Origin: Candidatus Poseidoniales archaeon
GTDB taxonomy: Archaea > Thermoplasmatota > Poseidoniia > Poseidoniales > Poseidoniaceae
DNA length: 64,000 nucleotides
Reading direction: 5' to 3'
Assembly (NCBI GenBank): GCA_009887095.1
Contig: QXYC01000008.1
Location: 1-64,000, forward strand
The position numbers and the translations under genes were made by a program. Below, piece by piece: positions 1 through 64,000 of this stretch. The notes under the pieces were generated by a model. The model made no database searches. It was not told the origin of the DNA and saw nothing but the letters and a program-made list of their open reading frames with translations. Position 1 is the first letter of the stretch, and each line of letters opens with the position of its first letter.

Positions 1-341
1 GCTACCAAGCAGAAGCAGAAGGTACACGAGCGGTTCTCGAAGCAAAGGCTGCGGGTTACTCTCAACTTGTTGCAAGCGCTGGTGGCGACGCCCGTGCGGC
101 TGCTACGCTCCTGATGGTCGAGAAGATGGAAGAATTGGTTGCACGACAAACAGAAGCAATCTCCAACCTCAAGATCGACAAGATCACAGTATGGGACTCC
201 GGAAACGGAGCAAACGGCGAAGGTGGATCAACCTCCAACTTCATCTCCTCCCTCATGCAAAGCCTACCACCAGTCCACGATGTGGCAAAGATGGCTGGCG
301 TTGAATTGCCAGAGTACCTTGGTCACATCAAGGACGAGTGA
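1..341 (+). CDS. Flotillin-like SPFH protein, C-terminal end (partial)
   Basis: Only the last 112 codons are in the window; the reading frame enters at base 3 and the N-terminal SPFH domain is outside. What is visible is an Ala/Glu-rich helical stretch (AEAEGTRAVLEAKAAG), then AISNLKIDKITVWDSG, a short Gly/Ser linker, and the ending LPPVHDVAKMAGVELPEYLG. That ending is typical of bacterial and archaeal flotillins. Flotillins oligomerise on the inner face of the membrane and organise membrane microdomains; that role is known for the family and only inferred here. The gene ends 95 bases before fhs and no clear terminator is visible. Confidence 0.8.
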   Translation, partial: YQAEAEGTRAVLEAKAAGYSQLVASAGGDARAAATLLMVEKMEELVARQTEAISNLKIDKITVWDSGNGANGEGGSTSNFISSLMQSLPPVHDVAKMAGVELPEYLGHIKDE

Positions 342-436
342 AGCCACACGGCGCCCAAATGCGGGTCCTCAAACTGCGTTCATGGCGCTGGTTTGAGCCG
401 AGGGATTGAAAGCCAAAACGACACGGACCAAGGTCT

Positions 437-2152
437 ATGGCAAGCGACTTGGAAATTGCTCGAGCAGCAACACTCGAACCGATTGAAACCATTGCATGGA
501 AATTAGGCATTTCAAGCCACGAACTTCTCCCAATGGGAAGAGGCATGGCCAAAATCACCTGGGAAGCCCTAAGCGAGCGCTTTTCACGCCCTCAAGGCAG
601 CCTTGTCCTCGTCACATCTGTCAACCCCACTCCGTTTGGCGAGGGAAAAACCGTGACGACAATCGGACTCACTCAGGCCCTGTGCGCCATTGGCCAATCT
701 GCCACATGTGTGATTCGGGAACCATCAATGGGTCCAGTGTTTGGCATCAAAGGCGGTGCAGCGGGTGGCGGTCAATCCCAAGTTCTCCCAATGGAAGAAA
801 TTAACCTCCATTTTACCGGCGATTTGCATGCCGTTACTTCTGCGCACAACCTTCTCTCAGCCCTCGTCGACAACCACATTAAGCATGGAAACGCAACAAA
901 ACTAGATCCAACTCGCATCTTTTGGCCAAGAGTCATCGACATGAACGACCGTGCGTTGAGAAATGTCACTGTTGGACTTGGTGGGCCAGCGAATGGCAAC
1001 CCACGGCAAGACCGATTTGATATCACAGCAGCAAGCGAAGTCATGGCCATCTTGGTCCTTGCAAAAGACTACGCAGATTTGCGAAGCCGTCTTGGCAACA
1101 TCGTGGTTGGGCAATCCACAGATGGAAACCCTGTCAAAGCAGAAGAAATGGGGGCCGCAGGAGCCATGGCACTGCTGCTCAGAAACGCATTCCTACCAAA
1201 TTTAGTTCAAACACTGGAGGGGAATCCAGCGTTCATTCATGGTGGACCATTTGCAAACATCGCTCATGGCAATTCAAGCATCATAGGCGACCGTTTGGCA
1301 CTTGGCGCTGCAGACATTGTCGTCACTGAAGCAGGCTTTGGATCTGACATGGGGGCTGAGAAATTCATGCACATCAAGGCAGCGAACTCGGGTAAAGCAC
1401 CAGATTGTGTGGTTATGAACGTCACCGTCCGCTCCATGAAGTTGCACGGCGGTGCTTTTGGTAGCCGTGGAGGCTATCGCCCAAGTCGAGAAGAATTAGA
1501 TGCTGAGAACATTGAGGCCGTGAAGCAGGGGGCTCAAGGGAACTTAGACCGTCATATTAGGAACATGGCCGGATTTGGCATGCCCGTTATCGTATCAATC
1601 AACAGATTCACGGCAGACACCGATGGAGAACTCGAGGCTTTAACGGCGGCTGCCCGAGCAAGCGGAGCGCATGCAGTCACCCTTACAGAAGTCCATGCCA
1701 ACGGTGGTAAAGGTGGAGAACCACTGGCCAAAGCCGTCGTTTCTGCAATTCAAGACCATGTTGCAGCAGGCCGTCCATTCACACCACTCTTCCTGAAAGA
1801 TGCCCCTGTCATGGAGAAAGTCAACGGAATCGCAAAGCGAATCTACAAGGCGGAAGGCGTCGTTGTCGAAGCGAAAGCAAAGAAACAACTGGCAGCAATC
1901 GAATCATGGGGCTATGGGCACCTTCCCGTGTGCATGGCGAAAACACAGTACTCATTCTCACATGATGCAGGTCAACTTGGAGCTCCAGTCGGGTTCACAA
2001 TCCCAGTCAGAGAGTTCCGCCTCAACGCTGGAGCAGGATTCATTGTGGCCGTCCTTGGGAACATGATGACCATGCCTGGTTTGCCAAAGCGACCGGCTGC
2101 GGCAGATATGGACATGGATGAAAACGGCCAACTAACCGGCGTATTTGGGTGA
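437..2152 (+). CDS. fhs: Formate--tetrahydrofolate ligase
   Basis: 571 residues, full length for the family (about 550-560). It joins formate to tetrahydrofolate with ATP to give 10-formyl-THF, feeding purine synthesis and one-carbon metabolism in the cytoplasm. The P-loop is TPFGEGKT at residues 65-72. Other family blocks visible are REPSMGPVFGIKGGAAGGG, the block around INLHFTGDLHA, and TEAGFGSDMGAEKF. The ATG at 437 gives the normal family N-terminus. Its stop is 5 bases before the pelota ATG, so the two genes are probably co-transcribed. Fhs is widespread in bacteria and patchy in archaea, so an ancient transfer is likely. Confidence 0.95.
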   Translation: MASDLEIARAATLEPIETIAWKLGISSHELLPMGRGMAKITWEALSERFSRPQGSLVLVTSVNPTPFGEGKTVTTIGLTQALCAIGQSATCVIREPSMGPVFGIKGGAAGGGQSQVLPMEEINLHFTGDLHAVTSAHNLLSALVDNHIKHGNATKLDPTRIFWPRVIDMNDRALRNVTVGLGGPANGNPRQDRFDITAASEVMAILVLAKDYADLRSRLGNIVVGQSTDGNPVKAEEMGAAGAMALLLRNAFLPNLVQTLEGNPAFIHGGPFANIAHGNSSIIGDRLALGAADIVVTEAGFGSDMGAEKFMHIKAANSGKAPDCVVMNVTVRSMKLHGGAFGSRGGYRPSREELDAENIEAVKQGAQGNLDRHIRNMAGFGMPVIVSINRFTADTDGELEALTAAARASGAHAVTLTEVHANGGKGGEPLAKAVVSAIQDHVAAGRPFTPLFLKDAPVMEKVNGIAKRIYKAEGVVVEAKAKKQLAAIESWGYGHLPVCMAKTQYSFSHDAGQLGAPVGFTIPVREFRLNAGAGFIVAVLGNMMTMPGLPKRPAAADMDMDENGQLTGVFG

Positions 2153-2157
2153 CCAGA

Positions 2158-3222
2158 ATGAAAATTTTGAAGCGCGAGCCCACGCTTTGGCGTTTGCGTG
2201 TCGAATCCGACGATGACCTTTGGACGCTCTCCCACCTCGCACGACCCGGCCTTCAACTGGGCATGCTTGGGGAGCGACGTGACCAAACCACCTCCGGTGA
2301 AGAGGGAGGCAGAGCGAAGGTGGCAGAACGAAAAAAAATGTGGATTCGCCTCAACATCGAGACAACGGAATACCAAGCATTTAGTGAGTCACTCCGAATT
2401 CATGGCATCATTGACGAGGCTAAATTCGATGTGGGTATGCACCACACCCATGTGGTGGAAGTTCGTGATGAGGTCGAGATCACAGCGGCCTCAGCGTTCA
2501 CAACAGCGGACGACGACCTCTTGCGCGAGTCTGAAAAGGCCGCACAACAGGTGAGCGTCGCTTTGGCAATGGTTGAAAACGACGAGATTGTCTTGTTTTA
2601 CATCACGCCACGAGGCCTCAAAGAAGGGGCAACATGGACAATGCGCGGTGGAGGAAAACGTGGCGACATCAAGCAATCTTCGGGAATCACCGCAACCTTC
2701 CGCTCAAATGTCATCAAAGCAGTCAAAGCCACCCTCGATGAAACGACACCGCTTCTTCTCTGTGGGCCCGGTCACGCAAGGGAAACCCTGCTCAAGGAAT
2801 TCCAAGCATCCGGCGAGGTTCGATTGATGAAGTCAATTGCGACTTCAATGGCTGGACGAGCAGGCGCCAACGAATTGCTTCGTGAAGGCCTCGCCGGCGA
2901 TTTACTCAGCGAATACGCCATTACCAAAGAAACGACGTTGTTAGACGAAGCATGGAAGCGCTTGTCCACAAATGGCGCCGTCGCCTATGGGCCGAAGGAC
3001 CTCATGAGGGCGATGGAGGAAGGTGCAATTGAGACGTTCCTGATCACTGCAGAACTGCTCCGAAGCACTGATGCCTCCATTGACGGGATGCAATGGTCCA
3101 CATGGGTCAACGGACTGTCTGCCATTGGGGCAGACCTGATTCAGTGTTCGTCAGACCACGATGCCGGCCAGCAACTAATTGGAATGGGTGGAGCAATCGC
3201 CCTTTTACGCTACACAATGTGA
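2158..3222 (+). CDS. pelA: Pelota (Dom34), mRNA surveillance and ribosome rescue factor
   Basis: 354 residues from the ATG at 2158. A GTG at 2149 would add three residues and overlap the fhs stop, but the family begins MKILKRE-like, so the ATG is preferred. Pelota resembles release factor aRF1 without the GGQ loop and works with aABCE1 to split stalled ribosomes. Visible are the Sm-like N-terminal domain with the LRVESDDDLWTLSHL pattern, a basic loop around the KRGDIKQSSG segment, the central domain with LLCGPGHARETLL, and an eL30-like C-terminal domain with the AYGPKDLMRAMEEGAIETFL pattern. It is a core archaeal gene and complete here. Confidence 0.95.
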   Translation: MKILKREPTLWRLRVESDDDLWTLSHLARPGLQLGMLGERRDQTTSGEEGGRAKVAERKKMWIRLNIETTEYQAFSESLRIHGIIDEAKFDVGMHHTHVVEVRDEVEITAASAFTTADDDLLRESEKAAQQVSVALAMVENDEIVLFYITPRGLKEGATWTMRGGGKRGDIKQSSGITATFRSNVIKAVKATLDETTPLLLCGPGHARETLLKEFQASGEVRLMKSIATSMAGRAGANELLREGLAGDLLSEYAITKETTLLDEAWKRLSTNGAVAYGPKDLMRAMEEGAIETFLITAELLRSTDASIDGMQWSTWVNGLSAIGADLIQCSSDHDAGQQLIGMGGAIALLRYTM

Positions 3223-3230
3223 GGGAAAAA

Positions 3231-3539
3231 ATGAGAATCGTGAACCTTGATGAGTTGGGCGACAACCCACGCCAAGCCATGGCAGGAGCTCGTTGGTTGG
3301 TGATGAAAGGTTCGCAAGTGGCCCAATCCACTGGATTGTTAATGTTCACAGAACTTGACGATATACTCGTGGCTGTCGATCATCGAGGCGCTGTGCCTCA
3401 GCCAGGATTATGGCAACGAGCCGTTCACTGCATCATGATTGATGGAACCGCAGAGGAAGCAGAAGCATTTCGACGTTCTTCTGGTATTACCAAAGTGATT
3501 GCTGAGTCAAGTGAACCAATTGAAACTCACCTATGGTAG
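3231..3539 (+). CDS. Small conserved-looking protein of unknown function
   Basis: 102 residues from an ATG 8 bases after the pelota stop, in the same direction and probably the same transcript. Upstream in-frame starts lie inside pelota and are unlikely; GAGGG just ahead of the ATG could serve as the ribosome binding site. The protein is soluble, with alternating strands and helices and no signal peptide, membrane segment or metal motif. The stop is directly next to the convergent tRNA-Val gene. I do not recognise the family; context next to pelota hints at translation, but that is weak. Confidence 0.7.
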   Translation: MRIVNLDELGDNPRQAMAGARWLVMKGSQVAQSTGLLMFTELDDILVAVDHRGAVPQPGLWQRAVHCIMIDGTAEEAEAFRRSSGITKVIAESSEPIETHLW

Positions 3540-3540
3540 A

Positions 3541-3613
3541 TGGGTCTGGAGGGATTTGAACCCTCGATCAACGCCGTGTAAGGGCGGTGTCATAACCACT
3601 AGACCACAGACCC
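3541..3613 (-). tRNA. tRNA-Val (anticodon UAC)
   Basis: Read on the minus strand it folds as a standard 73-nt tRNA. The acceptor stem is GGGTCTG/CAGACCC with discriminator A at base 3541. The D-arm is GTC...GAC. The anticodon stem is CCGCC/GGCGT around the loop CTTACAC, which gives anticodon TAC. The T-arm is GAGGG-TTCAAAT-CCCTC. The outermost anticodon pair is a C-T mismatch. There is no intron and CCA is not encoded. It converges with the preceding plus-strand gene, with one base between them. Confidence 0.93.
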
Positions 3614-3694
3614 AACCCATCGTGGAAGCCCCGGTTCTTGAAGCCATTGCAGGAGGGTTAACCTCAAAGGCGATGAGCCACGCCCCCAAAATGA

Positions 3695-4384
3695 ATGGAT
3701 GAAGATGTCCAAGCGGCCGCTGCTCGGCTGGTGCGCCGCCTCAAAGAGGGTGGCCACACCATCACCGTAGCAGAATCTTGTACAGGAGGATTGCTCGCGA
3801 GCGCCTTCACAGATATCGCAGGCGCCTCACAATGGTTCAACCAATCGTGGGTCACCTATTCCAACGAATCAAAAATGACTGAACTTGGCGTCAGCGCCGA
3901 TCTTTTGGAAAAGAAAGGGGCTGTCTCAGCTGGTGTCGCTATGGCCATGGCACAAGGTGCTGTCAAGCGAGCAAATGCAAGCATTGCCATTTCAATCACC
4001 GGCATCGCAGGACCATCCAACGATGGAACCAACAAAAAAGTCGGCATGGTGTATGTGGGCATTGCCTCCTCAACAAACTGGGCGAACGCCGAATCGACAC
4101 AAATAGGTGGAAACAGAGCAGAAAATAAAATTGCATTCGTTCATTTTGCTCTTCTCACAGCCATTCGTTGCTGGGACGACGCAATGGCCCTTGCAGAAGA
4201 GAACAAGCGGGCTGAAGATGAAGCCTTGATAGCAAAGGCAAAAGCGGAGGCCCTCTTTGAAATCGAACGGGCTCAGCGGGATGCTGCTGCTCGTGAAGCC
4301 ACGCCCTGGAAGGGTGATGAATGGGATGGTACAAATGGCCAACCTGACAAAGATGATGAGATCGATTCGGACATCGAGTGGTAA
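3695..4384 (+). CDS. CinA C-terminal-domain amidohydrolase (PncC-like)
   Basis: 229 residues. The first ~150 are a standalone CinA C-terminal domain: AESCTGGLLASAFTDIAGAS, then SWVTYSNESKM, KKGAVSAGVAMAMAQGA and ISITGIAGPSNDGTNKKVG. In bacteria this domain deamidates nicotinamide mononucleotide (PncC) in NAD recycling. There is no N-terminal MoCF-like domain, as in other short forms. The last ~70 residues are an Ala/Glu/Lys-rich helix followed by a very acidic tail, an extension not typical of PncC. DP1 starts 33 bases downstream. Confidence 0.85.
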   Translation: MDEDVQAAAARLVRRLKEGGHTITVAESCTGGLLASAFTDIAGASQWFNQSWVTYSNESKMTELGVSADLLEKKGAVSAGVAMAMAQGAVKRANASIAISITGIAGPSNDGTNKKVGMVYVGIASSTNWANAESTQIGGNRAENKIAFVHFALLTAIRCWDDAMALAEENKRAEDEALIAKAKAEALFEIERAQRDAAAREATPWKGDEWDGTNGQPDKDDEIDSDIEW

Positions 4385-4417
4385 TTCACTTTCGCCTTTC
4401 AGACCTCACCCACCGGT

Positions 4418-6085
4418 GTGCTTTTGGAGGGGCTACGCCACCTTGAGCCCATGGGTGCCCCGTGGGAAGAGATTCTCCCTGTTCTTCGGAAGAGGGGGAT
4501 TGTCCCAACTGCGTCCGTTCGGCAAGATTTGATCGAATTGGATGACCTTCAATCCGTGCTCGATTGCGCTGAAGCGGTTGGATTTGAGCGCGGTTTTCTC
4601 ACTGCTGAAATCCTCGAAGACATGATGGCGGTTTGGCGAGGTAAGCAGCGAATGATGGCTGCCTCCACGAGCAATGCGGTCGTCGCCCCAACCACACCTA
4701 CGAAAGCAGTGCCTGCGCAGGTGGCAACAGACCTTGGTCGAACAATTGCGCCCGTCCACGAACCAGAACCACTGGACATTCGATTCCGCAACAACTTACC
4801 AGACTGGAAGGAGTCAGATTACAGTGAGCATGCAAGCGATGCATCGAGTGACATCTTGGTTCATTATGACATCACAGGGAACAGCACAACTGAAGGTAAA
4901 ATGTCGGACATCACATCGTGCTTTAGTGACCGTTTGCAAAGCATTCGAAAGATGATTATACAAAATTCCAGACTGCCAAGAACGCCGACTGAAATTGCAC
5001 GACTGCATGCAGAAAGCAGTCGCTACCAGGGCTATGAGAACAAAGCAGTGGCCATTGGGCTTGTCAATGAACCAAGGTACACCAAGAATGGGCATCTGAT
5101 TTGGAACCTTGAGGATGAAACTGGTGAACTGACCTGTTTGCTCACCAAAAGAAAAGGCGATGATCGTGACCGTGCCCATGAACAAATTTTGGAAGCCGGA
5201 TTGATGCCTGATGATGTGCTCGGAGTATCGGGGACCTTCAGTCAAACAGGCGATATGTTCTACGTTGACGATCTGCATTTCCCAATGAAAGACAGGCACG
5301 TGAAGGCAAGCGCAGAACACGGCGTGAGCGTGGCATTCCTGTCCGATATCCACGTAGGATCCAAGACCTTCCTTGAAGCACAATGGCACAAGATGGTTCG
5401 ATGGTTCCACACCGACCCACTTGCTAAGACCATCAAGTACCTCATTCTCTCAGGAGACTGTGTCGATGGCGTAGGAATCTATCCCGGACAAGACAGTGAA
5501 TTATCCATCCCCGATTTGTTTGGACAGTACCAAGAATTTGCACGCCTGTTGGAACTGCTGCCAGAATGGGTTGAATGCGTGATGCTCCCTGGAAACCACG
5601 ATGCTGTCCGACCCGCAGAACCTCAACCTACGTTTGAAAAAGATATCCAGCAAGATTTCAACACCACCACATTCGTTGGAAACCCCTGTGACTTCTCGCT
5701 TCATGGTGTTCGGTTGTTATCTTACCATGGAAAGTCGATTGACGATTTCGTAGCAGGCCTTCGAACCGTGACCTATGCCGACCCAGTGGAAGCAATGAGA
5801 CAAATGCTCCGCAGACGGCACTTAGCCCCCCAATGGGGTGGAAAAACGCCATTATCTCCCGAACCGGAAGATGGGCTTGTGATTCGTGAAGTCCCTGATA
5901 TCTTTGTCACCGGCCACGTGCATGGACATGCGTGTATCGATTACAAGGGCACGACGTTGATCTGTTCCAGCACATGGCAGGACCAAACTTCCTACCAACG
6001 GATGCTTGGTTTCCAACCGAAACCATGTATGCTGACAATTGTCAATTTGAAGAGTCATGCAACAACGGCCATACCATTTGCCTGA
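4418..6085 (+). CDS. polB: DNA polymerase D small subunit DP1 (PolD 3'-5' exonuclease)
   Basis: 555 residues from GTG 4418; ATG 4451 is a possible later start. DP1 is the Mre11-like proofreading subunit of the archaeal replicative polymerase D. Visible are an N-terminal helical region (1-90), a variable linker, an OB-fold (about 200-295) and a calcineurin-type phosphoesterase domain. All metal-binding motifs are intact: SDIHVGS (D310, H312), SGDCVDGVG, PGNHDA (391-396), SYHGKSIDD and TGHVHGHA (498-505). Proofreading activity is therefore expected. The large subunit DP2 is not in this window. Confidence 0.93.
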   Translation: MLLEGLRHLEPMGAPWEEILPVLRKRGIVPTASVRQDLIELDDLQSVLDCAEAVGFERGFLTAEILEDMMAVWRGKQRMMAASTSNAVVAPTTPTKAVPAQVATDLGRTIAPVHEPEPLDIRFRNNLPDWKESDYSEHASDASSDILVHYDITGNSTTEGKMSDITSCFSDRLQSIRKMIIQNSRLPRTPTEIARLHAESSRYQGYENKAVAIGLVNEPRYTKNGHLIWNLEDETGELTCLLTKRKGDDRDRAHEQILEAGLMPDDVLGVSGTFSQTGDMFYVDDLHFPMKDRHVKASAEHGVSVAFLSDIHVGSKTFLEAQWHKMVRWFHTDPLAKTIKYLILSGDCVDGVGIYPGQDSELSIPDLFGQYQEFARLLELLPEWVECVMLPGNHDAVRPAEPQPTFEKDIQQDFNTTTFVGNPCDFSLHGVRLLSYHGKSIDDFVAGLRTVTYADPVEAMRQMLRRRHLAPQWGGKTPLSPEPEDGLVIREVPDIFVTGHVHGHACIDYKGTTLICSSTWQDQTSYQRMLGFQPKPCMLTIVNLKSHATTAIPFA

Positions 6086-6088
6086 GGA

Positions 6089-6778
6089 TTAAACGCCAAG
6101 GTACGGCGCTACATCAAGCAGGTTTTTTCCCATCACAATTGGAACGCCGGCTTCCTCAAAAGATGAGATTGATGAATCTCGGGTTGGATTGAATCCAATG
6201 AAATGTCCGCCTTCAATGTGCATGGATAAATCCATTTCGGAATCGCCGAGACTAACACAACCTTCTGCCGTTAGGCCATTCATTTCCAACAAGCGTTCGA
6301 TGATCTCGCCTTTGCCAGTGGCATGGAGACGGCACACACCCTCGTCGCTCAAGGTGTCATCATCATTGAATACAAACCCATTCGCAATCCAATCATCAAC
6401 CTTCAGCATTGCAGCAATGGAGGCGACAAACAAGTCGACACCAGCACTCACAATAGCGACAAAGATGCCCTTGTCTTGCAATCGTTGCACTAGCTCTCTG
6501 GCACCGGACATCAGCTGCACACCTGCATAGGCCCGAAACAGGTCATCTTTGTGAATGGGATCTTCGATTGATTTCCATTTTTTTATGTCAAGACGCATGA
6601 ACTCTGTGTCGGTGATCTCACCCCGAATGAATCGTTGCAAATTCTCAGCGTTGTCTGTACCGAAGTGGTCGTGCAAGGTCCGCCACGAACTGACAGCATC
6701 GACAAGTACACCGTCGCAATCAAACACCACACATGTCACGTCAGTAAGCGGGCTTGGCGCTGTTGAATGGGTGTTCAT
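6089..6778 (-). CDS. HAD-family phosphatase, phosphoserine-phosphatase-like
   Basis: 229 residues with the full set of HAD motifs: VVFDCDGVLVD (nucleophile D20, acid/base D22), a helical cap, IVSAGVDLF as motif II, a Lys in the HATGKGEIIE segment, and SLGDSEMDLSMH as motif IV. The layout and the GxxxL motif-IV spacing fit the SerB-like subfamily, but the substrate could be another phosphomonoester. It converges with DP1, three bases apart. Upstream lies the hairpin-rich terminator region of the giant gene. Confidence 0.8.
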   Translation of the reverse strand: MNTHSTAPSPLTDVTCVVFDCDGVLVDAVSSWRTLHDHFGTDNAENLQRFIRGEITDTEFMRLDIKKWKSIEDPIHKDDLFRAYAGVQLMSGARELVQRLQDKGIFVAIVSAGVDLFVASIAAMLKVDDWIANGFVFNDDDTLSDEGVCRLHATGKGEIIERLLEMNGLTAEGCVSLGDSEMDLSMHIEGGHFIGFNPTRDSSISSFEEAGVPIVMGKNLLDVAPYLGV

Positions 6779-6848
6779 GCTTCACGCAGGTTCGTCTGCT
6801 TTGAAAGGCTTCGCAACCAGATGGGAGAGAAAAGAAATCACAGAAGTG

Positions 6849-6985
6849 AAAAAAGGGGGGGCCGAAGACAGGGGGCCCCTTTCGGAAACCCCCTGCGTTC
6901 GGGCAGGCTTTCCACCGCTCGGGTGGATCATCCCATCACTGGGATGTTGGGAGGCAGAAGGGAAAGGGACCTGAGTCCCTTTCCC
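6849..6985 (-). terminator. Four tandem hairpins and U-tract after the giant gene
   Basis: Just past the stop of the 4509-aa gene, in transcription order, are four inverted repeats. An 11-bp stem (GGGAAAGGGAC / GTCCCTTTCCC, 6960-6985) comes first, then a 6-bp stem (6930-6945), a 6-bp stem (6911-6927) and a 7-bp stem (CAGGGGG / CCCCCTG, 6869-6895). An A6 run on the plus strand (6849-6854) gives a U6 tract in the RNA. U-rich tracts end archaeal transcription; the stacked hairpins may protect the 3' end. Confidence 0.6.
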
Positions 6986-7021
6986 TAATGCGTCCGATTG
7001 TCTTCACGTCGGTCTTGAACC

Positions 7022-10000
7022 TCAAGCCTTGGTGTCGTATGACAAATCGTTCCAGGTCTTGAGCAAAGCGCCCTTTCCTACGCTAGGTGCGTAGGTCAAC
7101 TGGATTGTCACGTCTTCCAAAGGTGTGCCGTCTGGGGCGTGGGTTCGCACAAAGATGGTGTCTCCAGTGTTGAAGGTCGAAACAGAGTCTGCTCCTTCCT
7201 TGTTCACTTGGTCGACAAAGGTGACGAACTCGTCACTGTTGTCCGGGTTGAACCCGTAGACACCGTTTGTGTCAGCCATGTTGGCATCATGCGTTGCCGT
7301 GTTACCGTCTGCATCAGTGTAGATGATTCGGAGCACAACAGCTTGTGTTGCCAAGTCTGTTTCAGACGCTTGCACTGTAATTCGCCAGTGGCCGGTCTCA
7401 GCATCGAAGCCGTCGATGTCTTCGATATCGAAGGTGATCCGAGGAACACCCTTGGTATCGACATCAGCGAGGCTGCTTGCCCAAACGTAGATCACACCAG
7501 AGAGCACGACGGTGATTGCGACCATCAAGATGGTAGCAATCACTGGGCTCACTGCAGCGTCGTCATCGACCATGGTCTCGGCGACTTCTTCTTCATCGTC
7601 AGCACGGCGGCTGGAGAAGGCGAGGGCGCTCACGAAGAGACCAGTTAGGCTGACCACAACGATGCTTGGTGCAAACGATGGGACCGAGGAGGCACCGATG
7701 GTACGAACAACGCTTGGGAGCGATTGGCTCGTAGCTTCGAAGGTGCCAGGTGGCTGGTTGGCGTGGTTACAGATCGAGCCGACTTCAAGGGACGTCATTC
7801 GGTTGTTACACCAGTTGCTGTCCTCAAGGAGTGGTCGACGCTCGGAGGTCTGGGTAGCGTTGCTACCGTACTGTCCAGGCTTGGACCAGTCAGCGCCCTG
7901 GATGCCGTTGTTGTTGGCACGGTGGGATGCTGGGTCGTCGGTCTGGAAGCGGTCCGAGACTGCTGCAGTCAAGTCACATGGGTCGTTCAAGCAGGTCAGA
8001 ACATCCATTTCAACCCACACATTGGTGGTATCCTTGGTGATGTAGACCATTTCATCGAAGTCCACAGTTGTTCCATAAGATGGAACAGTGTAGTATCGAG
8101 TTGGCTCGTCTTCTGTGTGTCCGTCCGAGTGGAAGGTCACAGCAAGCATGTGATCGTAGGTGAACGGTCCTTCGTCGCCACCAGCGCCGACAGCAACAGT
8201 GACTGGCACATAGGTACCGGTCATGATGTTGGTCACGCCGTTGAAGTCGAAGCCAGAGACGCTGTCTAGGTAGTAGTCAGCGACTTGCTCACGAACGTTT
8301 TCGACACGGACACCGATTTCGATGTCATCTTGGCCTTGTTGGTAGGCTGCGATTGGCATCAATGTGGTGTCGTAGTTTGGCACGTAGCTTGGGGCAGTTG
8401 CGGTGTCCTCGAGGACCAAGCGGATCTTACAGAACTCGGAGCCAGATGGACCGATTTGGTGGATACCGTTGTCGTTGAGGTAGTCAATTTCCCAATCCTT
8501 AGCGTTGGTCGTTGCGTCAGGGATCAGTGTGAACACGAGTTGGTCACCAACGATGGTTGTGGTGAAGTAGTTCGTGTATGTGCACTGAACAGTTGGTTCA
8601 ACGGTCCATGTGAGGTCAGAGAGGTTGTGGTCAACATCGGACATCACTGCGCTTAGGTCGTAGGTCAAGTTCTCGGTCGACGTGTCGTCTTCCATCAAAC
8701 TGATTTGCCAAGGTGCCACAGGGATGGAGCCGTTACCGGCTTCCATGACCGTACCGTTCTGTCGGTCCCAAGCAGGGATCACAGGTGCGTCGTTCACTGG
8801 TGCAACGGAGAAGTCGACATCGTAAGGAATCGCTTCACTGTTTTCCACAGCGTCGTCAGACAAGGTGAGGGTCACCGTACAGGTACCACCGAGTTCGTTG
8901 TTGGTGTTCTCGGTAATGACAAGCTCGTTGAGTGCGTTGACTTCAACGCTGAATGCGATACAGTCAGTCACGCTTGCGTCCCAGTCGTAGACTTGGCGGT
9001 CAGGCGATTGCTCGTTTGCCATGTCACGGACGTAGGACTTGCTGGCGTTCGACACGTTTCCGAGGAACTTGCTGTGGACACCAAAGCCTTCTGCAAGGAT
9101 GTTGGTGAATGCGTCATCTTGGGAGAAGATTGGCATGCAGTCAAGGTCTTCCACGTTGCAGATCACAGGTGCGTCGTTGACGTTAACAACCTCGAACGTG
9201 ATGTTCTTGGTGTCAGACAATCCGTTGCTGTCGACAACAATGAACTCGTATTCCATGGTACCGAATTGGTCATCCAATGGCGTGATGGTCACTGCGTGTC
9301 CGTTCTGGGACCAATCGACGAGAACATTGTCGTAGGCGACAAGGTTTCCAGCGGTGGAGGACCAGGTGAGGTCTGCTTCGATGTCTTGCACGTCGTCAGC
9401 CATGTTGGTGAGGCTGAAGGTGTAAGCACCGGAGTCTTCGTTCACGGTCACGTCGGCCAACGAGGTCTGGATTTCTGGGCAGGCACGAGCCATGTCCATG
9501 TTCAGGTTCACGTTGGTAGCGAGGGAGACATCTTCGGTGGTTGCCCAGTCGAATTCACAGTCTGCTTCGGTCTTGATCATCACATCGTAGTTCTTTGCTG
9601 CACTTGGCGTGTTGCTGCCCTTGTAGGAACGGTACACAAGCACTTCGTCAGAAATAGCACCTGTCAACAAGTCATCGTGCGTGAGCTCGACGGTCATGTA
9701 TTCAGTGAAGCTCTGCAAGGTGTTTGCACTGTCGATGGTTTGAGTCGGGTGAACCGTACTCACATCTGCAGTGGTCTCGCCTTGGACGATTGCCACGATG
9801 TCAACTTGGTCAGGAGTTCCACCAATTCGTGAGAATGGGATGGAAATCTCTGTCAAGGATCCAGAGGATGCCATGTCGACAGTTGCCGTGCTGAGGGAAG
9901 TTGGTCCCCAGCCGAGGAAACCGTAACTGTACAAGTCGTAAGAAGACTCACTGTCTGCCCAAAGCACGTAGTTTGCTTGGAACGGCAGTGTGTGTTCTCC

Positions 10001-13000
10001 ACCGAGGTTGTATCCAGTGCTGCTTCCTGCACCATCGACGCTGAGGTAGATGAGCAAGTCGCTTGTGGAGAGGTCTTCACCGGTGAGACCGATGTAAAGG
10101 TCGTCTCCTTCGATGTAGGTCACCATCATGTCGTTGGTTCCGTCACCGCTCATCATACCAGGCATTGCGTAGCCAGATGGGTTGAGGGCGTTTCCACCGT
10201 TCCAGTCTGCATCCGAACCATCAACGTTCATGACTTCAGGTTGGAAGCTTGTGGAGACATAGGAAGCACGGGTTCCGTCGGTTGACTGAATGAGCATGCT
10301 GACTTCCTTGGTAGGCGCCGATGTCAAGTGAGTCGAGGTCATCGAGAACAGGTTTGCTTCGTCAATGGTAGCAGACGAATCGACAATCAACTTCGAGGCA
10401 TCGATTGTGTTACCGATCGAGGTCACGTAGGCATTTGTGCCAGCGTTGATTTGGTTGTCAGCATCTGCCCAGGTCATGTTTTCAACAGTTCCCTGAGATT
10501 CCACGACTTCGAGAGCAGTGGTTGCATCAACCGTACCACCGTCCCAGCGGAACGGAGAGTTTTCGACGTACATACCAACAAGGCCAGAGGCGTCCATTGG
10601 ATAGACCCAAACATCATCGCTGTCGACAACATAGAGACCAGTACCGGTCGTTCCACCGTCAACAGTTGCGGTGATCGCAGTCACGGTTGCGTCATCGACG
10701 TAGACACCATAGGAGTCTCCAGCGAGGTCTGCAGAGCCAGTGAGGATCAAATCTCCACTTGTCTTTAGAACACCAGTGTCGTATCCGCTGATGGATGTAC
10801 CTGACAAGGTCAGGATGTCACCGTTTGCGTTGTCTGCATCAATTCCGTAGGTGGAGGAGGTTCCGTCACCTTGGAAGGTAGAGTCAGCGTCAGTTACGTC
10901 ACAGTCGCTGATGATCATAGCACCGTCAGAGAGGGTCACTGTGTTTCGAGCACTGTTGATTGTTACACCAGCACAGTCTTCCATGAGGAGACCGACTGCG
11001 TTAGGTGAAACACGACCAGCAGACAACTCAATGGTGTTGTCAGCGATTGTTGGACCGGAATATCCGCCCGCAGCACCGCCTTCGACCATGAAGACATCTG
11101 TACCACCATCACCATACGAGTCTCGTAGGGTGAGTGTGTAGTTTCCTGCATCGGTGTAGGTTACCAGTGGTTCGTAAGCAGTGTTGCTCGCGAACGTGTT
11201 GGTGGTCCACGCATCTTGTGTGCCGTCTGGCTTGTCGATGGTGATGCTTGCTTCATAGCCCCACGAATCGGTCTGAATGTTAACCGCCATGGTCTTGCCA
11301 GCAGCAAGTGTCACTGTACAGGTTGTAGGTCCGGTATTGTACGAGTACGATCGGATCGTACAGAGGGAACTGGTTGGCGCTGGTGGGGTCGTCATGGAGT
11401 CCATCACGATACCGCCGTCTGCGTCAATCAAGGTGTTGTTGTCCACGTCTCCGTATCCACCGTTGATATCGATACCTGCATGAGCAGCATCGCCGTTACC
11501 ATTGATGGTGTTTCCAGTGAGGGTGAAGTCTTGAGCACCGTTCATGTAAATTCCATTCGCCAAGGTGTTGATGGTGTTGTCAGAGATGACAGCTCCTTCG
11601 TGGCCACCAGGGTAGAACGCAATTGCACCGTTGCTGGTATCACCGCTGTTGAAGGTGTTACCAGTGACGATTGCAGAGTCTGCGTCACCACTTGTGTAGA
11701 ACCAAACATCTGCAATTTCGCCACCATCGTTGAACGTGTTGTCCGCAATGGTGATGTTGTCTGCTCCAAGCACACCGTTGTGGTAGCTGTAGTAGGTTGC
11801 ACGCTCGAGCATGATACCGACACCACAGTTGTTGAAGGTGTTACCGGAGATGATGCCACCGTCGCCACCAGAAACCTGCATGCAGATGTCTGTGACTTGG
11901 ATTGCGTTGTTCAATGAGGTGTAGCCCTTGTAGTGTGTAATGGTCGAGTTGGTGATCGCTAGTTCTTCAACTTCCCAGTTGTAGTTGTTGTTCCAGTTGT
12001 AACCATTTGCAACCTCGATCGTCGCAATGTTGGAGAAGATCGAATTGTTAGCAACGAGGTTTGCATAGTTGTAGAAGTAATCACCAAGTTGGATACCGTA
12101 AGCATCGTCTGTGTCTTCATCCACTGCAACGCCGTACATACCACCGTCATTCATGTAGAATCCGGTGCCACCTGGGCTCTTGCTGTACCAGCGTTGGTTT
12201 CCGTAGAAATCATAGACACCAGTTGCAAGCAATGTCGAGCCGTTGAAGTTGTAGTCCGTTCCACCGTTGAGGTAGATGTACGGAACGTCAACCATGACGA
12301 CTTCGTTGCTCAAACTGGAGCTGATACCACCGTAGTAACCGTATTCGGTCACTGTGCCACCGTCGCCATCGCTGAGTGTTCGTGAACTCGAGGTCGAGAA
12401 CGATCCATCACAAGGAGCGACAGTTTGGTATGCACTGCTCGAACTGTACCAGCAGACACGGTGAGAAATCTTCTGAGTCAATGCAATTGATTCAGTGTTT
12501 CCTGCCGCATCAGTCAATGACACACCAACATCCGCATATCGGAAGTCAGCAATGTTGTCAGTTGAAGAGGTGTAATCATACTCGACTTCAGCAACGGTCA
12601 AGGCTGTGTATCCAGCAAGGGATGGCACGTCTTTTCCACCGCTGTCAACGGTTGCTGTTACGAACTTGATGTCGCTTGCAACACCATTTGCACCGGTTGT
12701 TGCTGCACCTGCTGCACCACCGTCTGCATCAAGTAGAGTAACCGTTGCACCAGCAACGGCATTCGTATCTGCAGTGAGGGTAATGTCAACAGTTCGCATT
12801 CGAGTGAACAGTCCAGTTCCAGTAACATCGACAGAATCCACATCAATGGTTCCTTCGACGAAGTCAACCTGAGAGCTACCAGTGATCACAACATCTTCGA
12901 CGTTGTTCATGGTCATGTCTGTCAGGGTGATTTCGGCCGAACCTGCGGATTCAATTCCAACAGCGTTAGAAGAGATGGTCATTCCAGTCATCGACACTGG

Positions 13001-16000
13001 GTTGTCAGTGTTGGTTCCGTACTTGAACGCAGCACCGCCGCTGTTCGTCACAGTTCCAGTCAACTCACCACTGAGGTCCTTTGCATAGTAAACACCAGCA
13101 GAGGTTTGGCTGTCCAAATCAAGGTTCTTGAGATCAACAGACCCAGATGCAGAGTTACCAATGAGGACACCATAGGTGCCGCCGTCAACTTCCAATCCAT
13201 CAATGATTGCTGCTGCTTGTCCAGTAATTTCGAGACCAGCATCTGTCGGTGAGGTAACTGCGATGTTTTCGAGGTTACCAGCTGCGTATGCGCCACCGAT
13301 TTCGATACCAGTGTCTGCACCGGTGATCGAGCCGTCCTTGAAGAGAGGCGTGCCGGATTCACGGACGTAGCCACCGAGGTCTGCTGCATTGTCTCCTGCA
13401 CGAGCGACAAACTCCAAGCGATCTTGGAAGTTGTCAGCACGGTTGTGCAAGACATCAATGTACATCGAGACCTTGGAAATGTTAGCAGCCGAGATATCAA
13501 CGGTAGGCATGGTCAAACGAGCACCTTGACCTGGACTCATGTAGTACGAGTAGGCATAATCAAGACAAACGTTGTACGAAGATGGGTATCCGCCACCATA
13601 GCCTTCAGGAGGCGTGAATGGTCCGTTGGTGCCACCGTGGTATGAGGTGTAGTAGTAACCCCAGTAGTGGTATGGGTAGTAGGCGTATGAGCCAGTTGGG
13701 CTAACTCCTTCGATGTTCTCCCAGCCGAAACCAAACTGATCTGGTGCTTCGTAGTAAGCAGGGTACGATGGGGTTGATCCTGGACCACCTGGCCAGTAGC
13801 GCCACATGTAGTAGAAGTAGCCCTCAAAGCTCGATGGGTAGTTAGGCCCGTAGGAGTAACCGTAGTAGTCACAAGACCAACTTGGAACACCACCGGTTGC
13901 GCCTGCAGCGTAGGTAGCGGTCGAACCGACACCAGACGCTGGGTCAGCAGCACTGTATGGGTAGTATCCAAGGTCAGAGGATTGGGTAATGTTCCAAGCG
14001 TTTCCGTCGGTGTCTTCCAATTCAATGTTGTATCGGTCAGTGATCATGTAGTACTTGGAGGTCGCATAGTTGTAGGTTGGGTGAGCGTTACCGCCGCCAT
14101 AGATACTGTTGTATCCAACCTGCAAGAAGTCGTTACCCAAGTAGGTCGACAAGTCGATCTTGTAGGTCTTCCATCCAGTGTTTTCACCGCTGAGCAAGGT
14201 ACTGCGGTAAATGGTAGGAAGAGACATACCGCCGTAGATATCAACACCAACGGTGTTGTCAGTCGCGGTAAATCCGTCAACTTGAGGAGCGCCGTTGTAG
14301 GCTTGAATACCAACAGCAGCGTTCTTCACAATCACATTCTCGATGCTGCCGCCGGATGCTTCGACCCAGAGAGCAGTACCGGTTTGACCGGTGTTGATGA
14401 TGCTTGAATCCGAGATGTCCACAGTTCCGCCGTTCACCTTGACCGTAGCCATGGTGGAACTTGGTGCGGATGAACCGTACACGGTAGCACTGTCGCTCAT
14501 CACAAGGGTGGCGCCGGACCCGATCACGAGTGCTGCGTCAGTCGTTGAGTCTTGAGCGACATCACGTAGAACACCGCCTTCGAGTGCGAGGGTTCCATCT
14601 TGGATGTCCAAGTGCAGACCATAGGTACTGGAAACAGCCTTGACTGTACCAACTGCGAGCGTATCAGGTGATACGGAAACAGTAAGTGAGCCACCGTCGC
14701 TGATCGTAAGAACTGGCGAACTGGTTGCTGTGCTCTTGACCTTTAGGACAGATCCCAAGAGGATGATGTTACATCCATCGAGTTCGAGGTCTGCTGCCAA
14801 GGTCATTGGTGTGCTGTCGAAAACATATGCGTTCAGTCCTGCGTTGTAGGTTGTTGCAAGCGTTGTGTTTGCAGCAATCCAAGCACAGTCCATTCCGGCT
14901 TGGTCGAATTCCACAGGAGCAGGTTCAAGCAAGAGGTCAATCGTGTCACCAACGGTGTAAGTACCGTCAGTAGGGTACCATGAATCAGTGTACATGGTTT
15001 CGTTTTGACCTGCTGCACCGAAGGCTCGCAAGTTGTGATCATCGTAGTTGTTTCCTGATTCATCAGAAGTGATGACCCAAACAGTTGCCATTCCGCTACC
15101 ATCTGTGATGTGAGAGCCAACTTCGAAAAGTTCGCTACCCGACGAGTCAACGAGGGTTGCACTGACATAGTGGCCTGATTTGTAGACCGCAGTGAGTGCG
15201 CCGTTGATCACAGCGTTTCGGTATGTGTAAGCTGTAGCGATTCCACCGTACCAGATTTCAGAAGAGGACGAGGACGTAACCATGCCATCTGTTCCATCGT
15301 AAGCAGTTGTTGAACCGTCGATGAGCACTTCAATCAAGCGCACATCGGAGTTGGTGTCAGCGTATGCAAAGTCTGCAAGGCCTGTACCAGAGGTCGTAAC
15401 GTCCGTTTCACCGAGGGTAACAACGGAGTAACGTGCGTAAACCATTGGATCAACGGTGTTGCTGTGAGTGAACTCAGATTCGTGGATGGTTACTGTGTTA
15501 GCAGCAACTGAACATCCATTGGAACTGAGTCCATCCATCTCTCCACCGTTGATTGCGATGTTCCAACCGCAGCCACTCACAGTCACTGCATCCGCATCCA
15601 TCAGGTTCATGTTAACGAGGTCTGATGTGATGGCGTTTCCAGTCATTGTGAATGCACCCATGGTGACATCGTCAAAGGTACCTGGTTGCGTACGGGTCAT
15701 GGAGAAGTCGCCCATGGTCACGTCGTCAAAGACAGCGTGATCACCAGCAGCTCCACTTCCTGTGCTCACAGTGCCACCAGGTGTGATGGTCACTGGAGCT
15801 GTACCGAAGTCAACAGTGGTCATTACAATTGAATCCATTGCTTCAATCGAAACTGTTGCGTAGTCATCTGCGATGAAGTTGTTCAACATCACGTCGCTTC
15901 CACTTCCAGCAGCGGAGCCAAGAGCGGTTCCGGATTGTGCGGTGGTTGCGGTTGCAGTCACGTTGGTCACTGTCACGCTTGCGAAGTCAACATCAATGAG

Positions 16001-19000
16001 GTTGACATATGCGTTGAGGATGGTCGTGTTCTCAAGGAACAAAGATCCACCAGTCGAACCGTCGACGTTGACGATTGCACCGTCTCCGGCGTTACCGTCT
16101 TGGTTACAGTTCTTCATTGCACCCTCAGTGAGGATTGCGATGGTGTCTTCAGCGAAGTCGAAACAAGATGCATCTGTTCCGTCAACGTTGAAGTTGCTCA
16201 TTGCAACAACTGTGCCTTGTCCACTGCCGTGGGAGAACGCCGAGCCAACATCTGTGAAGGTCACATGGTCCATTGTGAAGTTACCCACGTTGGAGTTGGT
16301 GCTTGGCGAAGATCCGTGGCGAGAACCAGCAGAGATAGCAGCGTCGGATGTGTTCTTGAAGTCAACATAGTTGAAGACGTGACGGTCATCGGTGCCAGTT
16401 GAACAAGCAGCAGTGAATGCCATGCCCTTCCATTCAGCACCATTTGCACCCTCAAAGAGGATGTGGTCGGTGCTGTTTCCGTTGAGCGTCATTTGATCAC
16501 AAGTGCCGTCAAACGAGATACCCTTTCCATCAGCTATCTGAACGGTTACGCCAGGTTGGATGGTCAAATCAGCCGAAATAGTGAGGTAATCACCGCTTGG
16601 GTTGATTCGGATTGGGCTGTCTGTTGCGTCCCATGTGGTGTCTTGAGTAATGTCAGAGGAGACATCTGTACCCTTACCTTCGAAAGGCATGGTACGGTAG
16701 TACACACCGCAATCGTAGTTGCTGTTCTGGTAGCAGTAGTATGTTCCGTAGTACGACCAGTATGGTGCGATTGTACCTGCTCGAGCAAAGCTGCTCGAAG
16801 AGTATGGCAACTGTGGCATGTTTCCATACCAAGTGGTCATGCTTCGAACCAGTGCAGTGGATCCAGAACTCAAGAAGTGCATGTTTCCGTGTCGTCCGAG
16901 GTTGATACGGTCGTTGCTGTCCGTGTAGTTGTAGTCGGTACCAAAGTAGGTAAAGTTGAACCCATCTGGCATTGGGATGTTGTCTGCACACTTGTTAGCC
17001 CATGTGTTCCAGTAGTAGCTGGAAGCACAGTAGTAACCGGACGGGGTACCAGATGAGGAACCCATGACGTCAGAGGCGTCTGCGTTCACCAATCCAGTGA
17101 GCCCACGGTCGAACGACTCGTAGCTGCTACCGGTCGCCGTGGTGGAGATTCGGTAGTTTGCAGGGTGAGGGTTCGTTCCAGTGATGTATTGTGTGCTGGT
17201 TCGATGTCGGATGGTTTGACCCATTGTTCGGGTTTGATCCATGAATCCGACAGTTGCAGCATCGTACGAGTTCGTACAAGCGTCGTCGTACTTGAACTCG
17301 ATTTCGTTGGTCACGTCATAGAAGACTGCCTGGTAGGTACAGGTGTCGGTCGTGGAGTAACCCATGTCTCGCCATTCGACGATGAACATCTTGTTCGGGT
17401 CACCAACTGAGAATGTTTCAGTTGAAGTAGTCTTCACGTTGATTCCAGATGCGACGGTTGAAACGTCTTGAGCCTTCATGTAGTATTCGACAGTGTCGCC
17501 GCGTTCAAGGTCTTCAATATCTGCAGACCAATCACAGGAGTCCAAGGAACATTCTGCGCGGGTGCTACCAGACTCTTGAGTCATGACAACAGCCGTCCAG
17601 GTGCCTGCAGTTCCGCCATCAGGCGTCACTCGGTAGTACATGGTAGGTCCAACGCCAGCGGATGTGCTTACGTTGAGTCCTGTTGGTGGGTCTCCACCGT
17701 CGGCGAGGCTAGCAGTGATCGTTCGTGTCTTGCTGTGGGAATCAGCAAGCGCAGAATGGGTGAATTCAGGTTTGAACGTATCAGGTGTTGGCGCAACATT
17801 GCCGAACTTGTAGGTGACGTCACCGCTGGAAGCGATTCGTCCGTAGTAACCCATACCGAGAGCGAATCCGCTCCACTTGTAGTTCGTAATTGAGTTGTAT
17901 GCTCCTGCATAGTAGTAGGCAGGGGAACAATCGTTGTACGAACTGTATGGACTTCGCCAGAAGTAGGTGAAACCGTTGCTGGTCACACACAAACGGTTGG
18001 CGTTTGTTCCAGCGCCGCCGGTTTCGTTACCGAATCCGAACTTGCCGAACATGCCACCGTAGTCGCTGCCCAAGGTGATCTTGTATGCGTTGGTATAACC
18101 GTAGGATCGGCTGCTGTCAGCGGAAGTTCCGCCAGACAATGCTTCATCAATATCAGTCGCGGTTCCAATTCCAACCATTGCAAAGGCATCCTCGCCGCTG
18201 TCGTAAAGGAACATGAGGTTCATGCCCGGTCCGTTAGCTGCGGAGATGGTAAGGTATCCACCATCGTCCTTGTGCAGTTGGTCGATGTTCGATCGTGTGC
18301 CGCCCATTCCGTTGTATCCAGAGGAAGCGGTGGTGGTGTGCTGAGCAATCCAATTTCCGTAGAAGTAGTACGATGAGGAGTAGAAGCAAGAGCTGCTACC
18401 TGTGCCACAACTCGAAGTGTCAAATTCGAAGTAGAATTCGTCGTTCGAGTCGAAGTGAGTCATCTGTCGGTCGATGTATTGGTTTGCACCTGGCGAGTAG
18501 TAGCTGCTTGCGTGCACATCAGTTGTGAGCACGGTCAATTTCTTTGCAGTACCTGCATCTTCCACGTCATCTACTGCGAAGTAGTATGGCGTTGGTGTGT
18601 TTTGGGAACCAGTGAGTGCAGGATCGTATCCGACGTTAGCACCGTTCGCGACGTTGAGGTCTTGGTACTTCCAGTAGTACTCGACGTAGTCGCCAGCCGA
18701 GATGGTCGGCGTGGTGGCCTTGAATCGGCACTCAGAGGAAGTCGAACTGCATGTTCCAATGCTCGTTGCGGTCACGCTGGTAAAGGAACCATTGTTGAGC
18801 GCATAGTTGAGCGTTGGTGCGTTTGCAGTTGTCGTATCAATTCCAGACAGGTCGGTAAGGGTCGTAAAGAATGTACGAGCGCCTTCGACAAAGGAAGTGA
18901 TTCCTGTGTATGGAACGAAGCTAGAAACTGGTGCATCTGCATCAGTACCACCAGAGTAGGTGATTTCGATGTAGGAGTTGTAGGATCCAGAGTTCGAGGT

Positions 19001-20551
19001 GTAACTGTAAAGGTATGTGTTTGCAGTAATCTTCTGTCCGATTCCAACAGTACCAGAGTTCGTTTGTGCCGAGGTGATGTAACCTGCTGCGGTGCTTGAA
19101 GCACAGGTCGTCGAGGAAGTACAGACGTCTGCAGTCTTCCATCCAGAGTTACCGATTGAGTAGGTGTCAAACGTTGCACTGTTCCAAACCGAGGTAATCA
19201 TTCGGCGCGAGTTTGCGTTGTTGTAATTGCTACCTGTGAGCACTTGGCTTCCTGTGAGCGCACCCGAACATGTGCCTGTTGGCATCGTGTGAGAGTACGA
19301 ACTGAGCGTTGGCGAACCACAGTTTTCCAGAACTGCTGCCTTCACGGATGTCGACGAACTACCGGATCGGTAGTTGAGGTACGACTTCCACTTGATGGAG
19401 TCAACAGTTGCTCCGGATGGGAGAGCGTTGCTGGAAGTGAATGTGTAGCGGTGCCATGGCATGTATCGCATCTGTCCGTAATACTTGTAGGTATAGCGGG
19501 ATGTACTGGAGTAACAGTTGCGGTAGTAACGGTAGCAGTATCCACCGGCATTGCTGTAGACCTTGATGGTCGGGTCGATCGCAAGCGGGAACACACGGTC
19601 TTCCGACATCAACCAGTCTGCTTCCACAGCGGTCGTGATGATAACTTGTGGGCCGAAAACTTGGATGAAGAAAGTAGCCGTGTATGGTGCATCCGAGCCT
19701 TCTTCAATAACAAGAGGGACTGGGATCTCGGCAAGGAGTTCACCGGTCTCAACGTGTCGGATTTCGAGGGCTTCCTGGGTTTGAGTCATATCTTCGCCGA
19801 GCATTTCATCGCCGAGGTAGAGCGCAAATCCAGATGGAATTTGGATGGTTTCCGAAAGACCGAACCAAGCAGCGTTTGGCTCAAGCACAGGTCGCTCGCG
19901 GATGACGAGGTTCTGCTTGAGTTGCGTCGATTCGACAGTGTAGTCGAGGTCGAAGCCTTCTGCGACTGGGTACCTTAGGACGTTTCCACCAACAGTCACG
20001 CCATCTTGCGAAGGAGCGACTTGGTATGGTTGAGGCGCAGTGCCTGTTTCGTCCAAGGTAACGACCATTGGGGCGATGCCCGTGATGATTGGATCAACGA
20101 ATTGGTTCGGTTGAACTGCGACACCGTAAGCCATTTCAGGAGCGAAATGTGTGGTGTACGTGTTTTCAGTCACTTCCCAACCGTTCGTAGTTGCGACGAC
20201 ATTCAAGTTGATGTCATCCCATGCACCACTGTCGTCCATGTAGTGGACAGGTGTTGCGTGGTTTAGCTGCGCAAACTTGCCATCTTCTGTGACGTAGGTC
20301 TTGGTCGTTTGGTCTCTCATGCCGATTAGTTCATCGGATGGTTCATATTCATAGTCAGTGTCTTTTACAGCGTCTGGCAAAGCAAAGAGATCACTCTCTG
20401 CTGTGTCGTTTGTATCTACAAACTCCACGTCGCTTGCGTTGTTGTCGACGAACCCAGCCATAGGCATGAGGGCCATCAAAGCGCACAACAGCAGTGCGAT
20501 GCCAATGCCGCTGAAGACTGACGTTTTCTTGTTGTTCTTATTTCCCAACAT
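7022..20551 (-). CDS. Giant secreted surface protein with C-terminal pilin-like module
   Basis: 4509 residues, one uninterrupted 13.5-kb frame. Residues ~12-35 form a signal peptide or anchor. Residues ~36-330 resemble the region preceding DNRLRE-type modules, ending FPLAIDPTIKV, followed by a Cys/Tyr-rich DNRLRE-like domain (~325-530). Next come Ig/FN3-like repeats, then long right-handed beta-helix stretches with NNT/GNT turns (about 1330-1740 and 2900-3050). A Tyr/Gly/Pro-rich segment lies at ~2224-2341, a P-domain-like beta region near 3070-3165, and cadherin-like domains (VNEDSGAYTFSLTN, VNVNDAPV) at ~3690-3900. A membrane segment (4295-4317) is followed by an acidic linker and AVSPVIATILMVAITVVLSG, the hallmark of archaeal type IV pilins. 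Probably an adhesin or cell-surface stalk; no enzyme motif was recognised. A TATA box lies ~55 bases upstream. Confidence 0.85.
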   Translation of the reverse strand: MLGNKNNKKTSVFSGIGIALLLCALMALMPMAGFVDNNASDVEFVDTNDTAESDLFALPDAVKDTDYEYEPSDELIGMRDQTTKTYVTEDGKFAQLNHATPVHYMDDSGAWDDINLNVVATTNGWEVTENTYTTHFAPEMAYGVAVQPNQFVDPIITGIAPMVVTLDETGTAPQPYQVAPSQDGVTVGGNVLRYPVAEGFDLDYTVESTQLKQNLVIRERPVLEPNAAWFGLSETIQIPSGFALYLGDEMLGEDMTQTQEALEIRHVETGELLAEIPVPLVIEEGSDAPYTATFFIQVFGPQVIITTAVEADWLMSEDRVFPLAIDPTIKVYSNAGGYCYRYYRNCYSSTSRYTYKYYGQMRYMPWHRYTFTSSNALPSGATVDSIKWKSYLNYRSGSSSTSVKAAVLENCGSPTLSSYSHTMPTGTCSGALTGSQVLTGSNYNNANSRRMITSVWNSATFDTYSIGNSGWKTADVCTSSTTCASSTAAGYITSAQTNSGTVGIGQKITANTYLYSYTSNSGSYNSYIEITYSGGTDADAPVSSFVPYTGITSFVEGARTFFTTLTDLSGIDTTTANAPTLNYALNNGSFTSVTATSIGTCSSTSSECRFKATTPTISAGDYVEYYWKYQDLNVANGANVGYDPALTGSQNTPTPYYFAVDDVEDAGTAKKLTVLTTDVHASSYYSPGANQYIDRQMTHFDSNDEFYFEFDTSSCGTGSSSCFYSSSYYFYGNWIAQHTTTASSGYNGMGGTRSNIDQLHKDDGGYLTISAANGPGMNLMFLYDSGEDAFAMVGIGTATDIDEALSGGTSADSSRSYGYTNAYKITLGSDYGGMFGKFGFGNETGGAGTNANRLCVTSNGFTYFWRSPYSSYNDCSPAYYYAGAYNSITNYKWSGFALGMGYYGRIASSGDVTYKFGNVAPTPDTFKPEFTHSALADSHSKTRTITASLADGGDPPTGLNVSTSAGVGPTMYYRVTPDGGTAGTWTAVVMTQESGSTRAECSLDSCDWSADIEDLERGDTVEYYMKAQDVSTVASGINVKTTSTETFSVGDPNKMFIVEWRDMGYSTTDTCTYQAVFYDVTNEIEFKYDDACTNSYDAATVGFMDQTRTMGQTIRHRTSTQYITGTNPHPANYRISTTATGSSYESFDRGLTGLVNADASDVMGSSSGTPSGYYCASSYYWNTWANKCADNIPMPDGFNFTYFGTDYNYTDSNDRINLGRHGNMHFLSSGSTALVRSMTTWYGNMPQLPYSSSSFARAGTIAPYWSYYGTYYCYQNSNYDCGVYYRTMPFEGKGTDVSSDITQDTTWDATDSPIRINPSGDYLTISADLTIQPGVTVQIADGKGISFDGTCDQMTLNGNSTDHILFEGANGAEWKGMAFTAACSTGTDDRHVFNYVDFKNTSDAAISAGSRHGSSPSTNSNVGNFTMDHVTFTDVGSAFSHGSGQGTVVAMSNFNVDGTDASCFDFAEDTIAILTEGAMKNCNQDGNAGDGAIVNVDGSTGGSLFLENTTILNAYVNLIDVDFASVTVTNVTATATTAQSGTALGSAAGSGSDVMLNNFIADDYATVSIEAMDSIVMTTVDFGTAPVTITPGGTVSTGSGAAGDHAVFDDVTMGDFSMTRTQPGTFDDVTMGAFTMTGNAITSDLVNMNLMDADAVTVSGCGWNIAINGGEMDGLSSNGCSVAANTVTIHESEFTHSNTVDPMVYARYSVVTLGETDVTTSGTGLADFAYADTNSDVRLIEVLIDGSTTAYDGTDGMVTSSSSSEIWYGGIATAYTYRNAVINGALTAVYKSGHYVSATLVDSSGSELFEVGSHITDGSGMATVWVITSDESGNNYDDHNLRAFGAAGQNETMYTDSWYPTDGTYTVGDTIDLLLEPAPVEFDQAGMDCAWIAANTTLATTYNAGLNAYVFDSTPMTLAADLELDGCNIILLGSVLKVKSTATSSPVLTISDGGSLTVSVSPDTLAVGTVKAVSSTYGLHLDIQDGTLALEGGVLRDVAQDSTTDAALVIGSGATLVMSDSATVYGSSAPSSTMATVKVNGGTVDISDSSIINTGQTGTALWVEASGGSIENVIVKNAAVGIQAYNGAPQVDGFTATDNTVGVDIYGGMSLPTIYRSTLLSGENTGWKTYKIDLSTYLGNDFLQVGYNSIYGGGNAHPTYNYATSKYYMITDRYNIELEDTDGNAWNITQSSDLGYYPYSAADPASGVGSTATYAAGATGGVPSWSCDYYGYSYGPNYPSSFEGYFYYMWRYWPGGPGSTPSYPAYYEAPDQFGFGWENIEGVSPTGSYAYYPYHYWGYYYTSYHGGTNGPFTPPEGYGGGYPSSYNVCLDYAYSYYMSPGQGARLTMPTVDISAANISKVSMYIDVLHNRADNFQDRLEFVARAGDNAADLGGYVRESGTPLFKDGSITGADTGIEIGGAYAAGNLENIAVTSPTDAGLEITGQAAAIIDGLEVDGGTYGVLIGNSASGSVDLKNLDLDSQTSAGVYYAKDLSGELTGTVTNSGGAAFKYGTNTDNPVSMTGMTISSNAVGIESAGSAEITLTDMTMNNVEDVVITGSSQVDFVEGTIDVDSVDVTGTGLFTRMRTVDITLTADTNAVAGATVTLLDADGGAAGAATTGANGVASDIKFVTATVDSGGKDVPSLAGYTALTVAEVEYDYTSSTDNIADFRYADVGVSLTDAAGNTESIALTQKISHRVCWYSSSSAYQTVAPCDGSFSTSSSRTLSDGDGGTVTEYGYYGGISSSLSNEVVMVDVPYIYLNGGTDYNFNGSTLLATGVYDFYGNQRWYSKSPGGTGFYMNDGGMYGVAVDEDTDDAYGIQLGDYFYNYANLVANNSIFSNIATIEVANGYNWNNNYNWEVEELAITNSTITHYKGYTSLNNAIQVTDICMQVSGGDGGIISGNTFNNCGVGIMLERATYYSYHNGVLGADNITIADNTFNDGGEIADVWFYTSGDADSAIVTGNTFNSGDTSNGAIAFYPGGHEGAVISDNTINTLANGIYMNGAQDFTLTGNTINGNGDAAHAGIDINGGYGDVDNNTLIDADGGIVMDSMTTPPAPTSSLCTIRSYSYNTGPTTCTVTLAAGKTMAVNIQTDSWGYEASITIDKPDGTQDAWTTNTFASNTAYEPLVTYTDAGNYTLTLRDSYGDGGTDVFMVEGGAAGGYSGPTIADNTIELSAGRVSPNAVGLLMEDCAGVTINSARNTVTLSDGAMIISDCDVTDADSTFQGDGTSSTYGIDADNANGDILTLSGTSISGYDTGVLKTSGDLILTGSADLAGDSYGVYVDDATVTAITATVDGGTTGTGLYVVDSDDVWVYPMDASGLVGMYVENSPFRWDGGTVDATTALEVVESQGTVENMTWADADNQINAGTNAYVTSIGNTIDASKLIVDSSATIDEANLFSMTSTHLTSAPTKEVSMLIQSTDGTRASYVSTSFQPEVMNVDGSDADWNGGNALNPSGYAMPGMMSGDGTNDMMVTYIEGDDLYIGLTGEDLSTSDLLIYLSVDGAGSSTGYNLGGEHTLPFQANYVLWADSESSYDLYSYGFLGWGPTSLSTATVDMASSGSLTEISIPFSRIGGTPDQVDIVAIVQGETTADVSTVHPTQTIDSANTLQSFTEYMTVELTHDDLLTGAISDEVLVYRSYKGSNTPSAAKNYDVMIKTEADCEFDWATTEDVSLATNVNLNMDMARACPEIQTSLADVTVNEDSGAYTFSLTNMADDVQDIEADLTWSSTAGNLVAYDNVLVDWSQNGHAVTITPLDDQFGTMEYEFIVVDSNGLSDTKNITFEVVNVNDAPVICNVEDLDCMPIFSQDDAFTNILAEGFGVHSKFLGNVSNASKSYVRDMANEQSPDRQVYDWDASVTDCIAFSVEVNALNELVITENTNNELGGTCTVTLTLSDDAVENSEAIPYDVDFSVAPVNDAPVIPAWDRQNGTVMEAGNGSIPVAPWQISLMEDDTSTENLTYDLSAVMSDVDHNLSDLTWTVEPTVQCTYTNYFTTTIVGDQLVFTLIPDATTNAKDWEIDYLNDNGIHQIGPSGSEFCKIRLVLEDTATAPSYVPNYDTTLMPIAAYQQGQDDIEIGVRVENVREQVADYYLDSVSGFDFNGVTNIMTGTYVPVTVAVGAGGDEGPFTYDHMLAVTFHSDGHTEDEPTRYYTVPSYGTTVDFDEMVYITKDTTNVWVEMDVLTCLNDPCDLTAAVSDRFQTDDPASHRANNNGIQGADWSKPGQYGSNATQTSERRPLLEDSNWCNNRMTSLEVGSICNHANQPPGTFEATSQSLPSVVRTIGASSVPSFAPSIVVVSLTGLFVSALAFSSRRADDEEEVAETMVDDDAAVSPVIATILMVAITVVLSGVIYVWASSLADVDTKGVPRITFDIEDIDGFDAETGHWRITVQASETDLATQAVVLRIIYTDADGNTATHDANMADTNGVYGFNPDNSDEFVTFVDQVNKEGADSVSTFNTGDTIFVRTHAPDGTPLEDVTIQLTYAPSVGKGALLKTWNDLSYDTKA

Positions 20552-20599
20552 GTGTCATTCACCCATACGGATTGTATGCAAAGCATCCCACGCTCTGCA

Positions 20600-20610
20600 C
20601 CCCTTATAGG
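20600..20610 (-). promoter_or_regulatory. TATA box of the giant surface-protein gene
   Basis: On the minus strand the sequence reads CCTATAAGGGG, centred ~55 bases before the ATG. This predicts a leader of roughly 25-30 bases. A GGGTGA element 10-16 bases upstream of the ATG could be the ribosome binding site. The 1027-aa gene has a similar TATA-to-ATG spacing. Confidence 0.5.
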
Positions 20611-20857
20611 AGTTGGGGTACGAAATATTTGAATTCACGGATTCAGATAGATTATCGAAACGATGTACTGAAGGCCAGAATCAAGACAAATCTCCCTGCT
20701 CATGGAACACAAGGAAAGTTTTGAAAATTATCTCAAAAGGATCCATGAAGCAGATGGTCTGTATCAAGCATTGGCCCAGTCCCCTGTTTAGGAACAACAC
20801 ACCGAGAATGAATGATGTGGTGGCTGCACAAAATTTGCATCAAAAAATAACTTTCGC

Positions 20858-20906
20858 AAAAAAAAGAATGTAAGGGGTCCGAGAGGGCCGTCGAAACGGC
20901 CCCCTC
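20858..20906 (-). terminator. Hairpin plus U8 tract after the 1027-aa surface protein
   Basis: In the transcript of the 1027-aa gene a 7-bp stem (GGGCCGT / ACGGCCC) closes a four-base loop at 20885-20902, extended by an outer GAG/CTC pairing. Seventeen bases further on is a run of eight U (plus-strand A8 at 20858-20865). A smaller CTCCT/AGGAG stem lies between the gene and this hairpin. This is one of the clearest terminators in the window. Confidence 0.7.
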
Positions 20907-20958
20907 GGCGGCTCTTCTCCTCGCAAGGAGACGGTGAAGGGTGTACCTTCAGGTCAGA

Positions 20959-23900
20959 TCAGTAATCCCAATCTTTGTTATCTTCGTCATCATTTCCACC
21001 ACGGGAAAGGATGAACGCACCGACCACAAATGCAACGAGAACAACGCCTGCAATCATGCCCCAGGCCACCATTGGGATTTCTCCTTCTGGTGTTTCGCCC
21101 GTGACGTTGGTACCGTCGTCAACGTTGGATGTATCAGCATCTCGCTGGTAGTCGATGCTGTTGAGGGCAGCTGCTGCTGCAGTGTTGCCCAATGCATCGA
21201 CTGGAACAGCCGTGAAGTAGTAGGTGTAGGTTCCTGCTGCTTTTGGCTTGTCAATCACCACATCAGTGGTGGTTGTCGAAACGCACGTATCTGGCATGTT
21301 TGCTGTATTGAAGGTGCCACGTTGGTAGCACACGTTCCATGAAGCGACATCGTATGTTTCGCCAGTTGCGTCCCAATCGACGATCCATGTTTCTCCACTT
21401 TCCGAGACTGCGAAATTCATGGCAGACACGCCGCCGTCAACAGACTTGTCAGCGGTCACGTTTCCAACACCCTTTGGTGTCGAACATCCAACAGTGTTAC
21501 AGATTTCAACGACCACATTGTAGTAAGCGTTGTGAACGGTGTTTGATCCGGAGTAGGAGAACGTGGTTGTCCCAACACCCAATCCGGTTGTGAATGCGTC
21601 GGTGCATCCAGCATCGCCTTCACAGATGGTAATGTCAATGCTATCGGATTCAAGCATGGTTCCGTCGACGCCCCAGTTGAGGACAATCGCTCCGCCCTTT
21701 GCTGCTGCTGCACTGAATCCAGTGATGCTTGCGTCTGGGACATCTGCTTGAGCGAGTGAACCGCCCATGAGCACGAGATCACCAGCAGAGAGCACTGGGC
21801 TGTCTGCAGGGAGTGCGTATTCGAAGACTTCGGTTGTTGCGTCAACATCGCTTGCTTCTGATGCGATAAGGGTCCACAGACCTGCATCAGTCACATACCA
21901 AAGAGAGGTAGCACCGAGATCCTTTGCCACGGTGACACTCATCGATTGTTCGAGGACGTCCGAGGCCGAGAAGGTCGTGCCTGGTGCGTACTCGACAGCT
22001 CCGACTGCACTGTATGTGCCGGAATAGCCTGGCAACTCCTTGTTCTCGTAGTTTGAGAGAGCAGCATCTGTAGCTGTGATTGAGAATTCACTTGGTGCGT
22101 AATACTTGATGGCGTATGATACAGTGATTCCAGCATCAGTGGTAGCAGAGCCCCCACCGTTGTTCCAGATGGTCAGCATCAATTCTTGGCTGGTCGACCC
22201 GCCGTTCGCATCGTAAACTGTGAACGAGACTGGGAAGGCGGTCACGTACGAATCTAGGATTGGGATGGTGCACGATTGTGTTTGGCTGCTTCGTTCGCAA
22301 CCTGGCAACTCGTTGCCTGCATTTGACCACGAGTACTCGAGGCCAGCAGCCGATGGGTCGTCAACATCGAACACCGTAGCAGACATTTGCAATGGTGTCT
22401 CTTGTCCGGTGAACAACTCGCCTTCATTCATCAAGTCAAGGGAGAGAATCATTGGGTCGTTGTTACGAACATCGACGGTCATGCTTCGATCGTTGTTGGA
22501 GGGGCGTGCATCGTTGGTTTTTCCTTCGAGCGTCAATGAAGCGGCGAAAGTGTGCTCACCGGTGTCGAGGTTGGTCATCATGCAAGCATATCCGGTCAAT
22601 TCACCAGGGAGATCAGGGTTTCCGTCGCCAGTTGAGTCATAAAGTGAGGTTCCGAGTTCCTTGTGCATGTAGGAAGGTTCGAGGCCAGTTTCGCAGGAGT
22701 TTGCGACAATGGTTGATTCAACGCCTTCTGGGTTGGTGATGGTGAGCGTCACGTTCCAGTCGTAGTTAACGGATGCATCGCTTCCTCGGTGCTCAACTTC
22801 CACGTGGAAGTAAGAGATACCAACGTTGAGGTCTGCAGGTGCATCGTCGCTCATCATACTGGTAGGGTTACCAGTTCCATCAGCGTTGTAGCCTTGAGCG
22901 ACCGTCATTCGAGCGACACGGATGTCGTGATATGTTGCTTCGCTACCGAGAATTTCGTCGTCATCAGTGCTCGGATACGAGTCTTGAGTGAAGGTTTCTT
23001 CGCAAATCTGGTTCCACGTCTCGTTTGTGGCAGGATCTGTTTCTTGGCAAGAATCAAATTGGCTGTATTGAGTGTAACTCACCAATTGAGCTGTAAGCCC
23101 GTAGGATGCTTCCTCTGCGGAGCCATCGAATGTCAAACTGCCGCCGTAGGTATACTCGGTCAAGTAAGGGAGCACGGTTCGGACATCTGAGTCGACGGCC
23201 GGAGGATCGGTTGATACATTGGTGAATGTTTCAACAGTGGTCGAGGTTCCAACCACTAGGTCGTAGAATGCATCTGCGTAGAGGTCTGTGCCGTCGTCCG
23301 CTTGGAGAGCGGTAATGTCGCCACTGCCCTTGAGGCGAATGGTCACGCCACGTGGGTCAAAGGTATCCGACCCGTTTGCGATAACAGAAAGGGTCCAAGC
23401 TTTGACACCTGCACCAGATTCTGCCACCTTGCCGCTGTCCCATGAGAGATCGACTTGAATATCATACCAGTTTTCAACGCTCACTTCAATTGTTTGTGCG
23501 TCGTTTCCTGCATCGGAATCGGAGGGGGTATCAGCGAGAACTTCGACGATGTAGTTACCAACAATTGGCGTCCATTCAATCTGATTTCCACCGTACCTGA
23601 GAATATACTTGCCGCCGCCAAGGACATCGCCTTGGGCCAAGGAAGTGAAATCACATAGGTTCGCATTTCCACAGATGACATCTGTGTTTTGCCATTGGAG
23701 ATCGTTTCCTGCTGCGTCCTTTGCGAGCATTGTTGGATTTCCATCACCGTCAGAGAGGAAAACGCTGACGGTGTAGGAGAGTTCTGTGATGTCAACATCG
23801 CCACTGTTTTGGATGTAGGCTTCGAAGTTGGTGATCTCTCCGGCGTTCAATGTGTTTCGACAGCCTGCGTTTGTACAGGTTGTTTCTTTCGGGCTTGTGA

Positions 23901-24042
23901 TGGCAATGACTTCAGCATCTGCGCCGGAGCGAGCACTGGTTTCTTCGACATCAACGGTTTCTTGCAACTCGGCCATGTCGATGCTTGCCATGAGGCTAAG
24001 CAACAACATTGCAACGAGAATCATAGGGGTTTTTTTATTCAT
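20959..24042 (-). CDS. Large secreted Ig/FN3-type surface protein with C-terminal anchor
   Basis: 1027 residues. The N-terminus is a signal peptide (KKTPMILVAMLLLSLMASI). Next is a CARDB-like domain (FEAYIQNSGDVDITELSYTV), several Ig-like domains with paired Cys residues, and two FN3-like domains near the C-terminus (~780-960). The end is a membrane anchor (VAWGMIAGVVLVAFVVGAFIL) followed by a short acidic cytoplasmic tail. It is most likely displayed on the cell surface; binding partners are unknown. A GGAGGT ribosome site six bases before the ATG supports the start. Its architecture resembles the 1636-aa protein of the archaellum operon. Confidence 0.85.
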   Translation of the reverse strand: MNKKTPMILVAMLLLSLMASIDMAELQETVDVEETSARSGADAEVIAITSPKETTCTNAGCRNTLNAGEITNFEAYIQNSGDVDITELSYTVSVFLSDGDGNPTMLAKDAAGNDLQWQNTDVICGNANLCDFTSLAQGDVLGGGKYILRYGGNQIEWTPIVGNYIVEVLADTPSDSDAGNDAQTIEVSVENWYDIQVDLSWDSGKVAESGAGVKAWTLSVIANGSDTFDPRGVTIRLKGSGDITALQADDGTDLYADAFYDLVVGTSTTVETFTNVSTDPPAVDSDVRTVLPYLTEYTYGGSLTFDGSAEEASYGLTAQLVSYTQYSQFDSCQETDPATNETWNQICEETFTQDSYPSTDDDEILGSEATYHDIRVARMTVAQGYNADGTGNPTSMMSDDAPADLNVGISYFHVEVEHRGSDASVNYDWNVTLTITNPEGVESTIVANSCETGLEPSYMHKELGTSLYDSTGDGNPDLPGELTGYACMMTNLDTGEHTFAASLTLEGKTNDARPSNNDRSMTVDVRNNDPMILSLDLMNEGELFTGQETPLQMSATVFDVDDPSAAGLEYSWSNAGNELPGCERSSQTQSCTIPILDSYVTAFPVSFTVYDANGGSTSQELMLTIWNNGGGSATTDAGITVSYAIKYYAPSEFSITATDAALSNYENKELPGYSGTYSAVGAVEYAPGTTFSASDVLEQSMSVTVAKDLGATSLWYVTDAGLWTLIASEASDVDATTEVFEYALPADSPVLSAGDLVLMGGSLAQADVPDASITGFSAAAAKGGAIVLNWGVDGTMLESDSIDITICEGDAGCTDAFTTGLGVGTTTFSYSGSNTVHNAYYNVVVEICNTVGCSTPKGVGNVTADKSVDGGVSAMNFAVSESGETWIVDWDATGETYDVASWNVCYQRGTFNTANMPDTCVSTTTTDVVIDKPKAAGTYTYYFTAVPVDALGNTAAAAALNSIDYQRDADTSNVDDGTNVTGETPEGEIPMVAWGMIAGVVLVAFVVGAFILSRGGNDDEDNKDWDY

Positions 24043-24048
24043 ATCTAT

Positions 24049-24097
24049 ACCTCCGATGGTTCGGTACTCCCGAGCACGTCATGCGTCGTATTTATAC
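24049..24097 (-). promoter_or_regulatory. TATA box and Shine-Dalgarno of the 1027-aa gene
   Basis: Minus-strand GTATAAATA (24089-24097) lies ~50 bases before the start codon, predicting a short 5' leader. GGAGGT (24049-24054) precedes the ATG by six bases. It is among the best-defined promoter and start pairs in the window. Confidence 0.65.
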
Positions 24098-24289
24098 TAT
24101 AGGAGCAATGTTTTGTGAAATCGCTTTGAAATGGGTGATGGAATCGAAGCGAATTTGCTCACTAAATAAGAGGGGAAACACCGTTCAGCAAGGCGATAAG
24201 ACATCCATCACTCTTCCGAATTTGGGGGGCAAATGGAATTTTATCGGTGAAACGCATTGAAATGGAAGTCATCTCCAAGTGAATCCGAC

Positions 24290-27200
24290 TTATGCTTCGC
24301 GTAACGCAGCAGACGGTGGAACGAGCGATGCTTTCCGAATCGGATAGGCAGTAGCGGCCAAAACGAGAGCAAGACCGCCAAAAATCACGAGGGAAATGGT
24401 AGTGATAGGGAGGCTAAAGCTTGCACCTTGATCCTTCCAAAATGTCTCGTAAAGGGCACGATGGAAGCCGATTGCAATCGCAGCACCGTTCAGCATCCCT
24501 AGAACGGCGACCCAAACCACTTCGATCATAAACGTCGACATAACCATGCTTCGCCGATAGCCGAGCGCTCTGAGAATTCCGATTGTTTTGGTGCGTTCAG
24601 ACACCGAGCGGACAGTCACCACACCAATTCCTGCTATTCCGACGATCAACCCCAGCGAGAGATACGCTTCGAAAATAGCCAACAGTGCCAACACGAGTGA
24701 CTGGATGACCATGACATCCTCTGCGATGATCGAAACTTGTACGCCGTCATCGTTCAATCCGAGTTCCAATTGCTCTGCGAGCTCCTGTGAGGCAAGGCGA
24801 ACATCAGAACCCTTCCCCATTGGCGAAATCGGCGCATCAGAGGCAACGAAACTGGGGCTTGCTTGAGCCCCGTCTTCAACGCTCACATACATCCGAGTGA
24901 GGCGAGCGTCAAATTGTTCGATGGCTGGTTCATCAGCAATCCACACCCCTGCTGAAAACAAATATGAAGACTGTTCCATAAAGCCGGCAACCTTGACAAT
25001 TTTGGCATTCCCTGGGTTGGAAGTATCAATTAGCGAAATTGATTCCCCAATTGAAAAACTTAGGGTGGAAAGTCCACTCCCATCGGCGACAGATTCGAGT
25101 CCAAAGGAAGCATCAACGATGACCAAATCCTCTCGGTCGCTGACCGTCATCCACACCTGTTGTTCGGTCGTACCAAGGCTCGGGTCCCATGTGTAAAGTG
25201 GCAATCCGCCGTGCTCTGAGAAATTGTCATCAAACCCACGCAGAAGGTAGGGCATCCTGTCACCTTCTGCATTCTCGAGGAACACCTGGCTTCGATGAAT
25301 CCTCGCTACTGAATCAATGGAATCAGCAGACGCTTGTGACAGATTCCAATCTGCATGGTCAGCAGGTAGTTCGATCGGACGAGCCCGAGACCCCGTGAGC
25401 AGAAGCTCATAATCGCCTTCTGCTTCCTCGACAAAGGAACTGGAGTAGTTATCGAATTGCTCCGCATACCCGCTGAGAACTACCACTGAAAAGACGGTGA
25501 TTGAAAACATGCCCATCACGACAGCCGTGCGAACAGGCGAAGACAACGGGTGAGCGAGGGCAACTGGCAGCACTGGGCCAAATCGCTTGGTCAAGCGCTT
25601 CGACTTCCCTAACCGCCCCACGAGAATCGGTGCAGCGCTCGTCAACAAAAGGACTCCAGCAAACACTTCCACAAGCCCAAGGACAATGAAGGAGAGTTCG
25701 TCGGGCGTCATCCCTTTCCGAATTGGGTCGAGGCTGTGCAGCCCAACGGTCCACACGAGCAAGGCTAAGCCCAGCGAAGCACATGTGTTCCGTCCAGCGT
25801 GCCGATGAAGATGAGCCCAGCGAGCGTTCCTTCGTTTCAGAATCGAAGGGAGTTCAACCGTTAAGAAAGGTACCAAAGCGATGAGCAAACAAACCCCCGA
25901 CACGACCCATAGGAAGTAAGCAAAACCACTGCTTAGGCCAAGCACGGCAAGAATGGCCAAAGAAAGGAGGCCCGCACCTAAGAAGAGAATTTGCACAAGC
26001 ACGAGCAACCACGAAACGGATTGTGCTTGCGGTTCTTTACCACCACGCAGCGCAACGACAATGTTCGTCCGGGCGGTCCACACGGCTGTGGCCCAAAGAG
26101 TCCCAATGGCCAAGAGGAAGCCCCATGACCATCCAGCAAAGATCGAGGCCCAAGCCCATTCAAACAGAAATTGACCTGAACCAACTGAAGAAAACATGCT
26201 TTGGAATCCAATGCTGATAAACCAAGCAAGACCCAAACCCCCGACAGAACCAACAATGCAGGAAAGGCTTGCCACCATGGCCCCTTCCATGACAGCAAGG
26301 GAACGTGCATCTGATTGGGACATACCAAGGGACCGAAGGGTTCCGAATTCGCTGCGCCTTGCTTCTGCCAGCATGAGAACAATGGTGAGTACAAGCAGCA
26401 CTCCTGCCGCGATTGTAAACGAACCAAAGACGAGGAACATGGCAGCTAACACACCAGACGACTCGGAAGCCAACGCTGCTGCGTCGACCTTGACAGGTCG
26501 GACGTTCAAATTGAGATCCTCAGCCGAAGCCAATTCATCAAGCCACAAACGAAGCGTTGCCTCAGCATCATCACCTGCGTTCGAGGGTGTCAAAACAATC
26601 AGGCTGCGTTCATTCTCACCGGCAGATGCAAGTTCTTCTGCATCGGTGAGGCTTACCAATCCCAGCACAACGGCATCAAGTTCAGCCAATCCCTCAAGCC
26701 CTTCGACATCGGAGTAATACCCTGCATGTTTCAGTCTGTAGGCTGTGTCGTCACCGAATGCGTAGGGAATCAATCCCTTCACCCAAAACGCATCTGTGCC
26801 CTCAAGATCCAGTTCGAGAAGGCGCTGGCTCACTTCGATGGTCCCGTTTTCGGTGGCAAAGGGGGCGTTTTCACCGCCAAAAGCCAGCAACATTTGCGGC
26901 ACGGTTCCAAAACCGCCTGCGGTTGAGAGGACCGGCAAACGGATTGACTCAATGGCTCCGGTGGTTGAACTCCAGCGAACCAATCCGCCTTCAGAGGTGC
27001 ACCATGACTGTGGAGGAGTGAACAGGACCAAAGAAGCGACACCGTTGCATCGTTCATGTTCGTTAGGCTCGCTCTGGCTTGATGAATCAGCGGGCCAGTC
27101 TCCCTCATTGATGGGTTCAAAGAGAGCGTTTCGTTCAACCTCGGCAGAAGCGTATCGATCGATGGACAAGAGGCCTTCGATCTCAATATAGATTCCATCC

Positions 27201-28867
27201 TCAATCACCAATTCAATGCCGACTATTTTGGAAGGAACTGGAACTTCCAAATCCCGCATCGAGTGAATTGAAAAATCAGAACTGAAGGTATGGAGTTGAA
27301 TGGATGACTCATTTGCTCCAACAGCCCACCATTCTCCGTTATGGGTTGCCACAGCATGCATCGTTCCTGATGAATCGTAAGAGGCCCACGCCTCCTCGTC
27401 GAGTTCGGATTCAGAACCGATGATGAGCCCATCTGAATGCGCAACGAGACCATAGTGGCCATCTTCAGAGAGGGTGAAGTCAAGCACAGAAGATCCATCA
27501 GGAACACGCCACATCCACGCCTCACCTTTGCCGTCAATTTGGTAGCCAAACCCAGAATCGCTGACATGCCAAAGGGCTCGGTCGCCTTCAGCGAGCGTGT
27601 GAATTTCAGTGGATGCCAGCGTAAGCAGTGGTTCGTCCTCGTACTCGACATCAATCAGAGGCACCTGGAGTACTTCCAACATCGAATCCATTCCAAGGGA
27701 TGTCAGGTTCCCCCGTAAAGCAAGCGTATCGTGACCTGACAAGCGTCCAAGGCCTCGGTCCGATGAGAGGGTCAGCGCTCCAGTCGAGGCATCCTCGTCG
27801 ATGTTCAACCCTACATCTTCGGTGCGAAGCACATCATCGAGGTGAACTTCGATTCCTTCCACAAGAGCAGGAATTGTATCTGCGTCATCGTATGCATCAT
27901 CAACAGCATAGTACACGGTGTTGAGCACTCCGTCCATGCTTTGCAAGCGCTGAGCAGTGGCTAAGTCGGTGAACAGTGCAGCAGCAGATGTCCCCGCTGC
28001 AGCGCCTTGACCAGTGTTTGGAACCACCTTGAGCACTGTGGCCAACGACGTCGAGCGTTGCCTTTGATTTTCTTCGGTGACATACCAGCCTAATTCAATA
28101 ACATCACCTTGTGCAAGGTCAAGTTCCTTCGCCAAAATGGCGTTCACAGCAACATGGAGTGTTGTGTCTGCTTCGTTGGACGCAGCGATATCTGCATACC
28201 GAAGCCCGTCGTTCTCACCTATGTCTGGCCAAATCCCCTCAGCATCAATCGTGCTGTTGAACGCCAGCCATGTAACACTGGGGAGCGAACGAAGTTCCCC
28301 TTCGACGCTTACGCCTGCAACCAGACCTTGTTGTTGGCCTAACAACGCTCGATCGAGTGTATCGTCGCCCTGAAGACGAGACCAGACATCGTTGGCCACA
28401 TTCTCTGAGATGGTGACGCGCTCACCTGTGGACAAATCCAACCCCGAGATGGTGATGTCAGTTTCACCCCATGCCCCTTCAATTTCGTACTGAACGGTTG
28501 CGTCAAGGGAGTCGCCCACCACGAGTGAGGAAGTGATGATTGCAGATGCAATCACCAATCCAAGCATGAGAAGGGCGGCTTGCCTTTTGCGTCTCAACAC
28601 AGTTTCCCGTGCAAGTCGCCAAACCACAAGGCGTTGTGGAACAAGCAATGGTTGGATGAAGATCATCGACACAATCCCGAAGGAAAAGGACCCAACAAAG
28701 CGGGTTGCTCCTTCGACAGAGCACCAACTCAGCAGCCCAAAAGCGAGGGTGGCGTCAACAACGGGTACCACCACCAATCCGACGCTGCAGAGGAGGCTGA
28801 TCTTGTGCGCACGGGTGAGCCCCCATGTCCCTGCTACAGCCACAATGGCTGTCAAAACAAGCAACAC
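24290..28867 (-). CDS. FtsX/MacB-type ABC transporter permease with large ectodomain
   Basis: 1525 residues, about twice a usual MacB permease. Several N-terminal membrane helices lead to the first FtsX unit (AALLMLGLVIASAIITSSLV, then a ~650-residue ectodomain, then a helix set with MLAEARRSEFGTLRSLGMS). Further helices follow, then a second FtsX unit with its own ectodomain and the SERTKTIGILRALGYRRS coupling motif near the C-terminus. The first ectodomain holds beta-strand repeats with Trp/Gly turns (residues ~430-560) that look propeller-like. With the ATPase upstream it probably exports or releases lipoproteins or other surface material. The GTG start at 28867 is 20 bases after the ATPase stop; an in-frame CTG at 28885 is better placed relative to GGAGG. 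Confidence 0.85.
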   Translation of the reverse strand: MLLVLTAIVAVAGTWGLTRAHKISLLCSVGLVVVPVVDATLAFGLLSWCSVEGATRFVGSFSFGIVSMIFIQPLLVPQRLVVWRLARETVLRRKRQAALLMLGLVIASAIITSSLVVGDSLDATVQYEIEGAWGETDITISGLDLSTGERVTISENVANDVWSRLQGDDTLDRALLGQQQGLVAGVSVEGELRSLPSVTWLAFNSTIDAEGIWPDIGENDGLRYADIAASNEADTTLHVAVNAILAKELDLAQGDVIELGWYVTEENQRQRSTSLATVLKVVPNTGQGAAAGTSAAALFTDLATAQRLQSMDGVLNTVYYAVDDAYDDADTIPALVEGIEVHLDDVLRTEDVGLNIDEDASTGALTLSSDRGLGRLSGHDTLALRGNLTSLGMDSMLEVLQVPLIDVEYEDEPLLTLASTEIHTLAEGDRALWHVSDSGFGYQIDGKGEAWMWRVPDGSSVLDFTLSEDGHYGLVAHSDGLIIGSESELDEEAWASYDSSGTMHAVATHNGEWWAVGANESSIQLHTFSSDFSIHSMRDLEVPVPSKIVGIELVIEDGIYIEIEGLLSIDRYASAEVERNALFEPINEGDWPADSSSQSEPNEHERCNGVASLVLFTPPQSWCTSEGGLVRWSSTTGAIESIRLPVLSTAGGFGTVPQMLLAFGGENAPFATENGTIEVSQRLLELDLEGTDAFWVKGLIPYAFGDDTAYRLKHAGYYSDVEGLEGLAELDAVVLGLVSLTDAEELASAGENERSLIVLTPSNAGDDAEATLRLWLDELASAEDLNLNVRPVKVDAAALASESSGVLAAMFLVFGSFTIAAGVLLVLTIVLMLAEARRSEFGTLRSLGMSQSDARSLAVMEGAMVASLSCIVGSVGGLGLAWFISIGFQSMFSSVGSGQFLFEWAWASIFAGWSWGFLLAIGTLWATAVWTARTNIVVALRGGKEPQAQSVSWLLVLVQILFLGAGLLSLAILAVLGLSSGFAYFLWVVSGVCLLIALVPFLTVELPSILKRRNARWAHLHRHAGRNTCASLGLALLVWTVGLHSLDPIRKGMTPDELSFIVLGLVEVFAGVLLLTSAAPILVGRLGKSKRLTKRFGPVLPVALAHPLSSPVRTAVVMGMFSITVFSVVVLSGYAEQFDNYSSSFVEEAEGDYELLLTGSRARPIELPADHADWNLSQASADSIDSVARIHRSQVFLENAEGDRMPYLLRGFDDNFSEHGGLPLYTWDPSLGTTEQQVWMTVSDREDLVIVDASFGLESVADGSGLSTLSFSIGESISLIDTSNPGNAKIVKVAGFMEQSSYLFSAGVWIADEPAIEQFDARLTRMYVSVEDGAQASPSFVASDAPISPMGKGSDVRLASQELAEQLELGLNDDGVQVSIIAEDVMVIQSLVLALLAIFEAYLSLGLIVGIAGIGVVTVRSVSERTKTIGILRALGYRRSMVMSTFMIEVVWVAVLGMLNGAAIAIGFHRALYETFWKDQGASFSLPITTISLVIFGGLALVLAATAYPIRKASLVPPSAALREA

Positions 28868-28887
28868 GGTAAGGGCGAGGAGCAGGA

Positions 28888-29586
28888 TTATTCCTCCTCA
28901 TGTTGAGTAACTGGGTTCACAATGAGTCCGTCATCCATTTGGATGACTCGATCGCACAGCGTTGCGATGTTGGCATCGTGAGTTACGATGAGAAAGGTGG
29001 TGTCTTGTTCTGAATTCAGTCGCTTGAGAAGCGTGAGAACTTCTGCCGATGTTTTCGAGTCCAAATTCCCAGTTGGCTCGTCGCAAAGAATCACTGAAGG
29101 ACGGTGAACAATGGCTCTGGCCACTGCGACTCGCTGTTGCTGCCCACCAGAAAGTTCGGCGGGACGATGTTGACTTCGCTCTTCAAGACCGACATCTTTC
29201 AATGCTTCAAGCGCTCTCTTGCGGGCATCACTAGCCCCATGGCCAAGGAGGAGCAACGGAAGTTCTACATTTTCAACTGCGGATAGAACTGGAAGCAGGT
29301 TAAAGTCTTGGAAAATGAATCCAAGATACTTGGAGCGCATTGAGGTGCGTTCATTATCTGAGATGCCAAAAAGCGGTTGGTTGTTGACCGTGACGGTGCC
29401 TGCAGTGGGTTCATCGATTCCCGATAACACATTCAACAGGGTTGTTTTACCACAACCAGATGGACCCATAATGGCCACCATTTCACCCGTTTGTAGTGTG
29501 AGGTGAACACCCCGTACAGCTTCCACTGTGGAGGTTCCTGAAGCATAGAGTTTCCAAACACCATTGGCTTGCATCGCTGCGCTCAT
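28888..29586 (-). CDS. ABC transporter ATP-binding protein (MacB/LolD type)
   Basis: 232 residues, normal for the family. It has Walker A GPSGCGKT (41-48), a Q-loop in FIFQDFNLLP, signature LSGGQQQRVAVARA, Walker B VILCDEPTGNLDS and the H-loop VTHD. The LSGGQQQR and DEPTGNLDS forms are typical of LolD/MacB/FtsE-like ATPases that drive FtsX-type permeases. The permease gene follows in the same operon 20 bases downstream. A divergent MoaD-like gene starts 51 bases upstream, so the promoters of both must lie in that short gap. Confidence 0.93.
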   Translation of the reverse strand: MSAAMQANGVWKLYASGTSTVEAVRGVHLTLQTGEMVAIMGPSGCGKTTLLNVLSGIDEPTAGTVTVNNQPLFGISDNERTSMRSKYLGFIFQDFNLLPVLSAVENVELPLLLLGHGASDARKRALEALKDVGLEERSQHRPAELSGGQQQRVAVARAIVHRPSVILCDEPTGNLDSKTSAEVLTLLKRLNSEQDTTFLIVTHDANIATLCDRVIQMDDGLIVNPVTQHEEE

Positions 29587-29637
29587 GCCACAAGGAGGAC
29601 CGAGTGCGTTGATAAACTACCGCTTGAAACCCGAACC

Positions 29638-29889
29638 ATGAGTGGACAAGGTTACGGAAGCGTTCGTGTCATCGCCTTTGGGCCACTGGCAGAATTTCTT
29701 GGGTCTCGAAGTCACAAGGTCCAACTCCAGAACCAAATGAGCATCGAAGATGTGGTGTTTGATCTCGGAGCAGAATCATGGATTGACAAAGGCCTGATTG
29801 TTGCCCTTAATGGTGAGCATTGCCCCTTGGACATTCACCCCTCAAATGGTGACGAAATCGCTCTTTTGCCGCCCGTATCTGGTGGATGA
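29638..29889 (+). CDS. MoaD/ThiS-family sulfur carrier protein
   Basis: 83 residues from ATG 29638; the longer frame from 29569 overlaps the divergent ATPase gene and is rejected. The fold pattern is beta-grasp: VRVIAFGPLAEFLGSR, then VALNGEHCPLDIHPSNGDEIALLPPVSGG-like residues. The Gly-Gly C-terminus is the site of adenylation and thiocarboxylation. MoaD supplies sulfur for molybdopterin. In archaea such proteins can also act as SAMPs in tRNA thiolation or protein modification, and the sequence cannot decide between these roles. Confidence 0.85.
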   Translation: MSGQGYGSVRVIAFGPLAEFLGSRSHKVQLQNQMSIEDVVFDLGAESWIDKGLIVALNGEHCPLDIHPSNGDEIALLPPVSGG

Positions 29890-29962
29890 ACCGATGCGAG
29901 CCCCTATCTCAAGCCGAAGCCTTCAACACCATTGGCCTGCACCCACACACTGAGGAAGCGTC

Positions 29963-30277
29963 ATGATTGGTGGCTTGGGTCCGTTGGAAATGTTTGTCCT
30001 TGTCGGTGTATTCTTCATTTTGTTTGGAGCAGAACGATTGCCAAAAATGGCAAACGCTCTCGGACGCTCCAAAGGGGAATTCCAGAAGGGACTGGCGGAT
30101 ACAACCCGCGCCGTGGACCCATCAAAAATGATTGAAGACCTCGATGCCGGCGGGCGCACTGCTGAGCAGCGATTGTTTGAGCGAGCAAAAGCAGTTGGCA
30201 TCGATCCAGCGGGAATGGAAGTTTCCGAGATTGAAAAGAAAGTCGAAGCCCTCGAAAGCCTGGAATCTGATGAATGA
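29963..30277 (+). CDS. tatA: Twin-arginine translocase subunit TatA
   Basis: 104 residues. The N-terminal membrane helix (PLEMFVLVGVFFILFGAERL) runs into an amphipathic helix (PKMANALGRSKGEFQKGL), with the FG-x-LP-like hinge typical of TatA/TatB. The charged C-terminal tail is soluble. TatA oligomers form the pore through which folded proteins cross the membrane. TatC is not in the window. The gene converges with the Nob1-like gene, with one base between the stop codons. Confidence 0.9.
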   Translation: MIGGLGPLEMFVLVGVFFILFGAERLPKMANALGRSKGEFQKGLADTTRAVDPSKMIEDLDAGGRTAEQRLFERAKAVGIDPAGMEVSEIEKKVEALESLESDE

Positions 30278-30278
30278 T

Positions 30279-30773
30279 TCAACGAGCCCTTTTGACGTTC
30301 ATCGGAGACCCGCACACATCGCAGTCGGCCACAGAGCCTTTCTTAGAACGGTCCACATTTGCAGGTACTGGGCTTGTCGCTCTACAGCCAGTGCATCTCA
30401 ATTCCCAACGCCATACCTGTTTTGCCCCAACTGTACCAACGGATTTCGTCGGACGTTGAAGCGCCTGCATGGTGTTCTGTAGCCGGTAGTCATCGGTCAC
30501 GAGGGTCGCATCAAGAGCGATGGCAAGCGCCAGAACATCCACATCGACATCGGACAGCCGTGGCAAATCCCCGCTTGATGCAGCCGCTTCCTTTGCGTCT
30601 TGAAGCCACGCAGATGGAACATCTCGCCATTCGATTGAGTCAAGCGATTGGACGAGCAGAGAGCGCTGCGGAGAGACCCTTTCCAATTCTGCTTGTTGAC
30701 TGATTGCACACACGCCATCAGCCAGTTGGTCAACCGGCCAGTGCAGCAAAGCGGCTGTATCAAGGACTCGCAT
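30279..30773 (-). CDS. Nob1-like PIN-domain rRNA endonuclease with zinc ribbon
   Basis: 164 residues from ATG 30773; a GTG four codons upstream is less likely because the family begins MxVLDTxALL. The PIN domain carries conserved acids at D5, in LSDVDVDVLALA and in LVTDDYRLQN. The C-terminal zinc ribbon has CTGC...CDVC. Nob1 cuts pre-16S rRNA at the 3' end of the small-subunit rRNA. The short interdomain linker and RWELRCTGC transition match archaeal Nob1. Confidence 0.85.
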   Translation of the reverse strand: MRVLDTAALLHWPVDQLADGVCAISQQAELERVSPQRSLLVQSLDSIEWRDVPSAWLQDAKEAAASSGDLPRLSDVDVDVLALAIALDATLVTDDYRLQNTMQALQRPTKSVGTVGAKQVWRWELRCTGCRATSPVPANVDRSKKGSVADCDVCGSPMNVKRAR

Positions 30774-30853
30774 GCAACCATCCACCGGCGAACATACTCC
30801 ATGAACTCACCGCCCACCCACATCTTCATATCAAGGGGCACAGGGTTCCAACC

Positions 30854-31462
30854 ATGTCATGGAAGGAGTCCATCTTGGAACTCTTCGATGTCTTTGGCCC
30901 TGCAAGTCTGGCGGTGATCTCTGCTACAGAGGCCATCATACAACCGGTACCACCCGACGTTGTATACATTCCAATGCTGCTCAATGACATTGGGCGAACC
31001 GATGTCGTGATTGGCCTTTGGTTGGTCATCACCCTTTCCTCGGTGCTCGGCTCCCTCATTGGGTATTGGATCGGTCAGAAGTGGGGCCGTTCCCTTGTGA
31101 CTCGCTTTGGTTCCGAGGCGCATGTGCAAAAAATTGAGGCATTGACACACCGATACGGAACATTTGGAATTTTCATTGCTGCTTTTTCTCCAATCCCGTA
31201 CAAACTATTCGGTTGGATCGCCGGAATGGGAGAAATGGAAAAGAAACCATTCCTCGCTGCTGGACTCGTTGGTCGAGGCCTGAGATTTGGCCTTGAAGCT
31301 GTCTTTATCGGAATTTATGGTGAGCAAGCGTTCGATGCAATGATGTGGTTCTTGGACAACGAAATCCTGTTCGCAGTGCTCCTCATTGTTGCCGGTGGTG
31401 CAATCTGGTGGGCATGGAACTGGTGGAATGGACTCGAAATCGCAGCCACTGAAGGCAACTGA
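30854..31462 (+). CDS. DedA/VTT-domain membrane protein
   Basis: 202 residues from ATG 30854; longer frames overlap the divergent Nob1 gene. The VTT (SNARE-associated/DedA) pattern is clear: an acidic reentrant segment (ATEAIIQPVPPDVVYIPM), GSLIGYWIGQKWGR, then FIAAFSPIPYKLFGWIAGMG, and two C-terminal helices. DedA proteins are membrane transporters implicated in lipid carrier recycling and in proton-driven homeostasis. Which lipid or ion applies in an archaeon is not known from sequence. It is followed by tRNA-Glu. Confidence 0.85.
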   Translation: MSWKESILELFDVFGPASLAVISATEAIIQPVPPDVVYIPMLLNDIGRTDVVIGLWLVITLSSVLGSLIGYWIGQKWGRSLVTRFGSEAHVQKIEALTHRYGTFGIFIAAFSPIPYKLFGWIAGMGEMEKKPFLAAGLVGRGLRFGLEAVFIGIYGEQAFDAMMWFLDNEILFAVLLIVAGGAIWWAWNWWNGLEIAATEGN

Positions 31463-31540
31463 TTCCAACCATCGCGTCCCACATCGGCACACCACACACG
31501 AGCGAATCATTATGAAGGGGTGGTCGGTGGAACGCCTGTC

Positions 31541-31615
31541 GCTCGTGTGGTGTAGCTAGGTCCATCATAGTGGGTTTTCATCCCGCCGACCCGGGTTCGA
31601 ATCCCGGCACGAGCA
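31541..31615 (+). tRNA. tRNA-Glu (anticodon UUC)
   Basis: Standard cloverleaf: acceptor GCTCGTG/CACGAGC with discriminator A at 31615, and an anticodon stem GTGGG/CCCGC around TTTTCAT, giving TTC. The T-arm is CCGGG-TTCGAAT-CCCGG. CCA follows directly at 31616-31618, so the tail is encoded, unlike in the tRNA-Val of this window. No intron is seen. Confidence 0.95.
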
Positions 31616-31709
31616 CCATAGGAAAAAACAGGTCCGCAGTCGCTTGTTTAGAAAAAGTACATTGGTATTTTTACAACCGTCTAAATTGTTCGAACCCGGC
31701 AGGTTCAAT

Positions 31710-32552
31710 TCAAGCCAAGGTTCCATTTTGGAAATCGAGAAGCGCTTGGTGAATTTCTTCTCGCGTGTTCATGACAAACGGCCCATAGCGGGCGATCGGT
31801 TCATTCAACTCAGGTCCTGCTAAGATGAGGAATTCTGCATCCTCTTTTGTTGCCTCTAACAACACCTCGTCGCCATCGGTCATCAAAGCCAATTGGCCAT
31901 CTTGCACCGTGCGGCCGCCAAGATTTACACTCCCTCCAAAGACGTAAACCATGCCGTTTAGCCCTTGTTCAATCGATTGTACGTGGGCGCCACCTTGCTC
32001 GATCTTCATGTGGATGTACGTGATGGGAATCACAGTATCAATAACGGCCTGAATCCCCATTGTTTGACCTGCAATCACATTCGCCCATACTTTGCCATCC
32101 TCAGAACGAACGCTTGGAATTTCAGCAGCTGGAATGTCTTGGTACCGTGGAGCCATCATCTTGTCCTTGGCTGGCAGATTGACCCAAATTTGGAACCCGT
32201 GAGAGGTACCACCGGTTTTGTAAAATTCATCTTGTGGGAGTTCAGAGTGAATGATGCCTCGACCTGCAGTCATCCACTGAACATCGCCAGGATTGAGGTC
32301 GCCTTTGTTCCCCGCACTGTCCCGATGTTGCATGGCACCTTGAATCATGTACGTCACCGTTTCAAAGCCCCTGTGAGGATGGTCCGGAGCACCGATTGCA
32401 GCGTACGGGTCCCAGTGAACCGGCCCCATTTCATCAAGCAGTAAGAACGGACTCATCAGTGAGCCCATGGCTGCCGGTCGGCGGACGGGGAATCCTCCGC
32501 CTTCAAGAACCGTGTGAGTGGGGACTGTTGTTTTCAAAGATCGCCGATTCAT
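31710..32552 (-). CDS. Pirin-family protein
   Basis: 280 residues, two cupin domains. The metal site of pirin is intact: DHPHRGFETVTY (H58, H60) and GIIHSE (H102, E104), in line with human pirin H56/H58/H101/E103. Pirins bind iron and act as quercetin-2,3-dioxygenase-like enzymes in vitro or as redox-sensitive regulators. Its role in archaea is undefined. The start codon overlaps the stop of the upstream FMN reductase gene by four bases (ATGA), so the two are translationally coupled. Confidence 0.9.
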   Translation of the reverse strand: MNRRSLKTTVPTHTVLEGGGFPVRRPAAMGSLMSPFLLLDEMGPVHWDPYAAIGAPDHPHRGFETVTYMIQGAMQHRDSAGNKGDLNPGDVQWMTAGRGIIHSELPQDEFYKTGGTSHGFQIWVNLPAKDKMMAPRYQDIPAAEIPSVRSEDGKVWANVIAGQTMGIQAVIDTVIPITYIHMKIEQGGAHVQSIEQGLNGMVYVFGGSVNLGGRTVQDGQLALMTDGDEVLLEATKEDAEFLILAGPELNEPIARYGPFVMNTREEIHQALLDFQNGTLA

Positions 32553-33046
32553 TGAATCACCCCTTGGACAAGCGCATCAATCGTGGCATGGTTGATTGGT
32601 TTCTTGGAATTCACAATGGCCACTCGCCCGAGAACATTTGCTCCAAGGTGTGCAAATTGAATGCGCATGGAGGTCATGAGGTTGTGACCTCCGCCGCCAC
32701 TATGGCTGGCTAAGGCGACTGGCTTGCCGTTGAAGTGTTGGCGGAAATTATCGCTGCGAGTGGAAAGCCATGCAATGAAATTGGTGAGTACGGGCGGCAT
32801 GGAACCGTTGTACTCGGGAGCACAGACAATCAATCCTGTCGCAGATTCGACTTGGTGTGCTGCCTCTACAAACATTGGCATTTGAGGATTCGATTTGTCC
32901 GTCGCCGTTGTGTACATTGGTAAGTTCAGTTCGTCAAGGAGAAGCACTTGTGAGTTGACCCCTGCGGTCATAAGGCGTTGCTCGAACTCCTTTGCAAGTT
33001 CTACATTCGACCCTGACGAGGCAACGAGAATAGCGACTTTCTTCAT
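32549..33046 (-). CDS. NADPH-dependent FMN reductase-like flavoprotein
   Basis: 165 residues from ATG 33046; the 18 codons further upstream do not fit the family. It has the flavodoxin-like fold: KVAILVASSGSN (phosphate-binding loop), LDELNLPMY, and ICAPEYNGSMPPVLTNFIAW (FMN-binding loop). Family members reduce quinones, azo compounds, chromate or flavins with NAD(P)H. The four-base overlap with the pirin gene suggests a joint redox role. The stop codon of the Asp-rich repeat protein lies 48 bases upstream, so read-through or a local promoter is possible. Confidence 0.88.
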   Translation of the reverse strand: MKKVAILVASSGSNVELAKEFEQRLMTAGVNSQVLLLDELNLPMYTTATDKSNPQMPMFVEAAHQVESATGLIVCAPEYNGSMPPVLTNFIAWLSTRSDNFRQHFNGKPVALASHSGGGGHNLMTSMRIQFAHLGANVLGRVAIVNSKKPINHATIDALVQGVIQ

Positions 33047-33093
33047 GTCAGCCCCACTGTGGCGTCCTTCTTTAAGCCGGAGGTACAACAGGG

Positions 33094-36000
33094 CTACCAT
33101 TGAATTCTGTATGCGATGAGTAAGGCACCAAGACCGGTTGGGACCAACGCCATTGCTAACAAGCCGAGAATCATGCTTTGCACACTCTCCTCTGATGATG
33201 TTTCGTCGGCGTCCGGTTCTTTTTCTTCTTCGTCATCCTCACAGGTTGTGATGTATGGGTTGCAGTCGATGCCCGTTTCGTTGTTGTCTTCTGGATCTTC
33301 ATAATCGATGTCTTCGGTCTTATCTTGACATCCATCTGCGTCAGAATCCGTCTGGTTATAGGATTGCCATTCCAAATCACCTTTCTGACACGAATCATCA
33401 ATGTCAGCCACGCCATCATTGTCATCATCGAGGTCTTCGTCTGAGTCACGGCAACCGTCACCATCGTAATCCAACACTGGATCTGAAATCCAGTCCATCT
33501 CGCCACGTTGGCATACATCGAGGTAATCAGGAACGCCGTCATTGTCATCGTCGTCATCTTCAAATTCATCTTCACATCCATCTGAATCAAAATCAGTTTC
33601 AATGTTTGACTCCCAATTCGTAGACTCTTTTCCGCAGAAATCAAGGGTATCAGGAACCAAGTCATTATCATCGTCCAAATCCTCTGACAGGTCTTGACAT
33701 CCGTCGCCATCGAAATCGGTTTCTTCGTAAGAAATCCAACCCAACTCGCCTGTTGGGCAATCGTCAGATAGATCGAGAACCAAGTCGTTATCGTCATCAA
33801 GATCTTCATTCATGTCTTGGCAACCGTCGGTGTCGTAGTCGGTCACTAAGGAGGAAGTCCACTCAACATCGCCCACTGGGCAATCATCGTCTGCATCGGG
33901 GACACCATCGTTGTCATCATCATCGTCTTCTTGTTGGTCGAGACAACCGTCTTGATCCCGGTCAAGCATATCGGTTGGCTCCCAGTTGGTAAACCCGAGA
34001 GGGCACACATCGTCTGTATCGGAGAACGTGTCATTGTCATCGTCTTCGTCTTCCTCAGCATCGTTGCAACCATCGCCGTCATGGTCTGTGAGTTCGGATG
34101 AAATCCAACCCATGATCCCTTTGCTGCAGTCATCAAAGATATCCGACACCATGTCGTTATCGTCGTCCGAATCTTCGGTGGAGTCTTGACACCCATCATT
34201 GTCATAATCCGTGGTAGGACCAGCTGTCCAATCCAAAGCACCTGCTTTGCAAGCGTCTTGACCGTTAAGCATGCCATCGTTGTCCCAATCGTCGTCTTCG
34301 TATTGATCGTAGCAGCCGTCTTGGTCATAATCGAGACCAGCGACTGGACTTGAGAGCCAACCGATCCAACCGGTCGGGCAATCATCAACATCATCGAGAA
34401 CGCCGTCGTTATCGTCGTCATCGTCCTCAACATCGTCCTTGCATCCATCGTAATCGTGATCAGTCCCTTCTTCTGAGGTCCAATCAAGGATTGTGTTTTG
34501 GCACAAATCGAGGTAGTCTGTCACGCCGTCGTTGTCATCATCGTCGTCCTCCATGTCATCTTGGCATCCGTCGGAGTCAAAATCGGTCTCAGCGGATGGC
34601 AGCCAGCCAATATCGCCTCGAGGGCATTGATCTTCGGAGTCGGTGATGGTGTCATTATCATCGTCGTCATCCTCAGTTTCATCCCGGCAGCCATCAGCAT
34701 CGTGATCTGTCATTATGCTGCTAATCCAGTTGATGTCGCCGTAGTGACATAGATCTGCAACATCAAGAATGCCGTCATCATCGTCATCAAGGTCTTCTTC
34801 TAAGTTGTATGAGGGGTGGAACTGATCCAGACAGCCATCGCCATCATGGTCGGTGTAAGGAGAGAGAATGAGGGGCCAATTATCAATGCCCTTCGGACAC
34901 GAGTCGTCAAGATCGAAGACCCGGTCGTTGTCATCGTCCATGTCTTCACTTGCATCGCGACAACCGTCGTCGTCATAATCGGTCACAACGCCACCTCCGT
35001 CTTGGTTCACTGCAATCCATCCGACTTCGCCGGTTGGACAATCGTCGAGGTTGTCAGTCACACCGTCGTTGTCGTCGTCATCGTCTTCGGAGGCATCGTT
35101 ACAACCGTCGCCATCATGATCAGAACTCACATTTGAAGTCCACCCAAGGTCACCCGGCATGCATTGGTCATCGCCATCTAAGATGAGGTCATTGTCATCA
35201 TCGAGATCCTCGGTTAGGTCCCTACAACCATCTGAATCGTAGTCATTTGCCGGGGTTGAGGTCCAATTAAGCTCGCCTAATCGGCAATCATCATCCGTGT
35301 CACGAACACCATCATTGTCATCGTCGAGGTCTTCTTGAGCGTCTTGGCAGCCATCGCTGTCATAGTCAGTGGCTCCAGAAGAGACCCAACCAATGTCACC
35401 TTTTACACAGACATCGACATCGTCGAGGACACCATCGTCATCATCATCATCATCCTCTGTGTCGTCTTTACAGCCATCGGAATCGTAATCATTGGTGAGC
35501 GATGGCGTCCAACCAGTCAATCCCTTCGGACAATTATCGTTGAGATCAATCACACCATCATTGTCATCGTCCATGTCCTCAAGGTCATCTTGGCAACCAT
35601 CACCATCATAGTCGGTCGTTGAATTGGATGTCCATCCAATATCGCCAGGGGTACAATCGTCGTTGGAGTCAAGCAGACCGTCGTTGTCATCATCGTCATC
35701 TTCGGTGGAGTCTCGACAACCGTCTTGGTCGTGATCATTAGCGATACTGGAAGTCCATCCCAGTTCGCCAAACCTGCATTTGTCATTGTCGTCGGAGAGG
35801 GTCCAATTTCCGTCAAATCCGGCATCAGGAATGCCATCATTATCGTCATCATTATCACACGGATCGCCCAAGCCATCCGAATCATAATCGGCCTGAGTTG
35901 GGTTGTGATGGAAAGGACAATTATCACTCGAGTCGCTTACACCGTCGTTGTCATCGTCTGCGTCCTCGTTCGCATCGTTGCACCCATCGCCATCTCGGTC

Positions 36001-38292
36001 TGTGTTCCAACTGACGGTCCACCCCATGCTGCCCTTCGGGCATTCATCCGGGGCGATGTAGCGCCAGCCGTTCCCCCACGTGATGGCGTAACCATTGTCA
36101 CACTTGCTGGCAGTTTGAACGAGTGAGCCACCATAGGTGGAGTTACCGCCAACATCGCAGAGGTTGTCATTGTCGTCATCGAGGTCTTCGCTTGAGTCTT
36201 GGCACCCATCAGAGTCGTAATCCGTGCTTATTGAGGGCGTCCAACCCATGTTGCCGCGAGGGCAATCATCAGATGTATCCGGTATGCCGTCTTCGTCATC
36301 GTCGAGGTCTTCGTTCGAGTAATCTTTGCAACCATCTTGGTCACGGTCGGTGAGGCTTGTTGAGACCCAACTTAATTCACCGGTTTTACAATCATCAACT
36401 GAGTCATTGACCCCATCATTGTCATCGTCATCGTCTTCGGTGCTGTCGTGGCATCCGTCGGAATCATAATCATTCGCAGCAGACGAAACCCACTGCTGAG
36501 CACCCTGTGCACAATTGTCATCCACGTCGTCAACACCATCGTTGTCGTCATCTGGATCGCATACATCGCCGAGGGAATCGAAATCGTAGTTGTTTTGGTT
36601 GGCATTGGCGTCAACAGGGCAATTATCGCTGGAATCAGACGTTCCATCGTTGTCATCATCGGAATCTTCAGTTGCATCATTACAACCATCACCGTCGACA
36701 TCCGTGGTCGGGTTTGAAACCCAATTGAGCAAACCCTTCGCACACAAATCGGAGCCGTCGGCTACACCATCGTTGTCATCATCAGCGTCCTCACCCGCAT
36801 CACGGCAGCCATCGCTGTCATAATCCGTTGTGGTGCTTGGTGACCATCCGACATCACCATCAGGGCATTGGTCACTGCCGTCGAGGAGTCCATCGTTGTC
36901 ATCGTCGCCATCTTCGCCAGCGTCTTCACAGCCATCACCGTCATTGTCAGTCGCGCTGGAGGAGATCCAATTCAGACTTCCAGCTGGGCAGTCGTCGTCA
37001 TCATCCTCAACGCCGTCATTGTCCTTGTCATCATCTTCTGAATTGTCCTGGCAACCATCACCGTCGTAATCGGTTGAAGGGGTGGAAGTCCAACCCAAAT
37101 CGCCCGTTTGGCAAACATCAGGCGCAAGGTCAAGAACGCCATCATTGTCATCGTCATCGTCTTCGCCGCTGTCTTGACAACCATCTGAATCGTAATCAGT
37201 GGAGGAACTGGGCGCCCATCCAACATCGCCTGTTGGGCAACCATCGGAACCGTCTGCAATTCCATCATTATCGTCATCGTCGTCCTCGGAAGAAGCATCT
37301 TGACAGCCATCGCCATCGTTGTCAGTGGCTGGAGTGGAGGTCCAACTGAGATCACCCGTGGGGCAAGCATCACTTCCATCGGTTACACCGTCATTGTCAT
37401 CATCGGTGTCTTCACCGCTGTCTTGGCAACCATCGCTGTCATAGTCTGTCGAAGGCGATGGAATCCAATTCATATCACCGGTTTCGCAGTCATCAGCGGC
37501 GTCGAGAACGCTGTCATCATCGTCATCGGTGTCTTCACTGCTGTCTTGACAGCCATCAGAATCGTAATCAGTACCGGCGTTGGAAGTCCAACCTTTGTCA
37601 CCTGGCGTGCAAGCATCAAGGCCATCATCGACCCCATCATTGTCATCATCCGTGTCTTCGCTGCTGTCTTGACAACCATCGTCATCATGATCCGTTGCAG
37701 TCGAGGAAATCCAATTCAGTTCACCCGTTGGACAATCGTCAAAGGCATCTGGCTGTCCATCGTTGTCGTCATCAATGTCTTCATTAGTGTCGTCTTTGCA
37801 CCCATCTGAGTCATAGTCTGTCGAAGTTGTTGGCGTCCATCCAATCTCACCCATTGGGCAATCATCATTGGCATCAGAAACTGAATCGTTGTCGTCATCA
37901 TCGTCCTCTGGCTCATTATCACGGCAACCGTCAGAATCGTGGTCTGTGGATGTCGATGATGTCCATCCAAGCACACCTATAGGGCAGTCATCAACGCCAT
38001 CGGCGACCCCATCGTCATCATCATCTGAATCCTCATCTGAATCCCGGCAGCCATCTGAATCGTGGTCGGTGAAGGAGGTGGAATTCCATCCGGTCGCCCC
38101 GTTTGGGCAGGAATCGTCAACGTCACTCACGTTGTCGCCATCCGTATCCGTGCTACGAGTGCTTTCGAGGGAAGTGAATGGGTCCTCTAGTTCAACGATT
38201 GAGGGGTGAATGGCAACCGAAAGAGCGCTGAAAATAAACAAGGCAAGGGAACAGAAAACTGCAAATTTTTTGCGTGTCGCCTCCCCATCCAT
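33094..38292 (-). CDS. Asp-rich calcium-type (thrombospondin-3-like) repeat surface protein
   Basis: 1732 residues from ATG 38292. The frame is open for 18 further codons, but a TATA-like box lies only ~26 bases before this ATG, which points to a leaderless message. An N-terminal signal segment (KKFAVFCSLALFIFSALSVA) leads into about 36 tandem repeats of ~40 residues. Each has DDDNDG, a CPxG...GW block, TDYDSDGC and an acidic ED end, so each carries a calcium-type DxDxDG loop and two Cys. Two repeats differ (LGDVC, LGDPC forms) and one is interrupted by a ~35-residue insert. The C-terminus is a membrane helix (MILGLLAMALVPTGLGALLI). Probably an extended, calcium-stiffened surface stalk or adhesin. 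Binding is not shown by sequence. Confidence 0.85.
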   Translation of the reverse strand: MDGEATRKKFAVFCSLALFIFSALSVAIHPSIVELEDPFTSLESTRSTDTDGDNVSDVDDSCPNGATGWNSTSFTDHDSDGCRDSDEDSDDDDDGVADGVDDCPIGVLGWTSSTSTDHDSDGCRDNEPEDDDDDNDSVSDANDDCPMGEIGWTPTTSTDYDSDGCKDDTNEDIDDDNDGQPDAFDDCPTGELNWISSTATDHDDDGCQDSSEDTDDDNDGVDDGLDACTPGDKGWTSNAGTDYDSDGCQDSSEDTDDDDDSVLDAADDCETGDMNWIPSPSTDYDSDGCQDSGEDTDDDNDGVTDGSDACPTGDLSWTSTPATDNDGDGCQDASSEDDDDDNDGIADGSDGCPTGDVGWAPSSSTDYDSDGCQDSGEDDDDDNDGVLDLAPDVCQTGDLGWTSTPSTDYDGDGCQDNSEDDDKDNDGVEDDDDDCPAGSLNWISSSATDNDGDGCEDAGEDGDDDNDGLLDGSDQCPDGDVGWSPSTTTDYDSDGCRDAGEDADDDNDGVADGSDLCAKGLLNWVSNPTTDVDGDGCNDATEDSDDDNDGTSDSSDNCPVDANANQNNYDFDSLGDVCDPDDDNDGVDDVDDNCAQGAQQWVSSAANDYDSDGCHDSTEDDDDDNDGVNDSVDDCKTGELSWVSTSLTDRDQDGCKDYSNEDLDDDEDGIPDTSDDCPRGNMGWTPSISTDYDSDGCQDSSEDLDDDNDNLCDVGGNSTYGGSLVQTASKCDNGYAITWGNGWRYIAPDECPKGSMGWTVSWNTDRDGDGCNDANEDADDDNDGVSDSSDNCPFHHNPTQADYDSDGLGDPCDNDDDNDGIPDAGFDGNWTLSDDNDKCRFGELGWTSSIANDHDQDGCRDSTEDDDDDNDGLLDSNDDCTPGDIGWTSNSTTDYDGDGCQDDLEDMDDDNDGVIDLNDNCPKGLTGWTPSLTNDYDSDGCKDDTEDDDDDDDGVLDDVDVCVKGDIGWVSSGATDYDSDGCQDAQEDLDDDNDGVRDTDDDCRLGELNWTSTPANDYDSDGCRDLTEDLDDDNDLILDGDDQCMPGDLGWTSNVSSDHDGDGCNDASEDDDDDNDGVTDNLDDCPTGEVGWIAVNQDGGGVVTDYDDDGCRDASEDMDDDNDRVFDLDDSCPKGIDNWPLILSPYTDHDGDGCLDQFHPSYNLEEDLDDDDDGILDVADLCHYGDINWISSIMTDHDADGCRDETEDDDDDNDTITDSEDQCPRGDIGWLPSAETDFDSDGCQDDMEDDDDDNDGVTDYLDLCQNTILDWTSEEGTDHDYDGCKDDVEDDDDDNDGVLDDVDDCPTGWIGWLSSPVAGLDYDQDGCYDQYEDDDWDNDGMLNGQDACKAGALDWTAGPTTDYDNDGCQDSTEDSDDDNDMVSDIFDDCSKGIMGWISSELTDHDGDGCNDAEEDEDDDNDTFSDTDDVCPLGFTNWEPTDMLDRDQDGCLDQQEDDDDDNDGVPDADDDCPVGDVEWTSSLVTDYDTDGCQDMNEDLDDDNDLVLDLSDDCPTGELGWISYEETDFDGDGCQDLSEDLDDDNDLVPDTLDFCGKESTNWESNIETDFDSDGCEDEFEDDDDDNDGVPDYLDVCQRGEMDWISDPVLDYDGDGCRDSDEDLDDDNDGVADIDDSCQKGDLEWQSYNQTDSDADGCQDKTEDIDYEDPEDNNETGIDCNPYITTCEDDEEEKEPDADETSSEESVQSMILGLLAMALVPTGLGALLIAYRIQW
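33330..38160 (-). repeat. Tandem ~120-bp coding repeats (about 36 units)
   Basis: The Asp-rich protein is encoded by direct repeats of ~120 bases. Units are diverged at the DNA level, with mixed Asp codons, so they are not recent identical copies. On the plus strand they appear as repeated GTCATCATC-type tracts, which also create many false antisense reading frames. Confidence 0.8.
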
Positions 38293-38314
38293 GCTAAAAG
38301 GTAAGGGAGTGGTC

Positions 38315-38323
38315 TTTTTATCC
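38315..38323 (-). promoter_or_regulatory. TATA box of the Asp-rich repeat gene
   Basis: Minus strand GGATAAAAA is centred ~26 bases before ATG 38292. In archaea transcription starts ~25 bases after the TATA box, so the message would begin at or next to this ATG. No Shine-Dalgarno is seen, in keeping with a leaderless transcript. Confidence 0.5.
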
Positions 38324-38422
38324 TTCCGTTTGGCATTGTAAAGCACAAATTCACCAGTTCTTCTTCGTTTCTGCTCTCACTTAGTGGTATTGGCTTTAGG
38401 ATTGCTCGATGAAAAGAACTTC

Positions 38423-38884
38423 ATGCCACAACAGGAAGCCACAAGCATGGTCGGAGTGCGAGTCTTTGGCGATGTTGATTCGCACCAAGGTTGGGTGAAG
38501 CAATCTGGGTTCGATGTTTCCTCAGATGATGACAACGCATCCCGGGTGCTCATTTGCACATATGACAACAGGTCAGAAGACCCCTTGCTTCGACTCGATG
38601 GGACGATTTCTCCGATGCGGGAAGCCATGACTTTTGTTCAAGTAAATGAGGTGAAATGCGTCGTTTTGGTCACCGATGGGGCAGGGTACGCTGGAACGCG
38701 AAAGGTTCCAAACGCGCCGGCAAGCGCAACCTTCGTCGATGTTCACGGCATGGGCAGCCTCACATCCGAAGTGCTCGCCAACATTGCAATCAAGGCTGGC
38801 GCCCAAGTGACCATCATCCAGGGCGACCCATTGACGCAAGAAGAAACACGAACTGCAATCATTGATGCACTCAAACAAATCTGA
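38423..38884 (+). CDS. Unknown soluble protein
   Basis: 153 residues from ATG 38423; GTG 38384 and ATG 38447 are alternatives. No signal peptide or membrane segment is visible. It has a Rossmann-like alternation of hydrophobic strands (RVLICTYDN, KCVVLVTDGAG, QVTIIQGDP) and conserved-looking turns (DGAGYAG, VHGMGSLTSEV), but no family I can name. It is divergent from the repeat-protein gene and lies 53 bases upstream of the glutaredoxin gene, so it may share a transcript with it. Confidence 0.7.
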   Translation: MPQQEATSMVGVRVFGDVDSHQGWVKQSGFDVSSDDDNASRVLICTYDNRSEDPLLRLDGTISPMREAMTFVQVNEVKCVVLVTDGAGYAGTRKVPNAPASATFVDVHGMGSLTSEVLANIAIKAGAQVTIIQGDPLTQEETRTAIIDALKQI

Positions 38885-38937
38885 GTATTTTGTGGCCTGT
38901 TCAGTGCGTTAAAGTAGGTTCGTCGTTTCGAAGCACC

Positions 38938-39213
38938 ATGAGCGAATCAGTCGTGCTAAACGATGCGGCAAAAGCAGACACAGACTTTCTTCTTTACACT
39001 GGTAACTTTTGTGGCTACTGCACCGCTGCCAAGCGATTATTGGAGCGAAAAGGGCTTGCATTCACCGAACTTAATTTCGACGCTGGCGATGCGGATCGAC
39101 ATGAAATTGTTGAGGCAACAGGCCACCGCACCGTGCCAGTCATTCTTGACCTACGACAGGAACAACCCGTTTTCATCGGTGGTTTCACCGAATTACAGTC
39201 ATACTTGTCCTAA
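38938..39213 (+). CDS. Glutaredoxin-like protein
   Basis: 91 residues from ATG 38938. It has a thioredoxin fold with the dithiol motif CGYC (C25, C28), the cis-Pro segment TVPVI and a GGFTEL glutathione-site-like turn. It would reduce protein disulfides or ribonucleotide reductase; the physiological thiol in this group is not clear. Its last 15 bases overlap the convergent hydrolase gene. Confidence 0.88.
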   Translation: MSESVVLNDAAKADTDFLLYTGNFCGYCTAAKRLLERKGLAFTELNFDAGDADRHEIVEATGHRTVPVILDLRQEQPVFIGGFTELQSYLS

Positions 39214-39807
39214 GGCAGTCAGCCACTCTTTGAGCGCATCATGGTGCTCCATTGGAATCATATGGCCCTTCTTGTGCTCAATCAATTCAAGTGCCCAACC
39301 TGCTGCTTCAAAGGTGTGAGCAACCGCCCATCCATCCTGTATCGACACCCGAACGTCCCGCTCACCGTGCATCCAGAACAGGTGTTTTGAATCAAGTTCT
39401 GACAAACGGAGCCCCAATTCCATTCCGCGAACCAATCGTGTTCCGATGGCCACGACACCGATGATTCGATCTGCCATTGGCAATTGTAACATTTCTTGAG
39501 CCATCGCACCACCCTGTGAGAAACCACCAACGACAAGAGGTCCCATTGGCGCCTGTTCAGCAATTAATTGCTCGAGTTGTGAAAGGCTTGAGTCAACATC
39601 AATCAGTTCCCTTCTCGAGAGGTTCATGCGTCGCGTTGCATCGGCATCTTCGTTCTCATACCGCCACCATGTGCGACCCCTTCGAGGATGCATGTACCGC
39701 GCTTCGGGGACAATTAAGGTCCATCCTTCAGGGAGGACTTTTTCGGCGAATGGACGCATCATGCTGGCATCGCCAGTCATTCCGTGCATCATTACCAAGG
39801 TAGGCAT
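39199..39807 (-). CDS. Alpha/beta hydrolase, phospholipase/carboxylesterase family
   Basis: 202 residues. The catalytic triad is visible: Ser in GFSQGGAMA, Asp in HGERDVRV and His in KKGHMIP. The N-terminal LVMMHGMTGD supplies the oxyanion region. Short esterases of this family hydrolyse acyl esters, including thioesters on proteins; the substrate is unknown. The upstream lipoprotein gene ends 9 bases before it, so the two probably form an operon. Confidence 0.87.
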   Translation of the reverse strand: MPTLVMMHGMTGDASMMRPFAEKVLPEGWTLIVPEARYMHPRRGRTWWRYENEDADATRRMNLSRRELIDVDSSLSQLEQLIAEQAPMGPLVVGGFSQGGAMAQEMLQLPMADRIIGVVAIGTRLVRGMELGLRLSELDSKHLFWMHGERDVRVSIQDGWAVAHTFEAAGWALELIEHKKGHMIPMEHHDALKEWLTALGQV

Positions 39808-39816
39808 GAGAACGCC

Positions 39817-40788
39817 TCAGAGGGTGTATTCGAAGACTTGAGCGCCCGCTACCCGGAGATGAATGAACGACTCTTGCCCACGGACTGTGATGGTGAGCGA
39901 GTATTCTCCTGAGTTCGAAGGGATGGTTCCGATAGCGCCTTTCTCTGTTGCTCCTGAGCCCCATGCACGGGTCAGTGGGGATGCACCTGCGTGGTCCTTC
40001 ATTGAGAGCGATCCCGAGGCTGGCCCACCGGACGCAATTTCTACATCGAGGTACCATACAAGTGTGTCCCAATCTCCATCGTTTGGATGACCTTCATCGA
40101 GGAATGTGTCGTAGACATCTTGGTCGTTCTCTTCATACAGAGAATCAAGTAAATCACGAGCGCGGTAGAAATATACGTCGCCAGTGTAGCCACTTCGAGC
40201 TAGGTTGAGATCCATTCGCAACTGACGGACACCTTCAGCATCCGTCCATACAAAACTCTCCATGAACCCCTTGCTGCCGCTGAATGTGTACTTTAGTTCG
40301 TGCCCTTCTGCAGAAATGGCGGTCACACGTGCGTTGCCGTTGGTGATCGAATCAGTGGTTGCTGTCCACTCTTGTCCCAGCAGCGTGAATGTCCATGTGT
40401 CCCCAACTGTCCATGGGAAGGAAAAGACAGATTGTGCCTCTCCATTTTCATACACAGACAAGCCAGCCATGGTCACACGCCCCAAAAACGGATTATGGTT
40501 GATCACAGCATGGCGTTGCGCTTCTCGTTCGGATGAGATGCCAAGTTGGTACAGACCTTCCCCTTCATCGATTTCAGCGACGACCAAGCGAGCGCTGTCT
40601 TCACCAAACTGTGGCGTGATGAATGTGTAGAGCCACTGATCGCCGACCTCCCACTCAGGAAGCGCCTTCTGGGCTTCTGTCGTCGTGTCTTCTGATGAAC
40701 CAGCCATTGTACCGTCTGTGCAGCCTGCGAGTGTGGTCGAGCAGACGAACAGCGCCACGAGGACGAGTGCACGTAGGCTTCCCTTCAT
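39817..40788 (-). CDS. Secreted lipoprotein of unknown function
   Basis: 323 residues. The N-terminus is a lipoprotein signal (LVLVALFVCSTTLAGC) with the lipobox LAGC, so C23 would be lipidated. The mature part is beta-rich with repeated WxVGDxW and WTFTLLG patterns, and ends in a short Ig-like domain. There are no catalytic motifs I recognise. It would sit on the outer face of the membrane. The pyrophosphatase gene ends 49 bases upstream. Confidence 0.75.
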   Translation of the reverse strand: MKGSLRALVLVALFVCSTTLAGCTDGTMAGSSEDTTTEAQKALPEWEVGDQWLYTFITPQFGEDSARLVVAEIDEGEGLYQLGISSEREAQRHAVINHNPFLGRVTMAGLSVYENGEAQSVFSFPWTVGDTWTFTLLGQEWTATTDSITNGNARVTAISAEGHELKYTFSGSKGFMESFVWTDAEGVRQLRMDLNLARSGYTGDVYFYRARDLLDSLYEENDQDVYDTFLDEGHPNDGDWDTLVWYLDVEIASGGPASGSLSMKDHAGASPLTRAWGSGATEKGAIGTIPSNSGEYSLTITVRGQESFIHLRVAGAQVFEYTL

Positions 40789-40837
40789 GTTCTTCCGTAC
40801 AGTGAGGCCTTCAAGAGCCTAACGCTTGGCAGGGGTA

Positions 40838-42919
40838 TCAAAGAAGACCAGTCTCACTTAGCTTTCCAGTTCCAGCCATCACGACAGCAACAATGGACAT
40901 CAACTTGATGAGAATGTTGAGCGAAGGACCGGAGGTGTCCTTGAATGGATCGCCGACTGTGTCGCCAATGATGGCGGCATCGTGAGCATTATCGCCTTTC
41001 TTGGCACCCTCAATGTGGCCCTGTTCGATTGCTTTCTTGGCATTGTCCCATGCACCACCAGCGTTGGCCATGAAGAGCGCCATGAGCACACCGGTGACGA
41101 GGGAACCGGCAAGAAGACCGCCAAGGGCGTTGTATCCAAGGCTGAAACCAACAATCACTGGAGCCACAATCGCGACGACACCTGGTCCGACCATTTCACG
41201 GAGAGCGGCCTTGGTCGAGATATCAACACAGGTTTGGGAATCTGGCTTCACGCCTTCCTTACCTTCAAGAAGACCAGGAATTTCCCTGAATTGGCGTCGG
41301 ATTTCGACAACCATGTCACCTGCAGCCTTACCGACTGAGGTCATGGTCATTGCAGCCACCACAAATGGAAGACCGCCACCAATCAGAAGTCCAATAACAA
41401 CTATTGGTTCAGTGAGTTCAAGGTTCAACTTGTCAGCACCGATGGCTGCAGTGTATGCTGCAAAGAGTGCGAGAGCGGTGAGTGCAGCAGATCCGATGGC
41501 GAATCCTTTGCCGACTGCAGCAGTTGTGTTTCCGATTGAATCGAGTTCGTCGGTGATGGCACGAACATCGTCGCCAAGAGCACACATTTCTGCAATACCG
41601 CCAGCGTTGTCAGCAACAGGCCCGTAGGCGTCAACAGTCATTGTGACACCCACTGTTCCGAGCATGCCCATTGCGGCCATTGCGATGCAGTACAGCCCGT
41701 ATTTGTCGCCACCAAACTCATTGGCTCCAAGGATACCAAGAGAGATGAGAAGCACTGGGATGAACGTCGACATCATACCAACAGACAATCCTGCGATTGC
41801 GTTGGTTGCTGGGCCAGTCTTGGACATCTCACCAATGTGAGGGATTGCCTTTGTCTTGATACCGAACACAGGTTCAATTCCGGTGTAGTATTCAGTGACA
41901 AGGCCGATCAAGATACCGATGACGCTTCCGAGAACAACGGAGTGCATGATGCCGTAATTGACTTCAATGAGTCCGAGATTGATTGCGAGGTAGCCACCTG
42001 CCCAAAACAAAACCGCAGCGATGAATGTGGTGTTTCGCAACGCTGCTGCAGGGTCTTTACCGTTCTTGAGGAAGGACATTGAGAACACACCAATGATGGA
42101 GGCAGTGTACCCGATGAATCCGAGAAGGATTGGGAGAAGCACATAATCTCCAGCGCTTGCCGTATCGAAGTCGTTTGCAATGATCATTGCTGCGATGATG
42201 GATCCGACGAAGGATTCGAAGATATCCGCACCCATTCCAGCGACGTCGCCGACGTTGTCACCGACGTTGTCTGCAATGACGCCCGGGTTGCGTGGGTCGT
42301 CTTCAGGAATACCTGCTTCAACCTTACCAACGAGGTCTGCACCGACGTCAGCAGCCTTGGTGTAAATACCGCCACCGACACGAGCGAAGAGGGCAATGGA
42401 TGATGCACCCATACCGAAACCTGCAGCAGCGCTGACTGGATTCATCACACCGTCAGTAGTTTCCCCAGCGCTTAGCCAGAAAGCGATGAGCGAGATTCCG
42501 AGAAGCCCAAGTCCTCCAACGGAAAGGCCCATGACGGCCCCGCCGTTGTATGAAACTGCGAGTGCACCAGCTTGTCCGTCGTTCTTGGCAGCCATTGCGG
42601 TTCGACCGTTTGCGGAGGTTGCAGCTCGCATTCCAGAGAATCCTGCGAGCACGGATGCAATTGCACCTGCAAAGAATGCAATCGCCGTTTCGATGTCGTT
42701 AAGCCATGCGAGGACAGCACCAACGACGACGACGAACACACTGAGAACTTTGTATTCTGCAAAGAGGAACGCCATGGCTCCATCTTGGATTTCTTGAGTG
42801 ATTTCCGCAACTTTGTCATTGTCAATCTTCACTTTGTTTACTTGTTGGTAAAGCACAAACGCAATGACAAGTCCGACGAGACCTGCACCTGCGGCAATCA
42901 TTGGTATATTTTCCATCAT
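40838..42919 (-). CDS. hppA: Membrane-bound ion-translocating pyrophosphatase
   Basis: 693 residues with ~16 membrane helices, full length. It couples pyrophosphate hydrolysis to H+ or Na+ pumping. The substrate site is intact: [20 protein letters not shown], then [19 protein letters not shown], and the C-terminal [16 protein letters not shown]. In [18 protein letters not shown] an Ala occupies the position that is Lys in K+-independent enzymes, so I infer the K+-dependent subfamily. Whether the pumped ion is H+ or Na+ cannot be settled by eye. Two adjacent Met codons (42919, 42916) make the exact start uncertain; AGGTG lies just upstream. Confidence 0.95.
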
Positions 42920-43083
42920 AATAGAACACCTGTGCCTCGGCGACCAAAGAACCCCTCATAAGTGGTTCCCCCTGTAAAACACCTTATTCCGTACTTTTTC
43001 AGACCGTTCTGTGTTCACCACGAGGCTTTTCTGAATCGCACCAGCAAGCAATCGTTGAAAGAGGAGAAACCCGAGGCGGACTC

Positions 43084-43422
43084 ATGACCATCACCGCCGA
43101 GGAGGTGCTTGCCGAAATTGGGCCGGTGCAAGAAATCCTTGACGAACACGATGGCGTCGTGACCGTACTCGACACCAGCGATGGCAACATTATGCTCTCG
43201 CTTGATGGAGGTTGCAATGGTTGCTCCTCAACGCCTATGACGGCCATGCAAATCTATTATTCACTCAAAAAACTCGAAGCGATCAACGACGTCATCTTCG
43301 TGAACGGCGAGTTGCCGGAGTACATGCGAACCTTCATCGACCAAAAAATGGCCAAAGAAGCCATGGCTGGCAACTCCACTGCTGAGGATGAAGGCCCACA
43401 GCCCAAGGGCGAAATTGTCTGA
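43084..43422 (+). CDS. NifU-like iron-sulfur scaffold domain protein
   Basis: 112 residues. The first ~75 match the NifU C-terminal (Nfu) domain: EEVLAEIGPVQEIL, then MLSLDGGCNGCSSTPMT with the cluster-binding pair C44/C47. It should hold or deliver [4Fe-4S] clusters. The last ~25 residues are an acidic, disordered-looking tail. The gene is divergent from the pyrophosphatase and its stop codon abuts that of the convergent small membrane protein. Confidence 0.85.
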   Translation: MTITAEEVLAEIGPVQEILDEHDGVVTVLDTSDGNIMLSLDGGCNGCSSTPMTAMQIYYSLKKLEAINDVIFVNGELPEYMRTFIDQKMAKEAMAGNSTAEDEGPQPKGEIV

Positions 43423-43752
43423 TCACTCTTCGCCTTTGTCTTTGCCGATGGTGTGAGGATTAGCACCGAAGGACACATTTTCTCCTTTGATGTTCATTCG
43501 AGCTGAAATTGCAAGCACAATGCACACCACCGAGAGCGGTTTCGGCAGGTAGTTCGAACCCCACAACGTCCCACCCGAAAGAGATAGCCACCATAACACA
43601 CCGGCTGCTGCGATGAGGGTGAGTGCGATGATGTTCTGAACGATTTGTTCCACCGAAGGTGAACGAGAAAAGGTCGCAATGAAGGTGAACAATATTGCAG
43701 ATAGGCCACAAAGCCCTTCCGCCAATCGTTCGATGGTTGCTGGGTCGACCAT
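43423..43752 (-). CDS. Small membrane protein of unknown function
   Basis: 109 residues from ATG 43752, with a possible upstream start at 43809. Three hydrophobic helices (LCGLSAILFTFIATFS, IVQNIIALTLIAAAGVLWWL, PLSVVCIVLAISARM) are followed by a basic/acidic cytoplasmic tail. No family recognised. Confidence 0.6.
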   Translation of the reverse strand: MVDPATIERLAEGLCGLSAILFTFIATFSRSPSVEQIVQNIIALTLIAAAGVLWWLSLSGGTLWGSNYLPKPLSVVCIVLAISARMNIKGENVSFGANPHTIGKDKGEE

Positions 43753-43841
43753 AGTAAAGGCACGAGCCCGCAGTTCTTCAATGTGAAGTCCACATCCTTT
43801 CAAACGCAATCTTTGACAAGGGTCGCCGGTTCAGCAGAACC

Positions 43842-45776
43842 ATGGCAGGCAACGGTTTCTCACTTCCAAAACCACGTCCGAGTGGCCCCCCATACTTTTC
43901 TCGCAACCAAGTGGCAAATGCATTGCACCAAGTGGCTGTGCTTTTGGAACTTCAAGGTGCGAATGTATTCCGGGTTCGATCTTACCAGAATGCAAGCCGT
44001 ATGCTTGGTTCTCTAACCGAAGATTTAGGCGAACTGGTGGCCACAGGCCGACTTCTCGAAATGAAGGGCATCGGAAAGGGACTTGGTTCTGCATTGACTC
44101 AAGTGGTTGGCGAAGGCCGTTGGCCCAGTGATTGGATTGAACTCCATGCCTCCACGCCAGAGGGTTTGATCGAAATGCTGGGTATACCCGGCCTTGGTCC
44201 GAAGCGAATCAAACTGATGCACGAAGAACTCGGCGTCGACTCGGTGGCAGCGCTCAAAGAAGCTGCAGAAGCCGACAAAATCGCCCCGATGAAAGGATTT
44301 GGAAAAAAATCTCAAGCCAGAATGTTGGATGGCATCGATTTGCTTGCTCGCTTCCGTGCTCGACGAAGGCTCGATATTGGTCTGATGTACGGGGAAGCCT
44401 TCGAAGCACGCGTCAGCCAAATTGATGGCGTTGTGAAAGCCCAACTTGCAGGCAGTGCGCGACGTCGAAAAGAGACCATTGGCGACCTTGACTTGGTCGT
44501 CGCTGTGGAAAAAGAACACCATGAACGGGTCGCCAATGCAATTCTTAGCCTCCCCGGAATCGCCGATGTCAAAGGTGCAGGGGACTCTAAAATCAGTTTA
44601 ATCCTCGACACCACCATCTTCGAAGAAGGCTTCACTGTTGGCCATATTGACCCGAATGTACTCGATGCAATTGGCGGTGACGACTACGAACAATTGGAAA
44701 GCGGTGGAACCATTGATGCACAAGTGCGATTGGTGCCGCCTGGTGTGTTCCCGTTCACCTTGGCATACTTCACCGGCAGCAAAGAGCACAACATTGCCAT
44801 GCGCCAACGAGCCATCGATCGTGGCCTCCGATTGAACGAATTTGGTTTGATACCCGAAGCCAAAGCAGGGGATCTGAAAGGGATGGCAGCTGCGCAATAT
44901 TCGCTTGACGCCCTTGATGAAGCCGCCATTTACAAGCACCTGGAGTTAGAATGGGTCACCCCGGAGCTGAGGGAAGACACCGGTGAAATTGATGCTGCAC
45001 AGCACAATGGATTGCCAAAACTGGTGACAAACGCCGACATGCGTGGGGCGTGGCACAACCACACCACGCTGTCGGACGGTGAAGCGAGCCTCGAAGAAAT
45101 GGCAAATACAGCCCAAAAACTCGGGTGGAGTTGGTTGGGCATCGCCGACCATTCACCGACGCTCAAAGTCGCCAATGGGGCAAGCGCAGATGACCTCCTT
45201 GAGCAAGGCGCTACCATCCGAGCCTACAACAAAGCATGGGCCGACGATGGTGTTGACTTCAGGTTGTACCACGGTGTTGAGTCTGACATCTTGCCGGGCG
45301 GAAAGCTTGACCATCCAGATGATGTCCTCGCCCAACTCGATTACACGGTGGCTTCTGTGCACGCTATTTCCAAGTGGCGAGCACGTGATGAAATAGAGAA
45401 CACTGAGGAACTACTGAAGTGCATAGATCATCCATCAACAACAGTCTTGGGCCACCCAACGGGGCGAATCCTTCAGGGCCGAGATGGCTACGAAGTGGAT
45501 TTGTTTGCAGTGCTGGAACATATGGCAGACCATAACAACGAAGGGCGCCTTAAGGCAGTCGAACTCAACGCAAGCCCATACCGCTTGGATTTAGACTGGC
45601 GATTGTGCAAGCATGCAAAGGGACTCGGCGTCCCTGTCATCATCAACCCAGATGCGCATTCCCTGCGTGGACTTGCCGACATCAGTTACGGCGTGATGGC
45701 AGCGCGTAAGGGTTGGTTAGAAGCCCCTGACGTTCTCAATTCGCTCGATGCGAAGGCCCTCTCTGCCCTTCTTTGA
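43842..45776 (+). CDS. polX: DNA polymerase X family protein with PHP domain (PolX)
   Basis: 644 residues, slightly long for PolX (~570). The N-terminal 8-kDa-like domain with helix-hairpin-helix units (MKGIGKGLGS, IPGLGPKRIKL) is followed by the polymerase palm. It has GSARRRKETIGDLDLVV (G204, S205, D215, D217) and a third acid in IDAQVRLV. The C-terminal PHP domain carries AWHNHTTLSDG (H405, H407), IADHSP, HGVESDI, VASVH and NPDAH. Family members fill short gaps and trim 3' ends in base excision repair. Both active sites look intact. Confidence 0.93.
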   Translation: MAGNGFSLPKPRPSGPPYFSRNQVANALHQVAVLLELQGANVFRVRSYQNASRMLGSLTEDLGELVATGRLLEMKGIGKGLGSALTQVVGEGRWPSDWIELHASTPEGLIEMLGIPGLGPKRIKLMHEELGVDSVAALKEAAEADKIAPMKGFGKKSQARMLDGIDLLARFRARRRLDIGLMYGEAFEARVSQIDGVVKAQLAGSARRRKETIGDLDLVVAVEKEHHERVANAILSLPGIADVKGAGDSKISLILDTTIFEEGFTVGHIDPNVLDAIGGDDYEQLESGGTIDAQVRLVPPGVFPFTLAYFTGSKEHNIAMRQRAIDRGLRLNEFGLIPEAKAGDLKGMAAAQYSLDALDEAAIYKHLELEWVTPELREDTGEIDAAQHNGLPKLVTNADMRGAWHNHTTLSDGEASLEEMANTAQKLGWSWLGIADHSPTLKVANGASADDLLEQGATIRAYNKAWADDGVDFRLYHGVESDILPGGKLDHPDDVLAQLDYTVASVHAISKWRARDEIENTEELLKCIDHPSTTVLGHPTGRILQGRDGYEVDLFAVLEHMADHNNEGRLKAVELNASPYRLDLDWRLCKHAKGLGVPVIINPDAHSLRGLADISYGVMAARKGWLEAPDVLNSLDAKALSALL

Positions 45777-45826
45777 GCCAGTTGTGCGATGCACACCTTC
45801 TTGACTCGCCGCCTCATCCTCCCGAC

Positions 45827-46042
45827 ATGCGCATGTTGCGGACACTGATCATGGGGGGCGTTATGCTCATCCCCGGTATCCTTCTCGGTTTCGTAATCTG
45901 GTACCTCGCTGGCGGCGAAGCGGTCACCGAGCCAGTTGAGAGCATCGTTTGCAACGGCATCCCAATGCTTTCTGTCATCTCAGGTCTCGTATTTGGTTGG
46001 AAGACTGGCGAAGCCTACTCGGTCAAGATGGATCCAAACTGA
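45827..46042 (+). CDS. Small two-helix membrane protein
   Basis: 71 residues from ATG 45827; the longer frame starts inside polX with TTG. Two hydrophobic helices (LIMGGVMLIPGILLGFVIWYL and IPMLSVISGLVFGW) flank a short acidic loop. No recognised family. It lies 12 bases before endonuclease III, so it is probably co-transcribed with polX and nth. Confidence 0.65.
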   Translation: MRMLRTLIMGGVMLIPGILLGFVIWYLAGGEAVTEPVESIVCNGIPMLSVISGLVFGWKTGEAYSVKMDPN

Positions 46043-46054
46043 GCGTGAAAAGCC

Positions 46055-46705
46055 ATGAAGCGTTCAGAGAAAGCCGAACGCATTGTTGAGATGCTGGAGG
46101 AACTCTACCCCGAGACGCCGGTTCCCCTCGACCACACAAACCACTTCGAACTCTTAGTTGCAGTGCTCATGAGCGCCCAAACAACTGACCTCAAAGTGAA
46201 TGAGGTCACACCGGCGCTTTTTGCGAAGGCAAACACGCCCCATGCAATGGCAGAACTCCCAGTAGAAACCATCCTTAATGACATACGCCAAGTTGGGTTG
46301 GCTCCCACGAAGGCAAAGAACATCAAGCGACTTTCAGAATTACTTGTCGAGCGCCATGATGGCATTATTCCCGACTCTTTTGAGGCGCTCGAGGCCCTCC
46401 CTGGTGTCGGCCACAAGACTGCAGGCGTCGTCTTGGCCCAAGCATTTGGTATCCCTGCTTTTCCCATTGACACCCACATCCATCGCCTCGGTGCTCGCTG
46501 GGGCCTTTCCAACGGCACCACTGTTGAACGTACAGAACGGGATTTGAAGGCGATTTTTCCGAAAGAACTCTGGAATAAACTCCATCTCCAAATCATCTTC
46601 TTTGGTCGAGAATACTGTCCAGCACGCCGGCATGATTTGACACAGTGCCCAATTTGTTCTTGGGCAGCAACCAAGAAGCGAATCGCCGAAGAAGCACGCC
46701 GTTGA
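46055..46705 (+). CDS. nth: Endonuclease III (DNA glycosylase/AP lyase)
   Basis: 216 residues. The helix-hairpin-helix and catalytic Lys are in LPGVGHKTAGVV (K121) and the catalytic Asp in FPIDTHIHR (D139), matching E. coli K120/D138. It removes oxidised pyrimidines and cuts the AP site. The C-terminal iron-sulfur loop is unusual: Cys at 188, 198 and 201 only (C-x9-C-x2-C). A Leu replaces the usual second Cys and Ala the last. It follows polX and a small membrane protein on one strand, so a repair operon is likely. Confidence 0.92.
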   Translation: MKRSEKAERIVEMLEELYPETPVPLDHTNHFELLVAVLMSAQTTDLKVNEVTPALFAKANTPHAMAELPVETILNDIRQVGLAPTKAKNIKRLSELLVERHDGIIPDSFEALEALPGVGHKTAGVVLAQAFGIPAFPIDTHIHRLGARWGLSNGTTVERTERDLKAIFPKELWNKLHLQIIFFGREYCPARRHDLTQCPICSWAATKKRIAEEARR

Positions 46706-47161
46706 TCACAGAATGTTGAGGCTTCGAGCTGCCAAGTTTGCTACAACCAATACACCGAGGATCATGCCGGTGACACGAAGCGCAGTGTGATGACTTGTTG
46801 CAGTGTGTGATTCCCGAAGGAGTGCGTATCCAATTAGACCCATTCCCACAGTTTGAAGGATGACGCCAATGGATGAAACGACCCTGTTAAGATCCGTGTA
46901 GCCGTCCACATCTTTGAGGTATTGACTCAATTCATCGAGCCCAGCATCAGCGTCTGGTTCGTCAGGAGGGCCCCACATCGTCACAACTTGAACAAACAAC
47001 GTTGCAGCAATAATGAGGATGATTCCAATCATGAGCCAACGCTCAAAGGAATAGGCTAACTTGGTCTTGTCGAACCCTTTGGCTGGCTGGTAAGGAGACA
47101 CCGGAGCGGGTTGAGGTTGGGCGGATGGAGCAGGGGGCTGAGGCAATCCTTGCATGGCCAT
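46706..47161 (-). CDS. Small membrane protein at the end of the archaellum operon
   Basis: 151 residues. A Pro/Gln/Ala-rich N-terminal cytoplasmic stretch (PQPPAPSAQPQPAPVSP) is followed by three helices (MIGIILIIAATLFVQVV, IGVILQTVGMGLIGYAL, GMILGVLVVANLAARS). It starts 40 bases after arlJ on the same strand, so it is probably the last gene of the archaellum operon. I do not recognise it as a known Arl protein; it could be an accessory factor or unrelated. Confidence 0.65.
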   Translation of the reverse strand: MAMQGLPQPPAPSAQPQPAPVSPYQPAKGFDKTKLAYSFERWLMIGIILIIAATLFVQVVTMWGPPDEPDADAGLDELSQYLKDVDGYTDLNRVVSSIGVILQTVGMGLIGYALLRESHTATSHHTALRVTGMILGVLVVANLAARSLNIL

Positions 47162-47201
47162 CCATCTCGTTGGAAGTTATTGTGTTTCGGTTGCAAAAGA
47201 G

Positions 47202-49004
47202 TCAGACACCGAAGATTCCCGAGGCGCTCTCGAGGACAACCGAGGTGAGGAAGGAGGTGATTCCTGCAACCCACAGCAATTGAATGGCCTGACCAAGAGC
47301 AGTGGTCCTTCCGCCACCTCGCAGGCGGTTTGAAATCATGGAAACCGCTGCTACTTGGAAGAGGATGAGAATTGAAACGATGATTTTGAACATCCGTATG
47401 TTCTCGCCAACAGCCGAAGCATCTTCCATCACAGGGAGTGCCAGATCAGAACCAAACCGTGAGAGAGCGGACACATCGGTTTCAACGAATCCTTCAGCGA
47501 CACCTGCAATCGAGTCACCAAGTTTCAAGACAATTGCAATTGTTACGTTGAGGCTTGTTACGGTTGCAATGAGCAAACCAAGTGCCACGCCCCGCATTGT
47601 GTTTGCAGAGAGCGCACGACGTCGTCGCAGGGACAGGAGATTTCCAACTGAACGGGATACCATCTCTGCAGTTGCCGCCGGCTGACCAGACGATTGAGAC
47701 CCTTCGATGTAGATACGGGTGTATCTTGAGATGACTGCGGAATTGGTATCTGCTGTGAAATAATCCCAGGCCCGGTCTGAATCGATGCGCGTGGACAAGC
47801 GCTTTTCCAACCGGTCAATGGAGTTGTCAAGCACACCGAAGTCAATGCCTCGAAGGGCCTTGATGGTCGCTGAAGGCTCGGCAGACCGTGCTTGAGCGGT
47901 TCCACCCAAAGCTCGGATGAAATCAGGATATGTTTCATCGCGACGAAGAACTTGTCCTTCTTCACGCCCAACCATGAAGGCTGGAATCAGCATAGGAGAG
48001 AGTGGAGCAACAACCAGCAACAGGCCATAGCGATCCCACTGAGCACTCACTTCTTGCCATGATGCCAAGATGACAATGACGGTGATTGCAAAAAGAATCG
48101 TTGTGATGAGGCTGGCGCCAACCAACGCTCGAAGGAAGTTGACCCGAAACGGCGTATCCATTTCATCACGGGCGAAAGTAGGATCTTCAGGAATGGTTGA
48201 ATTAAACGCCATCACGCCCCCGATTTGAACGATTGTGAACAACAAACCTGCAAGGAGAAGGAAGCGCAAGCGGCTTGCGATTTCGATTGGTGCATCCGTA
48301 GGTGAACCCGTTTCGAACAGCACAAGATGGATGCCAGCAATCACCAAACCAAACAAACCCGCAGAAACCAGCGAGACATAGATTTCCTTCATCGTGTCAA
48401 CGGACTCCAGACGTGTGTCGTACAGAGTGGTGTATTGCTCTGCAATTGTCTCTTGTTCAGAGCGCATGAACTCATCGATTGGCTGACCTGCTTCGATGGA
48501 AAACGCCATTCGGTCGAGGAAATCAGCCCACAGTGGACTTGGACTTTGTTGGGCTACAATTCGTGAAGCTTCAGGTAGCGAAGTGTGCCATTTATCGACA
48601 AGAGTTTCAATCCGTTGAACCTCTGTTGCCAGTTCACCATAGTCCCGCATCTGCTTGAGAATGTCGAAGATGGATTGCGCACCGACTTCACCAAGCGAAA
48701 GAATACCCATTCGAGTGATGAACATGTGCATTTCTTTTTCGATGAGTGTTGCAGATCGTTGGACATCGAGAATAGGAAACACAATCGCTGCCCCACCGGA
48801 TAGGAGGGGAAGGAGTGTCAGTAAGAAAACCCCAGAAATGCCGGAAAACAATGCCCCATCTGCCAATCCACCTGTGACAATGATGATGAGAATCGCCATG
48901 AAGAAACCAGCAGCAGCCGCTCCACCGACAAACAATGCGAGGAAACGCAGCACCGGCATTTCAAGCCGCCGCAAAGCGATTTGCCACATCGACATTCGCT
49001 GCAT
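47202..49004 (-). CDS. arlJ: Archaellum assembly membrane platform protein ArlJ (FlaJ)
   Basis: 600 residues. Two GspF/TadC-like modules are visible, each with a cytoplasmic helical domain (FDILKQMRDYGELATEVQR; IDRLEKRLSTRIDS) and membrane helices around them. The N-terminal helices (FLALFVGGAAAAGFFMAIL) and repeated membrane pairs are typical of ArlJ. It is the membrane platform on which ArlI turns and pushes out archaellins. It lies 10 bases after arlI. Confidence 0.92.
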   Translation of the reverse strand: MQRMSMWQIALRRLEMPVLRFLALFVGGAAAAGFFMAILIIIVTGGLADGALFSGISGVFLLTLLPLLSGGAAIVFPILDVQRSATLIEKEMHMFITRMGILSLGEVGAQSIFDILKQMRDYGELATEVQRIETLVDKWHTSLPEASRIVAQQSPSPLWADFLDRMAFSIEAGQPIDEFMRSEQETIAEQYTTLYDTRLESVDTMKEIYVSLVSAGLFGLVIAGIHLVLFETGSPTDAPIEIASRLRFLLLAGLLFTIVQIGGVMAFNSTIPEDPTFARDEMDTPFRVNFLRALVGASLITTILFAITVIVILASWQEVSAQWDRYGLLLVVAPLSPMLIPAFMVGREEGQVLRRDETYPDFIRALGGTAQARSAEPSATIKALRGIDFGVLDNSIDRLEKRLSTRIDSDRAWDYFTADTNSAVISRYTRIYIEGSQSSGQPAATAEMVSRSVGNLLSLRRRRALSANTMRGVALGLLIATVTSLNVTIAIVLKLGDSIAGVAEGFVETDVSALSRFGSDLALPVMEDASAVGENIRMFKIIVSILILFQVAAVSMISNRLRGGGRTTALGQAIQLLWVAGITSFLTSVVLESASGIFGV

Positions 49005-49014
49005 ACATCATCCC

Positions 49015-50730
49015 TCAATCGTGGTTAATACCCTTCCATGAATCGATGGCACGGTCAAAATGGTCCCAGCCGCTGTTGTAGTAAATCCCCAACAGATCGA
49101 ACACATCGTCGTAGTGCGTCAAGTCACGATCGACCATCTTCTGGAGCGCAGCGGCTCGCTTGAGCATCTCATCGTAAATGTCACGCTTGTTTGCAAAACC
49201 AGCCATTGCAGCAATTTTATTCTCAAGCAAATGGCTTTGGAACATACCACGGAAGTAATGCTTGTCCTTGACTGGGTCCCATTCGAACATACCACGAGTG
49301 AGAACACCATCGCTGTGCTTGTTGTATCCAATGACTTCGTCAATTCCTGTGACACGTCGGGCGATACCGCCACCGGGCGCTTCCACCACTTCCTGGAAAA
49401 TCGCAAAGTTGAGGTTGTCAAAGAAACGAATCGGGACATTGATTGGGTCACCCGTGAATCGTTGAATCATTTTGACAATGGACGATGCGTGGAAGGTTGC
49501 AATAACTGGGTGACCTGTCTGCATTGCTTGGAAAGCAGTCGCACCCTCAACACCACGAATTTCACCGATGATGATGTAACGCGGACGGCTACGAAGCGCT
49601 GCTTTGAGCAAATCGAACATCTCGACACGAGATTCTTCATTCTTTGATGAACGGGTCACAAGACGTTGCCAAATCTTGTGACGAACCTTCACTTCAGGGG
49701 TGTCTTCCGCTGAGTAAATCTTGACATTGTGATCAATGAAGGGAAGAATTGCGTTGAGCGTCGTGGTCTTACCTGAAGCAGTTTCTCCAGACACAAGAAC
49801 AGACATGCCGTATTCTAAGCAAATCCAAATGTATGCAGCCACTTGTGACGAAATGGTACCCCAAGCAATGAGTTGAGTGATAGAAATTGTTTCTTCAGCG
49901 AACTTACGAATCGTGAAAGATGGACCGAGCATCGAAACGTCGTCCGAGAAAATGATGTTGATACGAGAACCATCAAGGAGTGCACCGTCGATGATCGGTT
50001 TGTTATCCGAAACCGGCCTTCCAATACGTTCGGACATAGCACGGAGGAACCGCGAAAGCATCTCTCGTTCACGGAATCGTATGTTCGAGGTGACCATTCC
50101 AAACACCTTGTGATCCATGTGGACGTGCTTGAGACCAATCGAGTGAATATCTTCCAGCATCTCGTCAGAGAGAAGCGGTTCGAGTGGACCATTGCGAATC
50201 AAATCACGAATCACAATGTATTCGAGGCGAGTGCGTTGCTCTTGATTAACGACAATTCGTTTGTCATCCATCCCAAGCATTTCCCAAAGTCGTCCTTGTC
50301 GCCTTGGGCTCAAACCGAGTTCGGTATCCAAAACCGTGTACCGTTCAACCATTTGGCGAAGGATGTTCTCGAATTCATTATCAGTTGTGAATGAAGGAGC
50401 AGTCGGTGCTTCTTGGAGAAGGGTTTCAGTGAGTTCACGTCGGATGTTTTCTTCTTCTTCAGTGAGTTGTGGTTCGAGTCCAAACCACAGCACTTGGCCA
50501 CCGCCTTCTTCGTCAGCAGGGGGCTCGTAAATGTGGACAAAAATTGGCTCTTTGGCCAAATAAATGAGATTGAGTGGGCGTTCTTTCTTGGCATCACGGT
50601 CGAGTTCACCGTAGTAGATCGGCCTTGTACCGTACCGTGCTTCGAAGTCACGCACCCAATCTGCTACGTGAGCGTGGGCTGCCATGACGCCGTTGAGGTC
50701 GCCTTTTGCAAATCGAGGTTCGTCGGCCAT
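49015..50730 (-). CDS. arlI: Archaellum motor ATPase ArlI (FlaI)
   Basis: 571 residues, secretion-type ATPase. Walker A is VSGETASGKTTTL (near 312-324), Walker B region RPRYIIIGEIRG and the His box QTGHPVIATFHA. The N-terminal domain with the LEPLLSDEMLEDIHSIG pattern fits the PilT/VirB11 superfamily, and the arl neighbours make ArlI the specific assignment. ArlI both assembles and rotates the filament. It starts 12 bases after arlH. Confidence 0.95.
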   Translation of the reverse strand: MADEPRFAKGDLNGVMAAHAHVADWVRDFEARYGTRPIYYGELDRDAKKERPLNLIYLAKEPIFVHIYEPPADEEGGGQVLWFGLEPQLTEEEENIRRELTETLLQEAPTAPSFTTDNEFENILRQMVERYTVLDTELGLSPRRQGRLWEMLGMDDKRIVVNQEQRTRLEYIVIRDLIRNGPLEPLLSDEMLEDIHSIGLKHVHMDHKVFGMVTSNIRFREREMLSRFLRAMSERIGRPVSDNKPIIDGALLDGSRINIIFSDDVSMLGPSFTIRKFAEETISITQLIAWGTISSQVAAYIWICLEYGMSVLVSGETASGKTTTLNAILPFIDHNVKIYSAEDTPEVKVRHKIWQRLVTRSSKNEESRVEMFDLLKAALRSRPRYIIIGEIRGVEGATAFQAMQTGHPVIATFHASSIVKMIQRFTGDPINVPIRFFDNLNFAIFQEVVEAPGGGIARRVTGIDEVIGYNKHSDGVLTRGMFEWDPVKDKHYFRGMFQSHLLENKIAAMAGFANKRDIYDEMLKRAAALQKMVDRDLTHYDDVFDLLGIYYNSGWDHFDRAIDSWKGINHD

Positions 50731-50742
50731 TCAGATTCCTCC

Positions 50743-51471
50743 TCAGCTCACCGCGGTGATGTCGACAATGAAGCCCATGCTTGGTTCAACACGCCATCCA
50801 ATGGAAGTCTGTGTTGGACCTGCAGCCCTCAAAAATCGAGTGACGACAATGTTTCTTTTGATTTCACCACCAATCATGGTGGTTTGTAGGTCGAGAACAA
50901 CTTCAGCGGATGCCCGCATGTTGTGCATCAGTTTGTGATCCATTTCTTCGGGGTCCACACAAAGCATGAGTGAGCGGCCATCAGCACAGATTCGACGAAG
51001 CCTCTGCATCATCGAAAATCGCTCCGTTTCATCCAATGAATCTGGCATCAACGAACTTGCGGCGTCGATAATGACAACATCTGCTAAAGCGATGGCATCG
51101 GATTCAAGCAATTCTTCCAAGCCCACATTGGGGAGCGCTTCAGCGATTGTTCCAAAACGAGAGAACACCATGAGTTGCCCTTCACGGATGGCATCGGTGA
51201 TGCCATACCCAATGGACTCCATTTGTTCAATCCATCCTCGTGTGGTGAGTTCCGTGGTGATCACAAGCACTTTCACGCCATTTTCGACCATTCCGTACGC
51301 AAGGCGCTGAGAGATCAGTGATTTTCCACCACCGACTGCACCCTGCAACACATATAGGGAACGATTTGGCATGCGCAATCCCATCGAGTCGGCCAGCGAA
51401 TCAGTTTCTAAATCATAAGGAAAACCATCTTCCATTGGCTTGTGTGCTTTCAAAAATGGATCGTCTGTCAT
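50743..51471 (-). CDS. arlH: Archaellum regulator ArlH (FlaH)
   Basis: 242 residues, RecA/KaiC-like. Walker A is GAVGGGKS (44-51) and Walker B is DVVIIDAASS (131-140). The conserved TTELTTRGWIEQM helix is also visible. ArlH binds ATP without turnover and forms a ring with ArlI and the Arl C/D/E cytosolic ring. Its start overlaps the arlG stop by four bases. Confidence 0.93.
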   Translation of the reverse strand: MTDDPFLKAHKPMEDGFPYDLETDSLADSMGLRMPNRSLYVLQGAVGGGKSLISQRLAYGMVENGVKVLVITTELTTRGWIEQMESIGYGITDAIREGQLMVFSRFGTIAEALPNVGLEELLESDAIALADVVIIDAASSLMPDSLDETERFSMMQRLRRICADGRSLMLCVDPEEMDHKLMHNMRASAEVVLDLQTTMIGGEIKRNIVVTRFLRAAGPTQTSIGWRVEPSMGFIVDITAVS

Positions 51472-51965
51472 GAGAGCCTCACCTCGGTGTTGAGCGATGC
51501 GCTTGCGGAAAGTCCGCCAATTGTTTCAGATGTTGCCACCGCATACAAGGCAACATCGTCCCCTTCTGCATAACCGGATACACCCGTGTATTGCAACTCA
51601 ATTTCCAAGAGGACATTTGAGTTCCATTCTGTGGCAGTTCCAACAAAAGAGACTGATATTGCGGTCGGAGAACGACCATCAACAAACACGCTCAGTTGAT
51701 TTTCATCCATAGGGTGTTGACCCGTGTTCAATGCATAGAAGGTAATCGTTTCAGTGGAGGTCGAATTATCAAAATCAACCATCATCGGATCTCCAGCAAA
51801 CTCAATGCTCAGTTCCGAAGAAAGTTGAGCACCACGCTGTTGAACTTGTGCGACCTTCGCCGTATTTGTCCATTCTGTGATCAATAAAGCGCTCACAGCG
51901 CTTGAAATCAACAACCCCGTGATGAGCATGATGAATGTTGAAGCTCCACCGTCTGCCATGTTCAA
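51468..51965 (-). CDS. arlG: Archaellum stator-type protein ArlG (FlaG)
   Basis: 165 residues. A single N-terminal membrane helix (FIMLITGLLISSAVSALLI) is followed by a beta-sandwich domain with the NTGQHPMDENQLSVFVDG pattern shared by ArlF and ArlG. ArlG filaments tipped by ArlF are thought to anchor the motor in the pseudoperiplasm. It starts three bases after arlF and overlaps arlH by four bases. Position and fold together give the call. Confidence 0.85.
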   Translation of the reverse strand: MNMADGGASTFIMLITGLLISSAVSALLITEWTNTAKVAQVQQRGAQLSSELSIEFAGDPMMVDFDNSTSTETITFYALNTGQHPMDENQLSVFVDGRSPTAISVSFVGTATEWNSNVLLEIELQYTGVSGYAEGDDVALYAVATSETIGGLSASASLNTEVRLS

Positions 51966-51968
51966 ACC

Positions 51969-52664
51969 TCAGATTGCTTCTGCAGCAACAAACCCTGCAG
52001 AGGTGGTTACGAATCGTGAGGTGAGCGTTGGCGGAGAAGGGAGGATTAGATCCACCGTTTCTCCAACATACCAATTCTCTGATGCAAAATCAGGAGTTGC
52101 TTGGTTTTGGGCCCAACCTTGGAGGTGGATGGTGCTGAACTGTGTGGGGGAATCCCCATCAAAGAACATCCAAACATTCTCCGTTTTGAGTGTCATGTCG
52201 CCTGTATTTGTGAGGTTCGCGTAAAAGATATCACCGGACGTAAAGGTGAACGTTGGCGTAGGTGTCAGCGTGCCCTGACCACTTACCGTGATGCTTGTTG
52301 GGGGGGTTGTGTACGAACCGTGGCTGGTGATCACCACAGAATTTACATCGATTTCCCCAGAAGTCACAGTAAAGGTAGCGGCAAAGCCACCCAAACCAGC
52401 GCCGCCATTTGCGACAAGTGTTCCATTTACGACACCAGAACCGGAACCGGTCCCAGTCACCGCAACGGTAAGAATCGCTCCTTCGACAAGGGAAGCATCG
52501 TCAATGACAAACCTCGGCACGGGATCGGCTGCTGCATCAAGAACCTCCATTGAGGTCTCCATTTGATACGACATTGTTTGAACGGCCATGGAAAACACAA
52601 CCAACAATGAGACCCCAATAATGAGGCCACCGATTCCAACCGAGCCTGCCATATCAGGCTTCAC
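51969..52664 (-). CDS. arlF: Archaellum stator protein ArlF (FlaF) with inserted domain
   Basis: 231 residues, against ~140-165 usual for the family. An N-terminal helix (VGIGGLIIGVSLLVVFSMAVQ) leads to the typical C-terminal half (YANLTNTGDMTLKTENVWMFFDG). Between them, residues ~56-142, sits an extra Gly/Thr-rich beta module (TGTGSGSGVVNGTLVANGG, SYTTPPTSITVSGQG) like repeats found in phage tail and adhesin proteins. In Sulfolobus ArlF binds the S-layer. The start at 52664 overlaps the upstream gene by 11 bases; Met5 (52652) would avoid overlap. Confidence 0.8.
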   Translation of the reverse strand: MKPDMAGSVGIGGLIIGVSLLVVFSMAVQTMSYQMETSMEVLDAAADPVPRFVIDDASLVEGAILTVAVTGTGSGSGVVNGTLVANGGAGLGGFAATFTVTSGEIDVNSVVITSHGSYTTPPTSITVSGQGTLTPTPTFTFTSGDIFYANLTNTGDMTLKTENVWMFFDGDSPTQFSTIHLQGWAQNQATPDFASENWYVGETVDLILPSPPTLTSRFVTTSAGFVAAEAI

Positions 52665-53490
52665 CTCGGAGGGATCTCACACTTCGCCATGAACTGACAA
52701 GGGATGAGAACGTAAGCAATTCTTTGTGCGGCAAATGATCGTCAAGCGCAGCCTCGGATTCCCCGGGCTCTGCGAGTTGAACAATTGCCATGACGGATCG
52801 TCCTTCTTCGTCGCTCAGCATACCGGAGGCCATGGCCTTCTGGGTAAAGCTGACCGCTGCCATGCCCGACATGTGGTCGAGCAAGAGTGCGGAGACGGTT
52901 GGTGCACCAACGCTGTTTGCGTCAGCTGTCGCACCACGGGACGGAGCATGCAAGAATGGATTTGCTGCGAGGGCTTGAGCCTCGTAGAGTTCCACCAATG
53001 GTGCTTCGTCCACTTCTTTGAGACGATTGTTTCCGGTGACGGGAATGACTTCACCGCTTGCAGTGACGATTGTATCGCCACTGAGCGCTGCTTCATCCAT
53101 GTCAACTTCGTCAGGAGAGCCCTCTTCAGCAGGGGCTTGGGGGGTCTCTTCGAGACGAACTTCAACCATGCGAAGCACATCCTCGACCATGTCGAGGCGG
53201 CTGCTGATCAAACGTTCGAGTCCGGACGTGTCAACGGTCGTGTTCACCGGTGCGGCAGGTGCTGGAGCGAGGCTAGCCGCCACGCTCGGCACACTGCCGA
53301 TGCTGTTGAGTCGTGCCTTTGTAGGACCGGGGGAGATGGTCCACGCATCTTCTTCACCGAGTTCGCCTTCCTCTGGGAGAGGGACTTGCTCAATGGCGAT
53401 GTTCGCCATGATCTTGAGACGATCTTCGGTTAATGCTGCGTCTTCATCTCGGTCCTTGTTTGCACTGCCACCAAATGGCCAGGCCATCAT
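52654..53490 (-). CDS. ArlCDE-like archaellum cytosolic ring protein
   Basis: 278 residues, no signal peptide or membrane helix. A low-complexity acidic N-terminal half holds a short coiled coil (LERLISSRLDMVEDVLRMVEVRL). The C-terminal ~90 residues (SALLLDHMSGMAAVSFTQKA, GMLSDEEGRSVMAIVQLA) vaguely follow the FlaD/E pattern. Position between archaellins and arlF is exactly where arlC/D/E genes sit in euryarchaea. The call is based mostly on position; sequence support is weak. A strong GGAGG precedes the two Met codons at the start. Confidence 0.55.
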   Translation of the reverse strand: MMAWPFGGSANKDRDEDAALTEDRLKIMANIAIEQVPLPEEGELGEEDAWTISPGPTKARLNSIGSVPSVAASLAPAPAAPVNTTVDTSGLERLISSRLDMVEDVLRMVEVRLEETPQAPAEEGSPDEVDMDEAALSGDTIVTASGEVIPVTGNNRLKEVDEAPLVELYEAQALAANPFLHAPSRGATADANSVGAPTVSALLLDHMSGMAAVSFTQKAMASGMLSDEEGRSVMAIVQLAEPGESEAALDDHLPHKELLTFSSLVSSWRSVRSLRGEA

Positions 53491-53539
53491 AATTCCTCCT
53501 CTAAGGGGATGCCCTCTCGAGCGCCACCCTCAGAAGACA

Positions 53540-54100
53540 TCAAACGACCTTTGACCCAGTAGCGGTATCTTGGACTGAGAGGGTTTCGAAGGTTGTACCT
53601 CCGGACCCGACGTGGATGTACATTTGTACACTTGCGCCAGTTCCAACAGTTCCAGCTTCACAGTCGCTACCACCGGCACTGCCAGCGATGAGCATTGTGT
53701 AACCGGTTGCAGGGGACATTTCCACAGCGTTTCCACCAGTGCCGTCCATGAGGACAGTGTTTCCAACGTTTCCTTCAACGACTGCTGCGCCGCCGCACAT
53801 CAACTGGTAGCTGATGCTTGCGACTGGAGCAGGTTCGCTGCCAGGAGCGAGGCGAACGAACAACTTGTATCCGTTTGCGTCAACGTAAGCGGAGTTGATC
53901 ATGACCTTTCCTGCCATGTTGTCTGCTGTGTCGTCACCTGTTTGCTGAGCGTTTTGTTGCAATGCTTCAGCAGTTTGGATGATCACGGCTGCTGCGACTG
54001 CTGCAACGAGGATCAAGGCAATGAAGACAATCATTGCACCAATACCAATTGCTGCAACCTTGTCGTCTTGGAGTTCAGTTGTGTGAGTGTTCGACTTCAT
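53540..54100 (-). CDS. arlB: Archaellin, second copy
   Basis: 186 residues from ATG 54100; the longer frame upstream lies inside the first archaellin and is not used. The class III signal peptide is short and acidic/basic (MKSNTHTTELQDDKVAA), followed by the archaellin core IGIGAMIVFIALILVAAVAA. The conserved IIQTAEALQQNAQQTG segment follows. After cleavage by ArlK the protein polymerises into the filament. Its ATG overlaps the stop of the first archaellin (ATGA). Confidence 0.93.
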   Translation of the reverse strand: MKSNTHTTELQDDKVAAIGIGAMIVFIALILVAAVAAAVIIQTAEALQQNAQQTGDDTADNMAGKVMINSAYVDANGYKLFVRLAPGSEPAPVASISYQLMCGGAAVVEGNVGNTVLMDGTGGNAVEMSPATGYTMLIAGSAGGSDCEAGTVGTGASVQMYIHVGSGGTTFETLSVQDTATGSKVV

Positions 54101-54648
54101 ACAACCACCAATCCTCGGTCGACGCTTCCGCCGTAGCTCAACAGTTCGTAGGTGAATCCACCAGAACCGGATTGAATCATGAATTCGTGAGCAGCGTTCA
54201 CTGCAGGAGGGCATTCGGTAGCGCCTGCAAGAGCGAGCGTGATGCTGTAGGTCGCCCCTGTTTCGAGGGTCGCTGATGCACCGGCTTGTCCGACTTCGCT
54301 TGCGCCAGTGAAGTCGCCTTCACTGCCTTGAGCGCCACAGACAATTGCCCACATGACATCGCCAGCCTGAATTTCATCAGAACCTGGAGCAAGCTCGAAG
54401 GTCACCAAGATGGATGTTGCTGGATCAGTTGCACCAGTCGTAATCACGCTCTTGATGAAGATCTTCGAAGCCAACAAATCTGTTGTCTCTTCGCCGGTCG
54501 TCTGTGCGTTTTGTTGCAATTGCTCTGCAGTCTGAATAATGACTGCTGCTGCAACCGCCGCAACAAGAATCAGAGCAATGAACACAATCATTGCACCAAT
54601 ACCAATTGCAGCGATGTTATCGCTGTTTTCGTTCGTATTTTCTTTCAT
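54097..54648 (-). CDS. arlB: Archaellin, first copy
   Basis: 183 residues. It has the same N-terminal core as the second copy (AAIGIGAMIVFIALILVAAV and IIQTAEQLQQNAQTTG), while the outer domain is unrelated at sequence level beyond a shared beta-rich style. GGTGA six bases before the ATG is a good ribosome site. The 56-base gap upstream, after the coiled-coil gene, is AT-rich and may hold an internal promoter for high archaellin expression. Confidence 0.93.
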   Translation of the reverse strand: MKENTNENSDNIAAIGIGAMIVFIALILVAAVAAAVIIQTAEQLQQNAQTTGEETTDLLASKIFIKSVITTGATDPATSILVTFELAPGSDEIQAGDVMWAIVCGAQGSEGDFTGASEVGQAGASATLETGATYSITLALAGATECPPAVNAAHEFMIQSGSGGFTYELLSYGGSVDRGLVVV

Positions 54649-54704
54649 ATTTTTTCACCATTTTTTGTTTTTGTATCCCCCATTCAGGGTGGACTGTGAG
54701 CGGT

Positions 54705-55772
54705 TCAGGCGTTGCCTCCTGAACCAATGTTGATGCGCAACGGCATGCGAATAAGAGCGACTTCATCTGGTGCCAGTCGGTTGATGAATGGCACTGAATC
54801 GGTGGTGAAGCCCGGAGGGATCCACGGCGAGAGAACGATGTCTTGCAACGGCTCCATTGAGCGGTTTTGGGCGCGAATGGTGGCGGTAATGTCGCCAGTA
54901 CGCATTTCATAGGAGGTGGCGACCGCTAATTTACGGGACAATGGGATTTCATCCGCTCCGTAACGGCGGTTGGCCTTCACTTCGAATCGGAGCGGGAGGT
55001 TCCCTCCGGGTGCGATGATTGGAAGATCGACTGAGGAGGGAACACATGTCCATCCATCTGGTACTGGTGGTGCAAGTCGCATGCCGGGCATGGCGACAGG
55101 ACCATCGTTGATGATTCGGACGATGAGGACGCCTTCATCGCCACCAGCAGGCCATCGCGTGTCAAGACCGAGCCAAAAGTGGCGGAACAAGAACGGGTTG
55201 AGTGTTGCGGTGTTGCCGCCAATGAGGTCGTCGACAAGATGCTCAACTTCACCTGCTGCAACGCCAACGTCACCAATTTCTGCTGCGCCGGTTGCAGAAT
55301 GGAGTCGGAGAAGAATTGTTTCGACTTCCTCCTCATTGATTTTCTTCTCATTAAGGAGCCTGTGGAGCATGGCAATATTTCGTCGGAGATGAAGAACATC
55401 CTCTTCCAACAAAGCGAGGGACTGTTCGGCTTTCTTGACAGATTTACGCGCTGCTTTCAACTTGTGTCGATTGAGGAAGACCTTGGCGTCAGCAATATCG
55501 ACTTCAGTTCCTGCCAGAGAGTTGGATTCATCTTGAACCACACCAAAGACAAGCGATTCGAGTTCCCTCGATGCTGCAATCAAGCGGTCAGCGGAATCTT
55601 TGCTGGCAGCGATAGCCGCACGTGCTTCTTCCACTTCCCCTTCAGACATGTCTGTCGTGATCGTTCGTTCCTCGTTCAATTCAGAGGATTCGAGGTCGAA
55701 CTGGGCGTCAACTTCGTCCAAGAGCATGGTCGGATCATCAATAACATCAACATCGCCCTTAGACATCCTCAT
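54705..55772 (-). CDS. Coiled-coil plus beta-sandwich protein in archaellum operon, unknown
   Basis: 355 residues, no signal peptide or membrane helix, so probably cytoplasmic. Residues ~40-190 are helical with strong heptad character (KAARKSVKKAEQSLALLEED, HLRRNIAMLHRLLNEKK). Residues ~200-350 form two beta-sandwich-like domains (VLIVRIINDGPVAMPGM; IVLSPWIPPGFTTDSVPF) of the Ig type. It overlaps the 1636-aa gene by 14 bases and precedes the archaellins. I do not recognise it among ArlB-ArlK. Likely partner of the cytosolic tail of the 1636-aa protein; this is inference. Confidence 0.75.
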   Translation of the reverse strand: MRMSKGDVDVIDDPTMLLDEVDAQFDLESSELNEERTITTDMSEGEVEEARAAIAASKDSADRLIAASRELESLVFGVVQDESNSLAGTEVDIADAKVFLNRHKLKAARKSVKKAEQSLALLEEDVLHLRRNIAMLHRLLNEKKINEEEVETILLRLHSATGAAEIGDVGVAAGEVEHLVDDLIGGNTATLNPFLFRHFWLGLDTRWPAGGDEGVLIVRIINDGPVAMPGMRLAPPVPDGWTCVPSSVDLPIIAPGGNLPLRFEVKANRRYGADEIPLSRKLAVATSYEMRTGDITATIRAQNRSMEPLQDIVLSPWIPPGFTTDSVPFINRLAPDEVALIRMPLRINIGSGGNA

Positions 55773-58700
55773 TCACCTCCTCTGTAGGAACTTCTGCGTC
55801 GAGAATGGTTCCCACGGTTGCAGTGGTGGAGATATCTCCAAAGATTTCGTCAAGGTTCAATCCGTCGCCTGCTAATTCGTTGAACAAGCGGGCCGGGTCG
55901 CCGAGGTCTCGCTCGATACGAGTGGCTTTGACTTCAACGTCGGTGAGGCGTCCGTACAAGTTGCCGTAAGCACGGTCTGCGCGCTGGATGATAAACCAAA
56001 CACCAAGCATGACAATCGTGATGTATACGACCAAGGAGACCATGTTGTTCTGGTCATTGTAGAGTTGTGGTGGCAATCCAAGAACGACAGCAACGAAACC
56101 GAGAACTGGCACGGCAAGGATGACACTCAGTTGTCGCCGGCTATCTTTGAGAGCGGCAAAGTGATCGGCGTAGAGGGTTGAGACGCCACGGCGAGCACGC
56201 TGGTAATCTTCGTGAATGAGTTTGAATTCCTCTGCGCTCACCCAACTCATACGCCAGATCCACAATGCTGTTGCAACGAGAACACCTAGGCCCCAGAACG
56301 GGACGTCGAGCAGGTGGAAAGAGAAACCGAATCCGAGCACGCCGGCATAGACTGCCATGAGGCGGAACTTCTCGTTTTGGCCTGTAAGCCTCAAGAGAAT
56401 GATGGATGTAATGAGGCAGACCATGAGTGCAACAAAACTTGTTGAAACACCTGGAGAGGTGGATTCAACATTGAGTTCGATGGTACGCACGTCGTTTCCA
56501 ACAACGTTCTTGTCCATGTAGAACGCATCGACTGTTGCCGTACAGTCAGTCATTTCGGACTGCTCCCACCAATCGATGGAGTCAGGTTGGATTCGCCAGT
56601 CAAGAACAACTGAATCACCAGGCCCAAGAATACCAATCATAGGGACAACTTCTGGACCTGAAAGAATCGTTGCGGAAGGGCACACAAGGGCCACGTCCAC
56701 GCCAAGTGCGGTTGCGGTGCCCGCATTGGTCACGGTGAGGAGGAGGTCGAATTCCTCGCCTTCCTCAAGCGTTAGCATTTCAATGGATTCAACCAATGGG
56801 TCAGCGAAGACATCCAATTCGAAATTGAAGGTTTCTTCATCGTACACAGTGTAGGAATTGTTCTCCGTTGGGTGGTAAAGGCGGAACGTCATCTCCCAGC
56901 CATCGCCGGAAAGGATCTTTCCTCGGTCTGGTGCGTTAACGGAGATCCTGAGGGGCGCAGACGTATCCCAAGCATTTCGTGCCGGCAAGCTAATCCTCGA
57001 AAGTTCGCCTTGGGTACCAGAAGCGCAGGAAGCAGAGGAGAGCGGAAGAATCACTTCGGTGTTGTTTGCATCGGGGAGAATGACCTTGAATTCCCATGGA
57101 TATTCTGCTTCATTGAGGTTAAGTGCGGCGAAGTCGAGGATACGGACCGCACTGCACAGTTCGATTTCGTAAGCAGCACTCAATGCTTGACCGTTTGGAA
57201 TGTGAGAGTAAATGATGTCGACATCAATTGGAGCATCCCCCACTTCTGGCCTGAGCACAATATCGCCTGTGCTAAAGAACCTCGACATCTTGAGGTTGGT
57301 TGCGTACGATGCGTTGCCCTGAACCGTTTCATCAACCGGTTCATAATAGATTTTGAAATCTGCTTGAAGCGAAAGGTCGGGCTCGAAATTCAAAGCCTTC
57401 ACGCTGAAAATGTGTGTGATTGGAACACCGACTGGGAGATAGAGCGTTGAAGGAGCACCCGTTTCCATGGCCCAATCGCTCGAGCCGACTTCGAGACCAG
57501 CCCGGTTCACAGAATAGCCGACATTGACTTCGACATCTCGGTTACCGGTGTTGGTGAGTGCAACTTCCCATGTGCGAGTTCCTTGACGGTAGAATTCCAT
57601 CACTGCCGGCCATGCTTCTGCTTCGAGCGCAAAGATTGCTCCGACTCGGAGCTGGATGGTGAAGCTGGTCTTGAAGGCAAACGTCGAAGCATCATAGACA
57701 GAGAGTGTTAGGTTGTGGACTGAACCATCGGCAAGCGACTGTTCTCCACCAAGGCTTGGGACGCTCACTACAATCTGACCCGTGATGGTCTGATTGATCT
57801 GGAGAGTCATACCGATTTCGTTGACATCTGTCGTCCAGTTTCCTTCGACGGCGGGTGTGACGAGGACCGATTCCTCTAAGTTCCCGATGTTCGTTAGGTT
57901 GAACTCGATGTTGGTCATTTGACCCGGCGTTACCCCAATCACAAGTGGAGCATCGATTCGAATATCCGAACTCTTCGTAATGTTTGCAGTAATGGTTGCA
58001 GACATGTTGACTGCGCCCGTTTCGTCTTCGACCCAAATAACGACCTCATACATTTGATCAGCACTTGCAGAGGCTGTTGGAATCACGTTCACCTTGATAA
58101 TTTCCTCATATCCTGGAGCCACAAGCAGCGATGGATTGGAGTCGAGTTCAAAGATGACATCACCGGCAAGACTGTTATCAATCCAAACATTGTAGGTGGT
58201 TGGGGCGTTGCCTGTATTTTTGACCTTGACTGTCTTGAACTCGTCGTAATCCGTTGGGTCAACCGAGATGTGCTGGGTGAGAGGGAACAAAGTGCCGTTT
58301 CTCAGTTCACCAACTCGCACAGGGAGAATGTGCTCGCCAATGGAAGCGCCAGTGTCCCGTTCTTCGATGGTGATGGTCAGTGGAACAATCGAATTCGCTG
58401 GGACGAATGGGTCTGTCTCGATGAGCAGTTCGACGATTGTTTGGTGAGCCGAACCAGATGCAGGGAAATCGGCGACATCCGCTGAGAGGTTGTCCACGAT
58501 ATCCGTGGTTCCGTTAAACTGAACAATCCAGTCGTCTGGGACATCAGAGATTCGGAGGCGGTAGGATGCGAGATCGTTTCCAATGTTGGCGAATGGGAAG
58601 GCAACAGCGGTTTCAACGCCGACTTCCACATCAACGGGACCATCTTCGAGGATTTCCGCTCCGAGGACTGTTGGCACGGTGATGGTGAGGTTTCGTGTGA

Positions 58701-60669
58701 CTGGGTTGGCAGTAACGCCGCTTCCAGCATGCACGCCGCCCAAGGTGGGTGTTACGGTCACGGAGAGCGTCAGGGTCCCAGAGAGCGGATAATCGTCATC
58801 GGGTCCTTGAATGGCTAGAATCGCAGGAGAGGTGTCGCCCGGCTTCAATCCGGTGAGTTGTGGCGGAGAGACCACAGCACTCCAGCGACTGGCTTCAGAA
58901 AAGCCTCCGGTGTTGGCAGCAAGGAAGGACAGCCCGCTGACCTCAATGTCCGCACTCAGCGTTTCATCGATATCAGCAAACAAATTGTGGCGAACTTCGA
59001 CGTTCAGGCCGAGCACATCTTCGAGTCCTTGCCCGTTCCGGGCTGCGACGACCTCTGCTTGAGTCAATTCGAGTTCGAGCGTTGGCAAGCCAGGGTCAAC
59101 AACAATGGTAGGGAGGACTTCGATGCCCGCTGATGCTTGCGTAGGAATTCCGCCGCCTGCAGCACGGGCTTGTAGCCACACTTGCAGGGGCTGGCCTGCA
59201 AGGTTGAATTCACCAGGATCGAGTGGGCTCTTGATTGGAGGCACCTTCACATTGATTGGAATTTGAACCGTTGCTGATCTGTTAATGAACGTGGACCATT
59301 GATCGCATGCTTGACCTTGGATGTCGAGTTCCCAGTTGTTTGCTGAGACGGACAGGCCGCAATCAAAAGCAAATTCAGCGCCGACGTTCCCAGCATTGGT
59401 AACGTTGGCAATAATGGTGCTGCTGTCACCGGGCAACAGTTCGGTGGTGTCAGTTGGCATTTCGATTGATGCGATGTATGATTCACCGGCTTGTACAACT
59501 GCTGTGGTGACAAGTTCGTATCCATCTTGAATCGAAAGGAGTGTGAGCGTGATCGCAGAGGCATTGGAACGGTTTTCCCCGAGTGGCACCGTCACAGGAA
59601 TGCCAATGGAGGTTGTAGCGCCTGGCGAGAGGGCTGCAGTGGAACTACCCACCGCACTGGTGGAAGCCCAGTTTCGGTTTGTAGGATTGGTTGTAATCGA
59701 AGAAATTTGGAAGGAATCTTGGACCCCACCTGTGTTTTTCAAGAGGAAGGTGAGGGTCCCAGTTTGGCCGGGTTCAATGGAGCGGTCGCCGAGTGAGGAA
59801 AGGGATGCTGTGTAATTGGAAAGACGCACGGTGACGCTGGCAATAGTTGGGGCATCGTTCCAAAGAGTCCCGTTGTAGAGGATCTTCGCATCAAGCGTCC
59901 AAAGGCCCGAAAGAGCCGAGGGGTCGTAGGAGAGGGTGAGATCTTCTGGACTGGCCGGAGCGTAAAGCGAACCAGAACGCAGGGTTTGGGTGTTTGAGTA
60001 ATACACAAAGGAGTTCGATGGATTGGATTGCTCGGTCAATGTGACCTCCATCACTGCAGAGATGTTCTTCACACCGTTGTTTCGCACTGAGGCGCTGATG
60101 GTTTGCACTGTTCGTGTCAAGCCAACGCTTGTCTCGCCGGGTGCGAGGGTTGGAACAGTGTCTGAAACTGAGATGCCGCTGTGGTTGTTCTTGACATCGA
60201 AGTCCTTTCGTTGTTCGTTATTGGCTGGATTGCTATCCCCGTTGCCCGAGACGCGAGCAAAGAGCGTTTGGTCATCGCCAGTGGTGGCAGTCCATGGAAT
60301 GATGATTGGGTTTGAAGTTGTCAGGGCAGGGATGGTACCCAACGAAATCGTGGTCACAATGTATTCGCCTGCTGTTGGCGAGCCTTTGTGGACAAGTTGC
60401 AACGATGCCGGGCCACCGACATCACCAGTGTTTCGAACAACAACACGGATGTCATGCTCTGCTGGCTCAACTGTGATGCCATCACCGCGGTCGACTGAAC
60501 CTGCGCCGCTCATGGTCATGACCGTGACGCCAAAGTCAGGAGCTGCTCGACCAGATGTATCGGCACCAGTCGAACCGATGAGGGGCGTAGCGGTTGGAAT
60601 CAAGAACAGAAGAATCAGCGCCATGGCGAGTTTCGTCGAGGCACGTTGTGGATTACGCAGAGGCCCCAC
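55759..60669 (-). CDS. Giant Ig-like multi-membrane protein in archaellum operon
   Basis: 1636 residues. A signal peptide (LAMALILLFLIPTATPLIG) is followed by ~10 Ig-like (CARDB/NEW3-type) domains marked by NTGN-like turns (VRNTGDVG, LKNTGG, VTNAGNVG, VKNTGNAP, LTNIGNLE, LTNTGNRD, VTNAGTA) and few Cys. The C-terminal ~250 residues hold four to five membrane helices (FVALMVCLITSIILLRL; SVILAVPVLGFVAVVLG; VSLVVYITIVMLGVWFI) and a charged cytoplasmic tail of ~80 residues. Overlaps on both sides (17 bases with the upstream gene, 14 with the downstream one) put it firmly in the archaellum operon. Function unknown; a surface scaffold or motor anchor is the favoured idea. Confidence 0.82.
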   Translation of the reverse strand: MGPLRNPQRASTKLAMALILLFLIPTATPLIGSTGADTSGRAAPDFGVTVMTMSGAGSVDRGDGITVEPAEHDIRVVVRNTGDVGGPASLQLVHKGSPTAGEYIVTTISLGTIPALTTSNPIIIPWTATTGDDQTLFARVSGNGDSNPANNEQRKDFDVKNNHSGISVSDTVPTLAPGETSVGLTRTVQTISASVRNNGVKNISAVMEVTLTEQSNPSNSFVYYSNTQTLRSGSLYAPASPEDLTLSYDPSALSGLWTLDAKILYNGTLWNDAPTIASVTVRLSNYTASLSSLGDRSIEPGQTGTLTFLLKNTGGVQDSFQISSITTNPTNRNWASTSAVGSSTAALSPGATTSIGIPVTVPLGENRSNASAITLTLLSIQDGYELVTTAVVQAGESYIASIEMPTDTTELLPGDSSTIIANVTNAGNVGAEFAFDCGLSVSANNWELDIQGQACDQWSTFINRSATVQIPINVKVPPIKSPLDPGEFNLAGQPLQVWLQARAAGGGIPTQASAGIEVLPTIVVDPGLPTLELELTQAEVVAARNGQGLEDVLGLNVEVRHNLFADIDETLSADIEVSGLSFLAANTGGFSEASRWSAVVSPPQLTGLKPGDTSPAILAIQGPDDDYPLSGTLTLSVTVTPTLGGVHAGSGVTANPVTRNLTITVPTVLGAEILEDGPVDVEVGVETAVAFPFANIGNDLASYRLRISDVPDDWIVQFNGTTDIVDNLSADVADFPASGSAHQTIVELLIETDPFVPANSIVPLTITIEERDTGASIGEHILPVRVGELRNGTLFPLTQHISVDPTDYDEFKTVKVKNTGNAPTTYNVWIDNSLAGDVIFELDSNPSLLVAPGYEEIIKVNVIPTASASADQMYEVVIWVEDETGAVNMSATITANITKSSDIRIDAPLVIGVTPGQMTNIEFNLTNIGNLEESVLVTPAVEGNWTTDVNEIGMTLQINQTITGQIVVSVPSLGGEQSLADGSVHNLTLSVYDASTFAFKTSFTIQLRVGAIFALEAEAWPAVMEFYRQGTRTWEVALTNTGNRDVEVNVGYSVNRAGLEVGSSDWAMETGAPSTLYLPVGVPITHIFSVKALNFEPDLSLQADFKIYYEPVDETVQGNASYATNLKMSRFFSTGDIVLRPEVGDAPIDVDIIYSHIPNGQALSAAYEIELCSAVRILDFAALNLNEAEYPWEFKVILPDANNTEVILPLSSASCASGTQGELSRISLPARNAWDTSAPLRISVNAPDRGKILSGDGWEMTFRLYHPTENNSYTVYDEETFNFELDVFADPLVESIEMLTLEEGEEFDLLLTVTNAGTATALGVDVALVCPSATILSGPEVVPMIGILGPGDSVVLDWRIQPDSIDWWEQSEMTDCTATVDAFYMDKNVVGNDVRTIELNVESTSPGVSTSFVALMVCLITSIILLRLTGQNEKFRLMAVYAGVLGFGFSFHLLDVPFWGLGVLVATALWIWRMSWVSAEEFKLIHEDYQRARRGVSTLYADHFAALKDSRRQLSVILAVPVLGFVAVVLGLPPQLYNDQNNMVSLVVYITIVMLGVWFIIQRADRAYGNLYGRLTDVEVKATRIERDLGDPARLFNELAGDGLNLDEIFGDISTTATVGTILDAEVPTEEVNEDV

Positions 60670-61087
60670 CCCCGTCTGGCTTATCGAAACGATCGATGGT
60701 GACTCGCTTGCCTTGAGACTTCCATTGGGCGAGGAGTTGGTGGAGAAGTCGGTCGTGTTCCTGTTCGGAGATACCCAAGCGGCGACGCTCCTCCCAGAGG
60801 AGAAGTTGCTCAGTGCGCGTCAACAGTGCGTCACGAAGGTACAACTCAAGGGTTCGGCGGTATGCGTCCCTGTCCGAGATAGCATAGACGATTGTATCCC
60901 CTGGCAATTGATCCGAGCGATGTTGAATGAGGTTGCCAAGTGTCAATGCTTCATCGTAGGAGACATTGCGCTTGTCGAGGTCGGTTTGGATGGCGCTTGC
61001 GATGGCCTGCAAATCGAACTTGGTCGAGACGCGCTGAATACGCTTGAAGTACCGACGAGAACGTCGAGACATACGCGATGCGACCAT
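60653..61087 (-). CDS. First gene of the archaellum operon, unknown basic protein
   Basis: 144 residues from ATG 61087, or 139 from ATG 61072. It is soluble and Arg-rich at both ends, helical throughout (QAIASAIQTDLDKRNVSYDE; LLTRTEQLLLWEERRRLGIS), with no known motif. The final 17 bases overlap the 1636-aa gene. It may be a regulator or a cytosolic subunit; no DNA-binding motif is obvious. The promoter region with the inverted repeat lies directly upstream. Confidence 0.7.
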   Translation of the reverse strand: MVASRMSRRSRRYFKRIQRVSTKFDLQAIASAIQTDLDKRNVSYDEALTLGNLIQHRSDQLPGDTIVYAISDRDAYRRTLELYLRDALLTRTEQLLLWEERRRLGISEQEHDRLLHQLLAQWKSQGKRVTIDRFDKPDGGGASA

Positions 61088-61135
61088 ACCACTTGGTCTA
61101 CCTGCCGGTTATTGAAAGAATCGGTCGCCATCCAC

Positions 61136-61145
61136 CGATATAAGC
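61136..61145 (-). promoter_or_regulatory. TATA box of the archaellum operon
   Basis: Minus strand CTTATATCGG lies ~50-65 bases before the two candidate ATGs of the first operon gene. It touches the edge of the inverted repeat, so a protein bound there could block or recruit TBP/TFB. Confidence 0.5.
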
Positions 61146-61173
61146 AGTATGAATCGATATTGATTCATACTGC
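61144..61173. promoter_or_regulatory. Inverted repeat, probable operator between divergent promoters
   Basis: Arms GCAGTATGAATC and GATTCATACTGC are perfect 12-base inverted repeats around a 6-base centre (GATATT), 30 bases in all. It sits in the 193-base gap between the archaellum operon and the peroxiredoxin gene. One TATA-like box lies on each side: CTTATATCGG to the left and CATAAAAG to the right. The arrangement fits a dimeric regulator controlling both promoters. Confidence 0.6.
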
Positions 61174-61180
61174 ATAAAAG
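61173..61180 (+). promoter_or_regulatory. Possible TATA box of the peroxiredoxin operon
   Basis: Plus strand CATAAAAG begins at the last base of the inverted repeat. The first Met codon is 100 bases further on, so the predicted leader is ~75 bases, longer than usual; another promoter closer to the gene is possible. Confidence 0.35.
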
Positions 61181-61280
61181 ACCTACTGAGGACTCTTCTT
61201 GACGGCATATCGGCAGATTTCACCACAAAATAGCGAAAATCACGGACAAAGCAACCCTTCTTGGACTACGGGCAGGTGCA

Positions 61281-61772
61281 ATGACCATGAGCGAAGCAAT
61301 AACCCACGAAAATGGAGCACAAGCCCCCCGGTTTTCAGCACATGACTCAGCAGGAACACTCCATGAACTCGAAGGGTACATGGCGGACGGAAAAACAGTC
61401 ATTGTTTACTTCTATCCACGTGATTCCACACCAGGCTGCACAAAACAAGCATGCGACTTTAGAGACAACATGGCGTTGTTGCAGTCAGAGAACATCATCG
61501 TGCTCGGCGTGTCAAAAGACTCGGAAGCATCCCACGAGCGATTCATTGCAAAGCAGGAACTCAATTTTCCACTCCTTCTCGACACTGAGGGCGATCTTCA
61601 CGAAACATTCGGGACATGGCGAATGAAGAAAAATTACGGAAGAGAATACATGGGATGCGTGCGTTCAACATTCGTCATCAATCCTGATGGAAGCTTCAAG
61701 TGGCTCAGATACAACGTAAGAGCCAAGGGTCACGTATCGATGTTGATGCGTGAACTCGGTTTGGTAGAATGA
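61281..61772 (+). CDS. bcp: Peroxiredoxin, BCP/PrxQ type
   Basis: 163 residues. The active site is YPRDSTPGCTKQACDFRD with the peroxidatic C53 and a second Cys five residues on (C58), the helix-2 resolving position of atypical 2-Cys PrxQ. It reduces hydrogen peroxide and organic peroxides using thioredoxin-like donors. ATG 61281 or ATG 61287 could start the protein. The acetyltransferase and flavin reductase genes follow closely in the same direction (10 and 19 bases). Confidence 0.93.
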   Translation: MTMSEAITHENGAQAPRFSAHDSAGTLHELEGYMADGKTVIVYFYPRDSTPGCTKQACDFRDNMALLQSENIIVLGVSKDSEASHERFIAKQELNFPLLLDTEGDLHETFGTWRMKKNYGREYMGCVRSTFVINPDGSFKWLRYNVRAKGHVSMLMRELGLVE

Positions 61773-61782
61773 AGGTGTCCCG

Positions 61783-62247
61783 ATGGCGAACAACCAACGC
61801 CAAACACTCCCCCACGAAAGCGTGGCTTGGAACCCCTGTCACATCGGTGAAGGGCTCGTCAATGGTGAGAGGTGCTCCATTGGCGCCCTTGCCCATATCG
61901 GCCGAAATGTCACGCTGGGAGACGGTTGTCGGATCCAAGGCGGCGCTTACATCGCTGACGGATGTGTCATCGGCGACGGCGTCTTCGTCGGACCGAATGC
62001 AACCATGCTCAATGACAAGTACCCTCCTTCAAGAAATGCAAAACACTGGACGCCTGTGAAAATTGAATCAAACGCCGTTATTGGCGGAGGCGCCACGGTC
62101 TTACCAAGCGTCACGGTTGGCGAGAATGCTGTCCTCGCTGCAGGTTCGACCCTCACAAAGGACCTACCAGCAGATGAAGTGTGGGCGGGCAACCCGGCCA
62201 CATTGTTGATGACTCGGGCCGAATACGAACAAAAGGGCGGACGTTGA
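61783..62247 (+). CDS. Left-handed beta-helix acetyltransferase (sugar-amine type)
   Basis: 154 residues made of hexapeptide repeats (CSIGALAHIGRNVTLGDG, CVIGDGVFVGPNATML). The loop NDKYPPSR and ending PVKIESNAVIGGGATVLPSV, AAGSTLTKDLPADEVWAGNP fit WlbB/FdtC-like N-acetyltransferases acting on amino groups of nucleotide-linked sugars with acetyl-CoA. That fits the nearby epimerase and a role in surface glycans or N-glycosylation of archaellins. The exact sugar is unknown. Confidence 0.85.
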   Translation: MANNQRQTLPHESVAWNPCHIGEGLVNGERCSIGALAHIGRNVTLGDGCRIQGGAYIADGCVIGDGVFVGPNATMLNDKYPPSRNAKHWTPVKIESNAVIGGGATVLPSVTVGENAVLAAGSTLTKDLPADEVWAGNPATLLMTRAEYEQKGGR

Positions 62248-62252
62248 ACTTC

Positions 62253-62260
62253 AAGGAGGA
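62253..62260 (+). promoter_or_regulatory. Strong Shine-Dalgarno before the flavin-reductase-like gene
   Basis: AAGGAGGA lies six bases before ATG 62267. It is a near-perfect anti-SD match and fixes the start codon of the downstream gene. Confidence 0.7.
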
Positions 62261-62266
62261 TACACC

Positions 62267-63073
62267 ATGGACGAGAAAGGAATCATTGCCGATTATTTGC
62301 GAAAGTGCAATGCGTACGCTGAAGCATCGATTGCTCGAAAGGAAGCCAGAGGCGTATTAGAAGAGATAGCTGCGTGGAAATCCTACATTGAATTCAATGA
62401 ACACGCCATCACCGAGTTGGGCAATGGAAAACTCGATGCTTGGTTCACGCCTTCCCCAACGCCAAGCATGACCGGCGCACTGCGCATGGATGCAGAGGAA
62501 ATGGAACACCCGGTTCGCGCTGGGTGGCTCTCAGGTTTGCTATCACCGAGGCCCCTCGTGATCGCCTCGACCCAAGATGAGGATGGAAACCTCAACTTAG
62601 CCCCCTACACCTCAGTCATGGCGGTTTCCACAGGACCACCCCTGCTGATTGCCTCCTTCAGTTGCAACCGTGAAGGAAAATACCGAGACACCCTGCTCAA
62701 CTTACGAAGCACCAAGCGAGCCATTCTTCACATGATGCCATCCAACTTCGAGACTGTGAAAGCCATCGATGAAACCGCAGCACCCCTCCCGAAGGACGAG
62801 AGTGAATGGAACATGGCAGGATTCACCCATCACCCCGATGAGCCACTTCTCATCAACGAGTCAGTTGCAGCGATTGAAGTAGAATTCCTCGAAGACCGGC
62901 CGTTACCCGACGCTGTAGCACGCCTGGCCGTGTTCCGAGTCAAAGCACTGTGGACCACAAGCGAAACAATGCCGGCTGAAGGCCTCAATGTTCTCTGCCA
63001 GCATGGCCATGACCGACTAACCCCCGCTCCTGCCCAATGGGGAGAAAAAGTGGCAAAGCATTACCGCCGCTAA
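62267..63073 (+). CDS. Flavin reductase-like FMN-binding protein
   Basis: 268 residues. The N-terminal ~85 residues are helical and not part of the core. The rest is a split-barrel flavin-binding domain (GLLSPRPLVIASTQDEDGNLNLAPYTS, then PPLLIASFSCNREGKYRDTL, with REGKYRDT as the phosphate-binding loop). Family members reduce or bind FMN, sometimes with a partner oxygenase. The start is set by a strong Shine-Dalgarno. It converges with the epimerase gene. Confidence 0.85.
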   Translation: MDEKGIIADYLRKCNAYAEASIARKEARGVLEEIAAWKSYIEFNEHAITELGNGKLDAWFTPSPTPSMTGALRMDAEEMEHPVRAGWLSGLLSPRPLVIASTQDEDGNLNLAPYTSVMAVSTGPPLLIASFSCNREGKYRDTLLNLRSTKRAILHMMPSNFETVKAIDETAAPLPKDESEWNMAGFTHHPDEPLLINESVAAIEVEFLEDRPLPDAVARLAVFRVKALWTTSETMPAEGLNVLCQHGHDRLTPAPAQWGEKVAKHYRR

Positions 63074-63076
63074 ACA

Positions 63077-64000
63077 TCAGCGTAAGGCAACCCAGGTGAG
63101 CGATAGACCGTTTGCCAAATCAGTTCGCGCACGCCACCCGAGGTGTGCCTCCGCCAATGTAGTGTCAGGCCAGCGCCTCACTGCATCACCATGATAGCCT
63201 TCAGAAAATTCCACAGTCGGAAGAGGTTGGTTCCAAGAGGCATCGGCTTGGACAGTTTCGAAGATGCGTTTCTGCAATTCTAAGATGCTCACTTCCTCGG
63301 TCGAGCCAATGTTGAAAGCCATACCAGAAAGGGTTCCGCCCGAGACACTGAGGTCCATTAAGCCAGCTTTGAGAAAGCCGCTCGTGATGTCGTCGATGTA
63401 GGTGAACGAGCGAGTTTGGGAACCTTGATTGTGGATTTGCAGGGGTGAAGAGGACAGAACTGCGTTGAAAAACATCGCAACGACTTGCCCGTAATCACCA
63501 CCGTTCAATCGTGGACCGTAGGCGTTGAATGGGCGCACAATTCGGACATCCAATCCCTCCCGTGCAGCGTGCTGTGCTGCAACCTCGTCAAGGTACTTGC
63601 TTGCCCCATAGGAGTGCCGTTGATGCTGTTGTGGATCACTGAATTGCATTGGATTGCCATTCTGAATTGGCTGTACCTCGGCGTCTCCAAACGCTTCTGG
63701 CGAGGAGGCGAGCACATACCGTGCATCGTTCGCCATTGCGAGTTCCAAAGTTCTCAGCGTCCCATTGATGTTGACATCAATCACCGAATGTGCTGCTTCA
63801 TGAAACCATTTCGTACCGTTGATTGCTGCGAGGTGGTACACAAGATCGAGGCCACCAAGAGATTCCACGCATGCATCCAATGCCTCAACATTTCGCACGT
63901 CGTCGTTTTGAAATTGGAATGCTGGATGCGGCATGAGATGCTCGATGTTGGCAAGCGACCCCCTGAACAGCGAGTCCAAAGCAAGGACTTCGTGACCCTC
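63077..64000 (-). CDS. NAD-dependent epimerase/dehydratase (partial, N-terminus missing)
   Basis: 307 codons are in the window; the frame runs off the right edge, so the N-terminal GxxGxxG nucleotide loop is not seen. Visible are HEVLALDSLFRG, the NAD-domain segment VYHLAAINGTKWF, the catalytic YGASK (Y-x3-K) preceded by ASSPEAFGD, VRPFNAYGPRLN, and the C-terminal SFTYIDDITSGF. It is an extended SDR acting on a nucleotide sugar (4-epimerase or 4,6-dehydratase type), probably for surface polysaccharide or protein glycosylation. Confidence 0.88.
   Translation of the reverse strand, partial: EGHEVLALDSLFRGSLANIEHLMPHPAFQFQNDDVRNVEALDACVESLGGLDLVYHLAAINGTKWFHEAAHSVIDVNINGTLRTLELAMANDARYVLASSPEAFGDAEVQPIQNGNPMQFSDPQQHQRHSYGASKYLDEVAAQHAAREGLDVRIVRPFNAYGPRLNGGDYGQVVAMFFNAVLSSSPLQIHNQGSQTRSFTYIDDITSGFLKAGLMDLSVSGGTLSGMAFNIGSTEEVSILELQKRIFETVQADASWNQPLPTVEFSEGYHGDAVRRWPDTTLAEAHLGWRARTDLANGLSLTWVALR

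Follow-up and report, generated by a model that had tools for sequence, protein, structure and literature searches.

The window, that is, the whole stretch of 64,000 nucleotides analysed here, comes from a Poseidoniaceae (marine group II) genome, a draft MAG that is 68% complete. Between positions 7022 and 20551 of its minus strand lies an open reading frame for a giant surface protein of 4509 aa, a call supported by full-length relatives. According to hydropathy, this protein has three strongly hydrophobic stretches only, at residues 9-37, 4289-4315 and 4328-4364. The first belongs to an N-terminal signal-like segment (residues 1-37; 20441-20551, minus strand, as are all the features of this gene). 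The second is a transmembrane helix, TM1 (7607-7687), which begins with a conserved PSFAPS, ends in RR and follows the last ectodomain of the long extracellular part (residues 4081-4285; 7697-8311). The third contains a type IV pilin N-terminal helix, AVSPVIATILMVAITVVLSGVIYVWASSLA, at residues 4333-4362 (7466-7555). Between the two lies an acidic, predicted cytoplasmic loop (residues 4316-4332; 7556-7606) with the motif hydrophobic-x-[DE]-D-[DE]-x directly before AVSP, and the protein ends in a beta domain (residues 4369-4509; 7025-7447). The original prediction had recognized both a transmembrane helix and an internal pilin segment behind it; the helix is better placed at 4289-4315 than at its 4295-4317, and the conserved Ala of the segment is residue 4333 instead of about 4332. 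The long ectodomain contains no curated Pfam domain, the only Pfam match in the whole protein being Pilin_N, and among NCBIfam models a tandem-95 repeat appears below threshold at residues 3702-3800.

Upstream of the giant gene and on the same strand, the region 20959-29586 encodes a surface protein of 1027 aa, whose C-terminus has an ordinary TM segment and an acidic tail, and a MacB/FtsX-type permease of 1525 aa. It also contains an ORF of 232 aa, possibly the permease's ATPase; these genes and the giant perhaps form one operon. A 1750-aa surface protein with thrombospondin type 3 repeats, part of which resembles the myxobacterial cohesion protein MtsC below the cut-off, is found at 33094-38346 (minus strand). 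An archaellum cluster (47202-54648, minus strand), some 27 kb away from the giant, encodes two archaellins, FlaF/FlaG-like proteins, a KaiC-type ATPase (FlaH-like), a T2SSE ATPase (FlaI-like) and a T2SSF platform protein (FlaJ-like). No type IV pilus (T4P) operon adjoins the giant gene in the window.

The pilin nature of the internal segment, which begins at residue 4333 and reads AVSPVIATILMVAITVVLSG, was assessed with curated profiles. Pilin_N (PF07790) matches residues 4333-4377 with 32.3 bits in the whole protein and 37.3 bits in the tail, against a cut-off of 25.2, and TIGR02537, the archaellin/type IV pilin N-terminal domain, matches with 33.5 bits against a cut-off of 20. In addition, profile comparison with the helix retrieves the solved archaeal pilins 8fj5 (E 1.2e-9) and 8gi2. 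These matches, together with the recurrence of the segment in relatives, bear out the pilin-type module proposed at the end of the giant and identify the segment as a genuine type IV pilin helix at the level of profiles, the helix alone being the part of the tail that is securely pilin-derived by this measure. In known pilins, a short leader precedes the class III segment, which is N-terminal; here, and in all relatives of the giant as well, the helix is internal and lies past TM1.

Comparison between genomes established that this architecture is conserved. More than a hundred genomes have the giant with its pilin-bearing end, and the two Poseidoniales families share one layout: a TM helix, RR, an acidic loop of ~14-20 residues, AVSPVIATIL[M/L]VAITVVL and the beta domain. 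Full-length relatives of 4513-5507 aa were recovered from at least 16 genomes, again in both families. The layout is the same in 78 of the 80 loci fetched with the tail; of the two exceptions, one (L095) begins inside the tail and the other (L044) has unread bases in the stretch used. Since the 86 distinct tails of our collection were gathered by the pilin pattern, 244 genomes were also searched, as an unbiased check, with queries made from the flanking domains and not from the pilin segment: in the giants, a single ORF contains both halves, and the pilin helix lies between them in all 24 readable cases. None of the giants found among the relatives lacks the fusion, so the refutation that the original prediction had named, a separate pilin gene together with a frameshift, fails. 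Across the 86 tails, the helix has 2 forms over its first 18 residues, compared with 47 forms of the preceding TM1. The helix is thus nearly invariant while its synonymous codons are about average (same-codon rate 0.44 vs 0.39), which indicates that the constraint acts on the protein. Two candidate cases were rejected: stops inside the match in two genera (g13 and g15) are natural C-terminal stops and do not mark an unfused form, and a 2041-aa frame in another genome (G141) is a GC-rich open frame whose pilin is of the ordinary N-terminal kind, not a fusion.

The distribution of the giant follows that of the pilus machinery. Among 60 Poseidoniales genomes, it was found in 36 of the 42 with a T4P-type T2SSF and in none of the 18 without one (Fisher 1.5e-10, a genome-level value that ignores kinship and overstates independence); the six T2SSF-positive genomes without a detected giant are drafts. 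T4P assembly genes thus occur in the same genomes as the giant. The giant accompanies the non-archaellum T4P and not the archaellum, as a double dissociation between two genera demonstrates: one (g7) combines the giant with pilins and T2SSF pairs, archaellin being absent, and the other (g4) has archaellin, with both Pilin_N protein and giant absent. It is important to note that the giant and the T4P are inherited together, so that independent events are few. The prepilin peptidase family PF06847 is present, with modest scores, in the genera that have the giant and in g4; it gave no match in the window genome itself, which is 68% complete, and Peptidase_A24 (PF01478) gave none in any of the 60 genomes. 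Because the giant is found only where pilus machinery is present, it is probably linked to the pilus system, as far as gene content can tell.

The domains that flank the hairpin were compared with known folds. In an AlphaFold model (pLDDT 71), the helix is followed by a confident beta domain, with most blocks at 80-89, whose best Foldseek match is an archaellin (E 1e-4, TM-scores about 0.34), archaeal filaments and potassium channels being also among the top matches. A plain HMM of the beta domain found no match among free pilin heads, and hhalign gave a weak one (P 0.004, probability 8%); the modelled domain may therefore be described as weakly similar to pilin heads. For the domain before TM1, a second fold model (429 aa, pTM 0.62) points to no clear family, its best match being RbmA at a TM of about 0.15. 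Four rare paralogs (L204, L205, L207 and L218, from four genomes of family f1) are devoid of exactly the TM-loop-helix hairpin and have the flanking domains joined directly; since the hairpin alone is missing from them, the pre-TM ectodomain and the C-terminal beta domain are probably extracellular partners. Comparable arrangements were observed in a genome from another family of the phylum (G100). A copy at a contig edge has PSFAP-TM1, a basic loop GKRRKKGYRRDRD and then AVSPVIAIILMVAITIVLAG; a 353-aa protein has two TM segments with the pilin motif absent. At a further locus of this genome (L250), a TM protein that carries the pre-TM domain (781-1389, plus strand) and a lipoprotein-like beta-domain protein (1492-1989, minus strand) are convergent neighbours, as though a fusion had come apart and one of its halves had been inverted. 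These arrangements appear comparable to the giants' tails by layout, a likeness that falls short of established ectodomain homology.

Taken together, we consider it somewhat better than an even bet that the tail is a membrane hairpin whose pilin helix acts as a docking or assembly handle to a non-archaellum T4P machine. In this model, the giant would be secreted and anchored in the membrane at the cell surface, where it may have an adhesive role. From the signal-like beginning of the protein, the RR behind TM1 and the orientation that pilin helices usually take, we infer a cytoplasmic loop with both flanks outside: TM1 would enter the membrane, the short acidic loop would lie in the cytoplasm, and the pilin helix would return outward to the small beta domain, which would pair outside with the ectodomain just before TM1. 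By docking to, or assembling with, the non-archaellum T4P machine, the helix would couple the giant 1:1 to a pilin-like subunit, at a pilus base or tip. The second membrane anchor and assembly handle of the original prediction fits a genuine pilin helix that is internal, conserved and co-occurs with T4P machinery; its pilin-like reading extends poorly to the beta domain, given the weak likeness of that domain to pilin heads.

The hairpin model can accommodate a loop that is processed. The loop would then carry an internal class III signal that prepilin peptidase cuts at [DE]x/AVSP, and one gene would yield the anchored giant and its own pilin of ~177 aa in a strict 1:1 ratio; the pilin would join the filament, either as a minor subunit or to prime it, and the two products would probably remain together through the paired ectodomains. 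We hold this sequence of events tentatively, at a little under an even chance, and a prepilin peptidase cut before or after the conserved Ala, as such, at close to even. The candidate junction, ETMVDDDAAVSPV (region 4325-4345), would be cut before A4333 or V4334, on what is predicted to be the cytoplasmic side, and PF06847 occurs in the same genera. Despite a variable mid-loop, the residues at -2, -3 and -4 are acidic in 98, 91 and 92% of the 86 fused tails, which share the pattern hydrophobic-x-[DE]-D-[DE]-x-AVSP. This pattern resembles the Haloferax PilA2 site DSAV (PMC4371748) and the DDSAVSP of the solved pilin 8fj5, which reads NDDSAVSP, so that a cut one bond earlier is possible; the basic loop of the G100 copy ends in RDRDAVSP, like the PilA1 site DAVS (PMC4371748). 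We applied a FlaFind-like rule, a charged residue at -2 and Gly or Ala at -1, with example sites from PMC4371748. The rule holds at one of the two bonds in 39 of the 86 tails, six of them like PilA2 DSAV, but at neither bond in the other 47, whereas 30 of 35 free pilins agree with it. Furthermore, the residue before the conserved Ala is acidic in 1 of the 86 fused tails, against 83% of the 35 free pilins, which makes ordinary cleavage less likely. A cut pilin would also leave TM1 behind when it enters the filament, if the paired domains do not hold it.

The systematic loss of the charged residue adjoining the conserved Ala is what would be expected if the hairpin stays uncut, the pilin helix being a permanent second TM segment and a static anchor or base plate that touches the T4P platform. 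The hairpin-less paralogs, in which the two ectodomains belong together, and the 353-aa relative in G100, with two TM segments and no pilin motif, are in line with such an arrangement. However, the near-invariance of the entire AVSPVIATILMVAITVVL core exceeds the needs of a plain anchor, and T4P helices normally exit the membrane upon assembly. An uncut hairpin is, in our judgement, a plausible outcome whose chances lie somewhat short of even.

The release of a free 183-aa pilin by an internal translation start at Met4327 (codon at 7571-7573) was also proposed originally. The position of the Met at base 7573 and the length of the product are as then given, the ATG is in frame in the window, and 34 of the 86 tails have Met at this site. 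The peak of synonymous constraint of the last 700 codons (obs/exp 1.26) falls just upstream, at residues 4303-4317, but is not significant over ~46 independent windows. Moreover, position -6, where Met4327 stands, is occupied by M in 34, I in 24, L in 19 and F in 9 of the 86 tails; it is a conserved hydrophobic position. Such conservation accounts for the Met found in frame in the window and speaks against translation beginning there. The loops of two representatives (L089 and L096) contain no ATG, GTG or TTG, and no Shine-Dalgarno-like stretch was seen by eye before Met4327. An internal start is, consequently, very improbable. Finally, an assembly join, a frameshift or a chance resemblance, as could be imagined from the draft state of the window genome (68% complete) and from one relative (G003) whose giant is split into two frames, is refuted by the comparative data and has practically no probability left, since the fusion is shared by two archaeal families and by independently assembled genomes, including the single-contig G074 and the nearest named chromosome, CM001443.1, whose tail is 99% identical.

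With regard to known systems, the hairpin model brings the giant closest to the modular type IV pilins (PilB and PilC of Streptococcus sanguinis, CofB, TcpB and GspK), which likewise combine a pilin helix and a large functional module, a 1:1 effector, in one chain (PMC8179133). Those proteins are defined by an N-terminal pilin module followed by the functional module, which is C-terminal or inserted in the head, and the largest named in that work has 860 residues; in the giant the order is reversed, as a module of ~4,300 residues precedes an internal helix placed after a TM segment. Very large ordinary pilins (L128 and L129, open frames of 1429 and 1046 aa), with an N-terminal helix and large C-terminal modules, coexist in some relatives. 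The archaeal adhesion pilins (Haloferax PilA1-6, 8fj5 and 8gi2; PF07790/TIGR02537) have a core, AVSPVI(A/G)xILMVAITVxL, nearly identical to that of the giant, and PilA2 DSAV shares its [DE]xAVSP context; unlike them, the giant has an internal segment, no short leader, a mostly uncharged residue before the Ala and a weakly related head. PilY1-type pilus adhesins and archaeal DUF2341 proteins are also large surface proteins thought to work with T4P, but these exist as proteins of their own, which attach to minor pilins or to the tip, whereas the giant is covalently joined to its pilin segment. The best reading of its sequence is that of a modular-pilin relative in reversed order, which would tie a giant surface protein to T4P whether it is cut or uncut. 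We found no earlier description of such a giant-pilin fusion in the open-access literature that we searched.

Poseidoniales are uncultured and constitute the most abundant planktonic archaea in the surface ocean. Their attachment has been discussed by way of archaella and thrombospondins (PMC6461757). The giant described here is a specific and conserved candidate for a connection between a giant surface protein and T4P in this order, and it breaks the rule that a type IV pilin segment opens the protein. It poses the question of whether an internal site is cut by prepilin peptidase or an uncut pilin helix serves as a docking anchor; internal cleavage, if true, would mean that a whole giant protein can serve as a prepilin leader.

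Follow-up and report, generated by a model that had tools for sequence, protein, structure and literature searches.

The genes for the archaellum of the Poseidoniales (Marine Group II) are preceded, in the DNA studied here, by three further genes, g1, g2 and g3, and the question that they raise is whether they belong to the archaellum and, if they do, what they might contribute to it. The Poseidoniales rank among the archaea most abundant in surface seawater, and it is debated whether they are motile or attached; g2 and g3 represent concrete markers and deletion targets. The means by which the archaellum motor is fixed in the cell envelope is also unsolved, above all in archaea that lack an S-layer, for which the hold on the stator is an open question (PMC12448462). 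The euryarchaeal ArlCDE proteins have no membrane anchor and cryo-tomograms show no connection between the cytosolic ring and the membrane (PMC8978795); the g2-g3 pair has the topology that such a link would need.

The Poseidoniales archaellum operon was listed by Rinke et al. in 2018 (PMC6461757), and Fig. 4 of Tully 2019 (PMC6336850) draws conserved hypothetical proteins, as unannotated orthologues, in the motility operon of MGII. These almost certainly include the products of g1, g2 and g3, whose domains and function the text of that paper does not discuss and whose relatives outside MGII it does not mention. Our literature search, which covered few subscription journals, found no paper on these subjects. 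The locus is already known; what appears to be new is the view of g2 and g3 as a module that several Thermoplasmatota lineages keep with their archaellum, and the mechanism that we infer for the pair is offered as a testable proposal.

The archaellum locus and its three leading genes

The window, by which we mean the whole stretch of 64,000 nucleotides analysed, comes from a Poseidoniales genome whose assembly is 1.48 Mb in size and 68% complete. Throughout, g1, g2 and g3 denote the three genes studied, g11 to g21 are genera, f-numbers are families and G- and L-numbers are genomes. The features of the locus, in the order of transcription, are as follows.

61144 to 61173, no strand assigned: 30-bp palindrome, candidate operator, in the divergent promoter region upstream of g1
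60653 to 61087, minus strand: g1, 144 aa, basic and helical, first gene of the operon; no Pfam or NCBIfam family
55759 to 60669, minus strand: g2, 1636 aa, signal peptide, about 12 Ig-like (NEW3/CARDB-type) domains, five membrane helices
54705 to 55772, minus strand: g3, 355 aa, cytosolic, helical hairpins and tandem Ig-like domains
54097 to 54648, minus strand: archaellin 1 (arlB); PF01917, 2.3e-17
53540 to 54214, minus strand: archaellin 2 (arlB); PF01917, 7.4e-17
52654 to 53490, minus strand: gene at the ArlCDE position, 278 aa; assigned by position and by homology within the order, the window copy having no Pfam match
51969 to 52664, minus strand: ArlF-like stator protein, 231 aa; assigned by position, by homologues in the same place and by a weak NCBIfam ArlF match (0.06)
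51468 to 51965, minus strand: ArlG stator protein, 165 aa; NCBIfam ArlG, 2.7e-15, below the curated cut-off
50743 to 51471, minus strand: ArlH, 242 aa; NCBIfam ArlH, 6.2e-52
49015 to 50730, minus strand: ArlI ATPase, 571 aa, Walker A motif GETASGKTTT; PF00437, 7.5e-37
47202 to 49004, minus strand: ArlJ platform protein, 600 aa; NCBIfam ArlJ, 4.3e-114

The layout that the original prediction had read from the sequence, with three open reading frames leading into the archaellins, is borne out by the coordinates: g1 and g2 overlap by 17 bases (60653-60669), g2 and g3 by 14 (55759-55772), and a gap of 56 bases separates g3 from the first archaellin. The start codons are ATG for g1 and g3 and GTG for g2. 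Archaellins, the ArlI ATPase, the ArlJ platform protein and ArlH all lie on the same strand in one cluster, which identifies it as an archaellum operon. Since the longest reading frame of archaellin 2 overlaps archaellin 1, its start is probably an internal ATG about 37 codons in. The gene at the ArlCDE position in another genome, L123, matches both Arch_fla_DE and FlaC_arch in Pfam, and the ArlH of the window also matches the KaiC-like family PF06745.

Comparison with the complete MG-II chromosome of a close relative (G002/L058), whose g3 is 96% identical, gave dN values of 0.006 (g1), 0.028 (g2) and 0.021 (g3) against dS values of 0.45-0.66; the archaellin was left out because the copies compared were non-orthologous. 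By this measure all three genes are under strong purifying selection. With dN far below dS, and with homologues in 87 (g3), 87 (g1, weak matches included) and 96 (g2) of 146 Poseidoniales genomes, we regard g1, g2 and g3 as real genes.

Co-occurrence with the archaellum in the Poseidoniales

The same 146 genomes were searched for ArlJ, counting full or partial true ArlJ, and its occurrence follows that of g3 closely: 82 genomes have both, 53 have neither and 11 are discordant (82/5/6/53; Fisher p=6e-27, a value which overstates the independence of related genomes). Yet whole genera switch together, and g11, g12, g15, g17 and g19 have no arl genes and none of g1, g2 and g3. Within this order, then, the homologues do not lie mainly away from arl genes or in non-motile lineages, in agreement with the original prediction. 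Neither was a second full copy of g3 found in any of the 146 genomes which, together with the absence of all three genes from the arl-less genera, leaves no housekeeping role apparent in the Poseidoniales.

Wherever g3 and ArlJ share a contig (55 of 55 genomes) they are on the same strand at a distance of 4.9-6.1 kb; in the other 27 genomes with both, where they lie on different contigs, the one carrying g3 stops short of where arlJ would come (G076 being judged from its coordinates). The ArlJ-positive genomes without g3 keep at least part of g2, with the exception of G045, which we do not accept as an arl genome without the module since its contig stops inside arlF. Weak ArlJ matches (E ~1e-14 to 1e-19) in g16, g21 and the class sister f3 are taken to belong to other type II/IV platform proteins, and a profile search with the Poseidoniales alignment found no g3 in f3.

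Twenty Poseidoniales loci were fetched and mapped, and those that were long enough have the order g1-g2-g3-arlB-CDE-F-G-H-I-J, except in three genera. An extra gene stands between g1 and g2 in g14, and in g13 and g20, both arl-positive genera of the Thalassarchaeaceae, profile search found g1 neither at the locus nor elsewhere in the genomes.

Relatives in other Thermoplasmatota

A search across the phylum with a g3 profile recovered the order g2-g3-arlB in family f11, whose carriers sit among the CSMAG and Zod_Metabat metagenome assemblies, which we take to derive from cold seeps and from the Zodletone spring, respectively. An ArlI scan of named genomes added the same order in f28, in genome L146 (the same contig as G213). 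In L152 (T1Sed10_113R1) and L161 (GSL_GSL3510), which from their names are probably of hypersaline origin, g2-g3 directly follows arlJ and g3 is fused to a C-terminal DUF835 domain (E 5e-23), which Pfam search did not find in the g3 of the window, in the other Poseidoniales copies or in L146. A g3-like reading frame ends at arlB in f12, and in f26 the pair lies at a contig end while the arl contig breaks on the arlB side, an arrangement compatible with linkage.

The Poseidoniales and the other versions are only ~20% identical in pairwise comparison; nevertheless, the profile-profile scores (hhalign, 97.0% for g3 and 96.5% for the g2 C-terminus), the matching architecture and the gene order together argue for homology of both proteins across the lineages. 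Short overlaps of g2 with g3 recur in many lineages (14 bases in the window, 4 in f11), which suggests translational coupling. A quick tree of ArlI has a branch (SH-aLRT 91) with the Poseidoniales and the remaining carriers all to one side of it, and no more than two state changes are needed; this is consistent with one origin of the pair followed by loss or relocation, a tentative reading given the long branches. The pair was not found near arl genes in Archaeoglobi, Thermococci, DHVE2, Methanosarcinales and several other Thermoplasmatota families examined, the arl loci from outside the Thermoplasmatota serving as a negative comparison set. Ig proteins resembling g3 in f7, f22 and f25, which occur in other contexts and have no g2 neighbour, were not counted.

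To sum up, g2 and g3 belong consistently to the archaellum locus of the Poseidoniales and of no fewer than three further lineages of the Thermoplasmatota: they accompany arl, are missing where it is missing, and are linked to it in separate lineages. Two families, f8 and f18, are exceptions; the 4-19 kb that carry the pair contain no arl gene there, and ArlJ lies elsewhere in the genome. The original prediction is supported in that g2 and g3 are more than chance neighbours of arl; in f8 and f18, however, the pair may serve a different function, or may once have done so. The unit of three genes, moreover, does not survive intact: g1 is missing from some arl operons that carry g2-g3, namely those of g13 and g20 and the arl loci outside the order (f11, f28 and f26 have at most weak matches to a 45-residue motif elsewhere), so that the 'three genes' are really a pair and an optional, dispensable gene. 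In the lineages where they are linked to arl, g2 and g3 are very probably dedicated to the archaellum.

It might be argued from f8 and f18 that the pair is an unrelated envelope complex that was caught in the arl operon as a passenger. We consider this very unlikely, since the tight co-loss with arl in the Poseidoniales and the retention of linkage in two different positions, before arlB (Poseidoniales, f11, f28) or after arlJ (L152, L161), make drift an improbable cause. The same two families bear on a second alternative, in which g2 and g3 would help to insert, modify or export the archaellins or ArlF/G and would stand outside the finished machine. The position of the pair directly before the archaellins would suit such assembly factors, and the g3 proteins of f8 and f18 carry zinc-binding motifs, one scoring weakly as a DnaJ central domain, that recall chaperones. 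These motifs were seen, however, only in g3 copies unlinked to arl, no catalytic domain was found in g2 or g3, and other archaella assemble without either protein, so that a role confined to assembly seems distinctly unlikely.

Architecture of the encoded proteins

None of the three proteins matched an NCBIfam family or a specific Pfam family. The small g1 protein has 26 lysine and arginine residues to 20 aspartate and glutamate residues. The N-terminus of g2 is a signal peptide, and matches to NEW3/CARDB-type Ig domains reach 1.7e-6, above the Pfam cut-off, for g2 and are weak for g3. N-x-G motifs of the Ig type stand at residues 78, 195, 310, 423, 693, 816, 925, 1038 and 1313 of g2 and their recurrence, at intervals of about 115 residues, indicates roughly 12 Ig-like domains. 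Near the C-terminus the AlphaFold model places five membrane helices, with helices reaching into the cytosol, among them a C-terminal one (pLDDT 77 for the C-terminal model), and the copies of f11, f28, L152, L161, f8 and f18 likewise have five hydrophobic segments at the C-terminus. The g3 protein has an acidic N-terminus, helical hairpins at about residues 44-185, tandem Ig-like domains at about 199-347 and no membrane helix (model pLDDT 71, pTM 0.44). Sequence and models agree, therefore, with the topology first suggested for these proteins, in which g2 combines an array of ectodomains, membrane helices and cytosolic helices and g3 is its cytosolic partner.

Searches of the PDB by sequence with g3 and g1 returned coiled-coil or chance matches alone, and a match of g3 to EzrA (6.8e-4, far below cut-off) is taken to be coiled-coil noise. 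Foldseek comparisons gave low TM-scores, for g3 mostly to Ig domains of the ASH/SPD-2, adaptor-appendage and transglutaminase kinds and for the g2 C-terminal model to generic Ig arrays, and indicate the fold class only. Neither g2 nor g3 matched the ArlF model or the ArlG model of NCBIfam, and g3 did not match FlaC_arch or Arch_fla_DE, the ArlCDE position being held by a separate gene.

In most of the comparisons within the Poseidoniaceae, identity is 51-74% for the cytosolic loop of g2, its best conserved part, and 32-46% for the ectodomain, a difference that vanishes between families. The conservation of the loop counts in favour of the tether proposed below. A long, Ig-like ectodomain that evolves faster than the membrane part is what a surface adhesin might show, and adhesion is one published reading of the operon (Rinke et al., PMC6461757); the archaellum would then serve attachment, with g2 made alongside it as the adhesin. 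We think this quite unlikely: a five-helix anchor, a conserved cytosolic loop and a co-translated cytosolic partner are rare in adhesins, and Pfam search found no known ligand-binding domain in g2.

The main rival to the structural role that we favour is a sensor or control unit, in which the Ig array of g2 would sense surface contact or a ligand and g3 would signal to ArlCDE/ArlH, replacing the missing chemotaxis link. It owes this place to the absence of CheF, which links chemotaxis to ArlCDE, from all 146 Poseidoniales genomes (the control search was positive in three archaeal genomes) and to the report of Rinke et al. that identifiable chemotaxis genes are lacking (PMC6461757). The DUF835 domain of g3 in L152 and L161, moreover, is found elsewhere on response regulators of Methanomicrobia and Thermoplasmata, where it serves as output domain (PMC5847659). 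Against this, the Poseidoniales copies of g3 do not carry that domain, a Pfam search recognised neither a sensory domain nor a HAMP, kinase or receiver domain in either protein, and sensor domains are typically much smaller than the Ig array. On balance a control unit seems to us unlikely.

Possible function of the g2-g3 pair

The reading that we prefer, although we would call it nearly an even matter, is that the pair forms an envelope-spanning accessory complex that tethers the cytosolic ring of the archaellum, or its stator. In outline, g2 would be exported and seated in the membrane through its five helices, with its Ig-like domains outside, where they could surround the ArlF/ArlG stator or bind a surface layer, and with the cytosolic loop and C-terminal helices forming a platform inside the cell. 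To this platform g3 would bind, its hairpins and tandem Ig-like domains gripping the cytosolic ring of ArlC/D/E and ArlH. In this way g2-g3 would tie the ring, itself devoid of a membrane anchor, to the membrane and the surface, and the rotor would have something to push against; g1 would be a small helper. Every physical contact here, and the anchoring function itself, is what we infer from four considerations: the topology fits, no ring-membrane link has been seen, g2 overlaps g3, and DUF835 gives a hint. The last of these arises because DUF835 is an inactivated KaiC domain (PMC5847659) and ArlH is KaiC-like, which hints that g3 faces the ArlH or ring side.

A more ambitious version would make this a Thermoplasmatota variant of the archaellum, in which an outer collar of Ig arrays and an inner ring of g3 connect ArlCDE/ArlH across the membrane to ArlF/G and replace the S-layer in taking up the reaction to torque; this we regard as rather doubtful. 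The cage or polar anchor that the original prediction envisaged, in an archaeon presumed to lack a classical S-layer, is likewise a conjecture. The Thermoplasmatales, which lack an S-layer, swim with arlB-arlJ alone and no such genes are reported in their operon (PMC12448462), so that absence of an S-layer cannot by itself explain the pair.

Comparison with known systems

All core genes of the classical euryarchaeal archaellum (arlB, C/D/E, F, G, H, I and J) are present downstream of g3 in the standard order; the Poseidoniales differ in the addition of g1-g2-g3 before arlB and in that CheF was not found in the order. DUF835, known from inactivated KaiC proteins, ends the g3 of L152 and L161, and the g3 of the window and of L146 is without it. 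Like Ig-repeat membrane proteins of the NEW3/CARDB type, g2 has NPCBM_assoc/NEW3-type repeats, as do related copies; its C-terminal domain of five helices, its cytosolic helices and its coupling to g3 mark out a narrower family, to which no Pfam or NCBIfam entry was found to correspond. The resemblance to the ArlX protein of the Thermoproteota is one of proposed role only, ArlX too being an element anchored in the membrane that would hold the cytosolic ring to it; compared by description, ArlX is a predicted single-helix membrane protein (PMC8978795), whereas g2 has five helices and about 12 ectodomains. Finally, the ArlF/ArlG stator with its S-layer anchor has the same proposed role, that of holding the motor against the envelope; genes resembling arlF and arlG are still present in the window, and g2 is an additional, much larger Ig-array protein.

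A candidate operator of the archaellum operon

Between the archaellum operon and the divergent peroxiredoxin-like gene lies a palindrome whose chance expectation is 0:

Window 61144-61173, palindrome GCAGTATGAATC-N6-GATTCATACTGC, perfect 12-bp arms

The MG-II chromosome has a degenerate version at the equivalent position, and several Poseidoniaceae have a TTTATGC-like box ahead of the palindrome. We consider the palindrome a candidate operator of the operon.

Variation in and around the operon

The features considered here are:

Window 46706-47161, 151-aa membrane protein directly after arlJ
L220 (G002:C1:1176707-1176853), g1-motif copy in the MG-II chromosome
L059:3580-6828 and L060:3367-6552, additional ORF of 1061-1082 aa in Thalassarchaeaceae genus g14
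L155:14472-20927 and L199:9940-10803, very large TPR protein by the DHVE2 arl operon
L261:2310-4653, f12 ORFs at the ArlF position and matching ArlG

Same-position relatives of the membrane protein are found only in some Poseidoniaceae loci, of the genera labelled g1 and g2. The 45-residue helical motif of the gene g1 product (residues ~70-120) recurs in proteins of 330-390 aa in most genomes, and the copy read in G002 is accompanied by zinc-ribbon cysteines. In genus g14 the additional ORF, which separates genes g1 and g2, encodes an N-terminal hydrophobic stretch, a long coiled coil and recurring LLWDN...DL motifs.

The DHVE2 TPR protein (2151 aa in L155) is encoded convergently with the arl operon, adjoining the gene for a 482-491-aa protein; its C-terminal tandem Ig region resembles g3 at 3e-7, and it is possibly an analogous ring partner. 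In family f12 a 435-aa ORF, apparently containing repeated PKD-like sequence, occupies the ArlF position, and the ORF matching ArlG, of 349 aa, seems to contain repeated ArlG-like units; both are candidate stator proteins of unusually large size.

Copies of g3 away from arl

L257:8973-10124 and L258:4613-5872, g3 copies without arl genes nearby

Unlike arl-linked g3, these copies carry CxxC zinc-binding motifs, located at the C-terminus, and one of these scores, weakly, as DnaJ_CXXCXGXG (7e-5).
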